64,000 bases of DNA from Desulfobacula sp. (GTDB taxonomy: Bacteria > Desulfobacterota > Desulfobacteria > Desulfobacterales > Desulfobacteraceae), in contig NZ_JAQYWD010000011.1 in NCBI RefSeq assembly GCF_030145145.1, positions 1 to 64,000 on the forward strand. Direction: 5' to 3'. Shown in pieces: positions 1 through 64,000 of the stretch. A model generated the notes under the pieces. It was not told where the DNA came from and ran no database searches. It saw nothing but the letters and a program-made list of their open reading frames with translations. Position numbers and translations under genes: made by a program. Every line of letters starts with the position of its first letter. Position 1 is the stretch's first letter.

Positions 1-2
1 AA

Positions 3-173
3 AATCGTCTTGAAGAATTGTTTGCAGAGCTTGAAAAACATTCGTGCATTAATGAATTAGAACCAGCATCTGATGTAGATAGAATATTGCCTGGGTTTCG
101 AAAACTTATCAAAATGAAGGTTCTTCCGAATTTAATCACCCGGTTGGTCGCTGACTGTCACGCTATGGCATAA
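3..173 (+). CDS. C-terminal end of an unrecognised protein (cut by window edge)
   Basis: An open frame runs in from the window edge for 56 codons and stops at TAA 171-173. The peptide is amphipathic (ELFAELEKH, then RKLIKMKVLPNLITRLVAD) with the composition of a real protein end. I do not recognise the family. It is in the same frame as the decayed ligase remnant just downstream but is separated from it by several stops, so I treat the two as distinct. It may only be a chance frame. Confidence 0.4.
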   Translation, partial: NRLEELFAELEKHSCINELEPASDVDRILPGFRKLIKMKVLPNLITRLVADCHAMA

Positions 174-227
174 AGAAACCTGAGGGTCACTATCAAATTT
201 TGTGCCAACCGTTATTTGTGATAATAG

Positions 228-416
228 GAAAATTTTGATAAAAACTATACGGCCTTGCACTCGCACTTGGAAAATTTTATGGCCAATTCGATTCTGTAAC
301 AGCCTGTCGAGGATTTCAAGTACAGGATTACGTTTACACCGGGGGTGGAAGTTGTTAAACCAGGAGAACTTCCCCGGTATGAAGGCAAGGCCAAACGGTT
401 GATCCGTGAAACCTGA
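228..416 (+). pseudogene. Decayed C-terminus of a phenylacetate-CoA ligase (PaaK)-like enzyme
   Basis: Frame 3 encodes, after an in-frame TAA near position 300, a stretch containing FTPGVEVVKPGELPRYEGKA and then KRLIRET before a TGA. This matches the typical end of PaaK/F390-synthetase-type adenylate-forming ligases, where the C-terminal lid carries a PGTLPR-x-E-x-KAKR motif. Upstream the same frame has an internal stop and several stops before 228, there is no start codon, and the adenylation domain is missing. Only about 60 codons are recognisable, so this is a relic that cannot make a functional ligase. The family assignment rests on motif memory, not on a search. Confidence 0.5.
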
Positions 417-457
417 AAATATAATTTATGCATGTGTCTATCGTCAGGGATGGATAA

Positions 458-487
458 TTGACACGTCCCGTTTCCCTAAATTTTTAT
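458..487 (+). promoter_or_regulatory. Possible sigma-70 promoter of the TRAP operon
   Basis: A perfect -35 box TTGACA at 458-463 is followed after 18 bases by TTTTAT at 482-487, a poor -10 match. It lies about 20-50 bp before dctP, whose own Shine-Dalgarno AAAGGAG is at about 497-503. Only the -35 box is convincing. Confidence 0.3.
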
Positions 488-509
488 TCAATCATAAAAG
501 GAGTAGAAA

Positions 510-1598
510 ATGAAAAAGACATGTCGTTGCAGGATGTCAGGCGTTAAATCGAGTTTGAAAATGGTGTTTCTAATGCTGGTGATTGGCAGTTTTATGCTGC
601 CCATGGTTGCCTTTGCAGGTGATACGATCAATCTGACTTATAGTGGATTTATGCCGCCCACCCATGCACAAAGCAAACTGGAAGCTGCATGGTGTAAAGA
701 GGTGGGTATAAGGACAGAAGGGCGGGTAAAGATTACGCATTATTCCGGGCAAACCCTGACCAAGGCCGCACAGAATTATCAGGGCGTAAAATCAGGTCTT
801 TCAGATTTGGGATGTTCAGTTCTACAATATACCCGGGGCCGATTTCCCATGATGGACTTCATCAACCTGCCCCTTGGTTACCCAAGTGGACAGGTCGCCA
901 CGGCAATTATCAATGAAGTCTATGAAAAGTTTGCACCAAAAGAATTAGATGAAGTAAAAGTGCTCTATCTTCATGCCCATGGACCTGGATTCATACATAC
1001 CAAAGACAAACCCGTTCATAAAATGGAGGATTTAAAAGGGCTTAAAATTCGTTCCCACGGACCAACAGCCAGTATGGTTCAGGCGTTAGGCGGTACCCCT
1101 ACGGCTTTTCCCATGAATGAATTATATCAATCGCTGCAAAAAGGGGTCGTCCAGGGTGGATTGTATCCCCTGGAATCAAATAAGGGATGGAAGATGGCGG
1201 AAGTTACGGATTATGTCATTGCCTGTTACCCCACAGCATATTCTTTGGGATTTTTCGTTGTCATGAACAAAGATAAATGGAATGCACTGCCCGAAGAGGA
1301 TCAAAAAATAATTGAAGGAATCAATGGAGAATGGATTTTTAAACATGGAAAGGCATGGGAAGCCGGTGCTTTTGAAGGGATCAATTTTCTGCTTCAAGCG
1401 GGCAATTCCATGATTGGTATCGACCCCAAAGAAGCAAAAAGATGGACGAAAGCATGCAAACCAGTACTGCAGGATTATATCGATCTAAACAATGAAAAAG
1501 GCCTGCCTGGAAAAGAAGTGCTTGAATATGTAAAAGAACGGTTGGCAGAAAACGAAAAAGGAAAGTTTGAAAGCAAGTACATGGAAAAAAATCAATAA
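510..1598 (+). CDS. dctP: TRAP transporter substrate-binding protein (DctP family)
   Basis: Periplasmic solute receptor of a tripartite ATP-independent periplasmic transporter; it binds an organic anion and hands it to the DctQM membrane pair. The 362-residue precursor has a basic N-terminus, a hydrophobic segment and a signal-peptidase site around MVAFA/GDT (residue 36). The mature part has DctP-family landmarks, including the carboxylate-clamping Arg region (MEDLKGLKIRS, about residue 175) and the following TAFPMNELYQSLQKGVVQGG segment. Shine-Dalgarno AAAGGAG lies 7-8 bases before the ATG. It is followed by a stem-loop and then dctQ and dctM. The substrate cannot be read from the sequence; a carboxylate (C4-dicarboxylate, aromatic acid or keto acid) is the family expectation. 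Confidence 0.92.
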   Translation: MKKTCRCRMSGVKSSLKMVFLMLVIGSFMLPMVAFAGDTINLTYSGFMPPTHAQSKLEAAWCKEVGIRTEGRVKITHYSGQTLTKAAQNYQGVKSGLSDLGCSVLQYTRGRFPMMDFINLPLGYPSGQVATAIINEVYEKFAPKELDEVKVLYLHAHGPGFIHTKDKPVHKMEDLKGLKIRSHGPTASMVQALGGTPTAFPMNELYQSLQKGVVQGGLYPLESNKGWKMAEVTDYVIACYPTAYSLGFFVVMNKDKWNALPEEDQKIIEGINGEWIFKHGKAWEAGAFEGINFLLQAGNSMIGIDPKEAKRWTKACKPVLQDYIDLNNEKGLPGKEVLEYVKERLAENEKGKFESKYMEKNQ

Positions 1599-1644
1599 GA
1601 CTGCTTGCGGCTTTTAAATCCATGTATTTTAAAATCATCATAAT

Positions 1645-1711
1645 ATAATTTCGGCGCAGAGTCATGCAGGGGATTTACCGTATCCTGTTATGACTCTGCA
1701 GCTGAAATTAT
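1645..1711 (+). repeat. Long imperfect inverted repeat between dctP and dctQ
   Basis: Left arm ATAATTTCGGC at 1645-1655 plus GCAGAGTCAT at 1656-1665 pairs with ATGACTCTGC at 1690-1699 and GCTGAAATTAT at 1701-1711. There is one bulged A (1700) and one G-U pair; an inner CAGG/CCTG adds to the stem. No T-run follows. A stem-loop here, in a 186-bp gap inside a TRAP operon, would be expected to stabilise or process the dctP message so that the binding protein is made in excess over the membrane subunits. That role is inference. Confidence 0.7.
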
Positions 1712-1784
1712 AAATACTGCGAACCAAAGGTCTGTTTAACACCTTCAATAAAAATATTGAATCTGTTCTCTGTGGAGATAAAAT

Positions 1785-2261
1785 ATGAAAATTGCACAAT
1801 GGCTGTCTAATACTCTCAAGAAGGCGGGTGGCATATGCCTGATCGCTATGATGCTTTTGACGTGTGCCGATGTGGTGGGTAGCTTTTTCGGACATCCCCT
1901 TCTCGGATCTGAAGAATTAACCGGCATGGGCGCATTTCTGCTGCTGGCATTTGCCATGCCTTCAACGGAAATGGAAAAGGGTCATGTGGGAGTGGATCTG
2001 CTCTACATGATGTTACCACCGCGGATCAAGAGGATAAATGATTGCGTAGTCGTTATGCTATCGTTTGTCTTGTTCTGTCTTGTTACCTGGCAATGTTGGT
2101 TATATGCAAACGAAGTCGGTGAAGCCGGACAAGTCTCTGCAACCCTCCAGTTTCCCACTTTTTATCTTATATACGGCGTATCTTTTGCATGCGGCATCCT
2201 TGCGCTGGTTATATTTATTGAGCTGCTAGCTCTATTAAAAGGAACGGTCCCAAATGAGTGA
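1785..2261 (+). CDS. dctQ: TRAP transporter small membrane subunit (DctQ family)
   Basis: Small integral membrane component that pairs with DctM in the inner membrane. The 158-residue protein shows four hydrophobic segments (about residues 12-35, 46-64, 85-107 and 125-150), the usual DctQ topology, and the short amphipathic ME-KGHVGVDLL segment typical of the family in the middle. The start is supported by GGAG about 8 bases upstream of ATG 1785. The last eight bases overlap the dctM start, indicating translational coupling. Confidence 0.9.
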   Translation: MKIAQWLSNTLKKAGGICLIAMMLLTCADVVGSFFGHPLLGSEELTGMGAFLLLAFAMPSTEMEKGHVGVDLLYMMLPPRIKRINDCVVVMLSFVLFCLVTWQCWLYANEVGEAGQVSATLQFPTFYLIYGVSFACGILALVIFIELLALLKGTVPNE

Positions 2262-3558
2262 ACACACTATCGTCGGCATCATCGGTATCTTTTTTCTGAT
2301 CGCCATGCTTTTTTCCCGCATGGCGGTGGCCTATGTAATGGCGCTTGTCGGATTTATCGGGTATTCTTATCTGACTAACCTGCAGGTTGGATTGCGGCTT
2401 CTTTCAACCGATATTTTCAGTGTTTTTTCATCCTATGGCTTGACCCTGATACCCTTATTCGTATTCATGGGATATATTGCTTTTTACTCGGGAGTAAGCA
2501 GTTCTCTGTATGATGTGGCCTACAAGTTTGTCGGAAGAGTCCGGGGGGGGCTTGCCATGGCCACTGTAATGGCTTGTGCCGCATTTGGCGCTGTTTGCGG
2601 ATCTGCTACGGCCACAACGGCTACAATGGGTACCATTGGTCTCCCGGAGATGGAACGGTATAAATACGGCTCCGAACTTTCTACGGGTTGCGTCGCTTCC
2701 GGAGGTGGTCTTGGGGCATTGATGCCACCTAGTGTGGTGCTTATCATATACGGTATTTTGACGGAACAGTCCATTGGAACGTTGTTCATTGCAGGTGTTG
2801 TTCCTGCCATCTTTATGACCTTTTTATTTATGGTGGCCATCAGGATTTATTGCATATTCAAACCGGAGCAGGGACCCAAAGGTGAGAAATTTACCCTCAA
2901 GGAGATGATTCTTTCCCTGGGAGAACTCTGGGAAACCCTTGCCGTATTCCTGTTCGTTATGGGGGGATTGGTAACCGGTTTGTTTACACCGACAAAATCA
3001 GGTGCAGTCGGGGCCTTTGCCATCCTTATGATTGTCATGCTCAGACGTAAGCTTTCCTGGGAGGACTTTAAAAATGCAATATACGGCACGCTTAAAATCT
3101 CCTGTATGGTTATTATGCTGATTGCCGGTGCCACTGTTTTTGGTCACTTCCTTGCGTTGACAAGAATTCCCCTTGAACTGGCCACTGCAGTGGGCACGCT
3201 CGACCTGCCGCCCTGGATCATCATCGGCCTGATTTGTTTTATCTACCTTCTGGGCGGATGCTTTATCGATTCAATGGCGTTGATCATGCTCACCATCCCT
3301 ATTTTTTATCCCATTGTCCTCAATTTAGGATATGATCCTATCTGGTTTGGTATCATTATTGTGCTGGTTACCCATATGGGCATTATCACACCTCCGGTGG
3401 GTACTGCAGTCTATGTTACAAAAGGAATCGCCAAAGATGTTCCCCTCGTAACCATCTTCAAGGGGTCTTTTCCATTCCTTCTGGCCTTGATTGTTGGTAC
3501 GGGTTTAATGACGGCCTTTCCTGAAATTGTGACCTTTCTACCAGGCCTGTTTGACTGA
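2254..3558 (+). CDS. dctM: TRAP transporter large membrane subunit (DctM family)
   Basis: The Na+/H+-driven transport subunit of the TRAP system. At 434 residues it has normal DctM length and a near-continuous set of hydrophobic helices. Family signatures include the early PLFVFMGYIAF segment, the FGAVCGSATATTATMGTIGLP region that lines the substrate/ion site (about residues 108-130), the GGGLGALMPPS turn, and the second inverted repeat with HMGIITPPVGTAVYV near the C-terminus. It overlaps dctQ by 8 bp. A response regulator gene follows after 112 bp and is probably co-transcribed. Confidence 0.93.
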   Translation: MSEHTIVGIIGIFFLIAMLFSRMAVAYVMALVGFIGYSYLTNLQVGLRLLSTDIFSVFSSYGLTLIPLFVFMGYIAFYSGVSSSLYDVAYKFVGRVRGGLAMATVMACAAFGAVCGSATATTATMGTIGLPEMERYKYGSELSTGCVASGGGLGALMPPSVVLIIYGILTEQSIGTLFIAGVVPAIFMTFLFMVAIRIYCIFKPEQGPKGEKFTLKEMILSLGELWETLAVFLFVMGGLVTGLFTPTKSGAVGAFAILMIVMLRRKLSWEDFKNAIYGTLKISCMVIMLIAGATVFGHFLALTRIPLELATAVGTLDLPPWIIIGLICFIYLLGGCFIDSMALIMLTIPIFYPIVLNLGYDPIWFGIIIVLVTHMGIITPPVGTAVYVTKGIAKDVPLVTIFKGSFPFLLALIVGTGLMTAFPEIVTFLPGLFD

Positions 3559-3670
3559 TTACTTTGGATAAGAATGTATGAAAAAAATCAGTGATACCGG
3601 ATGCAAACTCATAAAAAAAATTGTTGTACCGGATGAGGAGAAATTGATTTCCAAATAAAGGAGCGATGCA

Positions 3671-4168
3671 ATGAAGACCAAAAAGATACTTGAGGGGAAA
3701 AAAATTCTCATCGTTGATGATGAACCGGATGTACTAGAATCTTTAATTGAACTATTGAGTTTATGTAAAATAGACACGGCAACATCTTATGATGAAGGCA
3801 AACAAATGCTGGAAAGCCAAAATTATGATATGGCAGTCTTGGATATTATGGGGGTAAATGGATTTGAATTACTCAAGGTCGCAAATAAACAGGCGATTCC
3901 TGCATTTATGCTTACGGCAAATGCATTAACAAAGGAGAGCCTTGAGAAGGCTGCCCAGTCTGGAGCAGTCTATTTCGCGCCAAAAGAGAAAATGATTGAT
4001 ATTGAGGTTTTTATTGCCGATGTATTTGAATCCCTGGATAGTAAAAAAAATCCATGGGAGAAATTATTAGAAAGGCTGGAGGGATTTTATGATAGAAGAT
4101 TTAAGGGACAAAACTGGAGAGAACAGGAGGGCAAGTTTTTGAAAAACCACAGGAATAAGTTTTATTAA
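3671..4168 (+). CDS. Response regulator: receiver domain with a short unrecognised C-terminal extension
   Basis: A 165-residue phospho-acceptor protein. The receiver domain (about residues 8-122) has the acidic pair in ILIVDDEPD, the phospho-Asp in MAVLDIMG, the Thr of FMLTANA and the Lys of APKEK. No known DNA-binding or enzymatic output follows; instead about 40 residues remain, rich in Trp, Phe, Arg and Lys (NPWEKLLERLEGFYDRRF ... NWREQEGKF). The same receiver plus extension occurs at the end of the FIST/kinase protein at 30028-33447, at almost the same length. AAGGAG lies 8 bases before the ATG. Its position directly behind dctPQM suggests it reports on, or regulates, the transported substrate. 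Confidence 0.88.
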   Translation: MKTKKILEGKKILIVDDEPDVLESLIELLSLCKIDTATSYDEGKQMLESQNYDMAVLDIMGVNGFELLKVANKQAIPAFMLTANALTKESLEKAAQSGAVYFAPKEKMIDIEVFIADVFESLDSKKNPWEKLLERLEGFYDRRFKGQNWREQEGKFLKNHRNKFY

Positions 4169-4460
4169 TTTTTAATAATATGAACAAGTTGCTTTTCAAG
4201 CCGGTCCAAAATTTTCTCTAATGTTGAATAAAATTTTAAAATGAGACAGACGAATCAATCCTTCCGACTGTTTCATACCCCCATGCAAAAGTCATACTGT
4301 TCGATTATACCCAGCAATTTTAATTTCTGGATACACTTTGCGTGAATTGAATGGCGTTCACACAACCATTTATGCCTTACCAGCGAATTTTACTTGACAC
4401 TTCAGGGGTAGAACTGGTTATTACAAATCAGAGAATTTGTCAACCAGGAAACGCTTGGAC

Positions 4461-4593
4461 AGCAATTCTAAATATCAGGCTAGGGTCAGGCTTGCTTTAT
4501 TGCGCTTTTAGCCTCTTCAAGAACCGATTTTCGATAAAAAGCACAATAAAACAAGCCTGACCCGTTCAAGAAAATGCCAAAATGAGAATTGCT
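4461..4593 (+). repeat. MITE/REP-like element, copy A
   Basis: A 133-bp element bounded by terminal inverted repeats AGCAATTCT (4461-4469) and AGAATTGCT (4585-4593). Inside is a second inverted pair: GGGTCAGGCTTG-(C)TTTATTG-(C)GCTTTT and, downstream, its near reverse complement AAAAGC-(A)CAATAAA-(A)CAAGCCTGACCC. The reverse complement of 22241-22380 is almost identical, apart from a 7-bp insertion and one substitution. It is flanked by a direct 9-bp CGCTTGGAC (4452-4460 and 4595-4603), consistent with insertion. It encodes nothing. Confidence 0.85.
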
Positions 4594-4603
4594 GCGCTTG
4601 GAC

Positions 4604-4654
4604 AGCAATTTTCATTATGGTTTAAATGATTGAACAGTGAACCGGGTCAGGCTT
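4604..4654 (+). repeat. Partial REP-like repeat, copy A2, abutting the moxR start
   Basis: Begins AGCAATTTTCATTATGG and ends GGGTCAGGCTT. It is nearly identical over about 50 bp to 18399-18450. It sits directly in front of the MoxR-type gene, ending 11 bases before its ATG, so the repeat supplies the untranslated leader of that gene. Only the first half of the usual inverted pair is present. Confidence 0.7.
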
Positions 4655-4665
4655 TGAGGGAGTGT

Positions 4666-6069
4666 ATGCAAAAGAAAAATGAAATTAAAACCATAGGTGA
4701 GCTTAAAAAGTCAGGGTATGAGCCGGTATCGGTCAGGGCTGAAATGCGGCGTAACCTGATATCCATGATTCAAAAGAAAGACGATATATTTCCCGGGATA
4801 ATCGGGTATGATGATACGGTCATTCCCCAGATTGCAAATGCCATTATTTCCGGTCAGGATATGATATTTCTTGGTGAGCGGGGACAGGCCAAGTCCAGGA
4901 TGATGCGCTTAATGGTCAATCTGCTTGACGATCAAATACCCGTGATCAAAGGGTGTGAAATACATGATAATCCTTTGGCTCCCCTGTGCAGGGAATGCCG
5001 TGATCGAGTGGCTGATCAGGGTGATGCCGTGGAGATTGCCTGGTTGTCCAGGCAGGATCGGTATGGTGAGAAGCTGGCAACACCGGATATTGTCATTACG
5101 GATTTAATCGGAGATGTTGATCCGATTAAGGTGGCCGAGGGGCGGTACCTTTCCGATGAACTGACCATCCATTACGGCTTAATCCCCCGGACGAACCGGG
5201 GTATTTTCTGCATGAATGAGCTGCCGGATTTAACGGACAGGATTCAGGTGGGTCTGTTTAACCTGATGGAGGAAAAAGACATCCAGATAAGGGGGTACCG
5301 GATCAGGCTTCCCCTGGATATGGTCCTGATAGCCAGCGCAAATCCTGATGATTACACCAGCCGGGGCCGGATCATCACCCCGCTCAAGGACCGGTACGGG
5401 TCCCAGATAAGGACCCATTATCCTAAAACGATTGAAGATGAAATCCGTATTATGGAAATGGAACACCGGCAGTTTCCCCATGATGGCCCTGGCACGTATG
5501 TGCCCCGGTATATGTCGGAAATTATTGCAGAGGTCACCCATCTTGCCCGGAAAAGCGCCCATATTAATCAGAGCTCCGGGGTCAGTGCCAGGGTGTCCAT
5601 TGCCAATTATGAAACACTGCTCAGCAACGCTGTTCGGCGGGCCGTAATCCTGGGTGAAACATCCGCGGTTCCCCGTATCAGTGACCTGCCTTACATTCAC
5701 GCATCCACCATCGGCAAGATTGAACTGGAAAGCTTTGACTGTGTCACAGAGAGCAGTGTCATTGACGGGTTAATTCGACAGGCGGTGCTGAAAGTCTTTA
5801 ACCGGTATTATCCGCCTCATAAGCTTAAGGCGATCGTCGCTGATTTTACAGGTGGCCTGAATGTTGAGGTCTCAGATGAAATGACGGCCAGGCTGTATGT
5901 ACAGACCGCAACCCGGATTGGCGGTATGGCGGATGCGGTAAAGGAGATAGCACCCCCGGAGGATCCGGAAGCCGTTGCATCGGCGGTGGAGTTTATCCTC
6001 GAAGGGCTTCATTTGAATAAGCGGTTGAACAAGACTGAGATAGATTCAAAAAGGGTTTACCGGCGTTAG
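4666..6069 (+). CDS. MoxR/magnesium-chelatase-type AAA+ ATPase
   Basis: AAA+ ATPase of the MoxR/ChlI class, 467 residues from ATG 4666 (GAGGGAG five bases upstream). An earlier TTG at 4630 is in frame but lies inside the mobile repeat, so I reject it. Visible motifs are the Walker-A-like FLGERGQAKSR (about residue 70), a Cys/His cluster GCEIHDNP...LCREC that could bind metal, Walker B/sensor region FCMNELPDL, and the SANPDDYTSRGRI sensor loop. Such ATPases act with a VWA-domain partner to insert metals or remodel and activate enzyme complexes. The partner is encoded directly downstream (1-bp gap). The target complex cannot be named from this window. Confidence 0.88.
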   Translation: MQKKNEIKTIGELKKSGYEPVSVRAEMRRNLISMIQKKDDIFPGIIGYDDTVIPQIANAIISGQDMIFLGERGQAKSRMMRLMVNLLDDQIPVIKGCEIHDNPLAPLCRECRDRVADQGDAVEIAWLSRQDRYGEKLATPDIVITDLIGDVDPIKVAEGRYLSDELTIHYGLIPRTNRGIFCMNELPDLTDRIQVGLFNLMEEKDIQIRGYRIRLPLDMVLIASANPDDYTSRGRIITPLKDRYGSQIRTHYPKTIEDEIRIMEMEHRQFPHDGPGTYVPRYMSEIIAEVTHLARKSAHINQSSGVSARVSIANYETLLSNAVRRAVILGETSAVPRISDLPYIHASTIGKIELESFDCVTESSVIDGLIRQAVLKVFNRYYPPHKLKAIVADFTGGLNVEVSDEMTARLYVQTATRIGGMADAVKEIAPPEDPEAVASAVEFILEGLHLNKRLNKTEIDSKRVYRR

Positions 6070-6070
6070 T

Positions 6071-7474
6071 ATGCGAAAATATCGGTATTCTAAATGGGAT
6101 TCATCTCAACAGCGATTTGATCCGGACCAGGAAGCGTTGATGGATGAGCTGGGCCAGGACCTGATGTCTTCGGGAAACGTGACCGATTCCCTCAATCAAA
6201 TGCAGCAGCAGGGCCTGGAAGATGACCAGGGGCAGAGACTGCCGGGTGCAAAGGACATGCTGGAGCAGTTGCATCAGGAAAAACAGCGCCTGGAAAACCA
6301 GGCACAGACATCATCAGAAAGCAGATCTCCAGAGGATGGGGGCGATCTGGACAATGGCTTACCGTCGGCGGGTGATACTGAAAATCCGGAGGACACTGCG
6401 TCTTCAGCTGAAGCCGCGTTAACGGAAATGCTGCAGAAAATAGACCGGCTGGAGAATCAACTGAAGAACTCGGAAACCTGTTCCCTGGAGAGTATTGATG
6501 AGCAGCTTCTCAAGGACGTTATGGGGGATCAGGCGACGGACCACCTGAAACAATTGTGCGACATACCCCGAACCTTAACCGACGCCGGTTATATCAGCAG
6601 GACAAACGGTAAATATGTATTAACCCCTCGTGGCATGCGAAGGATTGGGCAAAAGGCTTTACGGGATATTTTCGCTCAACTTCGGAAAGGACGGGGGGGG
6701 GGGCATAATACTATTTCAAAAGGTAGCGGTGGTCAGATAATAGAAGATACCAAAAAGTATGCGTCAGGAGATGACTTCCAGGTACACCTTCAGAAAACGA
6801 TTATGAACGCTGTTTGCCGGGAGCCGGCGGCATCCACCGTCAAACTTAAACCCGAGGATTTTGAAGTATTTGAGAGAGCCGGCCTGGAACGGTCAGCAAC
6901 GGTTTTGATGGTGGATTTGAGTTTTTCCATGCTGGCCCGGGGCCATTTTGAAGCCGCCAAGCGGGTGGCGATTGCCCTGGATAGTCTTATACGGAGTCAA
7001 TACCCCAAAGACAGCCTCTATATCGTCGGTTTTTCAAACGATGCCCGGCAGCTGAAAAAAGAAGACCTGTCTTACATCCAGTGGGGTGAGTCGGATAATT
7101 ATACCAATATTCAGCACGGGCTGTATGTGGCCAGGAAGTTACTGGCCAAAGAACGTCAGTCCAATCAGCAGATCATCCTGGTCACCGATGGAGAACCAAC
7201 AGCCCATTTTGAGGACGAAGCCCATTTTTTTTACCAGGCGCCCCCCAGTCCGCGCACCCTCCAGTTAACGCTTCAGGAAGTGAGGAACTGCACCAGAAAA
7301 GGGATCGTGATTAACACCTTCATGCTTGAGAATGATAAGTTTCTCACCGCGTTTGTCACCCGGATGGCGCATATCAATAAAGGACGGGTGTTTTTCACCA
7401 GTGCTGACACCCTGGGGCAGTATCTGATTGTTGACTACATGGCCAATAAAAAGCGGACCATCGCCCTGGGGTGA
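6071..7474 (+). CDS. VWA-domain protein, partner of the MoxR-type ATPase
   Basis: 467 residues. The first 170 or so are Gln/Glu/Asp-rich and probably disordered or coiled coil. A Gly-rich patch follows (GRGGG, encoded by a run of 11 G at 6693-6703), then a C-terminal von Willebrand A domain (about residues 275-460). The MIDAS motif is intact: D-L-S-F-S in VLMVDLSFSML, a downstream Thr-containing loop, and VTDGEPTAHF. This arrangement matches the CoxE/BchD/YehP-like partners of MoxR ATPases. It starts one base after the moxR stop, so the two are one operon. The 11-G tract would frameshift the gene before the VWA domain if it slipped. Confidence 0.88.
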   Translation: MRKYRYSKWDSSQQRFDPDQEALMDELGQDLMSSGNVTDSLNQMQQQGLEDDQGQRLPGAKDMLEQLHQEKQRLENQAQTSSESRSPEDGGDLDNGLPSAGDTENPEDTASSAEAALTEMLQKIDRLENQLKNSETCSLESIDEQLLKDVMGDQATDHLKQLCDIPRTLTDAGYISRTNGKYVLTPRGMRRIGQKALRDIFAQLRKGRGGGHNTISKGSGGQIIEDTKKYASGDDFQVHLQKTIMNAVCREPAASTVKLKPEDFEVFERAGLERSATVLMVDLSFSMLARGHFEAAKRVAIALDSLIRSQYPKDSLYIVGFSNDARQLKKEDLSYIQWGESDNYTNIQHGLYVARKLLAKERQSNQQIILVTDGEPTAHFEDEAHFFYQAPPSPRTLQLTLQEVRNCTRKGIVINTFMLENDKFLTAFVTRMAHINKGRVFFTSADTLGQYLIVDYMANKKRTIALG

Positions 7475-7563
7475 GTGGCGTTCAAATGAAGCCGGAGGGA
7501 AAGGTCAGCCTGGTTTCCCAGGGGCGATGAATTCATTCCCGGTCTTGAATGGTCTTGTTCTTT

Positions 7564-8199
7564 TTAAGGGGTAAGGCCGAACCGCAGCAATTTAAAGTCC
7601 TGGCAGACCCGATGGGAAACATGGCTGCCCACACGTCCCATGAATAGATTTTCCGGTTTCAGGCAGATGTTTGCTTCATTGGTCTGCAGTTCAAGAAATT
7701 GATGGGGGCTGAACAGGTGTATGAGCATGTTGCGGTATTGCTGAACCGTCAAGCCGGATCCATCCAGATCCCAGGTCCATGAATATCCAACCATATAGGC
7801 AATCATTTGTTCAATGTTTGGATGGGACAGCATGAGACAGAGTAAATCCCCGGCAATTTTACAGGATCGAAACCGCCGACATACCTCTATGGCCCTTATT
7901 TCCATCATTATGCCCGGTCCAAGTTCGGCCCATCGTTCATCCGCATCCGGATGACTGAAAACCCCAAAGCCCACAATCTGACGGCTTTCCGTCAGGGCCA
8001 GCACGACATTGGCCAGGGCTGCTTCGGCATGATGTACCAGGGTCTCCCGTTTGGTATAGATGGATTTATACTGGGCATGGGTTGTGAATTGATCGTCAAA
8101 CCGGTACGTTTGAATTTCATCCGGTGTGCAGAATGATCGAATCTGAATCGGACCCAATGCTGTTGGTCGATGACGTGTATTTTGTATTGAGTTGGTCAA
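7564..8199 (-). CDS. acuA: AcuA-like GNAT acetyltransferase
   Basis: 211-residue GNAT protein whose arrangement follows Bacillus AcuA, the protein acetyltransferase that inactivates acetyl-CoA synthetase: a central R-x-A-I-E-V stretch with EIRAIEVCRRFRSCKIAGDL (acetyl-CoA pyrophosphate loop region), then YMVGYSWTWDLDG, a Y-R-x-M helix, and the terminal LFMGRVGSHVS ... LLRFG. The start is TTG 8199, with only a weak GGAC upstream; no ATG fits the N-terminal homology. It is the second gene of a minus-strand pair, 28 bp after another GNAT. Acyl-CoA synthetase as target is family knowledge; none is encoded nearby. Confidence 0.75.
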   Translation of the reverse strand: MTNSIQNTRHRPTALGPIQIRSFCTPDEIQTYRFDDQFTTHAQYKSIYTKRETLVHHAEAALANVVLALTESRQIVGFGVFSHPDADERWAELGPGIMMEIRAIEVCRRFRSCKIAGDLLCLMLSHPNIEQMIAYMVGYSWTWDLDGSGLTVQQYRNMLIHLFSPHQFLELQTNEANICLKPENLFMGRVGSHVSHRVCQDFKLLRFGLTP

Positions 8200-8227
8200 T
8201 TAAAGCTAACGTCCGAAAGTTGAGCGG

Positions 8228-8782
8228 TTAATAATCACTCCATGTCCTGTGCAGGCACTTCATCATGATCACCAGGTCATGATGATTGCCTGAATCATCT
8301 TTGATAGCATTTTCCAGTTCAGCACACTTGAAAAAATCAAATTTTTTTAACGCATCAATGGCATCGTTTTCAATGCCGGCGGCAAGATCCGCCCGGAGCA
8401 TTTCCAGGCCCTTATCCATTGCCAGCTGAATCAAATCCAGGAGCAGCCAGGTCCCCAGCCGGTTTTGACGAAACTCAGGTAAAACGGTTATCCGAAATCG
8501 CCCCACATGGCTGGTGGCGCCAAAATCCCGCATATACAGGCTCCCCTGGCCCACCACACAATCGTCGCAAAGAGACAGGATACAGGCAACATTCCCTTTT
8601 TCAACGGCATCAAACCACCGGTCCATAATCGGTGTATCCATGACATTGTAGTTCATCAGCCAACGATCGGATTCAGGGATCTGGGTGTGAAAAGCGTTCA
8701 GCAGCAACCGGTCGCCAGGTTCCAGGGGACGGATCACCACTTCCTTGCAATTTTTCAGTACACATTCTTTCGGGTATCTCAC
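8228..8782 (-). CDS. GNAT family N-acetyltransferase
   Basis: 184 residues starting at GTG 8782, with GAGGAG 9 bases upstream. The GNAT fold is visible: an N-terminal VVIRPLEPGDRLLL strand-helix, a central beta-4 GRFRITVLPEFRQNRLGTWL carrying the R/Q-x-x-R-x-G/A acetyl-CoA loop (QNRLGT), and a late strand with ALKKFDFFKCAEL. Substrate unknown. Its position directly upstream of the AcuA-like gene suggests a shared role in protein acylation control, but it could as well be a small-molecule acetylase. Confidence 0.8.
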   Translation of the reverse strand: MRYPKECVLKNCKEVVIRPLEPGDRLLLNAFHTQIPESDRWLMNYNVMDTPIMDRWFDAVEKGNVACILSLCDDCVVGQGSLYMRDFGATSHVGRFRITVLPEFRQNRLGTWLLLDLIQLAMDKGLEMLRADLAAGIENDAIDALKKFDFFKCAELENAIKDDSGNHHDLVIMMKCLHRTWSDY

Positions 8783-8909
8783 GATGTTGATCTCCTCAAT
8801 CTGGCGGACGACCGGCTAACCATGTGGTTAAGAAAAGCCCTGACGATTCCGCCGAAGCGGTATCTTGGCCAGGCCATGCAGGGCCACATTTGTTTGTATG
8901 GATATCCAA

Positions 8910-8938
8910 ACGATAGCTAATATATAGCTTTATGTCAA
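8910..8938 (-). promoter_or_regulatory. Predicted sigma-70 promoter of the GNAT pair
   Basis: On the minus strand TTGACA (8938-8933) is followed after 17 bases by TATCGT (8915-8910). The spacer carries two AGCT tetramers around an AT-rich centre (AGCTATATATTAGCT), a near-palindrome that could bind a regulator. The start codon of the first GNAT is about 130 bp downstream. Confidence 0.5.
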
Positions 8939-9051
8939 GAAAAGGATTGACCCGGGGATGAATTTTAAAAATCTGCTTGTGATTCATCGGATATATGATA
9001 TGGGAAACAACAGACAAGGGAAAATAATGGGTATAATCAGGAGAAACGTCC

Positions 9052-10242
9052 ATGAAAAAACAACGGCCTTTTTTCATTCTGCTGGTGGTGATCATTGCTG
9101 CGGTTCTGGCCTGGTTTCTGTTCGTTGAGGAAGAAGATCATTCAAACACCCTCAGGGTGTCGGGAAATATTGAAATCACCGATGCGCAGCTGGGCTTCAA
9201 GATTCCCGGGAGACTGGATGCCTGTTTTGTCGATGAAGGCGACACTGTGGCCAAAGGGGCCTTGCTGGCACGGCTGGAAAATTCGGATCAGAAAATTGTT
9301 GTGGCCCTTGGGGAGACCCGGCTTGCCCGGGCAAGATCCGTGCTGTCGGAACTTGTGGCAGGCAGCCGTCCCGAAGAGATACAGCTTGCCGGGGCAAAAG
9401 TGCTTCAGGCCCGGCAGACGGTTCTGGAACTGACCCGGGGCAGTCGGGTCCAGGAAATTGAAAGTGCCGGATCAGATCTGGATACGGCAATGGCTGCAGA
9501 AAAATCAGCCCAGACCCAGTTGATCCAGGCACGGGCGGATTATGATCGGTTTTCAATTCTGTATCAACAGAAAAACATCAGCCAGCGGGATTTTGAACTT
9601 TACCAGACCCGGTATGAGGTGGCCCAAAATACGGTACAGGAACTCCGGTCAAAGGTCAATATCGCCCGGCAGGCCTTATCCCTTCGCCGGGAAGGGCCAC
9701 GGTCCGAGCAGATTGAAAAAGCCAAAGCAGCCCTGTCCCAGGCCCAGGCAGAATATTCCCTGGTAAAAGCCGGGCCTAGAAAGGAAAAAATCGAACAGGC
9801 AAGGGCCCAGGTGAAGGAAGCTGAGCAAACCTTGAACCAGGCCTTGCAGCAATTGAGTTATACTGAACTTTATGCCCCCATGGCCGGCATCATCCTGACC
9901 CGATCAGCAGAACCCGGAGAATACCTGAATCCGTCGACCCCTGTGGTGACCCTGGGAGATCTTCACCACCCCTGGCTGAGGGCTTTTATCAATGAAACAG
10001 ATCTGGGAAAAATCCGGCTGGGGGACAGGGTCACCGTGACAACCGATTCTTTTCCAGACACATCCTATGATGGCATCCTGAGCTTTATCAGCAGTCAGGC
10101 AGAGTTTACACCCAAATCGGTTCAGACATTTGAGGAACGGGTGAAACTCATGTTCAGAATAAAAATCGACCTGTCCAATCCCCATCAGTCCCTTAAGCCG
10201 GGCATGCCGGCAGATGCGGTTCTGTCAATTTCTTCCCCCTGA
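9052..10242 (+). CDS. HlyD-family membrane fusion protein (YbhG-like)
   Basis: 396-residue periplasmic adaptor of an ABC exporter. It has an N-terminal membrane anchor (about residues 5-25), a lipoyl/barrel-sandwich half (GNIEITDAQLGFKIPGRL), a long alpha-helical hairpin (about residues 85-265) rich in Ala, Gln and Glu with repeated SRPEEIQ/ GSRVQEIE/ GPRSEQIE heptad-like units, and a second barrel half (YAPMAGIILTRSAEPGEYL). Shine-Dalgarno AGGAG lies 8 bases before the ATG. It is followed without a gap by the ATPase and two ABC-2 permeases, the same order as the E. coli ybhGFSR system. Confidence 0.9.
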   Translation: MKKQRPFFILLVVIIAAVLAWFLFVEEEDHSNTLRVSGNIEITDAQLGFKIPGRLDACFVDEGDTVAKGALLARLENSDQKIVVALGETRLARARSVLSELVAGSRPEEIQLAGAKVLQARQTVLELTRGSRVQEIESAGSDLDTAMAAEKSAQTQLIQARADYDRFSILYQQKNISQRDFELYQTRYEVAQNTVQELRSKVNIARQALSLRREGPRSEQIEKAKAALSQAQAEYSLVKAGPRKEKIEQARAQVKEAEQTLNQALQQLSYTELYAPMAGIILTRSAEPGEYLNPSTPVVTLGDLHHPWLRAFINETDLGKIRLGDRVTVTTDSFPDTSYDGILSFISSQAEFTPKSVQTFEERVKLMFRIKIDLSNPHQSLKPGMPADAVLSISSP

Positions 10243-10243
10243 A

Positions 10244-12244
10244 ATGGACGGTATGGAAAAAAAAGACGTCCCCGCCATTGACGTCCGGAATCTGACCAAA
10301 CGATTCGGCACGCTCACGGCTGTGGATAACCTCAGTTTCCAGGTCAGCCGGGGCGAAATCTTCGGCATTGTCGGGCCGGACGGTGCTGGAAAAACCACCA
10401 CTCTGCGGATGCTCGCCAGCATCATGGATCCGGGATCCGGCACGGCGGCCATTGCCGGATATGATACCCAGACGTCCCCTTCCGCCGTAAAAGAGCACCT
10501 GGCCTATATGAGCCAGCGGTTCGGCCTGTATCCGGATCTGACCGTGGCCGAGAATATTTCTTTTTATGCCGACCTTTACGGCATGCCCCGGAAGGACCGG
10601 GAGACCCGCATCACCGATCTTTTGGGATTCAGTCACATGCAGCCGTTCAAACAAAGAAAGGCCCGGGAGCTGTCCGGGGGGATGAAGCAGAAACTGCAAC
10701 TGGTCTGCGCCCTGATTCATACTCCGGCGGTGCTGCTCCTGGATGAACCCACCAATGGCGTTGATCCTGTGAGCAGACGGGATTTCTGGCGGATTTTGTA
10801 CCGGCTTGTCAAGGAGGGGGTCTCCATCCTGGTCACCACGGCTTATCTGGATGAGGCGGAACGCTGTGACCGGATCGGACTTCTGGATCAGGGAAAGTTT
10901 CTGGCCACAGGCGCCCCCCATGACATCAAACAATTGATGATGGGCACGGTGCTCACCATAAGGAGTCCGGATGCCCGGAAGATCCAACCGCTGTTACAGG
11001 CGGGATTGCCCCGCCTGAATGTCACTGCGTTTGGGGATACCGTGCATATTGTCTGTCAACAGGTTCAGGCGACCCGGGAAAAAGCCCTTCAACTGCTTCA
11101 ACCGACCGGTTTCAGGGTCGATGACATCAAAGAAGCCCCCCCCAGCCTGGAAGATGTTTTTGTGTCGATGATGTCACCGCCGGGAGGGGGCGGCGATTCG
11201 GCAGATACAGCCGGTAACGTCCCCGTTGTGACGGCGGATGCTGATTCTCCATCCGTTGGAACGCCGGGACAGATCACGGGGGACACGGCCGTTCGGGTGG
11301 ATCACCTGACCCGGGTGTTTGGCAGTTTTACGGCCGTTGACAACCTGAGTTTCCAGGTCGACCGGGGGGAAATTTTCGGGTTCCTGGGGCCCAATGGTGC
11401 CGGGAAAAGTACCACCATCCGCATGCTTTGCGGATTGCTGGCCCCCAGTTCCGGCAATGGCCGGGTGGCAGACTATGATATCCTTACCCAGGCGGAACAG
11501 ATCAAGCAGAACATTGGGTATATGAGTCAGAAATTTTCATTGTATGAAGATCTCACTGTTGAGGAAAATATCCGGTTTTATGGCGGCATTTACGGACTGA
11601 AAGGCCCTGCCATGACCCGGCGGAAAGCCTGGGCCATGGAAATGGCCGGTCTTTCGGATCATGGACGTTCCCTGACCGCCGTGTTGAGCATTGGATGGAA
11701 ACAGCGTCTTGCCCTTGCCTGTGCCATCCTCCATGAACCGCCCATCCTTTTTTTGGATGAACCCACCAGCGGGGTGGACCCCTTGAGCCGGCGGCGGTTC
11801 TGGGAGCTGATTTACGGCATGGCCGACCAGGGAATTACCGTGTTTGTGACCACCCATTATATGGAAGAAGCAGAGTATTGTGATCGTATCGCCTTGATTT
11901 ATAAGGGCCGGATGATTGCCGAGGGAACCCCCCTGGCCCTTAAAACCCACCAGATGAAGGAACAGATTCTTGATGTGAGATGTGACAGGCCCCAGGAGAT
12001 GTCCCGGGAACTGGTCCCTCTGCCCGGGATAAGGGATGTCTCCCTTTTTGGCGCCGGACTCCATGTGGTCACCCTGGATGCGATCCGGGCGGAACAAGCC
12101 ATTCGCCAAAAATTTGAAACCCTGGGGATCACCCGGTATGCCATTGAAAAAATACTGCCGGGCATGGAAGATGTCTTTATCTCCCTCATTGAAGCGGATG
12201 ACCGGAATGACCCGGGCAATGGGCACCAGGGGGGAGATCAATGA
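10244..12244 (+). CDS. Fused double ABC ATPase (YbhF-like)
   Basis: 666 residues with two complete ATPase domains in tandem. Domain 1 has Walker A GPDGAGKTTTLRML, signature LSGGMKQKL and Walker B VLLLDEPTNGVD. A linker of about 40 low-complexity residues (PPGGGGDSADTAG) follows. Domain 2 has GPNGAGKSTTIRML, signature LSIGWKQRL and ILFLDEPTSGVD. The altered second signature is familiar in this family, where it is often LPLGWKQR. I start at ATG 10244, two bases after the hlyD stop; ATG 10253 is an alternative. An in-frame ATG at 10214 inside hlyD is less likely. It energises export through the two permeases that follow. Confidence 0.92.
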   Translation: MDGMEKKDVPAIDVRNLTKRFGTLTAVDNLSFQVSRGEIFGIVGPDGAGKTTTLRMLASIMDPGSGTAAIAGYDTQTSPSAVKEHLAYMSQRFGLYPDLTVAENISFYADLYGMPRKDRETRITDLLGFSHMQPFKQRKARELSGGMKQKLQLVCALIHTPAVLLLDEPTNGVDPVSRRDFWRILYRLVKEGVSILVTTAYLDEAERCDRIGLLDQGKFLATGAPHDIKQLMMGTVLTIRSPDARKIQPLLQAGLPRLNVTAFGDTVHIVCQQVQATREKALQLLQPTGFRVDDIKEAPPSLEDVFVSMMSPPGGGGDSADTAGNVPVVTADADSPSVGTPGQITGDTAVRVDHLTRVFGSFTAVDNLSFQVDRGEIFGFLGPNGAGKSTTIRMLCGLLAPSSGNGRVADYDILTQAEQIKQNIGYMSQKFSLYEDLTVEENIRFYGGIYGLKGPAMTRRKAWAMEMAGLSDHGRSLTAVLSIGWKQRLALACAILHEPPILFLDEPTSGVDPLSRRRFWELIYGMADQGITVFVTTHYMEEAEYCDRIALIYKGRMIAEGTPLALKTHQMKEQILDVRCDRPQEMSRELVPLPGIRDVSLFGAGLHVVTLDAIRAEQAIRQKFETLGITRYAIEKILPGMEDVFISLIEADDRNDPGNGHQGGDQ

Positions 12245-13374
12245 CGCTTCAACGGCTGTTTGCGGTTGCCAGAAAAGAGTTTATCCATGTGGTAAGGGAC
12301 TGGCGCAGCCTGGCCCTGTCCCTTGCCATTCCCGTGATCCTGATCCTGCTGTTCGGGTATGCCCTGACCCTGGATTTAAGGAACGTGCCCACCGTGGTCT
12401 GGGACCAGTCCCGAAGCCGACAAAGCCGTGACCTGTTAAGCCTGTTTTCAGGATCACCCTATTTTTCCATGGTGGGCTATCATGATTCCTATAACGATCT
12501 GCAGCTGGCCCTGGACAGAGGCGCGGCCATGATTGCCATTGTGGTGCCGTCGGACTTTTCCCGGAAAATCATTGCCGGTAAAAAGGTGGCCATCCAGATC
12601 ATCGGTGACGGCAGCGATGCCAACACCTCCCGCCTTGCCATGGGGTATGCAACAACCGTGGGCAGGATCTATGCCGCCACAATCACTGCAAAAAAGATGC
12701 AGCTGTCAGGAAGAGCCCCCCTGATGCCACCCGTGGAAATGGTCACAAGGTCCTGGTACAATCCTGATTTGAGAAGCCAGAATGTGATCATACCCGGGAT
12801 CATTGCCATTGTCATGGTGGTGATTGCGGCCATGCTGACATCCGTTACCATTGCCCGGGAATGGGAAACCGGCACCATGGAACAATTGATCAGCACACCG
12901 CTGAAAGGTCCGGAACTGATCGTCGGCAAGGTTCTTCCGTATTTTGTCATTGGCATGACCGACGTGACCATTGCCGTTGTCATGGGCAAATGGCTGTTTC
13001 ATGTGCCCATTGTGGGGAATGCCGGTCTGTTGTTTGCCATGGCCGCCATTTTTCTCACCGGGGCCCTTTTCTGGGGCATGACCCTGAGCATTGTATTAAA
13101 ATCCCAGGTCCTGGCCAACCAGATCGCCATTGTTTCCGGGTATCTTCCCACCCTTATCCTGAGCGGGTTTGTTTTTGCCATTGAAAATATGCCCATGCCC
13201 ATCCAATGCCTCACCTATATCGTGCCGGCCCGGTATTTTATTGCCATCCTGCGGGGGATTTACCTGAAGGGCATCGGGCTTGAAATTCTCTGGCTGGATG
13301 CGGCGCTTCTTTCCCTTTATGCCGGTATCATGATCCTGCTGGCCCACCGAAAATTTAAATTCAAACTGGAATAA
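12241..13374 (+). CDS. ABC-2 type exporter permease, first subunit (YbhS/YhhJ-like)
   Basis: 377 residues, overlapping the ATPase gene by 4 bp (ATGA). There is one N-terminal transmembrane helix (about residues 22-44), a large extracytoplasmic domain (about 45-175), and then five or six helices. The ABC-2 signature lies in ITIAREWETGTMEQLISTPL, which makes the coupling helix, and the family-typical PARYFIAILRGIYLKG is near the end. It forms a heterodimer with the next gene product. Confidence 0.9.
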   Translation: MTLQRLFAVARKEFIHVVRDWRSLALSLAIPVILILLFGYALTLDLRNVPTVVWDQSRSRQSRDLLSLFSGSPYFSMVGYHDSYNDLQLALDRGAAMIAIVVPSDFSRKIIAGKKVAIQIIGDGSDANTSRLAMGYATTVGRIYAATITAKKMQLSGRAPLMPPVEMVTRSWYNPDLRSQNVIIPGIIAIVMVVIAAMLTSVTIAREWETGTMEQLISTPLKGPELIVGKVLPYFVIGMTDVTIAVVMGKWLFHVPIVGNAGLLFAMAAIFLTGALFWGMTLSIVLKSQVLANQIAIVSGYLPTLILSGFVFAIENMPMPIQCLTYIVPARYFIAILRGIYLKGIGLEILWLDAALLSLYAGIMILLAHRKFKFKLE

Positions 13375-13376
13375 GC

Positions 13377-14504
13377 ATGATACACCGGTTAAAACAGATG
13401 CTCATCAAGGAATTTTTACAAATGCTGCGGGACCCCCGTATGCGAATGATCATTTTTGGCATGCCCGTGGTCCAGATGGTGATCATGGCCTTTGCATTGA
13501 CCACGGATGTGACCCACATCCGCACGGCATTGCTGGACATGGATAAAACCGCCTCATCCCGTGAATTGATCAACGACTTCACGGCCGGCGGCTATTTTCA
13601 GATATGGCACATGGCCGGGTCCCAGAAAGAAATGGCAGACCTGCTGGATCATGCCGTTGTCAGGGCGGTGATTCATATCCCATCAGGGTTTGAACAGACC
13701 CTTGCCCGGGGGTCAACTGCCCGGGTCCAGGTATTGACAGATGGGACGGACAGCAATACCACCGCCATTGTCCAGGGATATGCCGGCCATATTATCCAGG
13801 CGTATTCAAATCGAAAACTCATGCACCAGGTGCAGCAGCAGGGGATGACCCTCCAGCCGGACCTGGTGGACACCCAGTCCCGGGCCTGGTTTAATGCCAA
13901 CCAGGAAAGCCGCTATTATTTTGTTCCGTCCCTCATTGCCGTGATGTTGTTCATTTTCAGCCTGCTGCTCACCAGCATCGGCATTGTCAAGGAAAAGGAG
14001 ATCGGTACCATAGAACAGGTCATGGTCACCCCCATCCGGAAAATAGAGTTTATCCTGGGCAAAACCATTCCATATATGATCACCAGTTACATCTCCATGA
14101 CCATCATGCTGTGTGTGGCATTTGTGGTCTTCGATATCCATGTCAAGGGAAATATCCTGCTGCTCTATGGCCTTTCCGGGCTCTACCTGTTCGGGAACAT
14201 GGGCATTGCCCTGATGATCAGCGCCAGTGCCGCAACCCAGCAGCAGGCCATGCTCACCAGTTTTTTGATTTTAATGCCCTGTGTGATGCTGTCCGGGTTC
14301 ATGTTTCCCATAAAAAACATGCCGGATCTGGTTCAATATGCCACTTTTTTGAATCCCATGCGCTGGTATCTGGAAATCTTGCGAGGCATCGTCATGAAAG
14401 GTGTGGGCGTAAAGGTCCTGTGGCCGGCCATTGCGGGTCAGGCAGCCCTGGCCGCAGCCTTCATCACCCTTGCCTGGGCCCGGTTCAGCAAGACCTTGTC
14501 CTGA
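13377..14504 (+). CDS. ABC-2 type exporter permease, second subunit (YbhR-like)
   Basis: 375 residues starting two bases after the preceding stop. It is a paralogue of its neighbour, with the same topology: N-terminal helix, extracytoplasmic domain, then a helix bundle with IGIVKEKEIGTIEQVMVTP (coupling helix) and NPMRWYLEILRGIVMKGVG at the C-terminus. Together with the adaptor and fused ATPase this makes a complete exporter, lacking only an outer-membrane channel, which is not encoded here. The substrate is unknown; drugs or cations are the usual guess for this family. Confidence 0.9.
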   Translation: MIHRLKQMLIKEFLQMLRDPRMRMIIFGMPVVQMVIMAFALTTDVTHIRTALLDMDKTASSRELINDFTAGGYFQIWHMAGSQKEMADLLDHAVVRAVIHIPSGFEQTLARGSTARVQVLTDGTDSNTTAIVQGYAGHIIQAYSNRKLMHQVQQQGMTLQPDLVDTQSRAWFNANQESRYYFVPSLIAVMLFIFSLLLTSIGIVKEKEIGTIEQVMVTPIRKIEFILGKTIPYMITSYISMTIMLCVAFVVFDIHVKGNILLLYGLSGLYLFGNMGIALMISASAATQQQAMLTSFLILMPCVMLSGFMFPIKNMPDLVQYATFLNPMRWYLEILRGIVMKGVGVKVLWPAIAGQAALAAAFITLAWARFSKTLS

Positions 14505-14533
14505 AAAATCCGTTCACCGGATCGGATCGCCGT

Positions 14534-15250
14534 TTATTCGATGGGGTCATCTTCGGTGAGCTTTCTTAATTCATTCATTAAGGTCGAATAGGACCATTTT
14601 TTTCCTGTCCTTGTTTTGAACCCGTCGGCATTCAATAAGGTGACAATTTTTTTTTTGGAAACCCATTGACTTAAATGATCTTGTGCCACCTTAAGGGCCC
14701 GTTCAAACTGCTCCCTGTATTCATCCTTAACAGATGGGGGCGGCGGCGCTATTTCCCGGATTATCACCGGGTCCCTTTTCCTTTCATAAAATTCCCGGGG
14801 CGTTTCGGCTTCCCGGGCTTTGGCGAGATCTGCCATTTCTTTATACACGGGACAGGTTGGCTCACAAGTGGCTTTGAACGGGTTTTTTTCACAATTGCAG
14901 TCAAAGGTGACATCAGACGTGTAAATATACTTGATGTTGGACTTGGTGCTATGCCGAATTTTTGATTTTGAGCTGGCGGATATGGCGGACAGCACATCCA
15001 TACAATATTCAATCATCCATTCCTGACACGCGTCAGCGGACAGTCCGCTATAGTTGAACCAGGCGGCCAGGTACTGGGTTACGTCCTGACGGGAAGGCAG
15101 GCGCTCCCCATTGGAAAATCGGTCCAACTTAAGCCCGTTGTCAGCCAGATCCTGAATACATGGAAATATGGATGTTGTGTTCCGGTTGATAAACAGCTTG
15201 TTCAAGGTGTCCAGATAGGTATCAGAAAAATCAGCAGAATTGATTGTCAT
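14534..15250 (-). CDS. Unrecognised protein with a four-Cys cluster and recombinase-like C-terminal HTH
   Basis: 238 residues from ATG 15250; an upstream in-frame start at 15328 falls in a sequence repeated in front of the next gene, so it is not used. The middle carries a compact Cys cluster, C-N-C...C...C within CNCEKNPFKATCEPTCPVY, that could bind Zn or a cluster. The C-terminal 60 residues (KKKIVTLLNADGFKTRTGKK) look like the helix-turn-helix segment found behind serine recombinase domains, but no catalytic resolvase domain is present. It lies 101 bp downstream of a ParB-like gene and shares a duplicated upstream sequence with it, suggesting a module. Function unknown. Confidence 0.7.
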   Translation of the reverse strand: MTINSADFSDTYLDTLNKLFINRNTTSIFPCIQDLADNGLKLDRFSNGERLPSRQDVTQYLAAWFNYSGLSADACQEWMIEYCMDVLSAISASSKSKIRHSTKSNIKYIYTSDVTFDCNCEKNPFKATCEPTCPVYKEMADLAKAREAETPREFYERKRDPVIIREIAPPPPSVKDEYREQFERALKVAQDHLSQWVSKKKIVTLLNADGFKTRTGKKWSYSTLMNELRKLTEDDPIE

Positions 15251-15271
15251 GTTCTTCACCACGGTTTGGTA

Positions 15272-15334
15272 TTTGATTATGTTGAATAAAACAGAAAAAA
15301 TATACCCCATTCCGGGACAACAGGGCAACCCTTA
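15272..15334 (-). repeat. Duplicated upstream sequence, copy 1 (with copy 2 at 16132-16195)
   Basis: The about 63 bp in front of the Cys-cluster gene resembles the 64 bp in front of the ParB-like gene. Shared pieces in order (plus strand) are TT-GATT-TGTTGA-TAAAA, a TATACCCCATTCCGG core, and a weaker AA-CCTA tail. The two copies are diverged but collinear, at the same distance from each start codon (about 20-30 bp). It is a plausible common operator, promoter or partition-like site. Confidence 0.6.
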
Positions 15335-15351
15335 AGTTTTAACTAGGGCAG

Positions 15352-16104
15352 TTAGAAGTCATCCGGGCTCTGGATCAGGTCCCGGATGGCCTCAAGATCG
15401 GCCAGGGCTTTCGCCTGGGATACATCCTGCCAGCCGTCTTCCCGGATCCGGGTCAGTTCTTTTAGAAATTTGCCAAGGGTCTGGGTGTACTTTGCGGCAC
15501 TGCCAAGTCCGGTAAAGGGCTTCCCTTTTATTTCACCACTTTCCCTGCGGATCTCCTGGACTTCCTGAAATGCCCGGTTAATGGACTTTTCACCCGTGTT
15601 GACACTTTTCAGGATCTCATCATTTCCATGCGCCATGACCTTGCGGGCCTTTTCAACTTTATGGGGGCTGATGCCCAGTTCTTTTGCCCGGATTGCGTTG
15701 GTTTCTTTCCGGTTCAGCTTAGGGGTTCCCTGGTTTTGCCCCTTTTGTGCAGCACCATGGACCGTGTCAAGCAATTCAAGGCATCTTAAGATATCTTCAT
15801 CGGTCATGTTCCGGCGGTTCCGCTGGATATGGAAACTGTACAGAATCGCATCGTCTTCGGTTTCAAACTTTTTGAACAGGACCGGCACTTCTTCGATATC
15901 CATTGCCTTTGCCGCCGCCAGCCGGGTATGGCCATCCACCACGATGTTTTTCCCCTCCCAGATGAGGATGGGGAACATCGGGTCAAACCCGTTGGTCTCC
16001 ATGTCCTGCCGGATGGATTCAAGGGTGTCCGTTCCAATGGGAAAGATGGCGGCAAAGGGATCCTGGATATTCAGTTCAGCAATGGCTGCAAAATCGATGT
16101 TCAT
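15352..16104 (-). CDS. ParB/Spo0J-like protein
   Basis: 250 residues from ATG 16104, with AGGA 8 bases upstream; GTG 16110 is an alternative. The N-terminal ParB/sulfiredoxin-like fold is clear: PILIWEGKNIVVDGHTRLAA (about residues 48-67, where ParB has its CTP-binding GERR-type motif, here DGHTR), then IQRNRRNMTDED. A central HTH (AKELGISPHKVEKARKVM) follows. The C-terminus lacks a recognisable ParB dimerisation domain. No parA or replication gene is near, so this may belong to an integrated element or act as a DNA-binding regulator rather than in chromosome partitioning. It lies 100 bp downstream of a radical SAM gene. Confidence 0.82.
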   Translation of the reverse strand: MNIDFAAIAELNIQDPFAAIFPIGTDTLESIRQDMETNGFDPMFPILIWEGKNIVVDGHTRLAAAKAMDIEEVPVLFKKFETEDDAILYSFHIQRNRRNMTDEDILRCLELLDTVHGAAQKGQNQGTPKLNRKETNAIRAKELGISPHKVEKARKVMAHGNDEILKSVNTGEKSINRAFQEVQEIRRESGEIKGKPFTGLGSAAKYTQTLGKFLKELTRIREDGWQDVSQAKALADLEAIRDLIQSPDDF

Positions 16105-16131
16105 GTTCACTATCCTGTTCGTTTATGGTTA

Positions 16132-16195
16132 TTCGATTGTGTTGATTAAAATGAAAATGGGTTATACCCCATTCCGGCAAGAAAGTACAATCCTA
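16132..16195 (-). repeat. Duplicated upstream sequence, copy 2
   Basis: Partner of 15272-15334. It occupies most of the gap between the radical SAM gene and the ParB-like gene. The core TATACCCCATTCCGG is identical in both copies. Confidence 0.6.
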
Positions 16196-16203
16196 AAAGT
16201 CGA

Positions 16204-18177
16204 TCATCGTCTTTTCGGCCTCCTCCGGCCTTTGCCCCGCCCCTTTGTCCCGGCGGGGAAGGCCCGGGGCAGTGTCCTGGCAAGGACGTCATACCGCCCG
16301 GGGCTCACCGCGGCCTGCTCATGGATGAGGGTCTGCCAGATTCCAGCCTCATGATCCTGGGCCCGGGTCATTATCTGTTCCATATCATAACGGCTTTTCA
16401 GGGGCGGCTGCTGCCCGGGCATAACCACGCGGCGCGGGGTTACGGCATGGGTCCGGAACACGCCGGTTCCTTTCCGGGCATACCACAGCAGGGTGTGGGC
16501 CGTTGACAATGCCCCGGCCCAGGGATAATCATGGAGCCACCATTGATCTGACAGCCTGTCAATGGCCCTGTCAATGCGGTCCTGATCCTGCAGGGACCGG
16601 GGGGAAACCCGGGACGTATAAAACAGTCCGGTGCCCAGTTCATCACCGGCCATCTGCCATATCCGTTGAATGCCGTAGTCTTCCGGATGCAGGGCAACAC
16701 GGGATCCGTGCCACAGGCCAAACTTTCCGCAGATAAACAAGGAGATCTGCTGTTTCAAGGCCCGGATAAACCCCAGGGTGGCCCTGGCTTCGGCTGCGGT
16801 TTCCGTGGGGAAGGCATTAAAGCACATGGCTTCAACGGCAATACCGGCTTCGGCCAAATTTTCCACGGCAGCCTGCATTGTTTTTACGCCCACGCCCTTG
16901 TTGATCAGTTTCAGAAGACGGGGGGCGGCCGATTCAATGCCCAGGGCCACGGACAGGGCCCCGCCGGCCTTGAGATCCCGGCATAGGTCCGGTGTCAGTT
17001 CCGGTTCCGGCCGCATATCCGAAGACCAGTGAATCTCCAGGGATGCTGCCTTTAGGGCCTTGGCCAGTTTTTGGGCGGTTTTCGGCAGAAATGCATCCTG
17101 GGAAAAATAAAAGTTCCGACATCCCCATTGGGATGCCATCTGTTTGAGGTGCGCCACCATGTCCGCCACCCGTCGCTCACGGTATTGGGCAGTTCCCTGA
17201 CGGCACAGACCGTAATGGCAGAACGCGCATTTGCCCCAATAGCATCCCCGGGTGGGATCATAGGGCAGGACCAGCTCCGGTGAAAAATAGGTTTCCAGGG
17301 GAAGTCCGTCAAAATCAGGGGCTGGCAGCCGGTCCAGCCGGGTATGGGTACGGCCGCTGATAATTTTTACCGGCCGTTCTCCCCGGTCCAGAGTGTCTGC
17401 CAGTTCCAGCAGTGCCGCCTCCCCTTCGTACAGCACGGCCGAATCAAAGGGTCCCAATACCCGGACCTGGTTTGCCGGGGTCTGCCGCACCAGGATCTGG
17501 GTAATGGCCGGTCCGCCCACGGTGATGTGGACCCCGGGAAGCCGTTGTCTCAGATGATAGGCCAAAGAGAACCCCGGCTGGATCTGTCCGGGAAAGGCCA
17601 TGGAAATTCCCACCAGGGTGATTTTGTTTGCAGCCAGGCGATTGCCCACTGCTTGAAAGGTTTCCTGAAACGGATTGTTTTCCGGATCAGCATCTGTTTT
17701 GATCTGTTCCGGGGTCAAGAGTGAAAACGGGGTTCGGTACCCGGTAAAATCAACAAACAAAGGACTGTAAGCCGCACTGATAATCGCCAGCCCGGCCTGT
17801 ACGGTCTGGACAGCCCGTTCATAGGTTGTCCCATGGAAAAACCGCCTGCCGGTGCGATCCCTGAGTACGGAAACGGCATCGTCAATGGTATCGTTGACCC
17901 AGGACAGATCCGGGGCAACTTCCCCCAGGCGGGAATAGTGCATCTGGTCAATGTGATCCAGGGATGGTTTCTGGTCCAGGACCTGGTGGGCTGCCCGGAT
18001 TTTCTGGGCCATTTCTGCCATGACGTCCCCGCGCAGCAGTCGATCATAGGCCTCCACATTGGCATCCACGGGCAGCACCGTTTTTCCGTGGGCACGGAGC
18101 CAGGCCGTGAGGGTGGGCACGGACAGATAGGGCGCTGTGGGATCGCATGTGGGGGGATAGATCAGGGCAATGGTCAT
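16204..18177 (-). CDS. B12-binding-domain radical SAM protein
   Basis: 657 residues. The N-terminal about 270 residues resemble a cobalamin-binding Rossmann domain of the BchE type (IALIYPPTCDPTAPYLSVPT, then GISMAFPGQIQPGFSLA and ITVGGPAITQI), without the DxHxxG base-off motif, as is normal for this class. The radical SAM core has C-x3-C-x2-C in GCYWGKCAFCHYG (about residue 315) and the later ALGIESAAPRLLKLINKGV segment of the SAM-binding barrel. The C-terminus ends in a very basic tail. These enzymes often methylate unactivated carbons or build complex metabolites. No substrate gene is recognisable nearby, and its relation to the following ParB-like gene is unclear. Confidence 0.85.
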   Translation of the reverse strand: MTIALIYPPTCDPTAPYLSVPTLTAWLRAHGKTVLPVDANVEAYDRLLRGDVMAEMAQKIRAAHQVLDQKPSLDHIDQMHYSRLGEVAPDLSWVNDTIDDAVSVLRDRTGRRFFHGTTYERAVQTVQAGLAIISAAYSPLFVDFTGYRTPFSLLTPEQIKTDADPENNPFQETFQAVGNRLAANKITLVGISMAFPGQIQPGFSLAYHLRQRLPGVHITVGGPAITQILVRQTPANQVRVLGPFDSAVLYEGEAALLELADTLDRGERPVKIISGRTHTRLDRLPAPDFDGLPLETYFSPELVLPYDPTRGCYWGKCAFCHYGLCRQGTAQYRERRVADMVAHLKQMASQWGCRNFYFSQDAFLPKTAQKLAKALKAASLEIHWSSDMRPEPELTPDLCRDLKAGGALSVALGIESAAPRLLKLINKGVGVKTMQAAVENLAEAGIAVEAMCFNAFPTETAAEARATLGFIRALKQQISLFICGKFGLWHGSRVALHPEDYGIQRIWQMAGDELGTGLFYTSRVSPRSLQDQDRIDRAIDRLSDQWWLHDYPWAGALSTAHTLLWYARKGTGVFRTHAVTPRRVVMPGQQPPLKSRYDMEQIMTRAQDHEAGIWQTLIHEQAAVSPGRYDVLARTLPRAFPAGTKGRGKGRRRPKRR

Positions 18178-18398
18178 GATGCCCGTCCCATCAATGGTGA
18201 ATGATGGCGGCCAGGGGAATAATGGCTCGGGTGTAACCGTTTGTTATGGGTCATACGGATGTCCTTATCTATACTCACATTGTTTCCTCCATACCGGGAT
18301 TATTTTGTTATCCTATACCATTTTTTCACATTTTTTTCTCCATTGGATTCTTGTATGATAAAAACTCATTTTATTTGCAATGGGATGTGATAGAGTAC

Positions 18399-18465
18399 AG
18401 CAATTTTCATTATGGTTTAAATTATTGAACAGTGAACAGGGTCAGGCTTGTGTTATTGTGCTTTT
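18399..18465 (+). repeat. Partial REP-like repeat, copy C
   Basis: AGCAATTTTCATTATGG followed by GGGTCAGGCTTG and TGTTATTGTGCTTTT. The first 50 bp nearly equal 4604-4654. Only one arm of the inverted pair is present. It is in the 383-bp gap between the divergent radical SAM and DUF2062 genes; the rest of that gap (18178-18398, 18466-18560) shows nothing else I can name. Confidence 0.75.
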
Positions 18466-18560
18466 GACAGCCCGGCTGAACATCCAGGGCAAAAAATCGG
18501 CAAAAGGGTCAATAATGCAACCCTTCTCCTGGGGAACGAAAAGGGGTATGCGGCAGGGTA

Positions 18561-19082
18561 ATGATAATAAAATATGTCAAACGGATTTACGACAGGTTCC
18601 TTAAAATCAGGGGAACACCGCGTGAAATAGGCTTGGGATTTGCCCTTGGCCTTTTTATCGGTTTCAGCCCGTCTATGGGTCTTCAGATACTGCTTGCCGT
18701 TTTTATGGCATCCCTCTTGAAATGGAGCAAAATAACGGCCGTCATAGGGGTTCAGGTGACGAATCCGATTACAGCCCCCTTTATCTACAGCGGTACCTAT
18801 TTCCTCGGATCCAAGCTGATCGGACTGGAAAAACCGCTGATACTGACCCGCCATTTGACCATGGAATCCCTATTGGCAATGATACAGCAGGCGCCCGGGA
18901 TTTTTGTTGCCATGACGATAGGGGGTATCCTGATTGGATTGCCGCTGGCCGTCGCAGGATACTTTGTGGTGTATAGAATGATGAATCAGTACCAGGAAAA
19001 AATCAAAGCCCGTATCCGAAACAGGGCGCGTCAAATTCGGCAAAGATTAAAGTGGCGCAGATTACGCCGGACAAAAAAGTAA
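18561..19082 (+). CDS. DUF2062 membrane protein
   Basis: 173 residues. It shows the DUF2062 pattern: an early TPREIGLGFALGLFIGFSP segment, a helix with LQILLAVFMASLLK, the conserved NPITAPFIYSGTYFLGS region, and a last helix ending VAGYFVVYRMM. A strongly basic tail (RIRNRARQIRQR, KWRRLRRTKK) suggests the C-terminus stays in the cytoplasm near nucleic acid or membrane phosphates. Function is not established for the family. It lies 37 bp upstream of the universal stress protein gene and may be co-transcribed with it. Confidence 0.82.
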   Translation: MIIKYVKRIYDRFLKIRGTPREIGLGFALGLFIGFSPSMGLQILLAVFMASLLKWSKITAVIGVQVTNPITAPFIYSGTYFLGSKLIGLEKPLILTRHLTMESLLAMIQQAPGIFVAMTIGGILIGLPLAVAGYFVVYRMMNQYQEKIKARIRNRARQIRQRLKWRRLRRTKK

Positions 19083-19119
19083 CATCCACCGCTGAAAGTT
19101 TCAACAAAAGGAGATGATC

Positions 19120-19980
19120 ATGGACAGACATTTTTTAATCGCTGTTTCAGAGCAGAAAAGCGCAATATATGGTGTTCGATTTGTTTCAGATTTTTTTTCA
19201 GACAAACACCCGATTAAATCGACCTTGTTTTATTCGGCCCCAAAACCGGCGGCCGCATTTGAAAATGAAACAAGTCTTGAGGCAGGTTCCAGACAGAAAG
19301 AGCAGCAGAGAAAAATTCTGGCCAAGGGAAAAGCTGCAATGGAGACCGTCAGGCAGGAATGCCTTGATATGGGATTTCAGAAAGAAAACCTGACGGAAAT
19401 AATACAGACACAGGTTTTTTCAAAAGTTACTGATATTATCCAGGAAGGTGAGAAAGGATCCTACGATGCGGTTGTCCTGGGCAGAAGAGGACTTTCAATG
19501 CTGGAAGCAGCCTTTGAAGACAGTGTGAGTCGGGCGATTTTTAAAGAGACCGTTGCGTTTCCGCTTTGGCTTTGCCGATCGTCAAACCCTGCCCGTAAAA
19601 ATATCCTGTTCTATGCTGATGGGTCAGGGGCATCCTTTCAGATGGCGGATCATGTCGGTTTTATTGTGGGGCTTGAACATCGGCACCGGGTGGATATACT
19701 GGTCCTGGAATCCCTGGCGGCCCAATCCTCCCTGATGGATCAATATAGAAAAATTTTTGTGGACCACGGGTTGTCTGACGATATGATCCGATTTCAACCG
19801 CTTGGCTCGGGCAATCCTGCAAAACAAATACTGAAACTCATTGAAAAGAATTCATATGCAGCCGTTGCCCTGGGAAGATCCAGCAGTGAAAGCAACCTGC
19901 TGACGCGACTGGTTAAAGGTCCGGTCTGCTCGGTGTTGTTCAAAGAACTTAAGGATGCAGCGCTTTGGCTGTGCCCATAA
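19120..19980 (+). CDS. Tandem universal stress protein (UspA family)
   Basis: 286 residues from ATG 19120, six bases after AAAGGAG; an ATG at 19114 touches the Shine-Dalgarno and is unlikely. There are two Usp units. The first (about residues 1-150) ends with VVLGRRGLSMLEAAFEDSVS, resembling the ATP-binding G-2x-G-9x-G(S/T) motif. The second (about 155-286) ends with VALGRSSSESNLLTRLVKGP before a final strand. Members bind ATP and help survival under energy or redox stress. It converges on dnaK across a shared terminator. Confidence 0.85.
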   Translation: MDRHFLIAVSEQKSAIYGVRFVSDFFSDKHPIKSTLFYSAPKPAAAFENETSLEAGSRQKEQQRKILAKGKAAMETVRQECLDMGFQKENLTEIIQTQVFSKVTDIIQEGEKGSYDAVVLGRRGLSMLEAAFEDSVSRAIFKETVAFPLWLCRSSNPARKNILFYADGSGASFQMADHVGFIVGLEHRHRVDILVLESLAAQSSLMDQYRKIFVDHGLSDDMIRFQPLGSGNPAKQILKLIEKNSYAAVALGRSSSESNLLTRLVKGPVCSVLFKELKDAALWLCP

Positions 19981-20003
19981 TTTGTGTTCATATTTTTGAA
20001 GGC

Positions 20004-20042
20004 AAAAAGAGAAGCAGTTTGTCAAAAACCACTTCTCTTTTT
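20004..20042. terminator. Bidirectional intrinsic terminator between usp and dnaK
   Basis: AAAAAGAGAAG (20004-20014) pairs with CTTCTCTTTTT (20032-20042) around a 17-base loop. The arms' own A and T runs supply the U-tract on both strands. It lies between the converging usp and dnaK stops. Confidence 0.75.
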
Positions 20043-20069
20043 GCTGACGGTCAGTTGTTTTAAAGGGCG

Positions 20070-21980
20070 TTATGCCACTTCTTCGAATTCTGCATCCACC
20101 ACATCTTCATCCGCGTTTGTTGCGGAGGATGAGCCGGAAGGGTTTCCATTCCCATGACGGCCATCGCCCGGATTGTTGGATTGCTGGTACATCGCCTGAG
20201 CCAGTTTGTGTGCTGCCTGGTTCAAGGCTTCAGTCCTCTGCAGAATACTCTGGGTATCTTCTTTTTTCACAACCTGTTTCAAGTTGCTGATGGCTTCCTC
20301 TACTTCCATTCGAATATTTCCATCGACTTGTCCGCCCATTTCAGCCAGGGTTTTTTCAGTGGCGTGGATTAACGCATCGGCTGTGTTTCTCGCATTTACC
20401 CGGGCCTTTAACTTCTGATCTTCTTCAGCATGCAATTCAGCATCCTTTATCAATCTGTCCACATCTTCTTTAGAAAGGCCGGATGAGGAGGTGATCTGAA
20501 TGGACTGTTCTTTTCCAGTTGCCGTGTCTTTTGCTGAAACATTGACAATCCCGTTGGCGTCAATATCAAAGGTAACCTCGATTTGCGGCAGGCCCCGGGG
20601 TGCCGGTTGAATGCCAACCAGATCAAATCGACCCAGCGGTTTGTTACCGGATGCCATTTCCCGTTCACCCTGGAGGACCTGAATGGAAACCGCCGGCTGA
20701 TTGTCTTCGGCTGTGGAAAAGGTTTCACTCTTCCGAACAGGGATGGTTGTATTCTTTTCAATCAATTTGGTCATGACACCGCCCAGGGTTTCAATTCCCA
20801 GGGATAACGGGGTGACATCCAGCAGGAGGACATCTTTCAGATCGCCTTTCAGAACCGCTCCCTGGACAGCCGCGCCTATTGCCACAACTTCATCCGGATT
20901 CACGCCCTTGTTGGGGGTCTTGCCAAAAAATGTTTTTACCCGGTCCTGGACCGCCGGCATGCGGGTCATACCCCCCACCAGGATCACTTCATTTATGTCT
21001 TGGGCAGAAAGACCGGCATCCTTTAGTGCGGTCTGGCAGGGTGTTATAAGCCTATCCAATAGGGTTGAAACCAGGGATTCCAGCTTAGCCCTTGTGATTT
21101 TAATGTTCAAATGCTTGGGGCCGGACCCATCCGCCGTGATAAAGGGTAGATTGACATCGGTTTCCATGGATGTGGACAATTCCATCTTGGCCTTTTCAGC
21201 GGCTTCTTTTAATCGCTGCAGCGCCATTTTATCGCCTCTCAGGTCGATTCCCTGGTCCCGGCGGAATTCTTCTGAAAGATAATCGATGAGCATAAAGTCA
21301 AAGTCCTCACCGCCCAGATGCGTGTCGCCGTTGGTAGACTTGACTTCAAAAACCCCATCACCGATTTCCAGGATGGAAACATCAAAGGTGCCGCCGCCCA
21401 GGTCAAATACAACGATTTTTTCCTCTTTCTTTTTGTCCAGGCCATAGGCCAGCGCAGCTGCTGTGGGTTCATTGATGATCCTCAGGACATTCAGACCGGC
21501 AATTTTCCCAGCATCCTTGGTGGCCTGGCGCTGACTGTCATCAAAATATGCCGGCACGGTAATGACGGCATCGGTTATGGTTTCACCAAGGGATTCCTCT
21601 ACGGATTTGCGAATTTCCGCCAGGATATGAGAGGATACCTCTGCCGGGCTGTATTGTTTTCCCCGAAGATTGATACAGACATCCCCATTGCCGGCTTTTT
21701 CAATCGTAAACGGCAACTTGCCGATATCCTTTTGAATTTCAGGCGAATCAAACTTTCGTCCGATCAGTCTTTTAACCCCAAAAACCGTATTGGCGGGATT
21801 GGTAATGGCCTGCCGCTTGGCAATCTGGCCCACCAACCGCTCTCCATTTTCAGACACCGCCATAACCGATGGCGTGGTTCTTCCGCCTTCCCGGTTCATG
21901 ATTATTTTGGCTTCACCGCCTTCCATTACGGATACACATGAATTGGTCGTGCCAAGATCTATTCCTATAATTTTTTTCAT
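20070..21980 (-). CDS. dnaK: Chaperone protein DnaK (Hsp70)
   Basis: 636 residues, full length. The ATPase domain has [18 protein letters not shown] at the start, [38 protein letters not shown] and [13 protein letters not shown]. The substrate-binding domain follows the conserved [20 protein letters not shown] linker. The C-terminal lid ends with a Gly/Asn-rich stretch and the acidic [13 protein letters not shown] tail. Unusually it stands alone: no grpE, dnaJ or hrcA is adjacent, so it may be a second copy or a dispersed one. It is preceded by its own promoter. Confidence 0.97.
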
Positions 21981-22054
21981 TTTTTTACTCCTGATTTATA
22001 TATTGCACTTTGTTTTGGCGATGCCATACATACAGCATCTTTTCTCATGTCGGA

Positions 22055-22083
22055 AAAATAAGCACCATAAAATTCATTGTCAA
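22055..22083 (-). promoter_or_regulatory. Predicted sigma-70 promoter of dnaK
   Basis: Minus strand: TTGACA (22083-22078), 17 bases, TATTTT (22060-22055). It lies about 75 bp before the dnaK ATG. No CIRCE inverted repeat and no clear heat-shock sigma-32 box was seen. Confidence 0.6.
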
Positions 22084-22240
22084 TCATATTTTATGATTAT
22101 TTATACTTTTTTATAAAAAGTAATGAGATAATATAAGGCTTATCGGCTGCTGCCTGAGTTTGTTTTATCGGCGTTCAACAGAGAAGGAAAAATAAACACA
22201 TTAGAGACGCCTTTGTATCAATGATTATTCTGGGTATGAC

Positions 22241-22380
22241 AGCAATTCTCATTTTGGCATTTTCTTGAACGGGTCAGGCTTGTTTTATTGTGCTTTTTAT
22301 CAAAAATCGGTTCTTGAAGAGGCTAAAAGCGCAATAAAGCAAGCCTGACCCTAGCCTGATGTTTCATATTTAGAATTGCT
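22241..22380 (-). repeat. MITE/REP-like element, copy B
   Basis: A 140-bp element with AGCAATTCT / AGAATTGCT ends. Its reverse complement nearly equals copy A (4461-4593) with a 7-bp length difference (GAAACAT inside the distal end). It sits immediately upstream of the promoter of the first ANTAR-type leader. The rest of the 678-bp gap after dnaK holds the dnaK promoter, this element, and the leader described next; 22085-22240 shows nothing else. Confidence 0.85.
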
Positions 22381-22393
22381 CTTTTTTTATTGC

Positions 22394-22422
22394 TTGACAT
22401 TGAAAAAAACATTAACTATGCT
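22394..22422 (+). promoter_or_regulatory. Sigma-70 promoter of the first acyl-CoA dehydrogenase operon
   Basis: TTGACA (22394-22399), exactly 17 bases, TATGCT (22417-22422). Transcription would start near 22430, about 20 bases before the first leader hairpin, so both hairpins and the terminator are in the transcript. Confidence 0.75.
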
Positions 22423-22448
22423 AAACATCACTAAATAAAAATATTTTT

Positions 22449-22516
22449 GGAGGTAATGGTGCCTCCCCTGTCTATAGCCGGACAGGAAAAAATACGTTAG
22501 AGGTAATGAAGCCTCT
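22449..22516 (+). ncRNA. ANTAR-type dual-hexaloop antitermination leader, copy 1
   Basis: Hairpin P1 is GGAGG-T-AATGGT-G-CCTCC (22449-22466) and P2 is AGAGG-T-AATGAA-G-CCTCT (22499-22516). Each has a T-G pair closing a six-base loop with A at position 1 and G at position 4, the recognition rule published for ANTAR regulators such as EutV. The linker contains an extra small hairpin (CCTGTC/GACAGG). The 3' arm of P2 is also the 5' arm of the terminator at 22510-22549, so forming P2 and terminating are mutually exclusive. Loop rule and overlap are seen directly; the ANTAR role is inferred from them. No ANTAR-domain protein is encoded in the window. Confidence 0.8.
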
Positions 22517-22549
22517 TTTGTCCACAGCAGGACAAAAGAGGCTTTTTTT
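22510..22549 (+). terminator. Conditional intrinsic terminator of leader copy 1
   Basis: AGCCTCTTTTGTCC (22510-22523) pairs perfectly with GGACAAAAGAGGCT (22530-22543) around a six-base loop and is followed by a run of seven T. It is 110 bp ahead of the first gene and shares six bases with hairpin P2. Confidence 0.88.
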
Positions 22550-22658
22550 GTTTTTTCATCCGATATGCCTGAACCGGGGTTAACCCAAACATACCCCAAA
22601 AATCAGGAAACGGTGGAGAAAAACAAATCAATAAACAGCAGCAAAAAGGAGAATCAAC

Positions 22659-23018
22659 ATGGCAAAAGAAATCATCCTCTATAACCTGAGAGACGATGTA
22701 ACAGATGAAGATTACATAAAATGGTGTGCCGATTACAAGGGCCCAACCCTGTTGAGCTTGAGTTCGGTCAAAAGTTTCACCCTTGTGAATATGCTGGGCG
22801 GGGTGAAAGGAAATGGCAAAGAGAGCATCCCGCCGGAAGAAACCAAACCCCCGTTTAAATACATTGGGATTCTAGACAGTACAAATCTGGCAGACTGGGA
22901 CAAGGATAGAAATTCAAAAACATTTAAAGAAGAATTTTTCCCCCAGTGGTTTTCCAAATGGGTGGCGGATTTTTATGTGTTGGCAGGCATGGAGGTTTAT
23001 GACGAAAAAAGTGAATAA
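22659..23018 (+). CDS. Small dimeric alpha/beta-barrel-like protein (REDY/HapK-like)
   Basis: 119 residues, soluble, starting at ATG 22659 with AAAAGGAG upstream. The order VILYNLRDDVTDEDYIKWC ... GPTLLSLSSVKSFTLV ... FKYIGILDS ... FFPQWFSKWVADFYVLAGME resembles small ferredoxin-fold dimeric-barrel proteins annotated REDY-like/HapK, which occur beside enzymes of aromatic or pigment metabolism. It is the first gene after leader 1 and lies 24 bp before the acyl-CoA dehydrogenase gene. The second dehydrogenase locus lacks this gene. Role unknown; family assignment is tentative. Confidence 0.6.
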   Translation: MAKEIILYNLRDDVTDEDYIKWCADYKGPTLLSLSSVKSFTLVNMLGGVKGNGKESIPPEETKPPFKYIGILDSTNLADWDKDRNSKTFKEEFFPQWFSKWVADFYVLAGMEVYDEKSE

Positions 23019-23042
23019 ATTTTACATAAAGGAGGGGGCATC

Positions 23043-24254
23043 GTGAATTTAGAACATCTGTTAACCAAAGAACATCTTCAAATCAGAGAAACCATTCGAG
23101 AGTTTACCAAAAAAGAGATTATGCCCAGGACCAGGGAGCTGGAGGCAGATTACAGTCTTGTAGAAGAAGTGCACCAGAAGCTGGTTGATATGGGGGTTCA
23201 AGCCGATGGGTATCCGGAAGAATACGGCGGCGGTGGACACGGTTCCATGAAATCCTTGTGTATCATCACTGAAGAACTGGCCAAAGGGGATGCCGGCATC
23301 AGCCTGTCCGTTGGAATTAATGCCGGGATCATTCTCAAACCGGCAATGGTGGTTGAAAATAAATTTGTAATGGACCAGTTCATTCCCCGCTTCACGGGTG
23401 ACAAACTGGCTTATGCCTGCATTTCCATGACCGATGAGCAGGGTGGGGCGGATTCGGAAAATCCATTGCTTGCAGGGGGAGGGATCAAGACCACGGCAAG
23501 GCTTGAAGGGGATGAATATGTGATCAATGGTGCCAAGTCCTGGCCGACCCACGGCGGCGTTGCAGAATGTTATCTGACGGTCTGCAATACAGACCCTTCA
23601 GCCGGCGATGAGGGAATCGCCTTGATTTATGTTCCCAAGGATACACCGGGCCTGACCTTTGGAAAACCGGAAGAGAAGATGCTGTTTAAAACATCCATCA
23701 ACTCATCGATCTATTATAACAATGTCCGGGTGCCCAAGGAATACCGCCTGGCCGGTCCGGGTATGGATGCCAATATTTATCATTTTTTTGAAGTGGGAAC
23801 CGGGTGGCATTCGTCTGCCATGGCCCTGGGCGTTGCCGAGCGGGCATTTGAGCTTGCTCTGGCGTATACAGGGACCCGGATGGGCGGATTCAAGCCGGTG
23901 CGGCAGCACAGCATGGTGGCAGGGATCCTGGCCGATATGGCCATTGGTATTGATATGATGCGGGCCAGCGTCTACAACCTGAGCTGCATGCTGGACAACC
24001 TGGATGTATACGGTCCGCCCTGGAGCCCGCAGTTAATTTCCAAAGCATCTGCCACCCGTGTTTTTGCCGGGGACAAGGCGGTTGAAATCGTGAATAAGGG
24101 TGCCGAACTCCTGGGGTCCATGGCAATTTCAAAAGACTTTGGCTACGAAAAATGTCTCAGGGATGCCAAGATATTCCAGCTCTGGCTGGGCGGGCAGCAG
24201 ATTTGCCGCTACCGGGTCGCCCGGGGCTATTATGATTTGAAAAACTGGGCATAG
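23043..24254 (+). CDS. Acyl-CoA dehydrogenase-like flavoprotein, copy 1
   Basis: 403 residues from GTG 23043, preceded by AAAGGAGG. Family landmarks in order: N-terminal helices (EHLQIRETIREFTKKEIMPR), the ELAKGDAGISL helix, FAD/substrate region YACISMTDEQGGADSENP, beta-domain INGAKSWPTHGG, and C-terminal FAD contact KIFQLWLGGQQICRYRVARG. The usual catalytic Glu (the E of Y-E-G-T in QIYEGT) aligns with Leu in QLWLGG, and the alternative Glu site used by isovaleryl-CoA dehydrogenase (before the FG of the G helix) is also not Glu (TRMGGF). It may therefore use another base or catalyse a different reaction. It is nearly identical to 35400-36611. An SDR and an ABC importer follow. Confidence 0.9.
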   Translation: MNLEHLLTKEHLQIRETIREFTKKEIMPRTRELEADYSLVEEVHQKLVDMGVQADGYPEEYGGGGHGSMKSLCIITEELAKGDAGISLSVGINAGIILKPAMVVENKFVMDQFIPRFTGDKLAYACISMTDEQGGADSENPLLAGGGIKTTARLEGDEYVINGAKSWPTHGGVAECYLTVCNTDPSAGDEGIALIYVPKDTPGLTFGKPEEKMLFKTSINSSIYYNNVRVPKEYRLAGPGMDANIYHFFEVGTGWHSSAMALGVAERAFELALAYTGTRMGGFKPVRQHSMVAGILADMAIGIDMMRASVYNLSCMLDNLDVYGPPWSPQLISKASATRVFAGDKAVEIVNKGAELLGSMAISKDFGYEKCLRDAKIFQLWLGGQQICRYRVARGYYDLKNWA

Positions 24255-24361
24255 CAATTGCCTTAGATAAGAGTCCCTTCATGTTTCTGGTTTTTAACAT
24301 CATCCAAGGAAATGGAAGGATTAACGAATTTAATACGATACATTAACAAACAGAGGACATA

Positions 24362-25150
24362 ATGATGTTAACAGGAAAAAAAATTATTGTAACCGGTGCC
24401 GCATCCGGTATTGGTGCTGAAACCGCCAAACTATTAAAGGCAAAAGGAGCCAGTATTGTTGGCATGGATATTAATGAACCCCAGGCCAATATAGATCAAT
24501 ATATAAACGTTGATTTTTCAGATCCAGGATCAATTGAAACAGCAGTGGCATCTGTTCCGGATGGAATTGATGCCTTGTGCAACATTGCAGGCCTTCCTCC
24601 GACAAAAGAACGGGCACTGGTACTGAAAGTTAATTTTCTTGGACTCAGACATTTTACCGAACGGATGATTGACAAGTTAAACGATGGTGCTTCAATCGTA
24701 AATATTGCGTCCCTTGCCGGTCTCGGCTGGCCGGAAGCCGGGGACCAGATCAAAGCCTTACTGGCATTAAGGGATTTTAGTGCCACTGAGGCATTCTGCG
24801 AATCAAATGGTGTAGAAGAAGGGGGGGGGCGGTCTTATTTTTTCACCAAAGAAACCCTGATTGTCTGGACCATGATGAATCGCTGGACCTGGCGTGACCG
24901 GGGCATCCGAATGAACTGCGTGAGCCCCGGACCTGTTGAAACCCCGATCCTCCCTGATTTTCTTGAAACCCTGGGTGAAAGGGCTGCAGAAGATGCAAAG
25001 GTGATGGACCGGCCCGGACGTCCCGAAGATATTGCACCGGTTATTGCGTTTATGTGCAGTGACGACAGTAACTGGATAAGGGGTGCAAATATTCCCGTTG
25101 ATGGTGGGATGTACCAGCATGTTCTGTGTAATATGCATGGACATATTTAA
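24362..25150 (+). CDS. Short-chain dehydrogenase (coniferyl-alcohol/3-alpha-hydroxysteroid dehydrogenase-like)
   Basis: 262 residues, NAD(P)-dependent oxidoreductase. It has the cofactor glycine motif VTGAASGIGAE near residue 13, the acidic residue after beta-2 (GMDINEP, favouring NAD), NIAG (CNIAGLPP), active Ser in NIASLAG, and the catalytic Y-x3-K as YFFTK (about residue 160). A long insertion precedes the Tyr, as in coniferyl-alcohol dehydrogenases. The C-terminus GANIPVDGG is typical. The codons before the Tyr (EEGGGRS) contain a run of nine G (24821-24829). It starts at ATG 24362 or 24365. It probably oxidises a hydroxyl in the same pathway as the dehydrogenase upstream. Confidence 0.87.
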   Translation: MMLTGKKIIVTGAASGIGAETAKLLKAKGASIVGMDINEPQANIDQYINVDFSDPGSIETAVASVPDGIDALCNIAGLPPTKERALVLKVNFLGLRHFTERMIDKLNDGASIVNIASLAGLGWPEAGDQIKALLALRDFSATEAFCESNGVEEGGGRSYFFTKETLIVWTMMNRWTWRDRGIRMNCVSPGPVETPILPDFLETLGERAAEDAKVMDRPGRPEDIAPVIAFMCSDDSNWIRGANIPVDGGMYQHVLCNMHGHI

Positions 25151-25201
25151 TTCAGTTAAATTTTAAATACGTATGTCATCTAAAAAAGTGAGAGGAAAAA
25201 A

Positions 25202-26404
25202 ATGAGAGTATCTAATTTATGTAAGGCCATGAGCATTGGATTGATCAGCGTAATGATAGGATTTAGCTCTGTGCAGGCACAGGACGTCATCAAGGTCGGA
25301 ATGTCTGCGGCGAAAACCGGCCCCCTGAGTGGCGGTACGGCGGTTACCCAGTGGCCGAATTTGAAACTATGGGAGCACACGGTTAATGCCAAGGGCGGAA
25401 TCAAAGTAGGTGACAAACGCATGCCTGTTAAAATCTTTGAATATGATGACAGAAGCCATCCTACGGATGCGGTTAAAAATATTCAACGGATGATCAACAA
25501 GGATAAGGTTGATTTTGTTGTTGCACCTTATGGTACCGGGATAAACCTTGCCGTTGCCCCCATACTTGCTAAATACGGGTATCCCCATATCGCTGTCAGT
25601 TCCATTACTGACAAGGGGGATGAGTTTACCAAACGATGGCCGAATATGTTTTTAACCCTGGGTACATCCACAGGGTTTGCCGAATCAGTAGCCGATGTCC
25701 TTAAAAAAATGCGTGACCAGGGAAAGATAGGCAACAAGGTTGCGGTTGTAAATGTTGCTGATGCCTTTGGTATTGAACTGGCTCATGTTGGCAAACCCGC
25801 ATTGGAAAAGGCCGGTTTTGAAATTGTATATGAAACATCCTACCCTCTTGGAACACAGGATTTAGCACCGGTAATCAATGGAGCAAAGAATGCCAAACCA
25901 GATGCATTTGTTGCCTTCAGTTATCCGCCTGATACGTTTGCACTCACCGAACAGGCCAAAATTTCAAATTTAGAGGTTAAGGCATTTTATGTCGGTGTTG
26001 CGACCTGCTTTCCTGCTTTTGAAAAAAGATTCGGTTCGGCAGCGCAGGGCATATTCGGTGCAGGTGGGATAAATCCTGACACACCGGAGATGAAAGCCTA
26101 TTTCAAGAGCCATCTTGAAGTTACCGGTGTGGCCGCTGATTACTGGGCCAGTGCCACTACCTATGCAAGCCTTCAGGTTCTTGAGCAGGCCATTGAACGC
26201 GCAGGCACCATTGATCATCCCCAGGTCATTAAAACAATAAAGAACGGCACATTTGATACAGTTATGGGAAAGATTACCTTTGATGGGAACATCAATCGTA
26301 AATTCTGGACCATGGGGCAGTGGCAGGATGGTGTGTTCTATGGCGTTGCTTCCACAGGTCTGGATGGGGAAAAAGAGCCAATCATTAAAACAGGTTGGAA
26401 ATAG
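25202..26404 (+). CDS. livK: ABC importer periplasmic binding protein, branched-chain amino acid type (LivK family)
   Basis: 400 residues with a signal peptide (cleavage about residue 26, VQA/QDV). It is a type I periplasmic binding protein: DVIKVGMSAAKTGPLSGGTA at the start of the mature protein, IQRMINKDKVDFVVAPYGTG, and VAVVNVADAFGIELAHVGKP opening the second lobe. LivK relatives bind leucine-type amino acids but also aromatic acids, amides and urea, so in this setting an aromatic or acyl compound is plausible. It is followed by a weak terminator and the four other transporter genes. Confidence 0.9.
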   Translation: MRVSNLCKAMSIGLISVMIGFSSVQAQDVIKVGMSAAKTGPLSGGTAVTQWPNLKLWEHTVNAKGGIKVGDKRMPVKIFEYDDRSHPTDAVKNIQRMINKDKVDFVVAPYGTGINLAVAPILAKYGYPHIAVSSITDKGDEFTKRWPNMFLTLGTSTGFAESVADVLKKMRDQGKIGNKVAVVNVADAFGIELAHVGKPALEKAGFEIVYETSYPLGTQDLAPVINGAKNAKPDAFVAFSYPPDTFALTEQAKISNLEVKAFYVGVATCFPAFEKRFGSAAQGIFGAGGINPDTPEMKAYFKSHLEVTGVAADYWASATTYASLQVLEQAIERAGTIDHPQVIKTIKNGTFDTVMGKITFDGNINRKFWTMGQWQDGVFYGVASTGLDGEKEPIIKTGWK

Positions 26405-26424
26405 ATCTTTTTTTGTCATCAATA

Positions 26425-26458
26425 AGGGCCTGATCTGGCAACAGTTTCAGGCCTTTTT
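26425..26458 (+). terminator. Intrinsic terminator or attenuator between livK and livH
   Basis: GGCCTGA (26427-26433) pairs with TCAGGCC (26447-26453) around 13 bases, followed by five T. Since livHMGF have no other obvious promoter, it is probably leaky and serves to make the binding protein in excess. Confidence 0.7.
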
Positions 26459-26482
26459 ATAGTGTTTAGGAGTTCCGGGGTT

Positions 26483-27349
26483 ATGGAAATAATTATTACG
26501 GGTATTTTGTTGGGTGGTGCCTATGCATTAATTGCAGTTGGCCTGACCATACAGTACGGGGTGGCTCGTATCATGAATCTTGCAACGGGTGAGACACTTG
26601 TTGCGTCATGTTTTTGCACATTCTGGATGTTTAACAGTCTCAAAATAAATCCAATTTTAGGTATTTTTCTGATCGCACCGGCGGCATTTATACTCAATTG
26701 GGCAATCTATTCACTCTTGCTTTTACCGCTGGTACGTCGTGCCAAGAACAAAGCAATGCTGGAGGTGGACAGCATTCTGGCTACCTTTGGAATTCTCTTC
26801 TTATTGGAAGGCTTGATGCTGGTGGGATTTGGCGGGGAGTATTTCAGCTATAGTTTTCTGTCCACATCCTACACGATTGCCGGAACCGCATACGGCTTGA
26901 ACAGGATTGTGGCATTTCTGGCAGCCGTTCTGATCACAGGAACACTCTATGTTTTTCTTACCCATACCCGTTATGGAACATCCGTCCGGGCGGTTGCGGT
27001 TGACCCTGCCGCCGCCGGACTGGTGGCTATCAATGTTGATCGTGTTTCTGCATTTGCATTTGCCCTGGGAGGTGTTGTGACGGCCGCAGGAGGCACTCTT
27101 TTGTCTACTTTTTACACCTTTAATGCTTCCATGGGGGTTGTCTTTACGATGAAGGCATTGATCATTGTTATCATGGGCGGTGTAGGAGATGTCCGCGGTG
27201 CCGTGATAGCAGCGCTTATTCTTGGAATAGCTGAAACTGCAACGGCAACCCTTATAGATCCCGGATTAACCATTGCCGCTACCTATTTTCTGTTTATTCT
27301 TATTCTGTTATTCAGGCCCCAGGGGTTGTTCGGGAGACAAACGACATGA
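26483..27349 (+). CDS. livH: Branched-chain-type ABC permease (LivH)
   Basis: 288 residues from ATG 26483, nine bases after AGGAG; an in-frame GTG at 26462 lies in the terminator tail and is rejected. About eight hydrophobic helices are present. Family marks are the N-terminal GILLGGAYALIAVGLTIQYGVARIMNLA (segment starts near residue 8) and the EAA-like loop around AAAGLVAINVDRVSAFAFAL. The C-terminus ends LLFRPQGLFGR, the usual LivH end. It overlaps livM by 4 bp. Confidence 0.93.
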   Translation: MEIIITGILLGGAYALIAVGLTIQYGVARIMNLATGETLVASCFCTFWMFNSLKINPILGIFLIAPAAFILNWAIYSLLLLPLVRRAKNKAMLEVDSILATFGILFLLEGLMLVGFGGEYFSYSFLSTSYTIAGTAYGLNRIVAFLAAVLITGTLYVFLTHTRYGTSVRAVAVDPAAAGLVAINVDRVSAFAFALGGVVTAAGGTLLSTFYTFNASMGVVFTMKALIIVIMGGVGDVRGAVIAALILGIAETATATLIDPGLTIAATYFLFILILLFRPQGLFGRQTT

Positions 27350-28296
27350 TAAAAATAACAAAAGATGAAATCCGTATTTTACTATACATGGTGGTTGCTG
27401 TTGCCATACTTGCCTGTCTGCCGCTGCTCGACCAGGGGTACATCCTGTCGCTGGGATTGACCATTGTTATGTATGTCGCACTTTGTACTGCCTGGGTCCT
27501 TTTTTCAGGACCAACACACTATATTTCCCTTGCCACAGCCGCATTCTTTGGTCTTGGAACCTATGTCGTCGGCATCGGGATAGACGTATTGCCATTCCCC
27601 ATACTGTTAATCATCGCGGCCCTCATCGGTGGGGTTGTTTCCGGATTGGTCGGCATTGCAACACTTCGTTTGTCAGGCGTCTACTTTGTCATTTTTACGT
27701 TGGGTATGGCGGAGCTGATTCGCCAGATTGTCACATGGATCCAAACCAATTTTACAACAGGAATCGGACTTTATGTTCTCACCGACTTTAGTGAAGCACA
27801 CATTTATTGGATGTTGCTGGCATTGACGGTCCTTATCTTTATTACAGGCTGGCTGATCAATCGTTCCCGGTTGGGGTTTGCCATGAGAATTATCGGCAAT
27901 GATGAGACGGTTGCCGCCCATGTCGGTATTGACTCGGCAAAGGCAAAGGTATTGCTGTTCCTTATCTCCGGTGCCTATATTGCTGTCATTGGGGCGATTC
28001 TTGCACCGCGGTTTGCGTATATCGAACCCCCCTCCGCGTTTAATCCCATGATTTCATTTTTAGTGGTCATCATGTCTCTGATGGGGGGAACCCGGACGCT
28101 ATGGGCACCCTTAATTGGCGTTGTTCCTTTTACATTATTGTTTGATATGGTTTCTGCTAGATTTCCCAATCACTCAAGTATTCTGCTGGGCATTGCTTTT
28201 CTGCTGATTGTATATCTGATTCCGGACGGGTTGATTGGTAGAATTGAGGGAATCACCAAACGATTTTCAAAGAAAAAGGAGAGGACACATGAGTAA
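27346..28296 (+). CDS. livM: Branched-chain-type ABC permease (LivM)
   Basis: 316 residues. It has the LivM pattern: several helices, a segment LFSGPTHYISLATAAFFGLG corresponding to the conserved G-x-S-L-G-x-A-x-F-G motif, the cytoplasmic EAA loop (AMRIIGNDETVAAHVGIDSA) and a final GLIGRIEGI. It pairs with LivH in the membrane and overlaps both its upstream and downstream genes. Confidence 0.93.
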   Translation: MIKITKDEIRILLYMVVAVAILACLPLLDQGYILSLGLTIVMYVALCTAWVLFSGPTHYISLATAAFFGLGTYVVGIGIDVLPFPILLIIAALIGGVVSGLVGIATLRLSGVYFVIFTLGMAELIRQIVTWIQTNFTTGIGLYVLTDFSEAHIYWMLLALTVLIFITGWLINRSRLGFAMRIIGNDETVAAHVGIDSAKAKVLLFLISGAYIAVIGAILAPRFAYIEPPSAFNPMISFLVVIMSLMGGTRTLWAPLIGVVPFTLLFDMVSARFPNHSSILLGIAFLLIVYLIPDGLIGRIEGITKRFSKKKERTHE

Positions 28297-29023
28297 ACCG
28301 GTTGTTTTGAAGGTCAATAGTGCTACCAAACGATTCGGCGGACTTTTGGCTGTTAACAATTTGGATTTCGAGGTGACTGAACACGAAGTTCTGGGTCTCA
28401 TCGGTCCCAATGGCTCAGGGAAAACAACAGTGATGAACCTGATTTCCGGAGCTTTGAAACTCAGCTCAGGTGAAATCCGCCTGGAAGAAAAAATTGTCTC
28501 AGACCTGCCGGCGTATAAAATATCACAACTGGGGATATCCCGTACATTCCAGCTGGTTAAAATCTTACCAACCTTAAGTGTCATCGATAACGTTATTTCA
28601 GGTGGTGTATTCGGATATCACAGAATGTGGGGAGAAAATGCAGAAGAAACAGCATTACATCTGCTGAAAAAAGTCGGACTGGCAGCCTTGGCATTTAAGC
28701 CCACAGAACAATTGACCTATATCGATCAAAAACGTCTGGAACTGGCAAGGGCATTGGCCGGGAATCCCAAACTGTTATTGCTTGATGAATGGCTGGCCGG
28801 GTTGAATCCAACCGAATTGCAGATCGGTATTGAGTTAATTCATTCCCTGCGGGCTGAAGGAAGAACCATCATACTTGTAGAGCATGTTATGGACGCTATT
28901 CGAAGCTTATGTGATCGATGTGTGGTGATGAGCAGCGGCGTTAAAATTGCGGATGGAGAAGTGGCAGAAACATTAAAGAACCCGGAAGTCATACGGGCTT
29001 ATTTGGGGGATTCAGATGCTTAG
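28289..29023 (+). CDS. livG: ABC importer ATPase (LivG)
   Basis: 244 residues from ATG 28289 (AAGGAGAGG upstream); an in-frame ATG at 28235 inside livM is not used. Walker A is LIGPNGSGKTTVMN and Walker B LLLLDEWLAGLNP. The ABC signature region reads LTYIDQKRLELARAL, lacking the SGG of the classical motif as is common in LivG. The Walker B catalytic Glu is kept (DEW). It acts as a heterodimer with LivF. It overlaps livF by 8 bp. Confidence 0.92.
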   Translation: MSKPVVLKVNSATKRFGGLLAVNNLDFEVTEHEVLGLIGPNGSGKTTVMNLISGALKLSSGEIRLEEKIVSDLPAYKISQLGISRTFQLVKILPTLSVIDNVISGGVFGYHRMWGENAEETALHLLKKVGLAALAFKPTEQLTYIDQKRLELARALAGNPKLLLLDEWLAGLNPTELQIGIELIHSLRAEGRTIILVEHVMDAIRSLCDRCVVMSSGVKIADGEVAETLKNPEVIRAYLGDSDA

Positions 29024-29723
29024 AATTGAAAATATGTCCGTGGCTTACGGGCATCACCGCGCCCTGGACAACGTATCGATGAAAGTTGACTCAGGTGAGA
29101 TCGTCGTAGTACTGGGCGCCAATGGCGCTGGGAAATCAACACTTTTGAAGGCCATTGGCGGTATGATCCCGGCAGGAAATGGCTTTAAGGCCAGTATCAA
29201 TGGCCTACAAATTCAGAACAAAAAACCCCATACCATTGTGGAAGCAGGGATTGCTCTTGTTCCGGAAGGCAGAGGTGTTTTTGGTGAATTAAGTGTCGGC
29301 GAAAACCTGAAACTGGGGGCCAACCCCAAACGGGCGCGGAAGCATGAAAATAAAAATCTGAAAACCGTATTTGACCTTTTCCCAGTCCTTGCCAGAAGAA
29401 AAAATCAACTCGTACGGACAATGAGCGGTGGTGAACAGCAGATGGTTGCCATTGGACGCGCCATCATGTCCCAACCGGATATAATGATGTTTGATGAACC
29501 CTCTCTGGGCCTCTCTCCGTTGCTGACAACTGAAGTGTTCAAGGTGCTCACCCTTCTGAAAAAAACAGGTGTCGGTATCCTGCTTGTAGAACAGAATGCC
29601 CGCCAGAGTCTGGCAATTGCGGATAGAGGTTACCTTTTAGAAAACGGGCATATCGGACAATCAGGATTGGCCAGGGACTTGATTGAGGATGAGGCGGTCC
29701 GCAAAGCCTACCTGGGGGGATAA
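29016..29723 (+). CDS. livF: ABC importer ATPase (LivF)
   Basis: 235 residues, with Walker A LGANGAGKSTLLKA, signature TMSGGEQQMVAIGRA and Walker B IMMFDEPSLGLSP. The segment VPEGRGVFGELSVGENL is typical of LivF. It is the last gene of the importer operon and is followed by a REP-like repeat and then the FIST-kinase gene. Confidence 0.93.
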   Translation: MLRIENMSVAYGHHRALDNVSMKVDSGEIVVVLGANGAGKSTLLKAIGGMIPAGNGFKASINGLQIQNKKPHTIVEAGIALVPEGRGVFGELSVGENLKLGANPKRARKHENKNLKTVFDLFPVLARRKNQLVRTMSGGEQQMVAIGRAIMSQPDIMMFDEPSLGLSPLLTTEVFKVLTLLKKTGVGILLVEQNARQSLAIADRGYLLENGHIGQSGLARDLIEDEAVRKAYLGG

Positions 29724-29800
29724 ATTAAAGGTGTTCGGTCATGGATTATATCCGGGTTGCTTTTGATGGGCTTGATCATCGTTTCGGCCAATATCCAAGA

Positions 29801-29889
29801 GGGGTCAGGCTTGCGTTATTGACGCTTTTGCTGAATTCCTTTGCCATTACAGTCTGTTATCAAAAGCACAATAACACAAGCCTGACCCC
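29801..29889. repeat. REP-like inverted repeat, copy D, plus a 16-bp tandem
   Basis: GGGGTCAGGCTTG (29801-29813) with CGTTATTGACGCTTTTG pairs with CAAAAGCACAATAACACAAG and CCTGACCCC (ending 29889) around a 30-base loop. Directly after it GACCCCGTCGAACCAT occurs twice in tandem (29884-29899 and 29900-29915). This fills most of the 304-bp gap between livF and the FIST-kinase gene. Nothing else is recognisable there. Confidence 0.8.
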
Positions 29890-30027
29890 GTCGAACCATG
29901 ACCCCGTCGAACCATCAATTACGACAATTGGGCGAAGTTAGGACCAAGCCCCTTTTGATGAATTTGACTAAATCAGCAGGTTTGGTTATGAGTGTCTCAA
30001 AGATTACCTTTTATCTGAAGGAGTGAC

Positions 30028-33000
30028 ATGGCCGATTATTTTGAATCCGGTATTGGAAAGGCAACCTTACATCATCCAGAACAAGATCACGCTGAACTGG
30101 GTCGCGAGGCGGCCTCAGAAGCACTGTCTCAGATTAAGCAATTCCAACCCTGTCTTGCAATGGCCTTTGTTTCCTCTGAATTGGATATCCCTGGGATCAC
30201 AAAGGGGATAAAAGAGATGATAAAGGAATGTCCTCTGATTGGAACAGGCACCGCTGCTGCCATTGCAAACGGCTTTGCAGCAAACAGTGTTGTTGTATGT
30301 GTTCTGGCGTCCCCTCATATTAGAGTTCGAATCGGTGCCGGGAACAATGTCAGCCAAAACTTCCAAACAGCCGTCAGTGAAAGCCTGTCGGATGCAGGGA
30401 TTAATCAATACTTTGACTATCTCCATCCACAGCATCAAATGCTTCGCATGGCTTCAGGAGGCACTTCTGGAAATTCACCTGTTCTTCTCATTGTTTTTTC
30501 CCCTGGATCAACAACTGAAAAATATTCCTCCAGCCATGATATCCACTCTGTCTTACGAAAATCTTCTGCCAATCGGATACCCATATTTGGCGGTAGCTCA
30601 TCCGATTTTTTTCACTATGGACCAAACTATCAAATTATCAACAATCGTGTATTAAACGATGCCATAGTCCTGGCATTTCTTGAAACAGATGTTCTCTTTG
30701 GTTTGGGAATGGCACATGGATTTATCCCAACCAAAAAACAGGTGATGGTAACACGCGCTTCCGGTCATTTTATCCATGAATTTGATAAACGGCCGGCTGT
30801 TGATGTTTATGCTGAATTGCTTAAAATGGATCCGCTGCACATCAAAGGAAACTTTCAGGTGGGTGTACCGCCTTTCAAGCAATTTCCCCTTGGATCTGTG
30901 GATATGTATGGGAATTCAATATTGCATGTGCCGGAACGTCTTTTAGACGATGGATCTATTCAGTTCGCCCATGTCATTGAAAACTCCCGGGTCATGAGCT
31001 TAATGCGGGCTAAAGATGACGAGGTGCTAAATGCCGGGGTTGCCGCATATAATAAAGCCGTTCTATACGGCGGTTTAAACAAACCGTCATCCATCATCAT
31101 GCTGTCCTGTGCATTGAGAATGAAAAATCAAGCGGAACAGGAAGACCTTAGACGGGTCCGGGAGAATGCAAATCTCTCGTTCTGTGGTCTCTATTCTTAT
31201 GGGGAAAAAGGTGTTCTGGATGATGGTCTCCCTGTGTATAATAATCATTCTGTTTCTACCCTGGTTTTCTCAGATGAATTGAATCCCATTGCCTCTTTGG
31301 TGAACAAGAATAAAAACATATATGAAAAATTTAATGATGAACTTGAAAAAAAAGCACTTCAAATAAAGTCAATTTCCAAAATGAATGAGGTGATCCAAAA
31401 TGAAACCGATGTGGGCCGGCTTCTCACCTCTCTGACGTCAGAGCTGGCCGTATCTTTCCCATGGGCGTATGGTGCCTTTTATCTGTCTGAGGGTCAAAAT
31501 GGAACATTGGCTTTGGCAAGTGCGGTTGATTTTGAAAAGTTCCCCGACAAAATCCAGATAAACAAAGAACAACCAGGGTTCTTGTATATCCATCTGGATA
31601 GCCATGAAAAGTCTTTTGGGGTAATGGTTTTGAGAGTTAAGGACTCCGCCGTGGGTCTCAATGAAGAAGATATCCAATTGGCCAGAACAATCGGTAAAAT
31701 GGCAGCGAATGGCCTTCATCAAATTGAATTGGACAGCCATCTGAATGTTAAACTGCGGCAGCTTGAAATTCTAAACCAGATCGGCAATGAATTATCTAAA
31801 ACCGAGGAAAATGGCCTGCAATCTGAGAACATATTAAACCATATCAAACGGTCTTTAAAATTATCATTCGTAAGTCTGTGGCTGATCGATAGAACACATC
31901 AGCTGCTGACAAAAGAAGCCATCACCTCAAATGAAGATATGAAAATCGGCCAGGTGGAAAAAGAAAATGACGAGAGACTTGCCAGGTGGCAGATCGAACA
32001 TGAAAAACCCCTTTTTTATACCAATGAACCCGGGATGATGCACCCCATCCAGTTGATCGCACCATTTAATTTTAGTTTTGTTTCATTACCCATCAAATTA
32101 AAAGGAGAATTAAGGGGGATTTTAAATTTATTTTCCCTCCGACAATATAAGTGGTCTCTTCAAACAGAGCGTATATTTGAAAACATGGAATTTTTGCAGA
32201 ACATCTCCACCCAGATTGCCATGTTCATAGAAAACAGGAGTCTTCATAAACACACAACCCTCTACAAAGAGATTCATCATCGCGTGAAAAACAACCTGCA
32301 GAATATTGCCAGTCTCCTGCGGATGCAGCGGCGCCGTCTTGACAGTATTACAGCAGACCAGGCCTTGTCAGACAGTATTGCGCGAATTATGAGTATTGCC
32401 ATGGTTCACGACACTCTCTCCCAGAGTGAGATTGGTCTTGTTGATCTCCACCGGCTTATGGACAGTATCATTAAATTCTGCGAGTCAGAAGCTTCCCACA
32501 AAATTAACATTACCCTGGATGTTTCCGATACACTCACCATGATCCCCTCCAGGGAAGCAACCACACTTTCACTGGTAGTGAATGAACTTGTTCTTAATGC
32601 CATCCAGCATGGCGTTAAAGGGAGAGAAAATGGTAAACTCCAGATCATTGTTGAACAAAAAAATGATATATCCGTCACGATAATAGATGACGGTCCCGGG
32701 TTGCCGGACGCATTTGATGCTAAAAAGGATGGGAATTTAGGATTGACCATCGTTCAAACCCTGGTTAAAGATGAACTTAAAGGTCATTTTGAAATCAATG
32801 GATCTTCCGGAACACGGGCATATGTTTGTTTTCCGACTCCTAAATCCTGCTACCCGTTACAAAAGTCTGAAAATAAAATTAAACTTCATAAAGAAAAACC
32901 TAAAACTCGTTTTGGTAAGATAATGAGCAAATTTGGAGGGAACCCGATGACAAAGGAAAGCGCTTTAAAAGATAAAGTGATACTGATAGTTGATGATGAA

Positions 33001-33447
33001 GCCGATATTCTTGAAACAGTGCAAGAAGAACTTTCCATGTGCCTTTTGCACAAGGCCCAGGATTACGATACGGCAAAGCAATACCTGGCAAGTTATACGT
33101 ATGATATTGTTATTTTGGATATTATGGGAGTGGATGGGTTTGAGTTGCTGAAGGATTCTGTGCACAGGGGGTTTCCCACCACCATGCTGACAGCTCATGC
33201 CTTGACACCAGAGGCATTAAAACAATCCATAAAGCTGGGGGCGGTATTTTTTCTTCCAAAGGAAAAGTTATTTGAGTTAAAGGAATTTTTAGAAACAGCA
33301 GTCCTCAAAGAAAAAAAAGCGTCCTGGTCATATTTTTTTGATACATTCGGCAAGTATCTTAGCAACCGCTTTGGACCGGACTGGAAAGAAAAGGATAAAT
33401 TCTTCAAAGAATTTGAAAAGTCCATCAGCATGAATAAAAAGGATTAA
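30028..33447 (+). CDS. FIST sensor / GAF / GAF / HisKA_2 histidine kinase / receiver fusion
   Basis: 1139 residues, no membrane segment, so a cytoplasmic sensor. Order: FIST N and FIST C domains (about 1-390; e.g. CPLIGTGTAAAIANGF, IPIFGGSSSDFF, FGLGMAHGFIP), a domain thought to bind small ligands such as amino acids; two GAF-like domains (about 460-565, 585-725); a HisKA_2 phospho-acceptor helix EIHHRVKNNLQNIASLLRMQ (His about 749); an HATPase (NELVLNAIQHG, IIDDGPGLPDAF); a linker; and a receiver (about 980-1100, phospho-Asp in VILDIMG) with a C-terminal extension. GAAGGAG lies upstream of ATG 30028. HisKA_2 kinases often partner ANTAR regulators. It sits between two ANTAR-type leaders and directly behind the importer genes, so it plausibly senses the imported compound. 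Confidence 0.9.
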   Translation: MADYFESGIGKATLHHPEQDHAELGREAASEALSQIKQFQPCLAMAFVSSELDIPGITKGIKEMIKECPLIGTGTAAAIANGFAANSVVVCVLASPHIRVRIGAGNNVSQNFQTAVSESLSDAGINQYFDYLHPQHQMLRMASGGTSGNSPVLLIVFSPGSTTEKYSSSHDIHSVLRKSSANRIPIFGGSSSDFFHYGPNYQIINNRVLNDAIVLAFLETDVLFGLGMAHGFIPTKKQVMVTRASGHFIHEFDKRPAVDVYAELLKMDPLHIKGNFQVGVPPFKQFPLGSVDMYGNSILHVPERLLDDGSIQFAHVIENSRVMSLMRAKDDEVLNAGVAAYNKAVLYGGLNKPSSIIMLSCALRMKNQAEQEDLRRVRENANLSFCGLYSYGEKGVLDDGLPVYNNHSVSTLVFSDELNPIASLVNKNKNIYEKFNDELEKKALQIKSISKMNEVIQNETDVGRLLTSLTSELAVSFPWAYGAFYLSEGQNGTLALASAVDFEKFPDKIQINKEQPGFLYIHLDSHEKSFGVMVLRVKDSAVGLNEEDIQLARTIGKMAANGLHQIELDSHLNVKLRQLEILNQIGNELSKTEENGLQSENILNHIKRSLKLSFVSLWLIDRTHQLLTKEAITSNEDMKIGQVEKENDERLARWQIEHEKPLFYTNEPGMMHPIQLIAPFNFSFVSLPIKLKGELRGILNLFSLRQYKWSLQTERIFENMEFLQNISTQIAMFIENRSLHKHTTLYKEIHHRVKNNLQNIASLLRMQRRRLDSITADQALSDSIARIMSIAMVHDTLSQSEIGLVDLHRLMDSIIKFCESEASHKINITLDVSDTLTMIPSREATTLSLVVNELVLNAIQHGVKGRENGKLQIIVEQKNDISVTIIDDGPGLPDAFDAKKDGNLGLTIVQTLVKDELKGHFEINGSSGTRAYVCFPTPKSCYPLQKSENKIKLHKEKPKTRFGKIMSKFGGNPMTKESALKDKVILIVDDEADILETVQEELSMCLLHKAQDYDTAKQYLASYTYDIVILDIMGVDGFELLKDSVHRGFPTTMLTAHALTPEALKQSIKLGAVFFLPKEKLFELKEFLETAVLKEKKASWSYFFDTFGKYLSNRFGPDWKEKDKFFKEFEKSISMNKKD
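32929..32949 (+). promoter_or_regulatory. Internal ribosome-binding site and in-frame start for a free receiver protein
   Basis: Inside the FIST-kinase gene, GGAGGG is followed after six or seven bases by ATG 32947, in frame at codon 974, exactly where the receiver unit begins (MTKESALKDKVILIVDDE). Initiation here would give a 166-residue response regulator, matching the 165-residue stand-alone protein at 3671-4168. A good Shine-Dalgarno in a linker suggests the fusion arose by joining a kinase gene to a regulator gene and that both products may still be made. Confidence 0.6.
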
Positions 33448-35009
33448 TCGGCCGAAATCATATCCTTTTTTCTTCCGAAAGGGATTTGCAGTTTTCGCAT
33501 GCGGGACCGAAGGGTACCCGGATTGATTCCCAGCAGGTCAGCGGCACCATTTTTCCCCTGTACTTTACCTTTTGTCAACTGGAGAACATGCAAGATATGG
33601 CGCCGGTTAATATCTTCCAGGTCAAGTACTTCAGGGTCATGAGAACCCAATTGCCTTGGAGACGGAAGGGTAGAATTTAACAGATGACGATCATCGAAAT
33701 GAAGTCTTCCTTCAAATCGTCCTGTCCTGCTGAGAATAAGCGATCTTTCTATAAAATTTTCCAACTCTCTGACATTACCGGGCCAGTCATATTCCGTTAA
33801 CCGATCAATTGTTTCGGAAGTGACAACCGGACGTTGGCCCAGGTTCAACTCCCGGGTTTTAAGATCGATAAAATAGTCTACAAAACCAGGAATATCGGCT
33901 TTGCGCTGGCGAAGCGGCGGGATGATGATGGGAAAAACATTCAACCGATACCAGAGATCTTCCCGGAAATATCCGTTTTTGACCATTTCTCCAAGGTTTC
34001 GGTGGGTTGCCGCGATGACCCGGACATCCAGTGTCTGGTTTTCGGTTCCACCAACTCTTTCGATAGTTTTTTCCTGCAAAACCCTCAGCAGTCGAATTTG
34101 TGCTGCTGCCGGCAGTTCGCCGACTTCATCAAGAAAGACCGACCCTTTGTCAGCCCGTTCAAAAAGACCTCTTTTCATGGCCATTGCACCAGTAAAGGCC
34201 CCTTTTTCATGACCAAACAATTCACTGTCGATAAGCGTTTCAGGGATGGCACCACAATTTATTTTAATGAATGGACCCTTTCGTCTATCTGAAGAATAAT
34301 GCAGGGTGTTCGCAATCACTTCCTTACCCACTCCCGTTTCTCCAAGCAGAAGAACATGGTTGTCTAAAGAGGCAACTTGTCTGACCATTTCCATGACATA
34401 GCGAAGTCCGGATTGTTCACCAATGATAACGTCACCTGAAATTCGATGAAGTTCCTTTTGCAAATATTGCTTGTCATCTTGTAATATTGTTTTCAGTTTT
34501 ACGACTTGCTGATAGCGAAGGTGGTTGGAAATGGCAATTGAGAAAGGATCCCGAAGCATGTGTATCAGCCGGAGATGCTTTTGAGAGAAAACATTCTTTT
34601 CTTTTGTCATCATACCGATCACCACCATCTGATCGCCTTCAATCTGAAGGGGGATACCGATGCCGGAGGCTGTTTTATAACCCGTTGTCTGGGCGATTTC
34701 CCTTGTTATGGTTTTTCTACCGTCAATGTCAATCAAGTAGGGTTTCCCGATGTCGGATTTTAATTCTGCCTGGGCTTTTTTTGATAGAAACCGGGTTTGG
34801 TTGAGTGGTATTTTTAATTCAAAATCAGATGCAAATGCAATGAATTTGAATCCACCCGTTTCAAGATCGAATAGATTGCAGTCAATGCTATTGATGGGGA
34901 TATATTGTTTCAAAAATAAAAAACAATTTTTGAAAACTGCCTTCAACTCCAGGCTGCCGCAGATATTTAGTGTTGCTTCATGGAAAAATGCATAATCATC
35001 AATTTTCAT
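33444..35009 (-). CDS. Sigma-54-dependent transcriptional activator with GAF sensor domain
   Basis: 521 residues. A GAF-like sensor is at the N-terminus (about 10-165). The central AAA+ domain has Walker A LLLGETGVGKEVIAN, the sigma-54 contact loop GAFTGA (HEKGAFTGAMAMKRGLF), Walker B GSVFLDEVGE, and [21 protein letters not shown] Fis-type HTH is at the C-terminus (GKNGAADLLGINPGTLRSRM). The stop overlaps the end of the convergent FIST-kinase gene by 3 bp. It is divergent from acyl-CoA dehydrogenase copy 2, whose upstream region has a sigma-54 promoter and an inverted-repeat site, so that is its likely target. Confidence 0.92.
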   Translation of the reverse strand: MKIDDYAFFHEATLNICGSLELKAVFKNCFLFLKQYIPINSIDCNLFDLETGGFKFIAFASDFELKIPLNQTRFLSKKAQAELKSDIGKPYLIDIDGRKTITREIAQTTGYKTASGIGIPLQIEGDQMVVIGMMTKEKNVFSQKHLRLIHMLRDPFSIAISNHLRYQQVVKLKTILQDDKQYLQKELHRISGDVIIGEQSGLRYVMEMVRQVASLDNHVLLLGETGVGKEVIANTLHYSSDRRKGPFIKINCGAIPETLIDSELFGHEKGAFTGAMAMKRGLFERADKGSVFLDEVGELPAAAQIRLLRVLQEKTIERVGGTENQTLDVRVIAATHRNLGEMVKNGYFREDLWYRLNVFPIIIPPLRQRKADIPGFVDYFIDLKTRELNLGQRPVVTSETIDRLTEYDWPGNVRELENFIERSLILSRTGRFEGRLHFDDRHLLNSTLPSPRQLGSHDPEVLDLEDINRRHILHVLQLTKGKVQGKNGAADLLGINPGTLRSRMRKLQIPFGRKKDMISAD

Positions 35010-35025
35010 ATCAGGTTCTTAAAAG

Positions 35026-35089
35026 TGTGATATTTATCATATTGTTAAAAAAATATTATATTTCACATACAGATCTGATAAATATCACA
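35026..35089. promoter_or_regulatory. Inverted-repeat upstream activator site
   Basis: TGTGATATTTATCA (35026-35039) and its exact reverse complement TGATAAATATCACA (35076-35089) are 50 bp apart centre to centre, with a third partial site (ATTTCACATA) between them. It lies 55-115 bp upstream of the sigma-54 promoter at 35142 and next to the start of the sigma-54 activator gene. The spacing of about five helical turns suits cooperative binding of activator dimers. Confidence 0.7.
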
Positions 35090-35107
35090 TATAAATAGTT
35101 ATAACAA
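35079..35107 (-). promoter_or_regulatory. Possible promoter of the sigma-54 activator gene
   Basis: Minus strand: TTGTTA (35107-35102), 17 bases, TATTTA (35084-35079). The -10 box lies inside one arm of the inverted repeat, which would give negative autoregulation. The boxes are only moderate matches. Confidence 0.35.
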
Positions 35108-35141
35108 TAATAATATTTGTAATCACAGGCAAAATTAAAGT

Positions 35142-35157
35142 TGGCACAGTTATAGCA
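35142..35157 (+). promoter_or_regulatory. Sigma-54 promoter of acyl-CoA dehydrogenase copy 2
   Basis: TGGCACAGTTATAGCA keeps GG (35143-35144) and GC (35155-35156) ten bases apart and the TGGCAC box; only the first T of TTGC is changed. Transcription would begin near 35168, about 20 bases before leader hairpin P1. Confidence 0.65.
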
Positions 35158-35189
35158 TTTAAGTTCATAACACGTTAAGCATGATCCTT

Positions 35190-35257
35190 CAGAGGGTAAT
35201 GATGCCTTCTGAATTTAATGAATAGAAAAAAAGATCCTTAGAGGTAATGAAGCCTCT
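35190..35257 (+). ncRNA. ANTAR-type dual-hexaloop antitermination leader, copy 2
   Basis: P1 is CAGAGGG-T-AATGAT-G-CCTTCTG (35190-35211, one G-U pair in the stem) and P2 is AGAGG-T-AATGAA-G-CCTCT (35240-35257). Loops again have A1 and G4, closed by T-G. P1 differs in stem sequence from copy 1 while keeping pairing and loop, which is compensatory evidence for selected RNA structure. P2's 3' arm is the terminator's 5' arm. Here the leader is driven by a sigma-54 promoter, unlike copy 1. Confidence 0.8.
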
Positions 35258-35290
35258 TTTGTCCAAAGCTGGACAAGAGAGGCTTTTTTT
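35251..35290 (+). terminator. Conditional intrinsic terminator of leader copy 2
   Basis: AGCCTCTTTTGTCC (35251-35264) pairs with GGACAAGAGAGGCT (35271-35284), with one G-U pair, followed by seven T. It is 110 bp before the acyl-CoA dehydrogenase start, the same layout as copy 1. Confidence 0.85.
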
Positions 35291-35399
35291 ATTTTTTCAT
35301 CATAGACGTCTGAAACGGGGATAAACAGACACCACTTAAAAATTCAGCAAGCGGTTGAGAAAAATAATTCAATAAACACAAGCAAAAAGGAGAGCCATC

Positions 35400-36611
35400 G
35401 TGAATTTAGAACATCTGTTAAGCAAAGAACATCTTCAAATTAGAGAAACAATTCGAGAGTTCACCAAAAAAGAGATTATGCCCAGGACCAGGGAGCTGGA
35501 GGCAGATTACAGTCTTGTAGAAGAAGTGCACCAGAAGCTGGTTGATATGGGGGTTCAAGCCGATGGATATCCGGAAGAATACGGCGGCGGTGGACACGGT
35601 TCCATGACATCCTTGTGTATCATCACTGAAGAACTGGCCAAAGGGGATGCCGGCATCAGCCTGTCCGTTGGCATTAATGCCGGAATCATTCTCAAACCGG
35701 CAATGGTGGTTGAAAATAAATTTGTAATGGACCAGTTCATTCCCCGCTTCACGGGTGACAAACTGGCTTATGCCTGCATTTCCATGACCGATGAGCAGGG
35801 CGGGGCGGATTCGGAAAATCCACTGCTTGCAGGGGGGGGGATCAAGACCACGGCAAAGCTTGAAGGGGATGAATATGTGATCAATGGTGCCAAGTCCTGG
35901 CCGACCCACGGCGGCGTTGCAGAATGTTATCTGACGGTCTGCAATACAGACCCTTCAGCCGGCGATGAGGGAATCGCCTTGATTTATGTTCCCAAGGATA
36001 CACCGGGCCTGACCTTTGGAAAACCGGAAGAGAAGATGCTGTTTAAAACATCCATCAACTCATCGATCTATTATAACAATGTCCGGGTGCCCAAGGAATA
36101 CCGCCTGGCCGGTCCGGGTATGGATGCCAATATTTATCATTTTTTTGAAGTGGGAACCGGGTGGCATTCGTCTGCCATGGCCCTGGGCGTTGCCGAGCGG
36201 GCATTTGAGCTTGCTCTGGCGTATACAGGGACCCGGATGGGCGGATTCAAGCCGGTGCGGCAGCACAGCATGGTGGCAGGGATCCTGGCCGATATGGCCA
36301 TTGGTATTGATATGATGCGGGCCAGCGTCTACAACCTGAGCTGCATGCTGGACAACCTGGATGTATACGGTCCGCCCTGGAGCCCGCAGTTAATTTCCAA
36401 AGCATCTGCCACCCGTGTTTTTGCCGGGGACAAGGCGGTTGAAATCGTGAATAAGGGTGCCGAACTCCTGGGGTCCATGGCAATTTCAAAAGACTTTGGC
36501 TACGAAAAATGTCTCAGGGATGCCAAGATATTCCAGCTCTGGCTGGGCGGGCAGCAGATTTGCCGCTACCGGGTCGCCCGGGGCTATTATGATTTAAAAA
36601 ACTGGGCGTAG
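35400..36611 (+). CDS. Acyl-CoA dehydrogenase-like flavoprotein, copy 2
   Basis: 403 residues, differing from copy 1 (23043-24254) at only three positions, all in the first 160 residues (T8S, K69T and an Arg-to-Lys near 159). The DNA shows about a dozen differences in the first 458 bp and none over the next 738 bp. It starts at GTG 35400 with AAGGAG. It has the same missing catalytic Glu as copy 1 (QLWLGG). The HapK-like gene that precedes copy 1 is absent here. It is followed by a small membrane protein and the corrinoid/methyltransferase pair, so the two copies feed different gene sets under different promoters. Confidence 0.9.
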   Translation: MNLEHLLSKEHLQIRETIREFTKKEIMPRTRELEADYSLVEEVHQKLVDMGVQADGYPEEYGGGGHGSMTSLCIITEELAKGDAGISLSVGINAGIILKPAMVVENKFVMDQFIPRFTGDKLAYACISMTDEQGGADSENPLLAGGGIKTTAKLEGDEYVINGAKSWPTHGGVAECYLTVCNTDPSAGDEGIALIYVPKDTPGLTFGKPEEKMLFKTSINSSIYYNNVRVPKEYRLAGPGMDANIYHFFEVGTGWHSSAMALGVAERAFELALAYTGTRMGGFKPVRQHSMVAGILADMAIGIDMMRASVYNLSCMLDNLDVYGPPWSPQLISKASATRVFAGDKAVEIVNKGAELLGSMAISKDFGYEKCLRDAKIFQLWLGGQQICRYRVARGYYDLKNWA

Positions 36612-36693
36612 CAGCAATGAGTGCCAATACCCACTCATAGTTTCCGGCTATATTCATTAACCCTATTTACGATGCGAAAGGAGTTTAACACGG

Positions 36694-37203
36694 ATGGATC
36701 AGAAAATTTACCATCACATTAGAAAAGAGTCTATTGCAAACTTTTTCTTTAACGCTGTCGTCAATGGTATCATCGCATATTTTATCGGACGATCAACCAA
36801 GATGCTCTTCATATGGGGAAAGGGGAGCTTTGGAGGCGATATTGTGGCCACAGCCTTTTTTCTCCTTATCATTGTCTCCCTTGTTGTAATTCCGCTTAAA
36901 AAAAGAGGGGTCCGAAAAGGAACCCTGCCTTCACTTGAATGGAATCAATGTCTTTTTTTACACCGGATTCTGAGCAAATTTCCCCAAAATACAATTTTGT
37001 GTTCCCTTGTCTTTGGCTTTGTCGGACTTGCTTTTATCGCGCCGGTTACCCTCCTGCCGTTTTGGGTCATGGGTATAACCCAAATGACACCCCAGTCTTA
37101 TATCATATTTAAAAGTATTTGGGGCGGGTGTCTTGTTGCGGTAATGATTTGGCCCATTATCATTTGCGCATTGGGAAACACGACTCCTGAATCCGCCTCT
37201 TGA
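36694..37203 (+). CDS. Small polytopic membrane protein of unknown function
   Basis: 169 residues from ATG 36694, with AAAGGAG 11 bases upstream. Four hydrophobic segments are visible (about residues 14-31, 47-68, 102-124, 140-162) separated by a basic cytoplasmic loop (PLKKRGVRKG). I recognise no family. It lies between acyl-CoA dehydrogenase copy 2 and the corrinoid protein gene on the same strand, so it may be a membrane partner or transporter-like accessory of that pathway. Confidence 0.7.
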   Translation: MDQKIYHHIRKESIANFFFNAVVNGIIAYFIGRSTKMLFIWGKGSFGGDIVATAFFLLIIVSLVVIPLKKRGVRKGTLPSLEWNQCLFLHRILSKFPQNTILCSLVFGFVGLAFIAPVTLLPFWVMGITQMTPQSYIIFKSIWGGCLVAVMIWPIIICALGNTTPESAS

Positions 37204-37272
37204 TTTTGGCAGGCTACGTTAAGTTCGTTTCAGAAGGTTTTTTAAATAATCATAGAAAAGGAGAAACTGAAC

Positions 37273-37941
37273 ATGCACATGAACAGAAAGGTCGATGTCC
37301 AAACCGAAAAAATTATTGATAAACTTAAGCTGGCTATTAAGGAAGCAGATTTTGATGCAACACCGGTCATTGCACAGGAAGCCCTGGATGCGGGTATTGA
37401 TTCCGCTCAAATTATGCAGGAAGGCATCTGCCAGGCATTGATGGAAATTGAGCATGACTTTTTTGGGGACACCAAACCCACCATGCATCCAAAGCATTTA
37501 ATGGGTGTTGAAGGCGCTCGCCGTGCAATGGCCGTGCTTGAACCCTTGATGAAAAATAATGACGGCAAATCCGGTACCATCGTCATGGGCGTTCCTTCGG
37601 GAGATACCCATGATTTTGGTACAAAAACAGTTGCCTTGTCCCTTCTCGCAGCAGGATTCAAAGTGGAATATCTTGGAAGAGACGTCGCCCCGTTACGGTT
37701 TGTCCAGAAAGCCCAGGAAACAAACGCTGATATTATCGGAATATCATGTTACCAGACAACAGGCTTTGAAAAAATTGAAGAGGTCATTGACCTGATTTCC
37801 CAGGTTAAACTCCAGGACAAAATCCGGGTGATGGTAGGTGGATCCGTCATCACCCAGAAGTATGCGGACAAGTTGAATATAGGATATGCAAAAAATGCTG
37901 CAGATGCCGTAACACTGGCACAAACACTGGTGAGGAGGTAA
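37273..37941 (+). CDS. Corrinoid (B12-binding) protein of a methyltransferase system
   Basis: 222 residues. A helical cap domain (about 15-95, with ALDAGIDSAQIMQEGICQALMEI) precedes the B12-binding Rossmann domain (about 100-222). The cobalt-ligating D-x-H-x2-G motif is present as GDTHDFGTK, followed by VEYLGRDVAP and a late VGGSVITQKYA. These proteins shuttle a methyl group between a substrate-specific methyltransferase and a methyl acceptor such as tetrahydrofolate or coenzyme M-like thiols. The gene is 5 bp before the UroD-fold methyltransferase. Typical of O- or N-demethylation in anaerobes. Confidence 0.93.
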   Translation: MHMNRKVDVQTEKIIDKLKLAIKEADFDATPVIAQEALDAGIDSAQIMQEGICQALMEIEHDFFGDTKPTMHPKHLMGVEGARRAMAVLEPLMKNNDGKSGTIVMGVPSGDTHDFGTKTVALSLLAAGFKVEYLGRDVAPLRFVQKAQETNADIIGISCYQTTGFEKIEEVIDLISQVKLQDKIRVMVGGSVITQKYADKLNIGYAKNAADAVTLAQTLVRR

Positions 37942-37946
37942 TAGAT

Positions 37947-39086
37947 ATGGCAAAAATGACTGCAAGTGAAAGAATCATGATGTCGGCTATGGGGAAAGAA
38001 CCTGACAGGGTACCGGTTTTTGGTATATTTAACGACTGGGCATGGGGGCAGTTATATGGCAGGAATCACATGCTGGATTACTGCCAGGATGCTGAAAAAT
38101 GGGCTAAAGTCATGGTATGGACGTGTAAGGAAATGGGAGGTGATTCAGCAGTGGCACTGCCTGATGTGCACCCTTTGGCTGAAGCGATCTGTGAGGCATC
38201 CGGCCTGCCCAGTCCTTCCATTTCATGGAAAGACTTTCCCCGAACCGATGCGCATAGCCTATATGAGGGTGACCTTGTCAATGATCCGGCATATGGCAAT
38301 CCCATTATTAAAACAATGAAGGATGCAGAAAAGCTAAAACCGGCTGATCCCTATAAACATGGAAGACTTCCGGTACTGCTCAAATCCATAGAACTTGCAA
38401 ACAAGGAATTGAAGGGCGACTGGCCTGTTGGTGGAATGGTTGAAAATGCATTGTCTGTCGGCGGAGGCCTTATGGGCTGGACCCCGATGTTTATGGCCAT
38501 GGAAAAAAATATAGCGTTGTGGAAAAAGGTAGAGGATGTGGCCATTAAGTCTTCATGGGCATTTGCCAAAGCCCAGAAAAAAGTCGGGGCTGTTTTTGCT
38601 GTAAGCCATACAGAGCTTCCCGCCCGGGTGGGGTCAGAATCATTCCTGGCAAACCCGACCTGGATGCAGGCAGACTGGCCGCCTGAGCTTTATAAACGAA
38701 TCCCGGAGGAATTGGGTTTGGGCATTGCCGTACATGCCTGTACCACAGGACCGAATGAGCCGGGAATCGACGCATGGAAAACAATGGTAAATCATACAGC
38801 TTCATTTTTTTGTGCGGAATCCGGAGGCGCAGACTCCCTGGCGCGCATTAAGGAAGCATTAGCTCCAGCCTCGGTAATGGGCAACATTCATCCGGTGGAT
38901 ATCATGCTCCATGGCACCCCTGATGACGTAGAAGACGCCTGTATAGAGCTGATCAAAAAATGTGGTCCCGGGGGTCGTTTCCAGCTTGGACCCGGCTGCA
39001 CATACTCTCTTGACGTCCCTTACGAGAATGTAAAAGCCATGGTTGATTCATGTGAGAAGTATGGCAAGTACCCGATAAATCTTTAA
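37947..39086 (+). CDS. Uroporphyrinogen-decarboxylase-fold corrinoid methyltransferase
   Basis: 379 residues, UroD/MtaA-type barrel. N-terminal SERIMMSAMGKEPDRVPVFG is typical. A likely zinc-binding set consists of H-A-C in GIAVHACTTGP and a Cys in LGPGCTYS, as in MtaA/CmuA-type enzymes where H-x-C plus a distal Cys hold the zinc that activates a thiol or methyl substrate. The missing porphyrin-binding features argue against haem synthesis. It partners the corrinoid protein just upstream. Whether it is the substrate-demethylating or the acceptor-methylating half cannot be told from sequence; no third component or reductive activator (RamA-like) is in the window. Confidence 0.88.
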   Translation: MAKMTASERIMMSAMGKEPDRVPVFGIFNDWAWGQLYGRNHMLDYCQDAEKWAKVMVWTCKEMGGDSAVALPDVHPLAEAICEASGLPSPSISWKDFPRTDAHSLYEGDLVNDPAYGNPIIKTMKDAEKLKPADPYKHGRLPVLLKSIELANKELKGDWPVGGMVENALSVGGGLMGWTPMFMAMEKNIALWKKVEDVAIKSSWAFAKAQKKVGAVFAVSHTELPARVGSESFLANPTWMQADWPPELYKRIPEELGLGIAVHACTTGPNEPGIDAWKTMVNHTASFFCAESGGADSLARIKEALAPASVMGNIHPVDIMLHGTPDDVEDACIELIKKCGPGGRFQLGPGCTYSLDVPYENVKAMVDSCEKYGKYPINL

Positions 39087-39091
39087 AAAAA

Positions 39092-39133
39092 GGATACGGC
39101 CATTATATTGTCGAAACAGATGGTGTCGTATCC
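39092..39133. repeat. Inverted repeat after the methyltransferase gene
   Basis: GGATACG (39092-39098) with CCAT nearby pairs with ATGG and CGTATCC (39127-39133). The loop is long, and there is no T-run. It begins just after the UroD-type stop codon. Confidence 0.45.
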
Positions 39134-39143
39134 GATTCACGAC

Positions 39144-39189
39144 CCAGGACCATGTTCCGATGTATCAGATCATCGGAATACGGTCCTGG
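39144..39189. repeat. Long hairpin in the gap before ileS
   Basis: CCAGGACC (39144-39151) and TTCCGATG (39155-39162) pair with CATCGGAA (39171-39178) and GGTCCTGG (39182-39189), leaving a 3x3 internal loop and an 8-base terminal loop. There are 16 perfect pairs and no U-tract. It and the preceding repeat lie in a 368-bp gap with no credible gene; the remainder contains only the ileS promoter. Confidence 0.65.
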
Positions 39190-39378
39190 ACACATCCAGG
39201 CCAGGAATGCGTAATTTTGTGTTTGCCAAAACAAAGAACCCTTTTTTAAAAATTCAAACCAAACAATGCCAGTTTAAATTCTTCCTGCATTGAATCCGGC
39301 ACATCTGAACCAATACGGGTAAAGCATGAGGTGTTCCTTCCGGCATCATAGATACCTTGCGGGTTTGCGCTTATTTTC

Positions 39379-39407
39379 TTGACATTTTTCCGGTTTAGAT
39401 TTACAAA
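39379..39407 (+). promoter_or_regulatory. Predicted sigma-70 promoter of the ileS operon
   Basis: TTGACA (39379-39384), 17 bases, TACAAA (39402-39407), 48 bp before the ileS ATG. There is room for only a short leader, and no T-box structure was seen. Confidence 0.45.
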
Positions 39408-39454
39408 GGAAAGTTCAATTATTGATATCAACTGATCCGAATATCGGAGGAATA

Positions 39455-42250
39455 ATGGATTATAAAAAGACCTTGAATCTGCCATCCACAAAATTTGCCA
39501 TGAAGGCCAATCTGCCCCAACGCGAACCCCAGCAGTTAAAAGAATGGGAAGAAAAAAAAATCTATCAGAAGTTAAGAGAACAATCTAAAGGCAGCGTCCC
39601 TTTTATTCTCCATGACGGCCCTCCCTATGCAAATGGTCATCTCCACATGGGACATGCCATTAATAAAATTTTAAAAGATATTATTGTCAGATCCAGGCAG
39701 ATGGCCGGATTTGATGCGCCCTATGTTCCCGGTTGGGATTGCCACGGCCTTCCCATTGAGCACAACGTGGACAAAAAACTGGGTAAAAAGAAACGGGAGA
39801 TGACCGATGTCCAGGTCAGGAAAGAGTGCAGATCATATGCTGCCAAATTTGTCGATATTCAACGAGAAGAATTCAAACGGTTTGGGGTTATTGGAGAATG
39901 GGATCAGCCGTATTTGACAATGAACTACCCGTATGAAGGCAGGATTGCCAAAGAATGTGGAGAGTTTGCTCTTTCAGGGGATATGTTTCTGGGCAAAAAA
40001 CCCATTCACTGGTGCTGCAATTGTCAAACTGCCCTTGCAGAAGCGGAAATTGAACATCACGACCATACCTCTCCGTCCATTTTTGTCAAATTTCCGGTAA
40101 AGGATGATCTGTCAGACCTCCTGCCCGGGGTTGAAGACGATATTTTTGTGGTGATCTGGACCACAACGCCCTGGACCATTCCTGCCAATATGGGGGTTTG
40201 TCTGCATCCGGATTTTGTGTATGTGGCCGTTAAAACAGAGCAGCAAGGGGTTCTCATTGTTGCAAAGGATCTGGCGGAAAAGGTCATGCAAACCGTTGGC
40301 ATTGAAAGCTATACCATTTTAAAAGAAATCTTTGCCCGGGATCTTGAAAAGAAACGCTGCAAACACCCGATTTATAACAGGGATTCATTAGTGATCCTGG
40401 GAGATCATGTCACCCTTGATGCCGGCACCGGGTGTGTTCACACGGCACCGGGCCATGGGGCCGATGATCATGTTGCCGGCAGTAAATACGGCCTGGAATG
40501 CTACTCACCGGTGGAAGACAATGGGGTATTTTCCAAGGATGTCGAACATTTTGCCGGTGAATTTATTTTTAAAGCCAATACCCATATCAATGAAAAACTG
40601 GCCAGCCTGAATCTCCTGTTAAAAAATGAAAACCTGTCCCATTCCTATCCCCATTGCTGGCGGTGTAAAAAACCGGTGATCTTCAGGGCAACTCCCCAAT
40701 GGTTCATCTCCATGGATAAAATGGCCCTGCGGCAGAAAACCCTTGATGAAATCAATAATGTCCACTGGATTCCCTCCTGGGGCCGTGAAAGAATCTATTC
40801 CATGATTGAAAACCGTCCGGACTGGTGTCTGTCACGGCAGCGCTCCTGGGGGGTTCCCATTCCGGTATTTCATTGCAAAGCGTGTAAAGAGGTGTATGTC
40901 ACACGGGAATCCGTAGATAAGATACACGGATTGTTCTCGGAGCACTCTTCTGATATCTGGTTTGAAAAAGATGCCATATTTTTGATGCCCGAAGGTGCCA
41001 CGTGTGAAAAATGCGGGTCAACCGATTTCACAAAAGACCATAATATCCTGGATGTCTGGTTTGATTCCGGTGTGAGTCACGCCGCGGTTCTGGAAGAAAG
41101 AGAGGGGCTTTCCCGGCCGGCAGATATGTATCTGGAGGGAAGTGATCAGCACAGGGGATGGTTTCATTCTTCGTTGCTGACCAGTGTGGGAAGAACCGGA
41201 CGAGCCCCGTATAAAGCGGTTCTCACCCATGGGTTTGTGGTGGATGAAAAAGGGCATAAAATGTCCAAGTCTGTGGGAAATGTTGTGGCCCCGGACACTG
41301 TGATCAAACAATATGGCGCGGATGTCTTGCGGCTTTGGGCGGCTTCGGCTGACTATAAGGGCGATATCAGTATTTCCAATAATATTATCAAACAATTATC
41401 AGACGCCTACCGGCGCATCAGGAACACCTGCCGGTTTATGCTGGGGAATTTTTCAGATTTTGATGTTACAACGGATTTGCGACCCATCAAAGAGATGTCC
41501 GGACTTGACCGGTTTATTCTCCACCGGCTTCATCTTTTTGTAAAGCGGGCCCTGGCATCCTATGAAACCTATGAATTTCATACCATTTATCATACCCTGC
41601 ACAATTTTTGTGTGGTGGATCTGTCTTCTTTTTACCTGGATATTATCAAGGACAGATTGTACACGTCTCCGGCAGCGGACCCGTTGCGGCGGGATGCCCA
41701 GACTGTCATGTATATCATTCTGGATGCCATCGTAAAAATCATGGCCCCGATTCTGCCATTTACAGCGGATGAAATTTACCAGCATATGCCCAAAGGTATA
41801 GATCATAAAGACTGTATTCATCTGGATGCCATGGTTGAGCTGAACGATGAGTGGCAGGACGCAGAACTGGCAGAGGTTTGGGAAAGCATTAGAACCCTGA
41901 GAGGCGAAGTCACCAAAGCCCTGGAAGAAGCAAGGAAAAGTAAACTGATCGGTCATCCGCTGGATGCAGCTGTTGAAATTAAATTGCCGGATACACAACT
42001 GAAAACACATGTTCAGAACTTGAGTGAACCCCTCAATGATATTTTTATTGTCTCCAAGGCTGTGCTTGTTGATGCCCTTGATGAAAACGCTTATCAGAGC
42101 AAAGAAATCGAAGGGCTGGTCATCAAAGTGCAGAAATCCACTGGGGTCAAATGTGAGCGATGCTGGCGGTTTGAAGACACCATTGGCAATGACACGGATC
42201 ACCCGACGGCCTGTGAACGATGTGCCGCTGCCTTAAAAAAGATCGTGTAA
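39455..42250 (+). CDS. ileS: Isoleucyl-tRNA synthetase
   Basis: 931 residues from ATG 39455 (CGGAGG upstream); an in-frame TTG at 39422 is rejected. Class I signature HIGH appears as GHLHMGHA (about residue 65) and KMSKS as [10 protein letters not shown] (about 605). The editing domain includes [12 protein letters not shown] and a threonine-rich region. The C-terminal zinc finger CERCWRFED...CERCAAAL is present, so this is the bacterial type with C-terminal zinc (IleS1, mupirocin-sensitive class). First gene of ileS-lspA-lgt-holA-pyk. Confidence 0.97.
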
Positions 42251-42251
42251 A

Positions 42252-42767
42252 TTGAATCGGATTGTCCTCTCCAGAGACTTCGGTCAAACCGTATGGTTAA
42301 GGTTAATTCTGGTCAGCGGATGTGTTGTTTTCGCTGACCAGATCACCAAGTATTTGATCAAGATCAATTTAGCCGTATATGATCACATCGTTATTGTTGA
42401 AAAATTTTTTAATCTTACCCATATCCTGAATCCCGGCGGTGCGTTTGGTTTTTTTGCGTCCCAGTCCCTTGAAATCCGAAAATTTATTTTTCTGTTCATG
42501 TCGTCCCTGGTTGCTGTTTTTGTCTTGTGGTTCTACAAACGATGTGCCCTTGAATTTGTTTTTCTCTCCTATGGGCTGGCCTTGATTTTTGGTGGTGCCC
42601 TGGGAAACCTGATTGACCGGTTCCGGTATGGCAAGGTCGTTGATTTTTTAGATTTTTATATTGGCTCTGCCCATTGGCCGGCGTTCAACATTGCCGACAG
42701 TGCCATCAGCATTGGCATGTGCATATTGATTTATCATATTCTGTTAAAAAAAATGCCTGAGGTTTAA
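42252..42767 (+). CDS. lspA: Lipoprotein signal peptidase
   Basis: 171 residues from TTG 42252, immediately after ileS. It is an aspartic protease of the inner membrane that removes signal peptides from prolipoproteins. Four transmembrane helices are present. Both active-site regions are kept: GNLIDRFRYGKVVDFLDF (first Asp set) and FNIADSAISIG (second Asp). The ileS-lspA pairing is common in bacteria and supports the call. Confidence 0.95.
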   Translation: MNRIVLSRDFGQTVWLRLILVSGCVVFADQITKYLIKINLAVYDHIVIVEKFFNLTHILNPGGAFGFFASQSLEIRKFIFLFMSSLVAVFVLWFYKRCALEFVFLSYGLALIFGGALGNLIDRFRYGKVVDFLDFYIGSAHWPAFNIADSAISIGMCILIYHILLKKMPEV

Positions 42768-42772
42768 TAGTT

Positions 42773-43546
42773 ATGCATCCGACTCTTTTTCATATCTTCG
42801 GTGTCAAGCTTTACTCCTATGGTCTGTTCGTTGCCCTTGGGTTCATGACAGCCGTATGGGTATCCCAGAAAAATGCCAAACCCCATGGCATATCCCCCCA
42901 GACCATTACGGATATCTTTTTTGTCATCCTGATGTCCGCCCTGATCGGTGCGCGATTGTTGTATATAGTGGTCAATTTTGAGTCGTATCAATCCAACCTC
43001 CTGGGTATTTTCAAGATCTGGGAGGGGGGCCTGGTTTTTTTTGGTGGATTCCTTGCTGCCGTTATCGTTACCCCGGTTTACGTTGGAATGAAACACCTGG
43101 CCGTCTGGAAACTGGCGGATATTATTTCACCCGGCATTGCTTTAGGTCATGCCCTGGGCAGAATCGGCTGTTTTTTTGCCGGATGCTGCTATGGAAAAGC
43201 GTGCAGCCTTCCCTTTGCCATTAAATTTACAAATCCGGAAAGCCTTGCCCCCATTGGGATTTACCTGCACCCAACTCAGATTTACGCGGTAATTTCAAAC
43301 CTGGTCCTGTTTTTTATTCTAATGGCGCTGCAGAAAAGAAAAAAATTTGATGGTATGGTCTTTCTCTGTTATATCATGCTCTATTCTCTGTTCAGATCCA
43401 TCATTGAATTTTTCCGGGGGGACTTTCGGGGGGTGTTCTTTTTTGACTGGATCTCCCTGTCCCAGGGCATTGGATTGATTGTGTCCCTGATAGCCTTTAT
43501 CCTTTTAATCAAACTGTCAAGACCCTTTTATGGCCCCAGCAAATAG
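42773..43546 (+). CDS. lgt: Prolipoprotein diacylglyceryl transferase
   Basis: 257 residues, polytopic membrane enzyme that transfers diacylglycerol to the lipobox Cys of prolipoproteins, the step before LspA. It carries the Lgt signature GHALGRIGCFFAGCCYGK (about residues 124-141), with the essential Arg and Gly residues, plus HPTQIYAVISNL and the late FRSIIEFFRGDFRG. It is placed 5 bp after lspA, a logical pairing. The end overlaps holA by 17 bp. Confidence 0.95.
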   Translation: MHPTLFHIFGVKLYSYGLFVALGFMTAVWVSQKNAKPHGISPQTITDIFFVILMSALIGARLLYIVVNFESYQSNLLGIFKIWEGGLVFFGGFLAAVIVTPVYVGMKHLAVWKLADIISPGIALGHALGRIGCFFAGCCYGKACSLPFAIKFTNPESLAPIGIYLHPTQIYAVISNLVLFFILMALQKRKKFDGMVFLCYIMLYSLFRSIIEFFRGDFRGVFFFDWISLSQGIGLIVSLIAFILLIKLSRPFYGPSK

Positions 43547-44819
43547 TGTCATTAAACATCATCAATTGGGGTCATTTCTCAGTTCGGCCCAACCGGATAC
43601 GATTCCGGGGTTTTTTATAATTCACGGGGAACCCTATCTGATAAAACAGGCGTTTGATACCCTGTCCTCTTTTCTGCTCGGACCGGATCATTCACCGTTT
43701 GCCCTTGAAACCCTGGAAGGGGGATCTGTTTCCATTGGGGATATTATTGAGCAGGTGTCCACGTTTTCTTTTCTTGTTCCCCAAAAAATTGTGGCCGTCA
43801 AAAATATTCCTTTGTTTCAAGCCCCCCAAGGCAGTCAGGACATCAGTTTTTCTTCGTCAGATATTGAGCACCTGGCACAATTTCTTGATGCAGGCCTTCC
43901 CGCAAATCATTTTTTAATCCTGACAACCCCCCATATTGATAAAAGAAAAAAAATTTACAAAAAAATGGCCGACAACGGATGCATCATTGACTGCTCTGTT
44001 GCCTCAGGTGTAAGAAAAGCGGATACGGATGAACAAAAATCGGTCTTGCAGCAGGTTGGTGCTGATATTTTGTCAACCGTTGGCAAAACCATTGACAATA
44101 AAGCTTTTCATGCCCTGGTGGAAATGACAGGATTTAATCTTGATCTTTTTTCCCAAAACCTGGAAAAGCTGATTGTTTATTCCGGAAAGGCCAGTCGTAT
44201 TTTAATTACAGATGTAAAAGCGGTTATTATAAGGGATAAAAAAGACCCGATTTTCAATTTGACCAATGCTGTTTTGGACAAAGATGTTAACCTGTCGATT
44301 ACCTATTTAAATTCACTGTTTAATGACGGTTTTCATCCCCTTCAGATCTTAAAATCCTTTGAAAATCTGATTCGAAAACTGATCCTGGTGAAATGTTTTA
44401 TCCAGGACGTGTATCAACACACACCCGTGCAGTTGAAAAAAATGAATTTTAATTCATTCAAACAGGTAGTGCTTCCCAAAATCGTTCAACATGATCAGCA
44501 AACAATGACAGACTATAAAACCCAGGATGAATATTTAACATCCAACACTGTAAAGAAAAAAAAGGACCCTCCCAACGATCTTTTACTTGCACCCAACCCC
44601 AAGAATCCTTATCCTGTATTCCAAGTATTTCAAAAAGCTGAAAATTTTTCATTAAATGAGCTGAATCAAGCCGTGTTTTTTTTAAGTGATTTAGATTATC
44701 GGCTGAAATCTTCATCTTTTGATGCAAAGACACAAATCGAGAATTTTATCATCAATATCTGCAGAAAAGGAGGGGAGGGGGATGCCGAGAAAGACAAAAA
44801 TCGTCGCCACCATTTCTAA
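43530..44819 (+). CDS. holA: DNA polymerase III delta subunit
   Basis: 429 residues, a little longer than the usual 340. It is the clamp-loader delta subunit that opens the beta sliding clamp. Recognised by FFIIHGEPYLIKQAFDTL at the N-terminus, the LETLEGGSVSIGDIIEQVST region, NHFLILTTPHIDKRKKIYK, and the C-terminal collar helices ending in QIENFIINICRKG. It is a degenerate AAA+ module without Walker residues, as is normal for delta. It overlaps lgt and pyk at its two ends; the extra length is mostly in the region before the last helices (a Lys/Asp-rich insertion). Confidence 0.88.
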   Translation: MAPANSVIKHHQLGSFLSSAQPDTIPGFFIIHGEPYLIKQAFDTLSSFLLGPDHSPFALETLEGGSVSIGDIIEQVSTFSFLVPQKIVAVKNIPLFQAPQGSQDISFSSSDIEHLAQFLDAGLPANHFLILTTPHIDKRKKIYKKMADNGCIIDCSVASGVRKADTDEQKSVLQQVGADILSTVGKTIDNKAFHALVEMTGFNLDLFSQNLEKLIVYSGKASRILITDVKAVIIRDKKDPIFNLTNAVLDKDVNLSITYLNSLFNDGFHPLQILKSFENLIRKLILVKCFIQDVYQHTPVQLKKMNFNSFKQVVLPKIVQHDQQTMTDYKTQDEYLTSNTVKKKKDPPNDLLLAPNPKNPYPVFQVFQKAENFSLNELNQAVFFLSDLDYRLKSSSFDAKTQIENFIINICRKGGEGDAEKDKNRRHHF

Positions 44820-46209
44820 TTTAAATTGTTCGTCGAATTTTATTAAAGGCCTGTATTGGGCCGGCATGAATGTGGTGCGGTTGAATACCGCGCACATGAC
44901 CCATGAGGATGCACTCGAAGTGATCCAAAACACCAGACAGGTGTCGGATAAGATAGGACTTCTGCTGGATACCAAGGGTCCTGAAATCAGAACCTGTGAT
45001 TGTGTTTCCCCCCTGGCGGTAAAATATGGCGATACCATACGGATTAAAGGGGCACCGGGTGAACGCTCAAACAATGATATCATCTGCGTGTCATATGCGC
45101 ATTTTGTAGCAGATGTTCCCATGGGCAGTTCTATTTTGATTGATGATGGGGATATTGCCCTGGCGGTCATGGAAAAGAACGCTGAGTATTTAACCTGCCA
45201 TGTGGAAAATGACGGCGTGATTAAACCCCGGAAAAGTATCAATATCCCTTCGGTTCATGTGACCCTTCCGGCGCTGAGCGAAAAGGATAAAGGCTTTATC
45301 AGGTTTGCCGCTGATCATAACCTGGATTTTATTGCCCATTCTTTTGTGAGAAACAAAGAGGATGTCATGGCGGTCCAGAAAATTTTAGATGAAAAAAAGT
45401 CTACCATAAAAATTATTGCAAAGATTGAAAATGCCCAGGGGGTTGAAAATTTGTCGGAAATTCTTGATCATGCCTATGGGGTGATGATCGCAAGGGGAGA
45501 CCTGGCCGTTGAAATCCCCACAGAACAAATCCCGTTGATCCAGAAAAAAATTGTCAAAGACTGCATGGAAAAAAGAAAACCCGTCATTGTTGCCACCCAG
45601 ATGCTGCACTCCATGATTGAATCCCCCCGACCCACAAGGGCAGAGGTGTCTGATGTGGCCAATGCCTGCCTGGATCATACCGATGCCCTCATGCTGTCCG
45701 GGGAAACAGCCAGTGGCAAATATCCTGAAGTGGCGGTGAGAACCATGGCAAAGATTGCCCAGGAAGTTGAGAGCAAGAAGAGTAGTTTTATTAATGTCCC
45801 CTATACCCTTGAAAATAAAATAACCGCTTACCTTGCCAAATCAGCTGTTAAAGCCGCGTTAAGACTGAACATAAAAGCCATTGTGGCGGATTCCCTGACC
45901 GGAAAAACCATTTGTGCCCTGGCCGCTTACAGGGGAGACAGTCCCATATATGCCCAGGTATATGACAAAAGCGTGATGCGGCAGCTCTCCTTGTCCTTTG
46001 GGGTGTTTGCCGACCATATTCCCTTGACCAGTGCCGGTGAAAATCCCTTGAAGCAATCCATCTGCAGGCTGATTGATGAAAAACACTTTATGGACGAGGA
46101 CCTGATCATTGTCCTGGCCGGCAGTTTTGGGGTCAAACACGGTGTTTCCTATATGGAAATCAGTACTGCTAAAAACTTTAAAGGAAATTGTACCCTAAAT
46201 ATCAAATAG
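44782..46209 (+). CDS. pyk: Pyruvate kinase
   Basis: 475 residues from ATG 44782 behind GGAGGGG; an earlier in-frame ATG at 44719 sits deep in holA. Catalyses PEP + ADP to pyruvate + ATP. It has LLLDTKGPEIRT, KIENAQGVENL (catalytic Lys), MIARGDLAVEIP and the signature ATQMLHSMIESPRPTRAEVS. The stretch usually RLNFSHG reads RLNTAHM here, so the Ser that helps hold the monovalent cation is Ala, while the Glu tied to K+ dependence (GPEIR) is kept. The C-terminal allosteric domain is complete. It converges on lipA with a 15-bp overlap. Confidence 0.93.
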   Translation: MPRKTKIVATISNLNCSSNFIKGLYWAGMNVVRLNTAHMTHEDALEVIQNTRQVSDKIGLLLDTKGPEIRTCDCVSPLAVKYGDTIRIKGAPGERSNNDIICVSYAHFVADVPMGSSILIDDGDIALAVMEKNAEYLTCHVENDGVIKPRKSINIPSVHVTLPALSEKDKGFIRFAADHNLDFIAHSFVRNKEDVMAVQKILDEKKSTIKIIAKIENAQGVENLSEILDHAYGVMIARGDLAVEIPTEQIPLIQKKIVKDCMEKRKPVIVATQMLHSMIESPRPTRAEVSDVANACLDHTDALMLSGETASGKYPEVAVRTMAKIAQEVESKKSSFINVPYTLENKITAYLAKSAVKAALRLNIKAIVADSLTGKTICALAAYRGDSPIYAQVYDKSVMRQLSLSFGVFADHIPLTSAGENPLKQSICRLIDEKHFMDEDLIIVLAGSFGVKHGVSYMEISTAKNFKGNCTLNIK

Positions 46210-47064
46210 ATCCTGGGCCTGGTAGGAACTTCGAACAAAAGGGCCTGCTGCTATTCGTTTAAATCCGATTTGCCGGGCAATGTGTTCAAGCTGCTGAAAT
46301 TCATCCGGGGAATAATATTTTTGAACGTTTAGATGGGCTCTTGTGGGCTGAAGATATTGACCCAGTGTGATGATGTCACAGCCATGATCAAACAGATCTG
46401 CCAGGGTCTGTTCCAGTGCTGCCGTGGTTTCCCCCAACCCCACCATGATCCCTGATTTCACCGGCATGGCAGGGTCAATGGCCTTAACATTCTGCAGCAG
46501 ATCAAGAGACTGCTGATAATTGGCCTCAGGTCTTGCCATCGGATAAAGAGAGGGAACCGTTTCAATATTATGGTTCACCACATCCGGATTTGCACATACA
46601 ACTATTTTTAGCGCCGCCATATTTCCCTGGAAATCAGGAATCAGGACCTCTACTTTCGGGTCGTCCGGCAGAACGGATTTTATGGCATGGATGGTATTCG
46701 CAAAATGGGTGGCACCACCATCCTCAAGATCATCCCTTGTAACTGAGGTCACCACGACATAGGTTAACTTTAAATCAAGGGCAGCTTTGGCCACCCGCAT
46801 GGGTTCTTCTGGATCAACGGGCAGGGGGGCGCCCCAGGACACATTACAGAACCGGCAGTTTCGGGTGCAGTCAGATCCCAGGATCATAAAGGTGGCAGTA
46901 TCTTTGGAAAAACATTCAAACATGTTGGGGCAATTGGCTTCCTGGCAGACAGTCTTTAACCCGGATGTTGACAAGAGGTTCCTGACCCGTTGATACTCCC
47001 CGCCCTGGGGAAGCGATTTTTTCAACCACCAAGGTTTTCCTTTTCGTTTTTTTTCAATAGACAT
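46195..47064 (-). CDS. lipA: Lipoyl synthase
   Basis: 289 residues, radical SAM enzyme that inserts two sulfurs into octanoyl-protein. Both clusters are present: the auxiliary C-x4-C-x5-C set in CQEANCPNMFECF and the radical SAM C-x3-C-x2-C in CTRNCRFCNV. The C-terminal R-S-S-Y motif, whose Ser ligates the auxiliary cluster, reads VRSSYQA. It is the last gene of the minus-strand glycine-cleavage/lipoate operon, 6 bp after lipB, and it supplies the cofactor for GcvH. Confidence 0.96.
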   Translation of the reverse strand: MSIEKKRKGKPWWLKKSLPQGGEYQRVRNLLSTSGLKTVCQEANCPNMFECFSKDTATFMILGSDCTRNCRFCNVSWGAPLPVDPEEPMRVAKAALDLKLTYVVVTSVTRDDLEDGGATHFANTIHAIKSVLPDDPKVEVLIPDFQGNMAALKIVVCANPDVVNHNIETVPSLYPMARPEANYQQSLDLLQNVKAIDPAMPVKSGIMVGLGETTAALEQTLADLFDHGCDIITLGQYLQPTRAHLNVQKYYSPDEFQQLEHIARQIGFKRIAAGPFVRSSYQAQDLFDI

Positions 47065-47070
47065 TGGTTC

Positions 47071-47787
47071 TTAACTCGTTTCTTTTTTTCTAATCGAATA
47101 GTCGAATACAGTTGAAAAATGTTGTATAAAAGCCGTTTTTATTTGATCCATTGACAGAGTGTCCGTGTCTGGGCCGCAACTCGACCCGGATTTGACCAAT
47201 TCCTTTTCAATGGAGGTGATGGAGATATCGCTGAGCCCGCAGGGATGAATCCATGAAAAAGGTTCAAGGTCAGGGGTGATGTTCATGGCCAGCCCATGAA
47301 TGGAGATACCTCTTTTAATGGAGATGCCGACACTCCCGATCTTAGCATTCTCCACCCACATGCCATGATTTTTTGGGTTTCGGTCTGCAGGAATGTTAAA
47401 CGCCAATGCGGTTTGTTTCATGATTTCTTCAAGACCATGGACATACTCTTTTACCCCCAGTCGGTTTCGTTCAAGATCAACAATGGGGTACAGGACGGCC
47501 TGACCTGGGCCATGATAGGTAATATTTCCACCGCGATCCGTTTGGACCAGATCAATGTTTTTTTCGCGTAAAAAGTTTCGGGATACGCCCAGGTTTTCCA
47601 GTCCCCCTCTTTTTCCAAGGGTGAAAACCGACGGGTGTTCCACAAAAAATATCCGGTCCTCAAGGAGCGGTTGATTCATCTTTGAGTGTAAGGTCTCCAA
47701 TTGAAAATCAAGCGCTTTTCTGTAGTCCAGCAGATCAAGATCGATGAATACCGCAGAGCGCCTGGCCCGGTTTATCCTCTCAGGCAT
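47071..47787 (-). CDS. lipB: Lipoyl(octanoyl) transferase
   Basis: 238 residues. Transfers octanoate from acyl carrier protein to GcvH and other lipoyl domains before LipA acts. It has RGGNITYHGPGQAVLYPI (about residues 84-101), the GSVGISIKRGISIHGLAMN segment with the catalytic Lys, and the catalytic Cys in HPCGLSD. The start overlaps the end of gcvPB by 16 bp, with AAGGAAG just upstream. Confidence 0.95.
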   Translation of the reverse strand: MPERINRARRSAVFIDLDLLDYRKALDFQLETLHSKMNQPLLEDRIFFVEHPSVFTLGKRGGLENLGVSRNFLREKNIDLVQTDRGGNITYHGPGQAVLYPIVDLERNRLGVKEYVHGLEEIMKQTALAFNIPADRNPKNHGMWVENAKIGSVGISIKRGISIHGLAMNITPDLEPFSWIHPCGLSDISITSIEKELVKSGSSCGPDTDTLSMDQIKTAFIQHFSTVFDYSIRKKETS

Positions 47788-49229
47788 GGCTTCCTTGCTG
47801 CCGTGACTTCGTCCAGCCGTGTGACCTTGGGCCGAAGGGGTGCTGTTTTTAATTTTTCAGGATTCTCCTTTGCTTCCTTGGCAATGGCTTTTACCGCGTC
47901 AATAAATTGATCAATATCTTCTTTTGATTCGGTTTCCGTGGGTTCAACCATAAATGCACCATCCACAACCATGGGAAAGTATACAGTGGGCGGATGAAAC
48001 CCGAAATCCAGTAGTCGTTTTGCCATATCCATGGTGGTAATGTGCGTCTCTTTTTGAAATAGATCATTAAATACACATTCATGCATACAGGGTCTGTCAT
48101 AGGGCAGGTTAAGCGTGCCTTTCAAACTCTCTTTGATATAATTGGCATTGAGGACGGCCAGTTTGCTGGCATCGGCAAGTCCTTTGGCGCCCATGGACAG
48201 GATATAGGAATAGGCCCTGACCATCACACCAAAATGTCCGTAAAAGGTATGGATTCTGCCGATGGTATCCGGACAGTCTGTAACCCACTCATAGGTATCT
48301 AATTTTTTTATAATTCTGGGGATGGGTAGAAAGGGTTCAAGGGCCTTGACAACCGCCACCGGTCCTGATCCCGGACCACCGCCGCCATGGGGGGTTGAAA
48401 AGGTTTTATGAAGATTTAAATGAAGGATGTCAATACCGACTTCACCGGGTTTGACAATACCCATTATGGCATTCATATTGGCGCCGTCGCCATACACGAG
48501 CCCGCCCTTGGAATGGACAATATCGGCGATTTCTCGGATATTGGATTCAAACAGTCCCAGGGTATTGGGATTGGTGACCATGATCCCGGCCGTATCTTCA
48601 TCCATAATGGCTGCCACGGCTTCCGGTTCGAGGATACCATTTTTACCGGATTTGATATTCACGGATTCATATCCGCAAAGACTGGCACTGGCTGGGTTGG
48701 TGCCATGGGCCGTGTCCGGGATAATAATTTTCGAACGCTGTCGACCGTTTTTTGCATGAAAGGCATGGATCATGAGCATGCCGGTAAATTCACCATGGGC
48801 GCCAGCGGCCGGTTGAAGGGTCACTGCATCAAATCCGGTTATTTTCGCCAGATAGTGCTCAAGGTTCGCCATCAGTTTTAATGCCCCTTGGGAAAACATA
48901 TCCCCGGCGAACGGGTGGGCAGCGGCAAACCCTTGTCGGGCCGCCTGTACTTCATTGGTTTTGGGATTATATTTCATGGTACACGACCCCAGGGGGTACA
49001 TACCGGAATCCACCCCAAAATTCCACTGGGAAAGGCGGGTGTAGTGCCGGACCACATCCAGCTCGGACAACTGGGGAAGGTCAGGGGCATCCCCTGTAAG
49101 GTGTTCATCCAGCAGTGTCCGTTCAACATCCGGCTTTGGCAAGGACATGGCACACCGTCCTTTACGACTTTTATCCCACAGCAGCGGTTCATTGAAAATA
49201 AGGCCGCTTGTTCCAGGTTGCTCGTTCAT
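47772..49229 (-). CDS. gcvPB: Glycine decarboxylase P-protein, subunit 2
   Basis: 485 residues, the PLP-binding half of a split P-protein. The Schiff-base Lys lies in HLNLHKTFSTPHGGGGPGSG, preceded by the conserved GDGANMNAIMG. N-terminal GTSGLIFNEPLLWDKSRKGR is typical of this subunit. It forms an alpha2beta2 enzyme with GcvPA. The split form is common in anaerobes and Gram-positives. AAGGAGGTG precedes its ATG, which overlaps the gcvPA stop by one base (TAATG). Confidence 0.96.
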   Translation of the reverse strand: MNEQPGTSGLIFNEPLLWDKSRKGRCAMSLPKPDVERTLLDEHLTGDAPDLPQLSELDVVRHYTRLSQWNFGVDSGMYPLGSCTMKYNPKTNEVQAARQGFAAAHPFAGDMFSQGALKLMANLEHYLAKITGFDAVTLQPAAGAHGEFTGMLMIHAFHAKNGRQRSKIIIPDTAHGTNPASASLCGYESVNIKSGKNGILEPEAVAAIMDEDTAGIMVTNPNTLGLFESNIREIADIVHSKGGLVYGDGANMNAIMGIVKPGEVGIDILHLNLHKTFSTPHGGGGPGSGPVAVVKALEPFLPIPRIIKKLDTYEWVTDCPDTIGRIHTFYGHFGVMVRAYSYILSMGAKGLADASKLAVLNANYIKESLKGTLNLPYDRPCMHECVFNDLFQKETHITTMDMAKRLLDFGFHPPTVYFPMVVDGAFMVEPTETESKEDIDQFIDAVKAIAKEAKENPEKLKTAPLRPKVTRLDEVTAARKPCLRG

Positions 49230-50563
49230 TATTTCACCTCCTTTGCCAGTTGATCGATATCTTTTTTTGAAAGGGTTTCCGTTGCGCAGAACAGATAATG
49301 GTGTTTGAGTTCAGGATAGAACGGTTCAAGATTCATTCCGGCAAAAATGCATTTATCCTGAATCAAGGCCGTCCTTTTTTGTTCAAACCCCTTCGGCGCC
49401 TTGAGGACAAATTCATTGAAAAAAGGTGTCTCATATACTGATTCAAAACCTGCCGTTAAAAGACTTTCTTTTAGATAGTGGGCTTTATCATGATTCTGCT
49501 GGGCAATTTCCCGGATGCCGATTTTACCTACAGTGGCAAGGTACATGGCCGCTGCCATGGCGTTGAGTCCATTGTTGGAACAAATATTGGAAGAGGCTTT
49601 TTCTCTCCTGATATGCTGCTCCCGGGTGGCCAGGGTCAATACAAACCCTTGGTCACCATTGGTATCATGGGTTTTTCCAATCAATCGCCCGGGAAGGTTT
49701 CTCATTTGTTTTTGCGTACCGGCAAGCAATCCCAGACCCGGGCCGCCAAATGATTTGGCAAGGCCTAAACTCTGGCCTTCGCCAGCCACCAGATCTGCAC
49801 CAAAGCTGCCCGGTGTTTTTAAAAGACCATAGGCCATTGCCTCGGTAAAAGAGACGATAAACAAACTTTTTTTAACGTCGGCAATGGCTTTTACAGCGGC
49901 TAAATCTTCTATGTTACCCAAAAAATTCGGAGACTGAATGGCAATGCCGGCAATGTCCTCCATACCTGCTAAGGCGGTGAGATCTGTTCGCCCCTCTGGT
50001 GTATAAGGAATTTCAACCATTTCGTAGCCCGAAGGGCTGATGTAGGTCTGAATGATCTGTCTGTGGCTGGGATGAACCAGGGCCGAAACGGCAATTCTGC
50101 GGACTTTTTTACTCGTCCTTAAGGCAATCAGCGTGGCTTCTGCCAGGGCTGTCCCGCAATCATAATGGGATGCCGTTGCAATGTCCATGCCCAAAAGCGC
50201 TGTCACCATGGTCTGAAATTCATAGATGCCCTGAAGGGTTCCCTGGCTGACTTCCGGTTGATAGGGCGTATACGCAGTCATAAATTCAGACCGTGAAATC
50301 AAATAGGGGATAATAGCAGGAATATAATGGTCATATCGGCCCGCACCGATGAAGCATTTATAATCCTTACACGCAATGTTCTCGGAAGCAAGTGCTTCCA
50401 TATGGGTATTGAGTTCCCATTCAGACAAGCTTTCCGGAATATCAATACCGTCCTTTGTTTTGAGATTATCGGGTATGCAGTCAAACAGGTCTTCAAGGCA
50501 GGATTGTCCTGTGACCTTTAGCATACTTTCGATATCTTCCGTGGTGTGGGGGAGATAACGCAT
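49229..50563 (-). CDS. gcvPA: Glycine decarboxylase P-protein, subunit 1
   Basis: 444 residues, N-terminal half of the split P-protein. It begins MRYLPHTTEDIESMLKVTG as usual and contains FIGAGRYDHYIPAII, YTPYQPEVSQGTLQGIYEFQ and ASHYDCGTALAEATLIALR, all standard for GcvPA. It lacks the PLP Lys, as expected. It lies 6 bp downstream of gcvH. Confidence 0.96.
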   Translation of the reverse strand: MRYLPHTTEDIESMLKVTGQSCLEDLFDCIPDNLKTKDGIDIPESLSEWELNTHMEALASENIACKDYKCFIGAGRYDHYIPAIIPYLISRSEFMTAYTPYQPEVSQGTLQGIYEFQTMVTALLGMDIATASHYDCGTALAEATLIALRTSKKVRRIAVSALVHPSHRQIIQTYISPSGYEMVEIPYTPEGRTDLTALAGMEDIAGIAIQSPNFLGNIEDLAAVKAIADVKKSLFIVSFTEAMAYGLLKTPGSFGADLVAGEGQSLGLAKSFGGPGLGLLAGTQKQMRNLPGRLIGKTHDTNGDQGFVLTLATREQHIRREKASSNICSNNGLNAMAAAMYLATVGKIGIREIAQQNHDKAHYLKESLLTAGFESVYETPFFNEFVLKAPKGFEQKRTALIQDKCIFAGMNLEPFYPELKHHYLFCATETLSKKDIDQLAKEVK

Positions 50564-50569
50564 GGCTTT

Positions 50570-50968
50570 TTATCCTTTCAGCATGTCAAGGTAAGCGGTT
50601 TTGTCCATAAGGGTATCCATCTGGGAGATGTCCGACGGTGTTAACTTGATGAGCCACCCGGTGTCATAACAAGAGTCATTCACCAGTTCAGGGGCATCTT
50701 CAAGTGCTGCATTGATCTCCACAATCTCTCCGGCGATGGGCAGATAAATTTCAGAAACCGCTTTGACAGATTCCACACTGCCAAACTCATCCCCCTGGTC
50801 AAATTCATCACCGACTTCCGGAAGTTCGACAAAAACGATCTCCCCCAGCTGGTCCTGGGCATAATCATTAATGCCAATGGTGACAATATCACCGGAAAGT
50901 TTTGCCCACTCATGATCTTTTGTGTACTTCACATCATCCGGTAAGTTAAGATCCTTCATTTCTTTCAT
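50570..50968 (-). CDS. gcvH: Glycine cleavage H-protein
   Basis: 132 residues from ATG 50968, five bases after GGAGG; a TTG at 50980 is in frame but overlaps the Shine-Dalgarno. Carrier of the aminomethyl group on lipoyl-lysine: the modified Lys is in FGSVESVKAVSEIYLP. The short YTKDHEWAKL start and C-terminal GWLIKLTPSD are standard. It is the substrate of LipB and LipA encoded downstream. Confidence 0.96.
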   Translation of the reverse strand: MKEMKDLNLPDDVKYTKDHEWAKLSGDIVTIGINDYAQDQLGEIVFVELPEVGDEFDQGDEFGSVESVKAVSEIYLPIAGEIVEINAALEDAPELVNDSCYDTGWLIKLTPSDISQMDTLMDKTAYLDMLKG

Positions 50969-50989
50969 GCGAGCCTCCAATCATAAATG

Positions 50990-52246
50990 TTAAATAAAAT
51001 TATCCAGTTTTTTCCTTGCCGTTCTGTCCGGTCTGATATCTGTCACAATGGTGGCGGTTATCGTTCTTTTTCCTTCTTTAAACGTCAACTTCATACCCGG
51101 GTCCAAAGGTCTGGACACCTTTACAAACCCACAACTGATGCCTTTTATCTTGAGATCCGGGGGACGGTTTGCGGAATTGATGCTTACAATTTTGTTGTTA
51201 TGCCAGGTGATCCCCATATCGGTGGCACAGGTCAGCACTTTACCAAGGATGTTTCCTGTTTCATCCGTTACCTGGGTATGATCGCCCGGGGAAACCTTTC
51301 TTAACGACTCTCCCACAAAGGGATAGGTAAATGCATCGCCCGATTCGGCCGAAAGTGCTTCCGCTCCAAGAAAGGGTTTTGTAAAAGCGGTTTTGTCTTT
51401 TGTATAGGGCAGGGCAAACTCCCAGGGGTGATTTGTGAACTTCCAGGGCCCAATATCCTGATGGGACAGGGGCAGACATGCGCCGGCCCTTAAAGAGTCC
51501 CGGGCGCCTAAACCACAGGCGGCAATGCCAAAACCGTCTCCCGCGGCCAAGGTGTCTTTCCACAGTTTAACGATGGCACCAGGAGCAAGAAAGATCTCAA
51601 AACCAAATTCACCGGTATATCCTGATCGTGATAATAAGACCGGGGTGCCGTCCAGCAGTTGAACATCGGAGTTACCAAAGACAGGTTCATTAAAGTTGCC
51701 TTTAAATGAAAAATACGGCATGCGATCAAACACTTTTTCAGGATTTCGAAGTACGCGTGACAGAATCCGGGCGGAATTGATGCCCTGGATGTCCATTTTG
51801 GCGATTTTTTCAGATAAGTCCTCAATGGTGACATCCAGGCCCTTTTTGTTTGCATCCAGATGTCGGGCAATGGCAGCGCCCATGCCTGCATTGACGCAGA
51901 CCATGAACGAGCTGTCTGAAAATTTGTAAACAATGGCATCGTCTATGCAATGCCCTTCCATTGTCAAGAACGCACCGTATACGCATCGACCCGGCTGAAG
52001 CGGGGTAATGTCCCGGGTAAAACAATAATTGATCAGTTCAAAGGTGCCGACCCCGGTAACGCTGATGCAGGCCATGTGGCTGGTATCAAATATACCGGCG
52101 GATGTCAGAACGGTAAGGTGCTCGTTTTTAACCCCGGTGTCATACCATAACGGCATGTCAAATCCACCAAAATCAGCCATATTCGCACCGGCGCTTATAT
52201 GCCAGCCATGCAACGGAGTTGTTTTCAGGCGGGTGTTCATGCTCAT
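50990..52246 (-). CDS. gcvT: Aminomethyltransferase (glycine cleavage T-protein)
   Basis: About 418 residues from ATG 52246 (AAGGA eight bases upstream; ATG 52255 is the longer option). Transfers the methylene group to tetrahydrofolate with release of ammonia. It has TTPLHGWHISAGANMADFGG at the start, IFDTSHMACISVTG, SRSGYTGEFGFEIFL and ARDSLRAGACLPL; the folate-contact Asp/Tyr/Glu regions are present. Somewhat longer than the typical 365 because of loops after residue 250. Second gene of the operon, 21 bp behind the Lrp-type regulator gene. Confidence 0.94.
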   Translation of the reverse strand: MSMNTRLKTTPLHGWHISAGANMADFGGFDMPLWYDTGVKNEHLTVLTSAGIFDTSHMACISVTGVGTFELINYCFTRDITPLQPGRCVYGAFLTMEGHCIDDAIVYKFSDSSFMVCVNAGMGAAIARHLDANKKGLDVTIEDLSEKIAKMDIQGINSARILSRVLRNPEKVFDRMPYFSFKGNFNEPVFGNSDVQLLDGTPVLLSRSGYTGEFGFEIFLAPGAIVKLWKDTLAAGDGFGIAACGLGARDSLRAGACLPLSHQDIGPWKFTNHPWEFALPYTKDKTAFTKPFLGAEALSAESGDAFTYPFVGESLRKVSPGDHTQVTDETGNILGKVLTCATDMGITWHNNKIVSINSANRPPDLKIKGISCGFVKVSRPLDPGMKLTFKEGKRTITATIVTDIRPDRTARKKLDNFI

Positions 52247-52267
52247 AATAACCATCCTTTTTCTAAA

Positions 52268-52711
52268 TTAAAAAATATAAGGAACCTTTAAATTATAGGA
52301 TTTATAGACCACAAAGGTTTCCACGGATCTGACGCCCTGGACCTGGGAAATTTCTTCGGTATAAAATTCCAGCAGCCCAAAGCCTTTTTTAAACAATATC
52401 AGCACCAGAAGGTCATACCTGCCGGTGACAACGCTGACGGAAATAACCCCTTTGAGCTTGCTGATTTCTTCCCCTTTTTCCACCAGGTTCATCTCTGAAA
52501 GCTTGATGCCGATGATGACCACCCGGTGATCGGGCAGGGTTGCCGGGTCAACAAGGCCGCAAATTTCCAGAACACCTTCTTCCTGAAGTTTATTTACCCT
52601 GGATCGAACGGTGTTCTCCGTGATGGCGAGTTTATCGGCAATCCGTTTAAAGGATTTTTTTCCTTGCTTTAATTCTCTGATGATATCAATATTGGTATCG
52701 TCAATTTTCAT
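52268..52711 (-). CDS. Lrp/AsnC-family transcriptional regulator
   Basis: 147 residues. The N-terminal HTH (NIDIIRELKQGKKSFKRIAD, KLAITENTVRSRVNKLQEEG) is followed by the RAM/ligand domain with VVIIGIKLSE, GVISVSVVTGRYDLLVLIL and VRSVETFVVYKSYN. Such regulators respond to amino acids. As the first gene of the gcv/lip operon it most likely controls glycine cleavage in response to glycine or leucine, and itself. That target is inferred from position. Confidence 0.92.
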   Translation of the reverse strand: MKIDDTNIDIIRELKQGKKSFKRIADKLAITENTVRSRVNKLQEEGVLEICGLVDPATLPDHRVVIIGIKLSEMNLVEKGEEISKLKGVISVSVVTGRYDLLVLILFKKGFGLLEFYTEEISQVQGVRSVETFVVYKSYNLKVPYIF

Positions 52712-52771
52712 GATTTCCCCATTATTTGGTATATATTTGTGGAAAATGATTTTTATTTTATAATGATATAA

Positions 52772-52800
52772 AAAATATCTTACGATAATGGTATTGTCAA
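52772..52800 (-). promoter_or_regulatory. Predicted sigma-70 promoter of the Lrp-gcv-lip operon
   Basis: Minus strand: TTGACA (52800-52795), 17 bases, TATTTT (52777-52772), about 60 bp before the regulator's ATG in a very AT-rich stretch suited to Lrp wrapping. No glycine riboswitch aptamer was found in this leader. Confidence 0.65.
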
Positions 52801-52863
52801 ATAAAATTTAAAAAAATTTATGAAAAATTAAATTTTATTTGATTAAATTAAGGGAATTCATTT

Positions 52864-53203
52864 AGACAATGGTAATAAAATCGCCATTGCAGCCGTGTTA
52901 AATGGTCAGAAAGCAGTGCTTGCTCCTAAAACCGTAGACCGTCTCCTGACGGCCGCCGGCTTCAACCAGGCCGCCCTGGTAACCGTATCAGACAAGGCTG
53001 CCCTGTCAACAGCCTGCAACACCATCGGATTTCCCCGCCATGGTCACTGGAACGGAAATGATTCTCGGCGTCAGCCGGGAACAGGGGTTTGGACACCTCT
53101 GGAGACAAGCTCTTATTTTTGGGGAGTTATTCCCCGTTTGGGGAATAACTCCCCAAACGGCCGCCCTTGGCCCCAAACGCATCAGAATCAATCGTCAATT
53201 TGA
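52864..53203 (+). pseudogene. Possible gene relic with an 18-bp perfect hairpin
   Basis: An open frame has protein-like composition for its first 60 codons (NGNKIAIAAVLNGQKAVLAP and on to AALVTVSDKAALS), then turns into non-protein-like sequence. The only starts are GTG 52895 or similar, without a Shine-Dalgarno. I do not recognise the family. Its 3' part is interrupted by the palindrome at 53118-53157. It is probably a fragment of a lost gene in the 650-bp gap between the gcv operon and the kinase cluster; otherwise it is chance. Confidence 0.3.
53118..53157. repeat. Perfect 18-bp inverted repeat with 4-base loop
   Basis: TTTGGGGAGTTATTCCCC (53118-53135), GTTT, then the exact reverse complement (53140-53157). 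Each arm contains its own GGGGAGTTATTCCCC sub-palindrome. No U-tract follows on either strand, so it is not a standard terminator. Confidence 0.8.
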
Positions 53204-53268
53204 TAACCCCTAAAAATCAATCACTTTTCAGACCGCTTGCAGGTTCGAAATTCGGCGATTCAAAGGGC

Positions 53269-53284
53269 TGGCACACGAGTTGCT
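53269..53284 (+). promoter_or_regulatory. Sigma-54 promoter of the kinase/SLC13 cluster
   Basis: TGGCACACGAGTTGCT matches the -24/-12 consensus TGGCAC-N5-TTGC(A/T) exactly, with GG and GC ten bases apart (53270-53271, 53282-53283). It lies 78 bp before the first kinase gene. The sigma-54 activator at 60963-62321 in the same cluster is the obvious regulator. Confidence 0.88.
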
Positions 53285-53361
53285 CTATATCACTATTAAA
53301 GAAGCATAGAAGGACATACATGACATTGGCACTTGAAAAATGATAATAAAGGAAAAGTCAC

Positions 53362-55089
53362 ATGGAAAATGGTTCTGAAGAGCGAGCGGTATTTTATCAG
53401 GTACTGACGAGAAAAATCAGGTCCTTGATACTGATTGTCTCTTTCCTTCCTATGATATTAACCACTGGCATTCTGTTTTACCGTTTTCATCTCACCTATA
53501 CCAAAAAAACACAGGCACATATTTCAGAGCTGATTCAAAAACACAGTGACCAGATCGACACTTTTCTGTTTGAGAAAGTAGGGAATATAAAATACCTTGC
53601 GCATCATTTTGATCGTGGAAAAATGGCACCGAAAATTTTTCTTAAAGAAAATTTTGAGTTGTTAAAAAGTGACTATGGTGACGTATTCACGGACGTGGGA
53701 CTGGTCGATGAAAATGGCATCCAGTTTGCGTATGAAGGTCCGTTTAAGCTTGAGAATGCCAACTATTCAACTGCAAAATGGTTTATAGAAGCAAAAGAAA
53801 AACCGTTTTATATCAGTGATGTGTTTACCGGGTTGAGAGGGCACCCGCATTTTATTATTGCGGTTAAAATTAATTCGGATGATTCCAACTATGTTTTACG
53901 ATCGACCATCAATTTTGGTGCCTTTAATTCTCTTGTTGAAAATATCCATATCGGGAAAACCGGATTCGCCTTTATCATTAATGCAAACAGTACGCTGCAG
54001 ACAAAAAGGGATATTGGATTTGACCCGTCAATAGCTGCATCAATGGTTGATCGAAACCTTTACAAAAATAAGAAAACATTTTTTACAAAAAAACAGGATG
54101 CTTCGGGAAATCATTATATTGTCGTGACATCCATGCTCAATAATATTGACTGGGTCATGGTTTTTCAGCAGGACCTCAATGACGCGTTTCATGATATGCG
54201 GGAAGCCCAGTATCTTGCATTGGCCATTTTTATGATCGGAAGTATTGCCATCCTTTGGGTAATCGTTGCACTTCCCCGCAAAATTGTGAAATTGATGTCC
54301 AGTTCGGATAAAAAAAGTGAGGCCATGAACAGGCAGGTTGTTGAAAGCGGGCGCCTGGCATCGATTGGCGAACTGGCAGCCGGCATAGCCCACGAAATCA
54401 ACAATCCGGTGGCCATTATGGTGGAAGAGGCTGGCTGGATAGGCGACCTGCTGGAAGAAGAGGATTTAAGGGAATGTGAAAATCTCGAGGAATTTACCCG
54501 TGCCCTGGGTCAGATTCAAACGCAGGGCAGACGATGCAAGGAAATTACGCATAAACTGCTCAGTTTTGCCAGAAAGACCGATTCAACAATCAACGATGTA
54601 CAGATCAATACGGCTGTCACGGAGATTGTCTCTTTGACCGCCCAGATGGCCAGATATAACAATGTGACAATCAAAACTGAACTGTATGAAAAAATTCCAT
54701 ATATCAAGGTATCACTTTCCGAACTGCAGCAGGTTATCCTCAATTTAATCAATAACGCCATTGATGCCATGGAAAAAACCGGCGGGGTGATAACAATTGA
54801 AACCAAAACCAGCACCACTAAAAAAAATCACATCGTTATTGCAATCGAGGATAATGGTCCCGGCATACCCAAGGATAACCTGCACCGGATATTTGACCCG
54901 TTTTTTACGACAAAACCCGTTGGACAGGGAACCGGTCTCGGGCTTTCAATCTGCTACGGTATTATTCAGAGAATGAGCGGAAAGATAGAAGTCTACAGCC
55001 ATGTGGGCGTCGGAACAAAGTTTAGAATCTGGATACCATTCCAGGAAGATACAGAAATTAATGGAGAAGACCTTATCATTGAATCATAA
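53362..55089 (+). CDS. Membrane sensor histidine kinase with periplasmic Cache domain
   Basis: 575 residues. Transmembrane helices at about 20-42 and 283-303 enclose a 240-residue Cache-like sensor (AYEGPFKLENANYSTAKWFI, FYISDVFTGLRGHPHFIIAV). In the cytoplasm, HisKA has the phospho-His in [17 protein letters not shown] (about residue 346). The HATPase has N-box ILNLINNAIDAME, G1 IEDNGPGIP, F-box [20 protein letters not shown]. First gene after the sigma-54 promoter. The following receiver proteins are likely phospho-targets. Confidence 0.93.
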   Translation: MENGSEERAVFYQVLTRKIRSLILIVSFLPMILTTGILFYRFHLTYTKKTQAHISELIQKHSDQIDTFLFEKVGNIKYLAHHFDRGKMAPKIFLKENFELLKSDYGDVFTDVGLVDENGIQFAYEGPFKLENANYSTAKWFIEAKEKPFYISDVFTGLRGHPHFIIAVKINSDDSNYVLRSTINFGAFNSLVENIHIGKTGFAFIINANSTLQTKRDIGFDPSIAASMVDRNLYKNKKTFFTKKQDASGNHYIVVTSMLNNIDWVMVFQQDLNDAFHDMREAQYLALAIFMIGSIAILWVIVALPRKIVKLMSSSDKKSEAMNRQVVESGRLASIGELAAGIAHEINNPVAIMVEEAGWIGDLLEEEDLRECENLEEFTRALGQIQTQGRRCKEITHKLLSFARKTDSTINDVQINTAVTEIVSLTAQMARYNNVTIKTELYEKIPYIKVSLSELQQVILNLINNAIDAMEKTGGVITIETKTSTTKKNHIVIAIEDNGPGIPKDNLHRIFDPFFTTKPVGQGTGLGLSICYGIIQRMSGKIEVYSHVGVGTKFRIWIPFQEDTEINGEDLIIES

Positions 55090-55106
55090 AAAAAGGGAGA
55101 TTAATT

Positions 55107-55538
55107 ATGCACAAAATCAAAGTATTGCTGGTAGATGATGAAAAGGCATTTTTGGATACGATCAGTAAACGTCTTAAAAAAAGAGGAATGGATGTTACGG
55201 CCGTTTACAGCGGGAATGACGCACTTTCCGAGCTTGAGAAGAATAAAAGCATTGAAGTGGTAATTCTTGATGTAAAGATGCCGCAAATGGACGGCATCCA
55301 AACCCTGATCAAGATTAAAAAAACGTTCCCCCTGGTGGAAGTGATCATGCTGACAGGTCATGCCACGGTGGAAACTGCAATTGACGGTATGAAACTAGGG
55401 GCCTTCGATTATCTCATGAAGCCCTGCGACATTGAACTGTTGCTAACTAAAGCCATGAATGCGGCAGACAGGAAAAGACTGCATGAAGAAAAAATTATGG
55501 AAGCCCGGATTAAGGAAATTACGGATCGGCGGGTGTAA
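55107..55538 (+). CDS. Receiver-only response regulator
   Basis: 143 residues. The receiver has acidic pair VLLVDDEKAF, phospho-Asp in VVILDVKMPQMDG, Thr in EVIMLTGHA and Lys in DYLMKPCD, and then only a short charged helix (HEEKIMEARIKEIT). There is no output domain, so it would act as a phosphorelay intermediate or by protein contact. It is 17 bp after the kinase gene. Confidence 0.92.
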   Translation: MHKIKVLLVDDEKAFLDTISKRLKKRGMDVTAVYSGNDALSELEKNKSIEVVILDVKMPQMDGIQTLIKIKKTFPLVEVIMLTGHATVETAIDGMKLGAFDYLMKPCDIELLLTKAMNAADRKRLHEEKIMEARIKEITDRRV

Positions 55539-55556
55539 GATTTAAAGAGGAATACC

Positions 55557-55979
55557 ATGAAAAAACAGCCAGAAGATAAGAATACCATCAGTGTTTTGCT
55601 CATTGATGATGAAAAAGGGTATTTAAATGTCCTTGCAAACAGGCTCTCCAGACGGTTTGTCAATGCCACAAAAGCGTTTTCCGGTCCACAGGCGCTCCGG
55701 ATTTTGAGGAAAAAGGATTTTGATGTCGTGGTCCTGGATCTGAAAATGGAAGAACTGGATGGCATCGAAGTGCTGAAAATAATAAAAAAGATGGCCCCGG
55801 AACTGCCGGTCATTATTCTAACCGGGCATGGATCCCAGACAGCGGCCAAAGAAGGAATTTCTTACGGTGCTTTTGACTATCTGACCAAACCCTGCGAGCT
55901 GGTGGAATTGATCGATAAAATCGAACAGGCCTGTATTGAAAAATCAAGACAAATACAATCTTTTTACCCTGTGGATTAA
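55557..55979 (+). CDS. Receiver-only response regulator
   Basis: 140 residues with VLLIDDEKGY, phospho-Asp in VVVLDLKMEELDG, LTGHG and DYLTKPCE. It resembles its upstream neighbour, but the M-P after the phospho-Asp is replaced by M-E, and the tail is short. It is encoded 18 bp downstream of the first receiver and 40 bp before the transporter gene. Confidence 0.92.
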   Translation: MKKQPEDKNTISVLLIDDEKGYLNVLANRLSRRFVNATKAFSGPQALRILRKKDFDVVVLDLKMEELDGIEVLKIIKKMAPELPVIILTGHGSQTAAKEGISYGAFDYLTKPCELVELIDKIEQACIEKSRQIQSFYPVD

Positions 55980-56019
55980 TTGAGCCGCTGGATTAGATGT
56001 GATCTGTTAAGGAGTTAAG

Positions 56020-57600
56020 ATGTTTTATAAAACAAATGAATTTAAACTGTGCATTGCTTTTGTTGTTGGTATCTTGGTTTTTATACTGCCCAGACCTGAA
56101 GGAACTCAGTTCAGGATAACCAATGATCAGGACATGATGTTGTTGCAGAATTTGAGTACGCATTTTGATGTGGTTCCCCAAAAAGAGAAAAAGACTGTTT
56201 CCTACGTTGTGAAGGCTAAAAACCCCGGGGCACCTGAGGCGTCTGCAGACTTCCTGAATCAGAAGGTAAAAGACATGGGGTTAAAAGAGGTTAAAGTCGA
56301 CTATATAGACGGGCTTTCACCAAAAGCAAAAAGGTTTCTTGCCATCCTTGCGTTTCTTGTCATATTGTTTGTGATTGAGCCCATACCACTGGAAATTACC
56401 GCTGTTTGTATCGGTGTGTTTCTGGTCATTTTTCAGATTGTAGATGTGAAAACGGCATGGGCCCCGTATATGCATCCGGTGGTCATTTTTATCATGTGCT
56501 GCCTTATTTTCGCCATTGCCCTGGACAAAGCCGGTTTAACCAAACGCCTGGGATATTACATTATTAAAAAGGCAGGAAACAGCGTCACCCGGTTTACATT
56601 TATCATTGCCATCGGCCTTGGGCTTGCCTCGTCGGTGATGCATGATGCGGCTGCCTGTGCAGTGGGGATTGTAACCATGCTGCCGTTGATGCGGTCGGTT
56701 GGGATTGAACCGTATACCAATACAGCCAAGTTCATGATGCTTTCTTTGCCTTTTGCCTGCTCTGCCGGCGGCATGGGATCGCTTGTGGGTGGTGGCCGGA
56801 ATATGGTTTCCGCAGCATTTTTAAAAGAATTTACAGGCATTGAAATCACGTTTTTTGACTGGATATTGTATGCGATGCCGGCAGCCATTGTGACGGTTCC
56901 GGCGGCAGTTTTTATCGTATATATGGTTTACAGACCAGACCCGGAATTTAAACTGCCGGATTTTGATGAAGACCTGGGCCCCATGACAAAACTGGAAAAA
57001 AAGACGTTGATTATTATTGTTTCTTCCTTTGGCCTGTGGCTGACCAAAGGTCTGCACGGCATAGACTATTCGGTGACAGGGATGCTTGGGGTTGCCGTCC
57101 TGGTGGTGTTTAAAGTGCTCAAATGGAGAGATATTAATGACAACATGGAATGGGGAACGGCATTGTTTATTTTTGGTGGTGGTATCTCCCTTGGGCTTGC
57201 CATGGGCTATTCCGGTGCGGCCGATTATTTGGCCCACCTGTTCTTCCCGTTGATCCAGGGGAAAGGCTGGCTGGTGCTTTTCATCGGAGTCGGCGTCTTT
57301 GGTGCCCTGGTCACCAATGCCATGGCCAATGTGGCTGCTGCAGCGCTTATTTTACCCATTGTCATCCCAATGGCCCAGCTTGAAGGCGTGGACCCGACAG
57401 TGTTGGCACTATGCCTTGGGATGGCCACCTCCTTTGCACTGCTGCTGGTCATTGGCTGTCCGCCAAATGCCATTGCATACAGTTACCGGTATTTTAAATC
57501 ATCTGATTTGACAAAGGTGGGCCTGGTGGCCACACCGCTCCTGCTAACACTTCTTGTGGTCGTAGCAGCCGTGTGGTGGAAAATCCTGGGATTAATCTAA
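56020..57600 (+). CDS. SLC13/DASS-family sodium:anion symporter with an extracytoplasmic insert
   Basis: 526 residues, about 12 membrane segments. Family features include the duplicated anion/Na+ regions: ASSVMHDAAACAVGIVTMLP with GGGRNMVSAAFLKE in the first half, and GALVTNAMANVAAAALILPI with GCPPNAIAYSYRYF in the second, where DASS transporters have their S-N-T motifs. Between the first helix (about 8-24) and the second (about 108-125) lies an unusual soluble insert of about 80 residues. The substrate could be sulfate or a dicarboxylate. Being embedded among kinases and receivers, it may also act as a sensor. Confidence 0.88.
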   Translation: MFYKTNEFKLCIAFVVGILVFILPRPEGTQFRITNDQDMMLLQNLSTHFDVVPQKEKKTVSYVVKAKNPGAPEASADFLNQKVKDMGLKEVKVDYIDGLSPKAKRFLAILAFLVILFVIEPIPLEITAVCIGVFLVIFQIVDVKTAWAPYMHPVVIFIMCCLIFAIALDKAGLTKRLGYYIIKKAGNSVTRFTFIIAIGLGLASSVMHDAAACAVGIVTMLPLMRSVGIEPYTNTAKFMMLSLPFACSAGGMGSLVGGGRNMVSAAFLKEFTGIEITFFDWILYAMPAAIVTVPAAVFIVYMVYRPDPEFKLPDFDEDLGPMTKLEKKTLIIIVSSFGLWLTKGLHGIDYSVTGMLGVAVLVVFKVLKWRDINDNMEWGTALFIFGGGISLGLAMGYSGAADYLAHLFFPLIQGKGWLVLFIGVGVFGALVTNAMANVAAAALILPIVIPMAQLEGVDPTVLALCLGMATSFALLLVIGCPPNAIAYSYRYFKSSDLTKVGLVATPLLLTLLVVVAAVWWKILGLI

Positions 57601-57607
57601 GGGGCAA

Positions 57608-58825
57608 GTGAAAAGAATGACAGATAAAGAACACGAGATGGAAAACAAGACGGACGAAAAAATCCTCGTTCTTCTGGTTGACGATGAGACTGGGTTCCGT
57701 CGGACAATCGCCAAGCGTCTCGGTAAACGTCAGATGGCAGTCATAGAGTCGCCCAATGGCAAGGCGTGTATGGAAATACTTGAAAAAGAACCGGTTGATG
57801 TGGTCGTTCTTGACGTAAAAATGCCGGGAATGGACGGAATCGAGACATTAAAAGCCATTAAAAAAGTATATGTTAAAAAGATTCAGGTAATTCTTTTGAC
57901 AGGCAATGCAGCAGTGAGCGACGGCATTGAAGGAATAAAGGCTGGTGCTTTTGACTATTTAACCAAACCTGTTGAGATTGATCATCTGGTAAATAAAATC
58001 CGGCAGGCAGCGGATATGCTCCGGTTTGAAACAGAAAAGCAAAAAGAACAGGAATACCGCTTGAATCTGGAAAAAAAGATGATAAATACGGAACGGCTTG
58101 CCTCTCTGGGAACGATGTCCACCGGGATTGCCCATGAGATCAACAATCCCCTGGCCATCATTAATGAGTCTGCCGGATTTATGAAACAGGTGGTCCAATC
58201 CCCTGAAATGGCGGCTTTTCCTCAAAAACAAGCCCTGTTAACCGGGATTGAGAAAATTGAAAAAAGCATCAAAAGGGCCCGAAAAATAACATTACAGCTC
58301 CTTGGACATGTCAAACAGCAGTCGTCCCAGATCGGTGAATGTAACGTGAAAGCACTGCTTTTTGAAACCCTGAGTCTTTTACAAAATGAACTGGACGATA
58401 AAAATATTAGTGTACAATGGGAAATGGATCCGGAAAAAATGACCATCTGGAGTGATCCGTATAAAATCAGACAGGTATGTATGAATCTGTTGAGCAATGC
58501 CATTCATGCAACACAAGAAAACGGTTCAATCACCCTGTCCGGTTATATGATTGATAGTGATGTCCTTCTCGAGATTAGGGATAACGGTATTGGAATTCCC
58601 AAGGAAAATTTGGGTAAAATCTTTGATCCGTTTTTTACAACCAAATCTTTTGATAAAGGAACCGGGTTAGGTCTATTCGTGGTTCATAAGATTATTTCCG
58701 CTCTGAATGGAGAAATTCATGTAAAAAGTGAGGTTGGAAAAGGAACTTGTTTTACTATCAGGTTTCCTAAATACACCAAAATCAGTGACGGGACAGATAA
58801 AATGGAAAGGGGGCAAATCAAATGA
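57608..58825 (+). CDS. Receiver-histidine kinase hybrid
   Basis: 405 residues, cytoplasmic. N-terminal receiver (about 18-135; [38 protein letters not shown]), a coiled-coil linker ([20 protein letters not shown]), then HisKA with [17 protein letters not shown] and a HATPase ([40 protein letters not shown]). The start is GTG 57608 behind AAGGGG; ATG 57617 is possible. It couples the upstream receiver chain to a further kinase step. It overlaps the next gene by 4 bp. Confidence 0.92.
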
Positions 58826-59262
58826 TAAAAATACCGGCGAAAGTTTTAATCGTAGATGATGAAAAAGATTTTGTGGAAATGTTTTCATTGCGGCTGAAAG
58901 GCCAGGGAGAAAAAGTATCCACGGCTTTCAGCGGGAAACAGGCATTGGAGATCCTGGAAAAGGTGAGGATTGATGTGGTCATCCTGGATATCCGGATGCC
59001 GGGTATGGACGGTATTGATACCCTGAAACAGATAAAGACATTATATCCCCTTGTTGAAGTTATTTTACTGACAGGGCACGGATCCACGGAAACGGCTGTG
59101 GAAGGTATGAAATCAGGGGCGTTTGACTACCTGATGAAACCGGCTGATTTTGAAGACATTAGAATAAAACTTGAGAATGCCAGAAAACGAAAAGATGAGC
59201 ACGAGGAGCGCATTCGGCAGGCGGAAGTCCGTCTTCTATTAAGAAAAAGTGGGGATTTATAA
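58822..59262 (+). CDS. Receiver-only response regulator
   Basis: 146 residues: VLIVDDEKDF, phospho-Asp in VVILDIRMPGMDG, ILLTGHG, DYLMKPAD, and a short basic-acidic helix at the end. Third output-less receiver of the cluster, translationally coupled (ATGA) to the hybrid kinase. Confidence 0.92.
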   Translation: MIKIPAKVLIVDDEKDFVEMFSLRLKGQGEKVSTAFSGKQALEILEKVRIDVVILDIRMPGMDGIDTLKQIKTLYPLVEVILLTGHGSTETAVEGMKSGAFDYLMKPADFEDIRIKLENARKRKDEHEERIRQAEVRLLLRKSGDL

Positions 59263-59295
59263 AACTCAACTGCGATTAAACTCAAGGAGACACAA

Positions 59296-59853
59296 ATGAA
59301 ATCCATCCTAGTGAAAGATTTAATGGTTCCCCTTTCGGAATATGCAACAGTAACCGATGATGCCATGCTCTCGGATGCTTTGGACGCCCTGGAATCGGCA
59401 CAAGCGGAATTTGACAAAAGCAGATACCGCCATCGGGCAATTTTGGTTTGCGAGAAAAAAAGTGGAAAAGTGATCGGCAAGCTCAGCCAGCTTGACGTTA
59501 TCCGGTCATTGGAACCTAAATATGAATTATTTACTGAAGATAAGACATTTCCGAACGCCGGAACATCACATTTTGGTTTCAGCCCAAAGTTTATGAAAGA
59601 TATTCTGGAACAATACGAATTGTGGTATGAACCCATCAGTGATATCTGTAAAAAAGCACAGGTTCAAAAAGTTAAAAATATTATGCAAACACCTTCGGTC
59701 GGAGAGTTTGTTAAAGAAGATGCGAATTTAGGTGAAGCGATTCACCAACTCATCATGGGACACCATCAGTCTCTTTTGGTGACCCGAAATGGAGATATTG
59801 TGGGAATTTTACGGCTGACAGATGTTTTCAAAGAGATTTGCAATAACAGGTAA
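59296..59853 (+). CDS. Paired CBS-domain protein
   Basis: 185 residues with two CBS modules: about 1-80 (VKDLMVPLSEYATVTDDAML ... IGKLSQLDVIRSL) and about 120-185 (VKNIMQTPSVGEFVKEDANL ... VGILRLTDVFKEI). Free CBS pairs usually bind adenine nucleotides and report cell energy. In this cluster it could tie kinase signalling or transport to energy charge, which is inference. It lies 33 bp after the third receiver. Confidence 0.9.
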   Translation: MKSILVKDLMVPLSEYATVTDDAMLSDALDALESAQAEFDKSRYRHRAILVCEKKSGKVIGKLSQLDVIRSLEPKYELFTEDKTFPNAGTSHFGFSPKFMKDILEQYELWYEPISDICKKAQVQKVKNIMQTPSVGEFVKEDANLGEAIHQLIMGHHQSLLVTRNGDIVGILRLTDVFKEICNNR

Positions 59854-59878
59854 CGTAAAACATATAGAGAGTGTTAAA

Positions 59879-60970
59879 ATGCTTTTCAAAAAAATAGAAA
59901 ATTTTCATGATGCAGTCATACAAATGACATTTGCCTGCGTTGTTTCATTGGATAAATCAGGGAATATTCTTGAATTTCACTCCTATCTGGATAAAATTTC
60001 TCCGAAAACCGGAAAATCCCTTATCGGGAAAAGCTGGGTTGAAATATTTGTTCCTGAAAAAAAAGGAAAATTTTCTAAAAATTGTTTTGAAGATGCGGTT
60101 TTTCAACGGGGCGGGGCAAATCAAACGCCCAAAATTTTAACATCTTATAATAACGAGTTGTTCGTAGAATGGAATTTTCTGAAGGTTGCCAAATCTTGTG
60201 ATACCACAGCCCATATTCTGGGTGTGGGAATAGACGTTACCAGACACATAGAACTTGAGCAGCAGCTTCAGCATGCAGACCGGCTGGTCACGGTGGGTCA
60301 GCTGGCTGCCGGGGTCGCCCATGAGCTGAATGGCCCCCTGAACAATATTCTGGGATATGCACAATTATCATCCAAACAGCAGGATTTACCCGAACAGGTC
60401 TATCAGGACCTGGACAATATTATCCGGCTCTCTTTGCATGCAAGGGAAATCATCAAGAAGGTCATGCTGTTCAGCCGCCAGCTACCACCGGGTCATGAAA
60501 ATATTGATTTGAATAAAGTGATCAAGGAAAGTCTGTACTTTACCGAACCACTGTGCAGGCAGGAAAAGATAGACGTCCAATGCGAATTTGATGAAAATTT
60601 GCCGGAGATGAAGGGAGATTTTTCCCAACTCCGTCAGGTCGTTGTTAATCTTGTGGTAAACGCGGCACAGGCAATGCCTGAAAAAGGCGGGGAGATCATC
60701 CTGCAAACCCTGGCAGAACCAAAAGACAGGATCGCAATGATCATCAGGGATACCGGAACAGGTATGTCCCCAGAAACACTTGAGCACTGCTTTATGCCGT
60801 TTTTTACAACCAAAGATGTTGACCAGGGGACCGGTCTTGGACTATCCGTAGTTCATGGTATTATTAAATCTCACAACGGGGTTATCACAGCGCACAGTAC
60901 ATTGGGAAAAGGATCCCGTTTCCATGTAGCGTTTCCGGCAGGGCCGGGAAAAGGAGAAAACAATGCCTGA
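59879..60970 (+). CDS. Cytoplasmic PAS-type histidine kinase
   Basis: 363 residues from ATG 59879 (GAGAG upstream); an in-frame ATG at 59822 inside the CBS gene is less likely. A PAS-like domain spans about 15-125 (VVSLDKSGNILEFHSYLDKI ... ILGVGIDVTRHIELE). HisKA has VGQLAAGVAHELNGPLNNI, and the HATPase has LVVNAAQAMPEKGG, IRDTGTGMSPE, FMPFFTTKDVDQGTGLGLS. It overlaps the sigma-54 regulator gene by 8 bp and is the natural partner kinase for it (NtrB/NtrC-like pair). Confidence 0.9.
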   Translation: MLFKKIENFHDAVIQMTFACVVSLDKSGNILEFHSYLDKISPKTGKSLIGKSWVEIFVPEKKGKFSKNCFEDAVFQRGGANQTPKILTSYNNELFVEWNFLKVAKSCDTTAHILGVGIDVTRHIELEQQLQHADRLVTVGQLAAGVAHELNGPLNNILGYAQLSSKQQDLPEQVYQDLDNIIRLSLHAREIIKKVMLFSRQLPPGHENIDLNKVIKESLYFTEPLCRQEKIDVQCEFDENLPEMKGDFSQLRQVVVNLVVNAAQAMPEKGGEIILQTLAEPKDRIAMIIRDTGTGMSPETLEHCFMPFFTTKDVDQGTGLGLSVVHGIIKSHNGVITAHSTLGKGSRFHVAFPAGPGKGENNA

Positions 60971-62321
60971 CACCCGATCAAAAAAAAACTATAAAGTTTT
61001 GATTGTCGATGATTCCATTCAGACACTTGAAGTGATTCAGCGAAACCTGAATGCAAACGGGTATGATGCATACACCTGCAGCAGTGTCCGGGATGCTGTG
61101 AGATTTCTAATGGAAAGTACCATTGATATCGTTATCACGGATTTTAAGATGCCCAAACAAAACGGCCTGGAACTTATTCGGCATATCCGGGATAATTTCT
61201 ATGATATCGAAATCATCATGATAACCGGTTATCCGGATATTGAAGATGCGGTCCAGGCGATCAAAGACGGCGCGGATGATTATTTGGTCAAACCCTTTAC
61301 TGATGATGAATTGCTGCTGGCAGTCCAACGGATGGTGGAAAAGCTCAATAACCGCAGATTTGTTGAATCTACTGCCAAGCCGGCAAAAACATACGGCATT
61401 ATTGGTGAGTCTGCAAAAATGAAGCATGTGTTTCATCGAATTGAAAAAGCATCGGGCACCAATGCCACGGTTTTGATCTCAGGTGATAGTGGAACCGGAA
61501 AGGAGATCGTTGCACGCGCCATCCATTATAACAGCGAACGCCGCAGGAAACCTTTTGTTCCGGTCAATTGTACAGCGATCCCGGATACCTTACTGGAAAG
61601 TGAACTTTTCGGCCATGTGAAAGGTGCATTTACAGGTGCAAGAGACAAACGGGACGGTTTTTTTCAAATTGCCGATGGGGGAACTATATTTCTTGATGAG
61701 ATCGGAGATGCCAGTCTGAACATGCAGGGGAAACTGTTAAGGGTTCTTCAAAACAAGGAAATTCGGCCGGTTGGGTCGCCCCAGATTCAACATGTGAATA
61801 CCAGAATTGTCGCAGCCACGCACAAAGATCTTCCCGGTCTGGTTGGCAAGGGACTGTTCAGGGAGGATCTTTTTTACAGGCTGAATGTGATTGACATTGT
61901 TGTGCCGGCTTTAAATGAACGCTCGGACGATATCCTTTCTTTAATAAATTACTTTGCGCATAAATTTTCAAATGAAATGAATTGCCGCTTACCAGTATTT
62001 TCCGACAACGTAATTAATGCATTAAAACGTTATTCCTGGCCCGGCAATGTAAGAGAACTTGAAAATCTGATTCAGCGCCTTGTTGTTATGTTGGACGGCC
62101 ATCAGGTTAAAACCACTGATCTTCCCGAGTCCATGCGGTTTAATATATCAATCAGGCAGGCAGGAAAACAAAAACTTAACGATGTTGTGGCAGATCATGT
62201 CTTGAATATACTCACGATAACCAAGGGAAATAAAACACAGGCGGCGAAAATTATGGGAATTGACAGAAAAACCCTGAATTCAAAACTAAAGAAGATAGAG
62301 AACAAGAGTCAAGATTATTGA
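60963..62321 (+). CDS. NtrC-type sigma-54-dependent response regulator
   Basis: 452 residues: receiver (about 10-125; phospho-Asp in [13 protein letters not shown]), AAA+ domain (Walker [19 protein letters not shown], sigma-54 loop [40 protein letters not shown]) and C-terminal Fis HTH ([18 protein letters not shown]). It is expected to activate the sigma-54 promoter at 53269 and hence its own cluster. Eight-bp overlap with the kinase gene. Confidence 0.95.
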
Positions 62322-62382
62322 GTCATTGATATTGATCCAGATTAAAATTTTTCTATAAAAGAAAAAAGGAGAGGACAGACTG

Positions 62383-62868
62383 ATGAACAATAAAAGAATA
62401 CCGCAATGGGTAATTTCCATAATGATTGTCGCCTTTTTTAGTGTCCTATCTGTTTCGGGAGAGGCTGCGTCGAGCAGTATTTTATCACGCGGACAAAGTG
62501 TTTATGTGCCTGTGTATTCACATATTTATCATGGTAACAAGGAAAAACCGTTTAATCTTACGGCAACACTGAGCATCCGGAACACAAACCTTGAAAAAGA
62601 TATTTCCCTCCAATCAATTGATTATTTTAACTCAAACGGCGATCTGATTAGAAGATACATACAAACGCCAATCACCTTGAAAAAATTTGCAACAATCCGG
62701 TATATCGTTAAAGCCAAAGATAATACCGGCGGGTCCGGGGCCAAATTCATTGTTCGGTGGAAATCTGATGCGCTGGTAAATACCCCGCTTATCGAAGCGA
62801 TTATGATAAGCACACAAAGTCAGCAGGGAATTTCTTTTGTTTCAAGAGGTCAGGCGATTAAAGAATAA
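62383..62868 (+). CDS. DUF3124 exported protein
   Basis: 161 residues with an N-terminal signal peptide (cleavage about residue 29, GEA/ASS). The mature part matches the DUF3124 pattern: SRGQSVYVPVYSHIYHGNKE, then ATLSIRNTNLEKDISLQSID, LIRRYIQTP and FIVRWKSD. The fold appears all-beta. It is encoded 61 bp after the NtrC-type gene with AAAAGGAGAGG upstream. It could be a periplasmic ligand-binding or sensing accessory of the Cache kinase or transporter; no function is known for the family. Confidence 0.85.
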   Translation: MNNKRIPQWVISIMIVAFFSVLSVSGEAASSSILSRGQSVYVPVYSHIYHGNKEKPFNLTATLSIRNTNLEKDISLQSIDYFNSNGDLIRRYIQTPITLKKFATIRYIVKAKDNTGGSGAKFIVRWKSDALVNTPLIEAIMISTQSQQGISFVSRGQAIKE

Positions 62869-63050
62869 ACCAGTCGGTGAAAGTCCAACCGATGACAAAA
62901 GACTCAAACCTTGCAGCAGGGGAGGTGCCATGGCGGAAAACCAAGATGGAGAAGACCTCGGTATCGGTAAAAAAAATTAACCCACAAGTTTGATTTGGCT
63001 GGAATAGAGGCCCTGCTCAACCTATATGGCTCCTTTAGGGAGTTGAAAAA
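62869..63050. other. Intergenic stretch with a weak group-II-intron-like segment
   Basis: About 180 bp between the converging DUF3124 and flgB genes. It contains TCGGTGAAAGTCCAACCGA, a short hairpin whose GTGAAAGTCC resembles a motif of group II intron RNA domain I, followed by GGGGAGGTGCCATGGCGG. There is no intron ORF and no domain V-like hairpin. No clear terminator was seen. Confidence 0.2.
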
Positions 63051-63461
63051 TTATTTTCCGCCTTCATCAATCGCATAGCTAGTTATTGCTGACTTTCTCA
63101 ATTTCAATTCTACGGTTGTCCTGTATTTGATATTATTTTCCATGAGATTCATCATCTCCCTGTCAATATTCACGGAATCAAGGTGATAAATATCAACTTC
63201 TTCAGTATTTTCTTCATTCATGGAAAATGAATCCCCACCATTTGGCGACAAATGTTTAGAATGCGTTTTATCAAGGTAATCAGGTTCTTTTTCATTCATC
63301 ACCCGTTTAAGCGTTCGATTAAAATCGAGATCTTTCGGTTTATAACCAATGGTATCCATATTAGCTATATTGCCGGCAATAAGCTTGTGTCGCCTGGCAG
63401 AAATATCAAGTGCTTTTCCGATCATCTGTGATGTTGGTCCAAAAATTCTTGAGTCTGACAT
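63051..63461 (-). CDS. flgB: Flagellar basal-body rod protein FlgB
   Basis: 136 residues from ATG 63461, immediately after GGGAGGAAAT. Proximal rod component of the flagellum. Recognised by LDISARRHKLIAGNIANMDT (N-terminal rod helix with the N-I-A-N-x-D/N-T motif), GYKPKDLDFNRTL, a Asp/Ser-rich middle, and the C-terminal helix VNIDREMMNLMENNIKYRTT. FlgB is normally followed by flgC and fliE; here the next gene downstream is the unrelated, oppositely oriented DUF3124 gene, so flgB is isolated. Confidence 0.93.
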   Translation of the reverse strand: MSDSRIFGPTSQMIGKALDISARRHKLIAGNIANMDTIGYKPKDLDFNRTLKRVMNEKEPDYLDKTHSKHLSPNGGDSFSMNEENTEEVDIYHLDSVNIDREMMNLMENNIKYRTTVELKLRKSAITSYAIDEGGK

Positions 63462-63501
63462 ATTTCCTCCCTGATAATGCTTTAAACTTGATATCAAGAA
63501 A

Positions 63502-63517
63502 AGCAATTTGTATGCCA
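63502..63517 (-). promoter_or_regulatory. Sigma-54 promoter of flgB
   Basis: Minus strand: TGGCATACAAATTGCT, an exact -24/-12 match with GG and GC ten bases apart. It lies about 40 bp upstream of the flgB ATG. Class II flagellar genes under sigma-54 and FlrC/FleQ-type activators would fit. The stretch 63518-63834 beyond it shows no credible gene. Confidence 0.85.
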
Positions 63518-63834
63518 AAATGTACTAATGCCTTTTTCGAAACATGGACGGACTTCTTTGAATTGCAAGAATTTGCCCCATGATTCCTGGCCTTCTTAAA
63601 CAGCGATCGTTCCGGTATACCATTACCCTGATGCTCTTAAATGCCGGTTTTGATAATAGTTTGTCAAAAAAAAGTCCGGGGGTTTCATGCTTTTTATTTT
63701 TAAATTTATGTATTGCATTAACCAGGATGTCAGGTATTTGAACCTAAAATTATTTTTATTGTCATAATTTTGACGAAACAATAGAGTCGAAAATATCCAG
63801 TGGGAGCATATTTTTGGGTTTTTGAAAAAAAGAA

Positions 63835-63865
63835 TTGACATAAAATAAGAGATCTCTTATTTTAT
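63835..63865 (+). promoter_or_regulatory. Promoter with a 26-bp perfect palindrome spanning the spacer
   Basis: TTGACA (63835-63840), 17 bases, TATTTT (63858-63863). A perfect palindrome runs from 63840 to 63865 (half-site ATAAAATAAGAGA), covering the spacer and -10 box. A dimeric repressor bound here would block RNA polymerase. Confidence 0.7.
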
Positions 63866-63869
63866 TTTA

Positions 63870-63958
63870 GTCAGACAGATGAGGGAAGGATTTTTTTTCG
63901 CTAAAAAGATCAGTCTCAAATAGGTCAGCAATGAGTTTCATTGTTGACCTATTTTTTT
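63870..63958 (+). ncRNA. Possible small RNA or attenuated leader
   Basis: From the predicted start near 63870 to the terminator at 63919-63958 the transcript would be about 90 nt, with no convincing peptide. It may be a free small RNA or the leader of a gene beyond the window end. Confidence 0.45.
63919..63958 (+). terminator. Intrinsic terminator
   Basis: AATAGGTCAGCAATGA (63919-63934) pairs with TCATTGTTGACCTATT (63938-63953), one G-U pair, three-base loop, followed by a run of T to 63958. Confidence 0.85.
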
Positions 63959-64000
63959 GCATAAACAGCGTTGATATAAATGAAGATATTTTTATTGAGA

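Follow-up and report, generated by a model that had tools for sequence, protein, structure and literature searches.

A very probable ANTAR-controlled attenuator, one of four, upstream of an acyl-CoA dehydrogenase operon in Desulfobacula sp.

Introduction

A short leader at nt 22449–22549 of the 64,000-nt stretch of Desulfobacula sp. DNA analysed here (the window; contig NZ_JAQYWD010000011.1, nt 1–64,000) had been described, from its letters alone, as an ANTAR-type antitermination leader in front of an acyl-CoA dehydrogenase operon. Is it a regulated switch or a plain terminator, which protein would read it, and which of its hairpins would matter? Pairing, conservation and gene context point to a transcription attenuator that is very probably under ANTAR control and one of four in a regulon.

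The leader at nt 22449–22549 and its operon

The first leader (leader 1) and the genes that follow it comprise:

22394–22422, + strand: sigma-70-like promoter, TTGACA-17-TATGCT, ahead of leader 1
22449–22466, + strand: P1 hexaloop hairpin, GGAGGU-AAUGGU-GCCUCC, U-G closed, with A1 and G4 and a 6-bp stem
22467–22486, + strand: third hairpin, CCUGUCU-AUAGCC-GGACAGG, a U-G closed A1/G4 hexaloop between P1 and P2
22499–22516, + strand: P2 hexaloop hairpin, the proposed antiterminator, AGAGGU-AAUGAA-GCCUCU, U-G closed, with A1 and G4, kept in relatives
22511–22549, + strand: intrinsic terminator, a hairpin (22511–22542) followed by a T run (22543–22549)
22524–22529, + strand: apical loop of this terminator, ACAGCA, six-base, A1/G4
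22659–23018, + strand: 119-aa protein, a homologue of which precedes an acyl-CoA dehydrogenase gene in relatives L207 (63%) and L076 (41%)
23043–24254, + strand: acyl-CoA dehydrogenase, copy 1
24362–25150, + strand: short-chain dehydrogenase (SDR)
25202–26404, + strand: periplasmic binding protein (Peripla_BP_6) of an ABC importer
26462–27349 and 27346–28296, + strand: two permeases of the importer (named by eye)
28235–29023 and 29016–29723, + strand: two ATPases of the importer (named by eye)

The 119-aa protein (22659–23018) gave no Pfam match. Importer genes like those at 26462–29723 are also found in relative L076 (by eye).

The two hexaloops of the preliminary description (AAUGGU and AAUGAA, both U-G closed and with A1 and G4) can be read directly in the sequence, as can the 3' arm that it held to be common to the second hairpin and the terminator: the 3' arm of P2 (22511–22516) is the terminator foot, and the two pairings are mutually exclusive. 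Its count of seven T also stands, while its 14-bp stem has 13 bp, or 14 with the first T counted as paired (a scan permitting further A-T pairs gives 16). The hairpin at 22467–22486, the terminator loop ACAGCA and a second leader at 35188–35290 are new to the current study.

The predicted fold of the leader 1 region has an energy of -47.6 kcal/mol, against a mean of -25.4 for shuffled sequences (z -6.55). P2 is absent from this fold because the terminator wins, and an extra A1-U6 pair closes P1 to a four-base loop. For the unit at 22499, the terminator is predicted to be 8.6 kcal/mol better than P2 plus the apical hairpin. Two hexaloop hairpins of the real window overlap a terminator (22499 and 35240, + strand in both cases); 20 first-order simulated windows, scanned on one strand each, had none. 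The placement of leader 1 behind a sigma-70-like promoter is suggestive only (10 of 12 matches; one found, 0.5 expected in shuffles). In Rfam 15, which may hold no ANTAR leader family, nothing matched the 64-kb window at gathering scores, and the leader 1 region gave sub-threshold matches, the best being tsr25 (33.1 bits, cutoff 63).

A second leader in the window

Downstream lies a second leader with a related layout:

33444–35009, - strand: sigma-54 activator gene, divergent from leader 2
35142–35156, + strand: sigma-54-like -24/-12 element, TGGCAC-N5-TAGC, ahead of leader 2
35188–35213, + strand: P1 hexaloop hairpin, UUCAGAGGGU-AAUGAU-GCCUUCUGAA, with a 10-bp stem and A1/G4
35240–35257, + strand: P2 hexaloop hairpin, loop AAUGAA
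35252–35290, + strand: terminator, apical loop AAAGCU (four-base if A1 and U6 pair)
35400–36611, + strand: acyl-CoA dehydrogenase, copy 2, 99.3% identical to copy 1
37273–37941, + strand: B12-binding protein
37947–39086, + strand: URO-D family protein

The blocks of leaders 1 and 2 share 98.5% DNA identity over 1232 bases of the gene and 82% over 171 bases of the leader. P1 and P2 are separated by 32 nt in leader 1 (22467–22498) and by 26 nt in leader 2 (35214–35239), the latter gap holding no hexaloop hairpin. That leader 2 stands behind a sigma-54-like element facing a sigma-54 activator gene is again suggestive only; there are two such elements in the window (0.43 expected), and the one at 35142–35156 was called on the -24/-12 consensus. 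Whether the B12-binding and URO-D genes (37273–39086), a pair typical of methyl transfer, belong to the leader 2 operon is uncertain.

Complete units in this and other genomes

When the whole genome was searched by pattern and by model, four complete units emerged, at 22499, 35240, C51:824 and C63:128325 (C51, C33 and C63 denote other contigs). The leader at C51:824 lies between a divergent gene for a REC-ANTAR protein and an aldehyde:ferredoxin oxidoreductase gene, and that at C63:128325 is upstream of a ThiS-family (MoaD-like) gene. The acyl-CoA dehydrogenase/ABC importer operon keeps its place as a proposed target, as one of four rather than the single one of the preliminary description.

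A model built solely from these four units (R1) matched 35 of 145 genomes at E values up to 0.01, nearly all weakly. Below 1e-7, matches in this 145-genome sample were confined to the Desulfobacula genome itself, and among the 29 R1 matches taken up as loci outside it (L018–L046), none had a hexaloop overlapping a terminator. In a blast search with the 121-bp leader DNA, two of 58 genomes matched, this one and G008. The latter also gave the next-best R1 match (4.1e-7), upstream of an outer-membrane protein-like gene (by eye); this site was left out of the ANTAR leaders because its loop, CAUAAA, lacks A1 and G4. Across 1.05 Mb of fetched loci, a set that is mutually redundant and enriched for matches, there were nine distinct hexaloop-terminator overlaps, five of them at loci described here and four weak-looking (by eye).

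ANTAR proteins and the sensor kinase

A search of the genome for ANTAR-domain proteins, on which the first interpretation had been made to depend, returned two, a REC-ANTAR (C51) and a GAF-ANTAR (C33) protein (Pfam), and so leaves that interpretation standing. The only HisKA_2 match in the genome lies between the two leaders of the window:

30028–33447, + strand: FIST-GAF-HisKA_2-HATPase-REC sensor kinase, 1139 residues

This kinase is 49–57% identical to kinases that adjoin REC-ANTAR genes elsewhere, and is likely to be the partner of the C51 REC-ANTAR, though the two genes are non-adjacent in this genome. Residues 985–1079 form a C-terminal REC domain, possibly a phosphate sink; Pfam finds no counterpart of it in five orthologues (those of L076, L204, L206 and L207 and that of L077, which is truncated by the contig start).

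The best two PDB sequences for the REC-ANTAR, both covering nearly its full length, are 1s8n (a putative antiterminator) and 6wsh/6ww6 (a response regulator), the latter of which we take to be EutV; both come from other organisms and have other targets. In an alignment of six REC-ANTARs (own included, L205 left out), EutV residues implicated in RNA binding were compared: the equivalents of R142, K143, K149, E160 and M172 are kept in all six and that of Y164 in five (F in G711), while that of K147 is kept in one and those of R168, N173, R175 and R177 in none. Residue numbers are offset by two from the PDB chain numbering, after which all twelve letters match those in the part of PMC8934654 used here. 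In EutV, R142, K149 and E160 are residues at the flipped G4, and replacement of E160 by alanine cut binding 60-fold (PMC8934654).

Kinase, REC-ANTAR and leader in related genomes

REC-ANTAR orthologues with 63–72% identity to that of C51 were found at six loci in six other genomes (L076/G293, L077/G327, L204/G494, L205/G616, L206/G711 and L207/G735). In all six the gene adjoins an orthologue of the FIST-HisKA_2 kinase (49–57% identity; domains were checked in five, the L205 kinase being assigned by similarity only). All six fetched stretches also hold an R1 leader (E values 6e-14 in L076, 2e-5 in L077, 8e-15 in L204, 3e-14 in L205, 2e-14 in L206 and 1e-5 in L207), which in five of the six stands upstream of aldehyde- or acyl-CoA-dehydrogenase genes. 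The gene 3' of the leader is an aldehyde dehydrogenase in L076 (Pfam) and in L204, L205 and L206 (by eye), and an iron-sulfur protein gene in L077.

In L207 the row runs kinase, REC-ANTAR, leader, 119-aa homologue, acyl-CoA dehydrogenase and oxidoreductase, so that this locus joins genes that are dispersed in the Desulfobacula genome. In L076 the aldehyde dehydrogenase after the leader, the 119-aa homologue, the acyl-CoA dehydrogenase and the ABC importer form a single run. The leader, aldehyde dehydrogenase, kinase and REC-ANTAR follow one another in that order on one strand in L204, L205 and L206, and the switch may therefore also control its own regulators there. A further leader lies upstream of an SDR-like gene in both L204 and L205. 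These two loci also carry tandem complete units before one aldehyde-dehydrogenase-like gene (L204, 17220–17271 and 17350–17400; L205, 16364–16415 and 16499–16549), which parallels the tandem copy at nt 22449–22550 of the window.

With a second model (R2), matches at or below 1e-13 were found in five of 395 genomes of the phylum, and the identical five have a REC-ANTAR at 1e-75 or better. As R2 was trained on units of those same genomes, the informative part is that the other 390 gave no strong match, under stricter filters by which weak matches can be lost. Six genomes with weak R2 matches (G558, G653, G660, G749, G750 and G770) showed no A1/G4 hairpin adjoining kinase or ANTAR genes (by eye) and were set aside.

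Five EutV-like loci (L048, L049, L051, L060 and L068) showed no leader in their 3.2-kb stretches; their EutV-like genes adjoin microcompartment-like genes (by eye).

Other leaders of G616 and G494 (L229 and L230, 1501–1548; L225 and L226, 1501–1549) show an R-N-N-G hexaloop overlapping a terminator (by eye), with terminator loops GAUGAU or GAUGAC. L229 is upstream of an ammonium transporter gene (Pfam) and L230 upstream of a gene with the same length and start; in each case a 4-bp AACGAU hairpin lies 61 nt further upstream. The leaders L225 and L226 precede other genes (that of L225 without a Pfam match) and have sigma-54 promoter matches.

Conserved structure of the unit

Thirteen units were aligned. 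Two poor matches lacking a clear apical hexaloop (L207:9573–9624 and L077:2670–2720) were kept outside the alignment and are included in counts over 15 units. Pairing is possible in 95.5% of cells for P2 plus the apical hairpin and in 96.8% for the terminator, in rows that are related and with an apical stem common to both structures. Each pairing has 8 cells changed on both sides, a number reached in none of 500 shuffles. Weaker measures are the count of pairs with a double change, which 5 (P2/apical) and 20 (terminator) of 500 shuffles reached, and that of further pair types, which 74 (P2/apical) and 23 (terminator) of them reached. When partners were slid by one to three columns, pairing fell to 46–64% (P2/apical) and 45–66% (terminator).

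The P2 loops read A-A-Y-G-R-N in all 13 units, all with A1 and G4, and their AAYG stands on a stretch that the terminator does not use. P2 and the terminator-loop hairpin abut, with a zero-nt linker. P1 is seldom present: when the 90 nt upstream were scanned for stems of at least 4, no P1 candidate was seen in 12 of the 15 units, the exceptions being both window units and L207:9573–9624 (a 5-bp candidate). By chance, about 5.5% of shuffled 90-nt stretches yield a 4-pair candidate.

These counts bear on the dual-hexaloop rule invoked in the preliminary description. The eut-type layout, with two hexaloops of which the second overlaps the terminator, is present in both window leaders, so that the A1/G4 hexaloops and the overlap stand. 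The spacing does not: eut leaders have linkers of 5–12 nt, and linkers of 3 or 14 nt drastically reduced induction (PMC3369931), against 32 and 26 nt here. With these gaps and 12 of 15 units devoid of P1, conservation does not extend to the dual hexaloop in its textbook form. The intervening hairpin may compensate (in leader 1), P2 and the terminator loop may work as the pair, or P2 alone may suffice, the last being compatible with the single-hexaloop model proposed in PMC8934654.

The most plausible reading of the window P1 (22449–22466) is that it belongs to a copy of the unit whose terminator has been lost, because the segment 22449–22487 fits only model positions 1–39, with both unit hairpins and neither terminator foot nor T run, and its first 38 bases match the complete unit at 27 of 38 positions.

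The apical loop of the terminator has R1 and G4 (R-N-N-G) in 12 of the 13 aligned units (the exception is GAUACA), and for this reason it may be a second ANTAR site. Under this proposal, the terminator loop abutting P2 would make the unit of about 50 nt a complete switch without P1, an ANTAR dimer would work P2 and then the terminator loop, and the textbook P1/P2 layout could arise by tandem duplication of the unit and loss of the terminator in the first copy, as at 22449–22487. We put this forward tentatively, as an idea more likely wrong than right. Among 57 other terminators, too small a background to be decisive, six had six-base loops and one of these was R-N-N-G, while the same scan, with A1-U6 pairs allowed, gave seven leader terminators, four with six-base loops (all R-N-N-G) and three with four-base loops. 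Against the proposal stand a G at position 1 in eight of the 13 units, the two poorer units without such a loop, the relatedness of the rows and the A1-U6 closures. Strict A1/G4 apical loops number five of 13 (the four Desulfobacula units and G711). EutV recognises G4 through stacking and base-specific bonds and does not contact A1 specifically (PMC8934654), so a G at this position need not prevent binding. Of the five A1/G4 apical loops, three (35240, C63:128325 and G711) are predicted to close A1-U6 and leave a four-base loop, which weakens confidence in a displayed six-base terminator loop; such closure is not peculiar to the terminator, since it is also predicted for P1 of both window leaders and for P2 of G494_17271.

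The alternative, that P1 and P2 are the functional dual hexaloop as in eut, with the hairpin at 22467–22486 shortening the effective distance and the terminator-loop hexaloop incidental, is conceivable and likewise doubtful. P1 is intact in both window leaders (stems of 6 and 10 bp, A1/G4) and has a candidate in the weaker L207 unit; against this weigh the 12 units without one, the absence of an intervening hexaloop hairpin from leader 2, and the finding that extending the linker by 20 nt abolished eutP antitermination in vitro (PMC8934654).

Comparison with known ANTAR systems

EutW, the sensor kinase partner of EutV, is of the HisKA_2 type, and the adjacency of HisKA_2 and REC-ANTAR genes known from this pair was seen in L076, L077 and L204–L207, not in the Desulfobacula genome. 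As in the EutV/EutW-controlled eut leaders of Enterococcus faecalis, there is a REC-ANTAR with a partner sensor kinase (a likely one here), A1/G4 hexaloops, a P2 whose 3' arm lies over the terminator, and several leaders per regulon. Unlike them, the kinase here contains a FIST domain, the genes are for acyl-CoA dehydrogenase, aldehyde oxidation and ABC import, P1 is absent (12 of 15 units) or, in the window, 26–32 nt away, and an R-N-N-G terminator loop follows P2 at zero-nt distance (12 of 13 aligned units).

The NasR and AmiR systems use different sensor proteins, and their targets, unlike those described here, are nitrogen-linked. The nasF and amiE leaders resemble the present ones in that an ANTAR protein reads a leader hexaloop overlapping a terminator (PMC3369931). 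In the genome survey of the same paper, the majority of terminator-overlapping ANTAR targets are upstream of nitrogen-metabolism genes (PMC3369931). Actinobacterial ANTAR RNAs are similar in that their hexaloop targets are tied to metabolite transport and in some cases lipid metabolism; unlike here, only a few are located at a terminator, and overlap with a ribosome-binding site or start codon is seen in about 37% (PMC8164766).

The preliminary description knew of no described case for such an operon in sulfate reducers. Searches of open-licence literature found no paper linking ANTAR to a FIST domain or to aldehyde ferredoxin oxidoreductase. By title, none was relevant to ANTAR with acyl-CoA dehydrogenase or Deltaproteobacteria, a result that applies to PMC3369931 apart from its predicted-target tables, and nothing new was found on ANTAR with apical loop, hexanucleotide or terminator.

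Proposed mechanism and other explanations

From the mutually exclusive pairing, its conservation, the gene neighbourhood and the presence of one such kinase and one REC-ANTAR, we infer phosphotransfer, RNA binding, readthrough and a ligand, as follows. The FIST-GAF-HisKA_2 kinase (30028–33447) would sense a small ligand and phosphorylate the C51 REC-ANTAR. The dimeric ANTAR protein would bind the emerging hexaloop hairpin AGAGGU-AAUGNN-GCCUCU, and transcription would continue because the bound hairpin holds the 3' arm GCCUCU and so keeps the terminator from closing in its lower half. Transcription would then run into the genes for the 119-aa protein, acyl-CoA dehydrogenase, SDR and ABC importer; with no signal, the terminator would win. 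Points against this mechanism are the P1–P2 gaps beyond the eut range, the several EutV contact residues that are not kept, the location of the kinase gene away from that of the REC-ANTAR in this genome, and the additional REC domain on the kinase.

If correct, this adds a FIST-kinase/REC-ANTAR branch apparently controlling carbon catabolism (acyl-CoA dehydrogenase, aldehyde oxidation, ABC import and cofactor assembly), which differs from the known switch family in its apparent control of carbon rather than nitrogen. Units that occur naturally with P1 and others that lack it, all apparently served by a single regulator, offer a direct test of the number of hexaloops required by an ANTAR dimer and of whether one of these can sit on the terminator. 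Because gene order in the relatives names the likely sensor, the inducing substrate can be sought.

The attenuator might instead be read by the GAF-ANTAR protein of C33, which is intact and keeps the equivalents of EutV R142, K143, K149, Y164, R168, M172 and R175. We regard this as improbable. Of 145 genomes, 66 encode an ANTAR domain, this one among them, and judged by listed frame sizes most of these domains lie in reading frames about as long as the GAF-ANTAR, whereas R1 matches below 1e-7 occur in this genome only, and strong R2 matches are confined, partly by construction, to the five of 395 genomes with the REC-ANTAR. The GAF-ANTAR also has G at the position of E160, a residue needed for full EutV binding (PMC8934654).

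ANTAR frames of GAF-ANTAR-like length are common among genomes of the order. The gene itself (L002, C33:128816) adjoins one for a ferredoxin-domain pyridine-nucleotide oxidoreductase (by eye).

That leader 1 is an ordinary terminator with inverted-repeat debris and no regulated antitermination is most improbable, for although its terminator is strong alone and the region adjoins a dispersed repeat, AAYG is constant in all 13 P2 loops on a stretch outside the terminator, and the element recurs at four operons and near ANTAR and kinase genes in six other genomes.

Dispersed repeat

This repeat is palindromic, about 70–140 bp long, with GGGTCAGGCTTG... ends, and MITE- or REP-like (by eye). Its copies are:

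22240–22380, 4461–4594, 29802–29888 and 18397–18465: window
1–101: L013 (C51)
11239–11319: L012
2496–2575: L014

The end of contig C51 lies inside a repeat copy that is 100% identical over 101 bp to the copy just upstream of leader 1.
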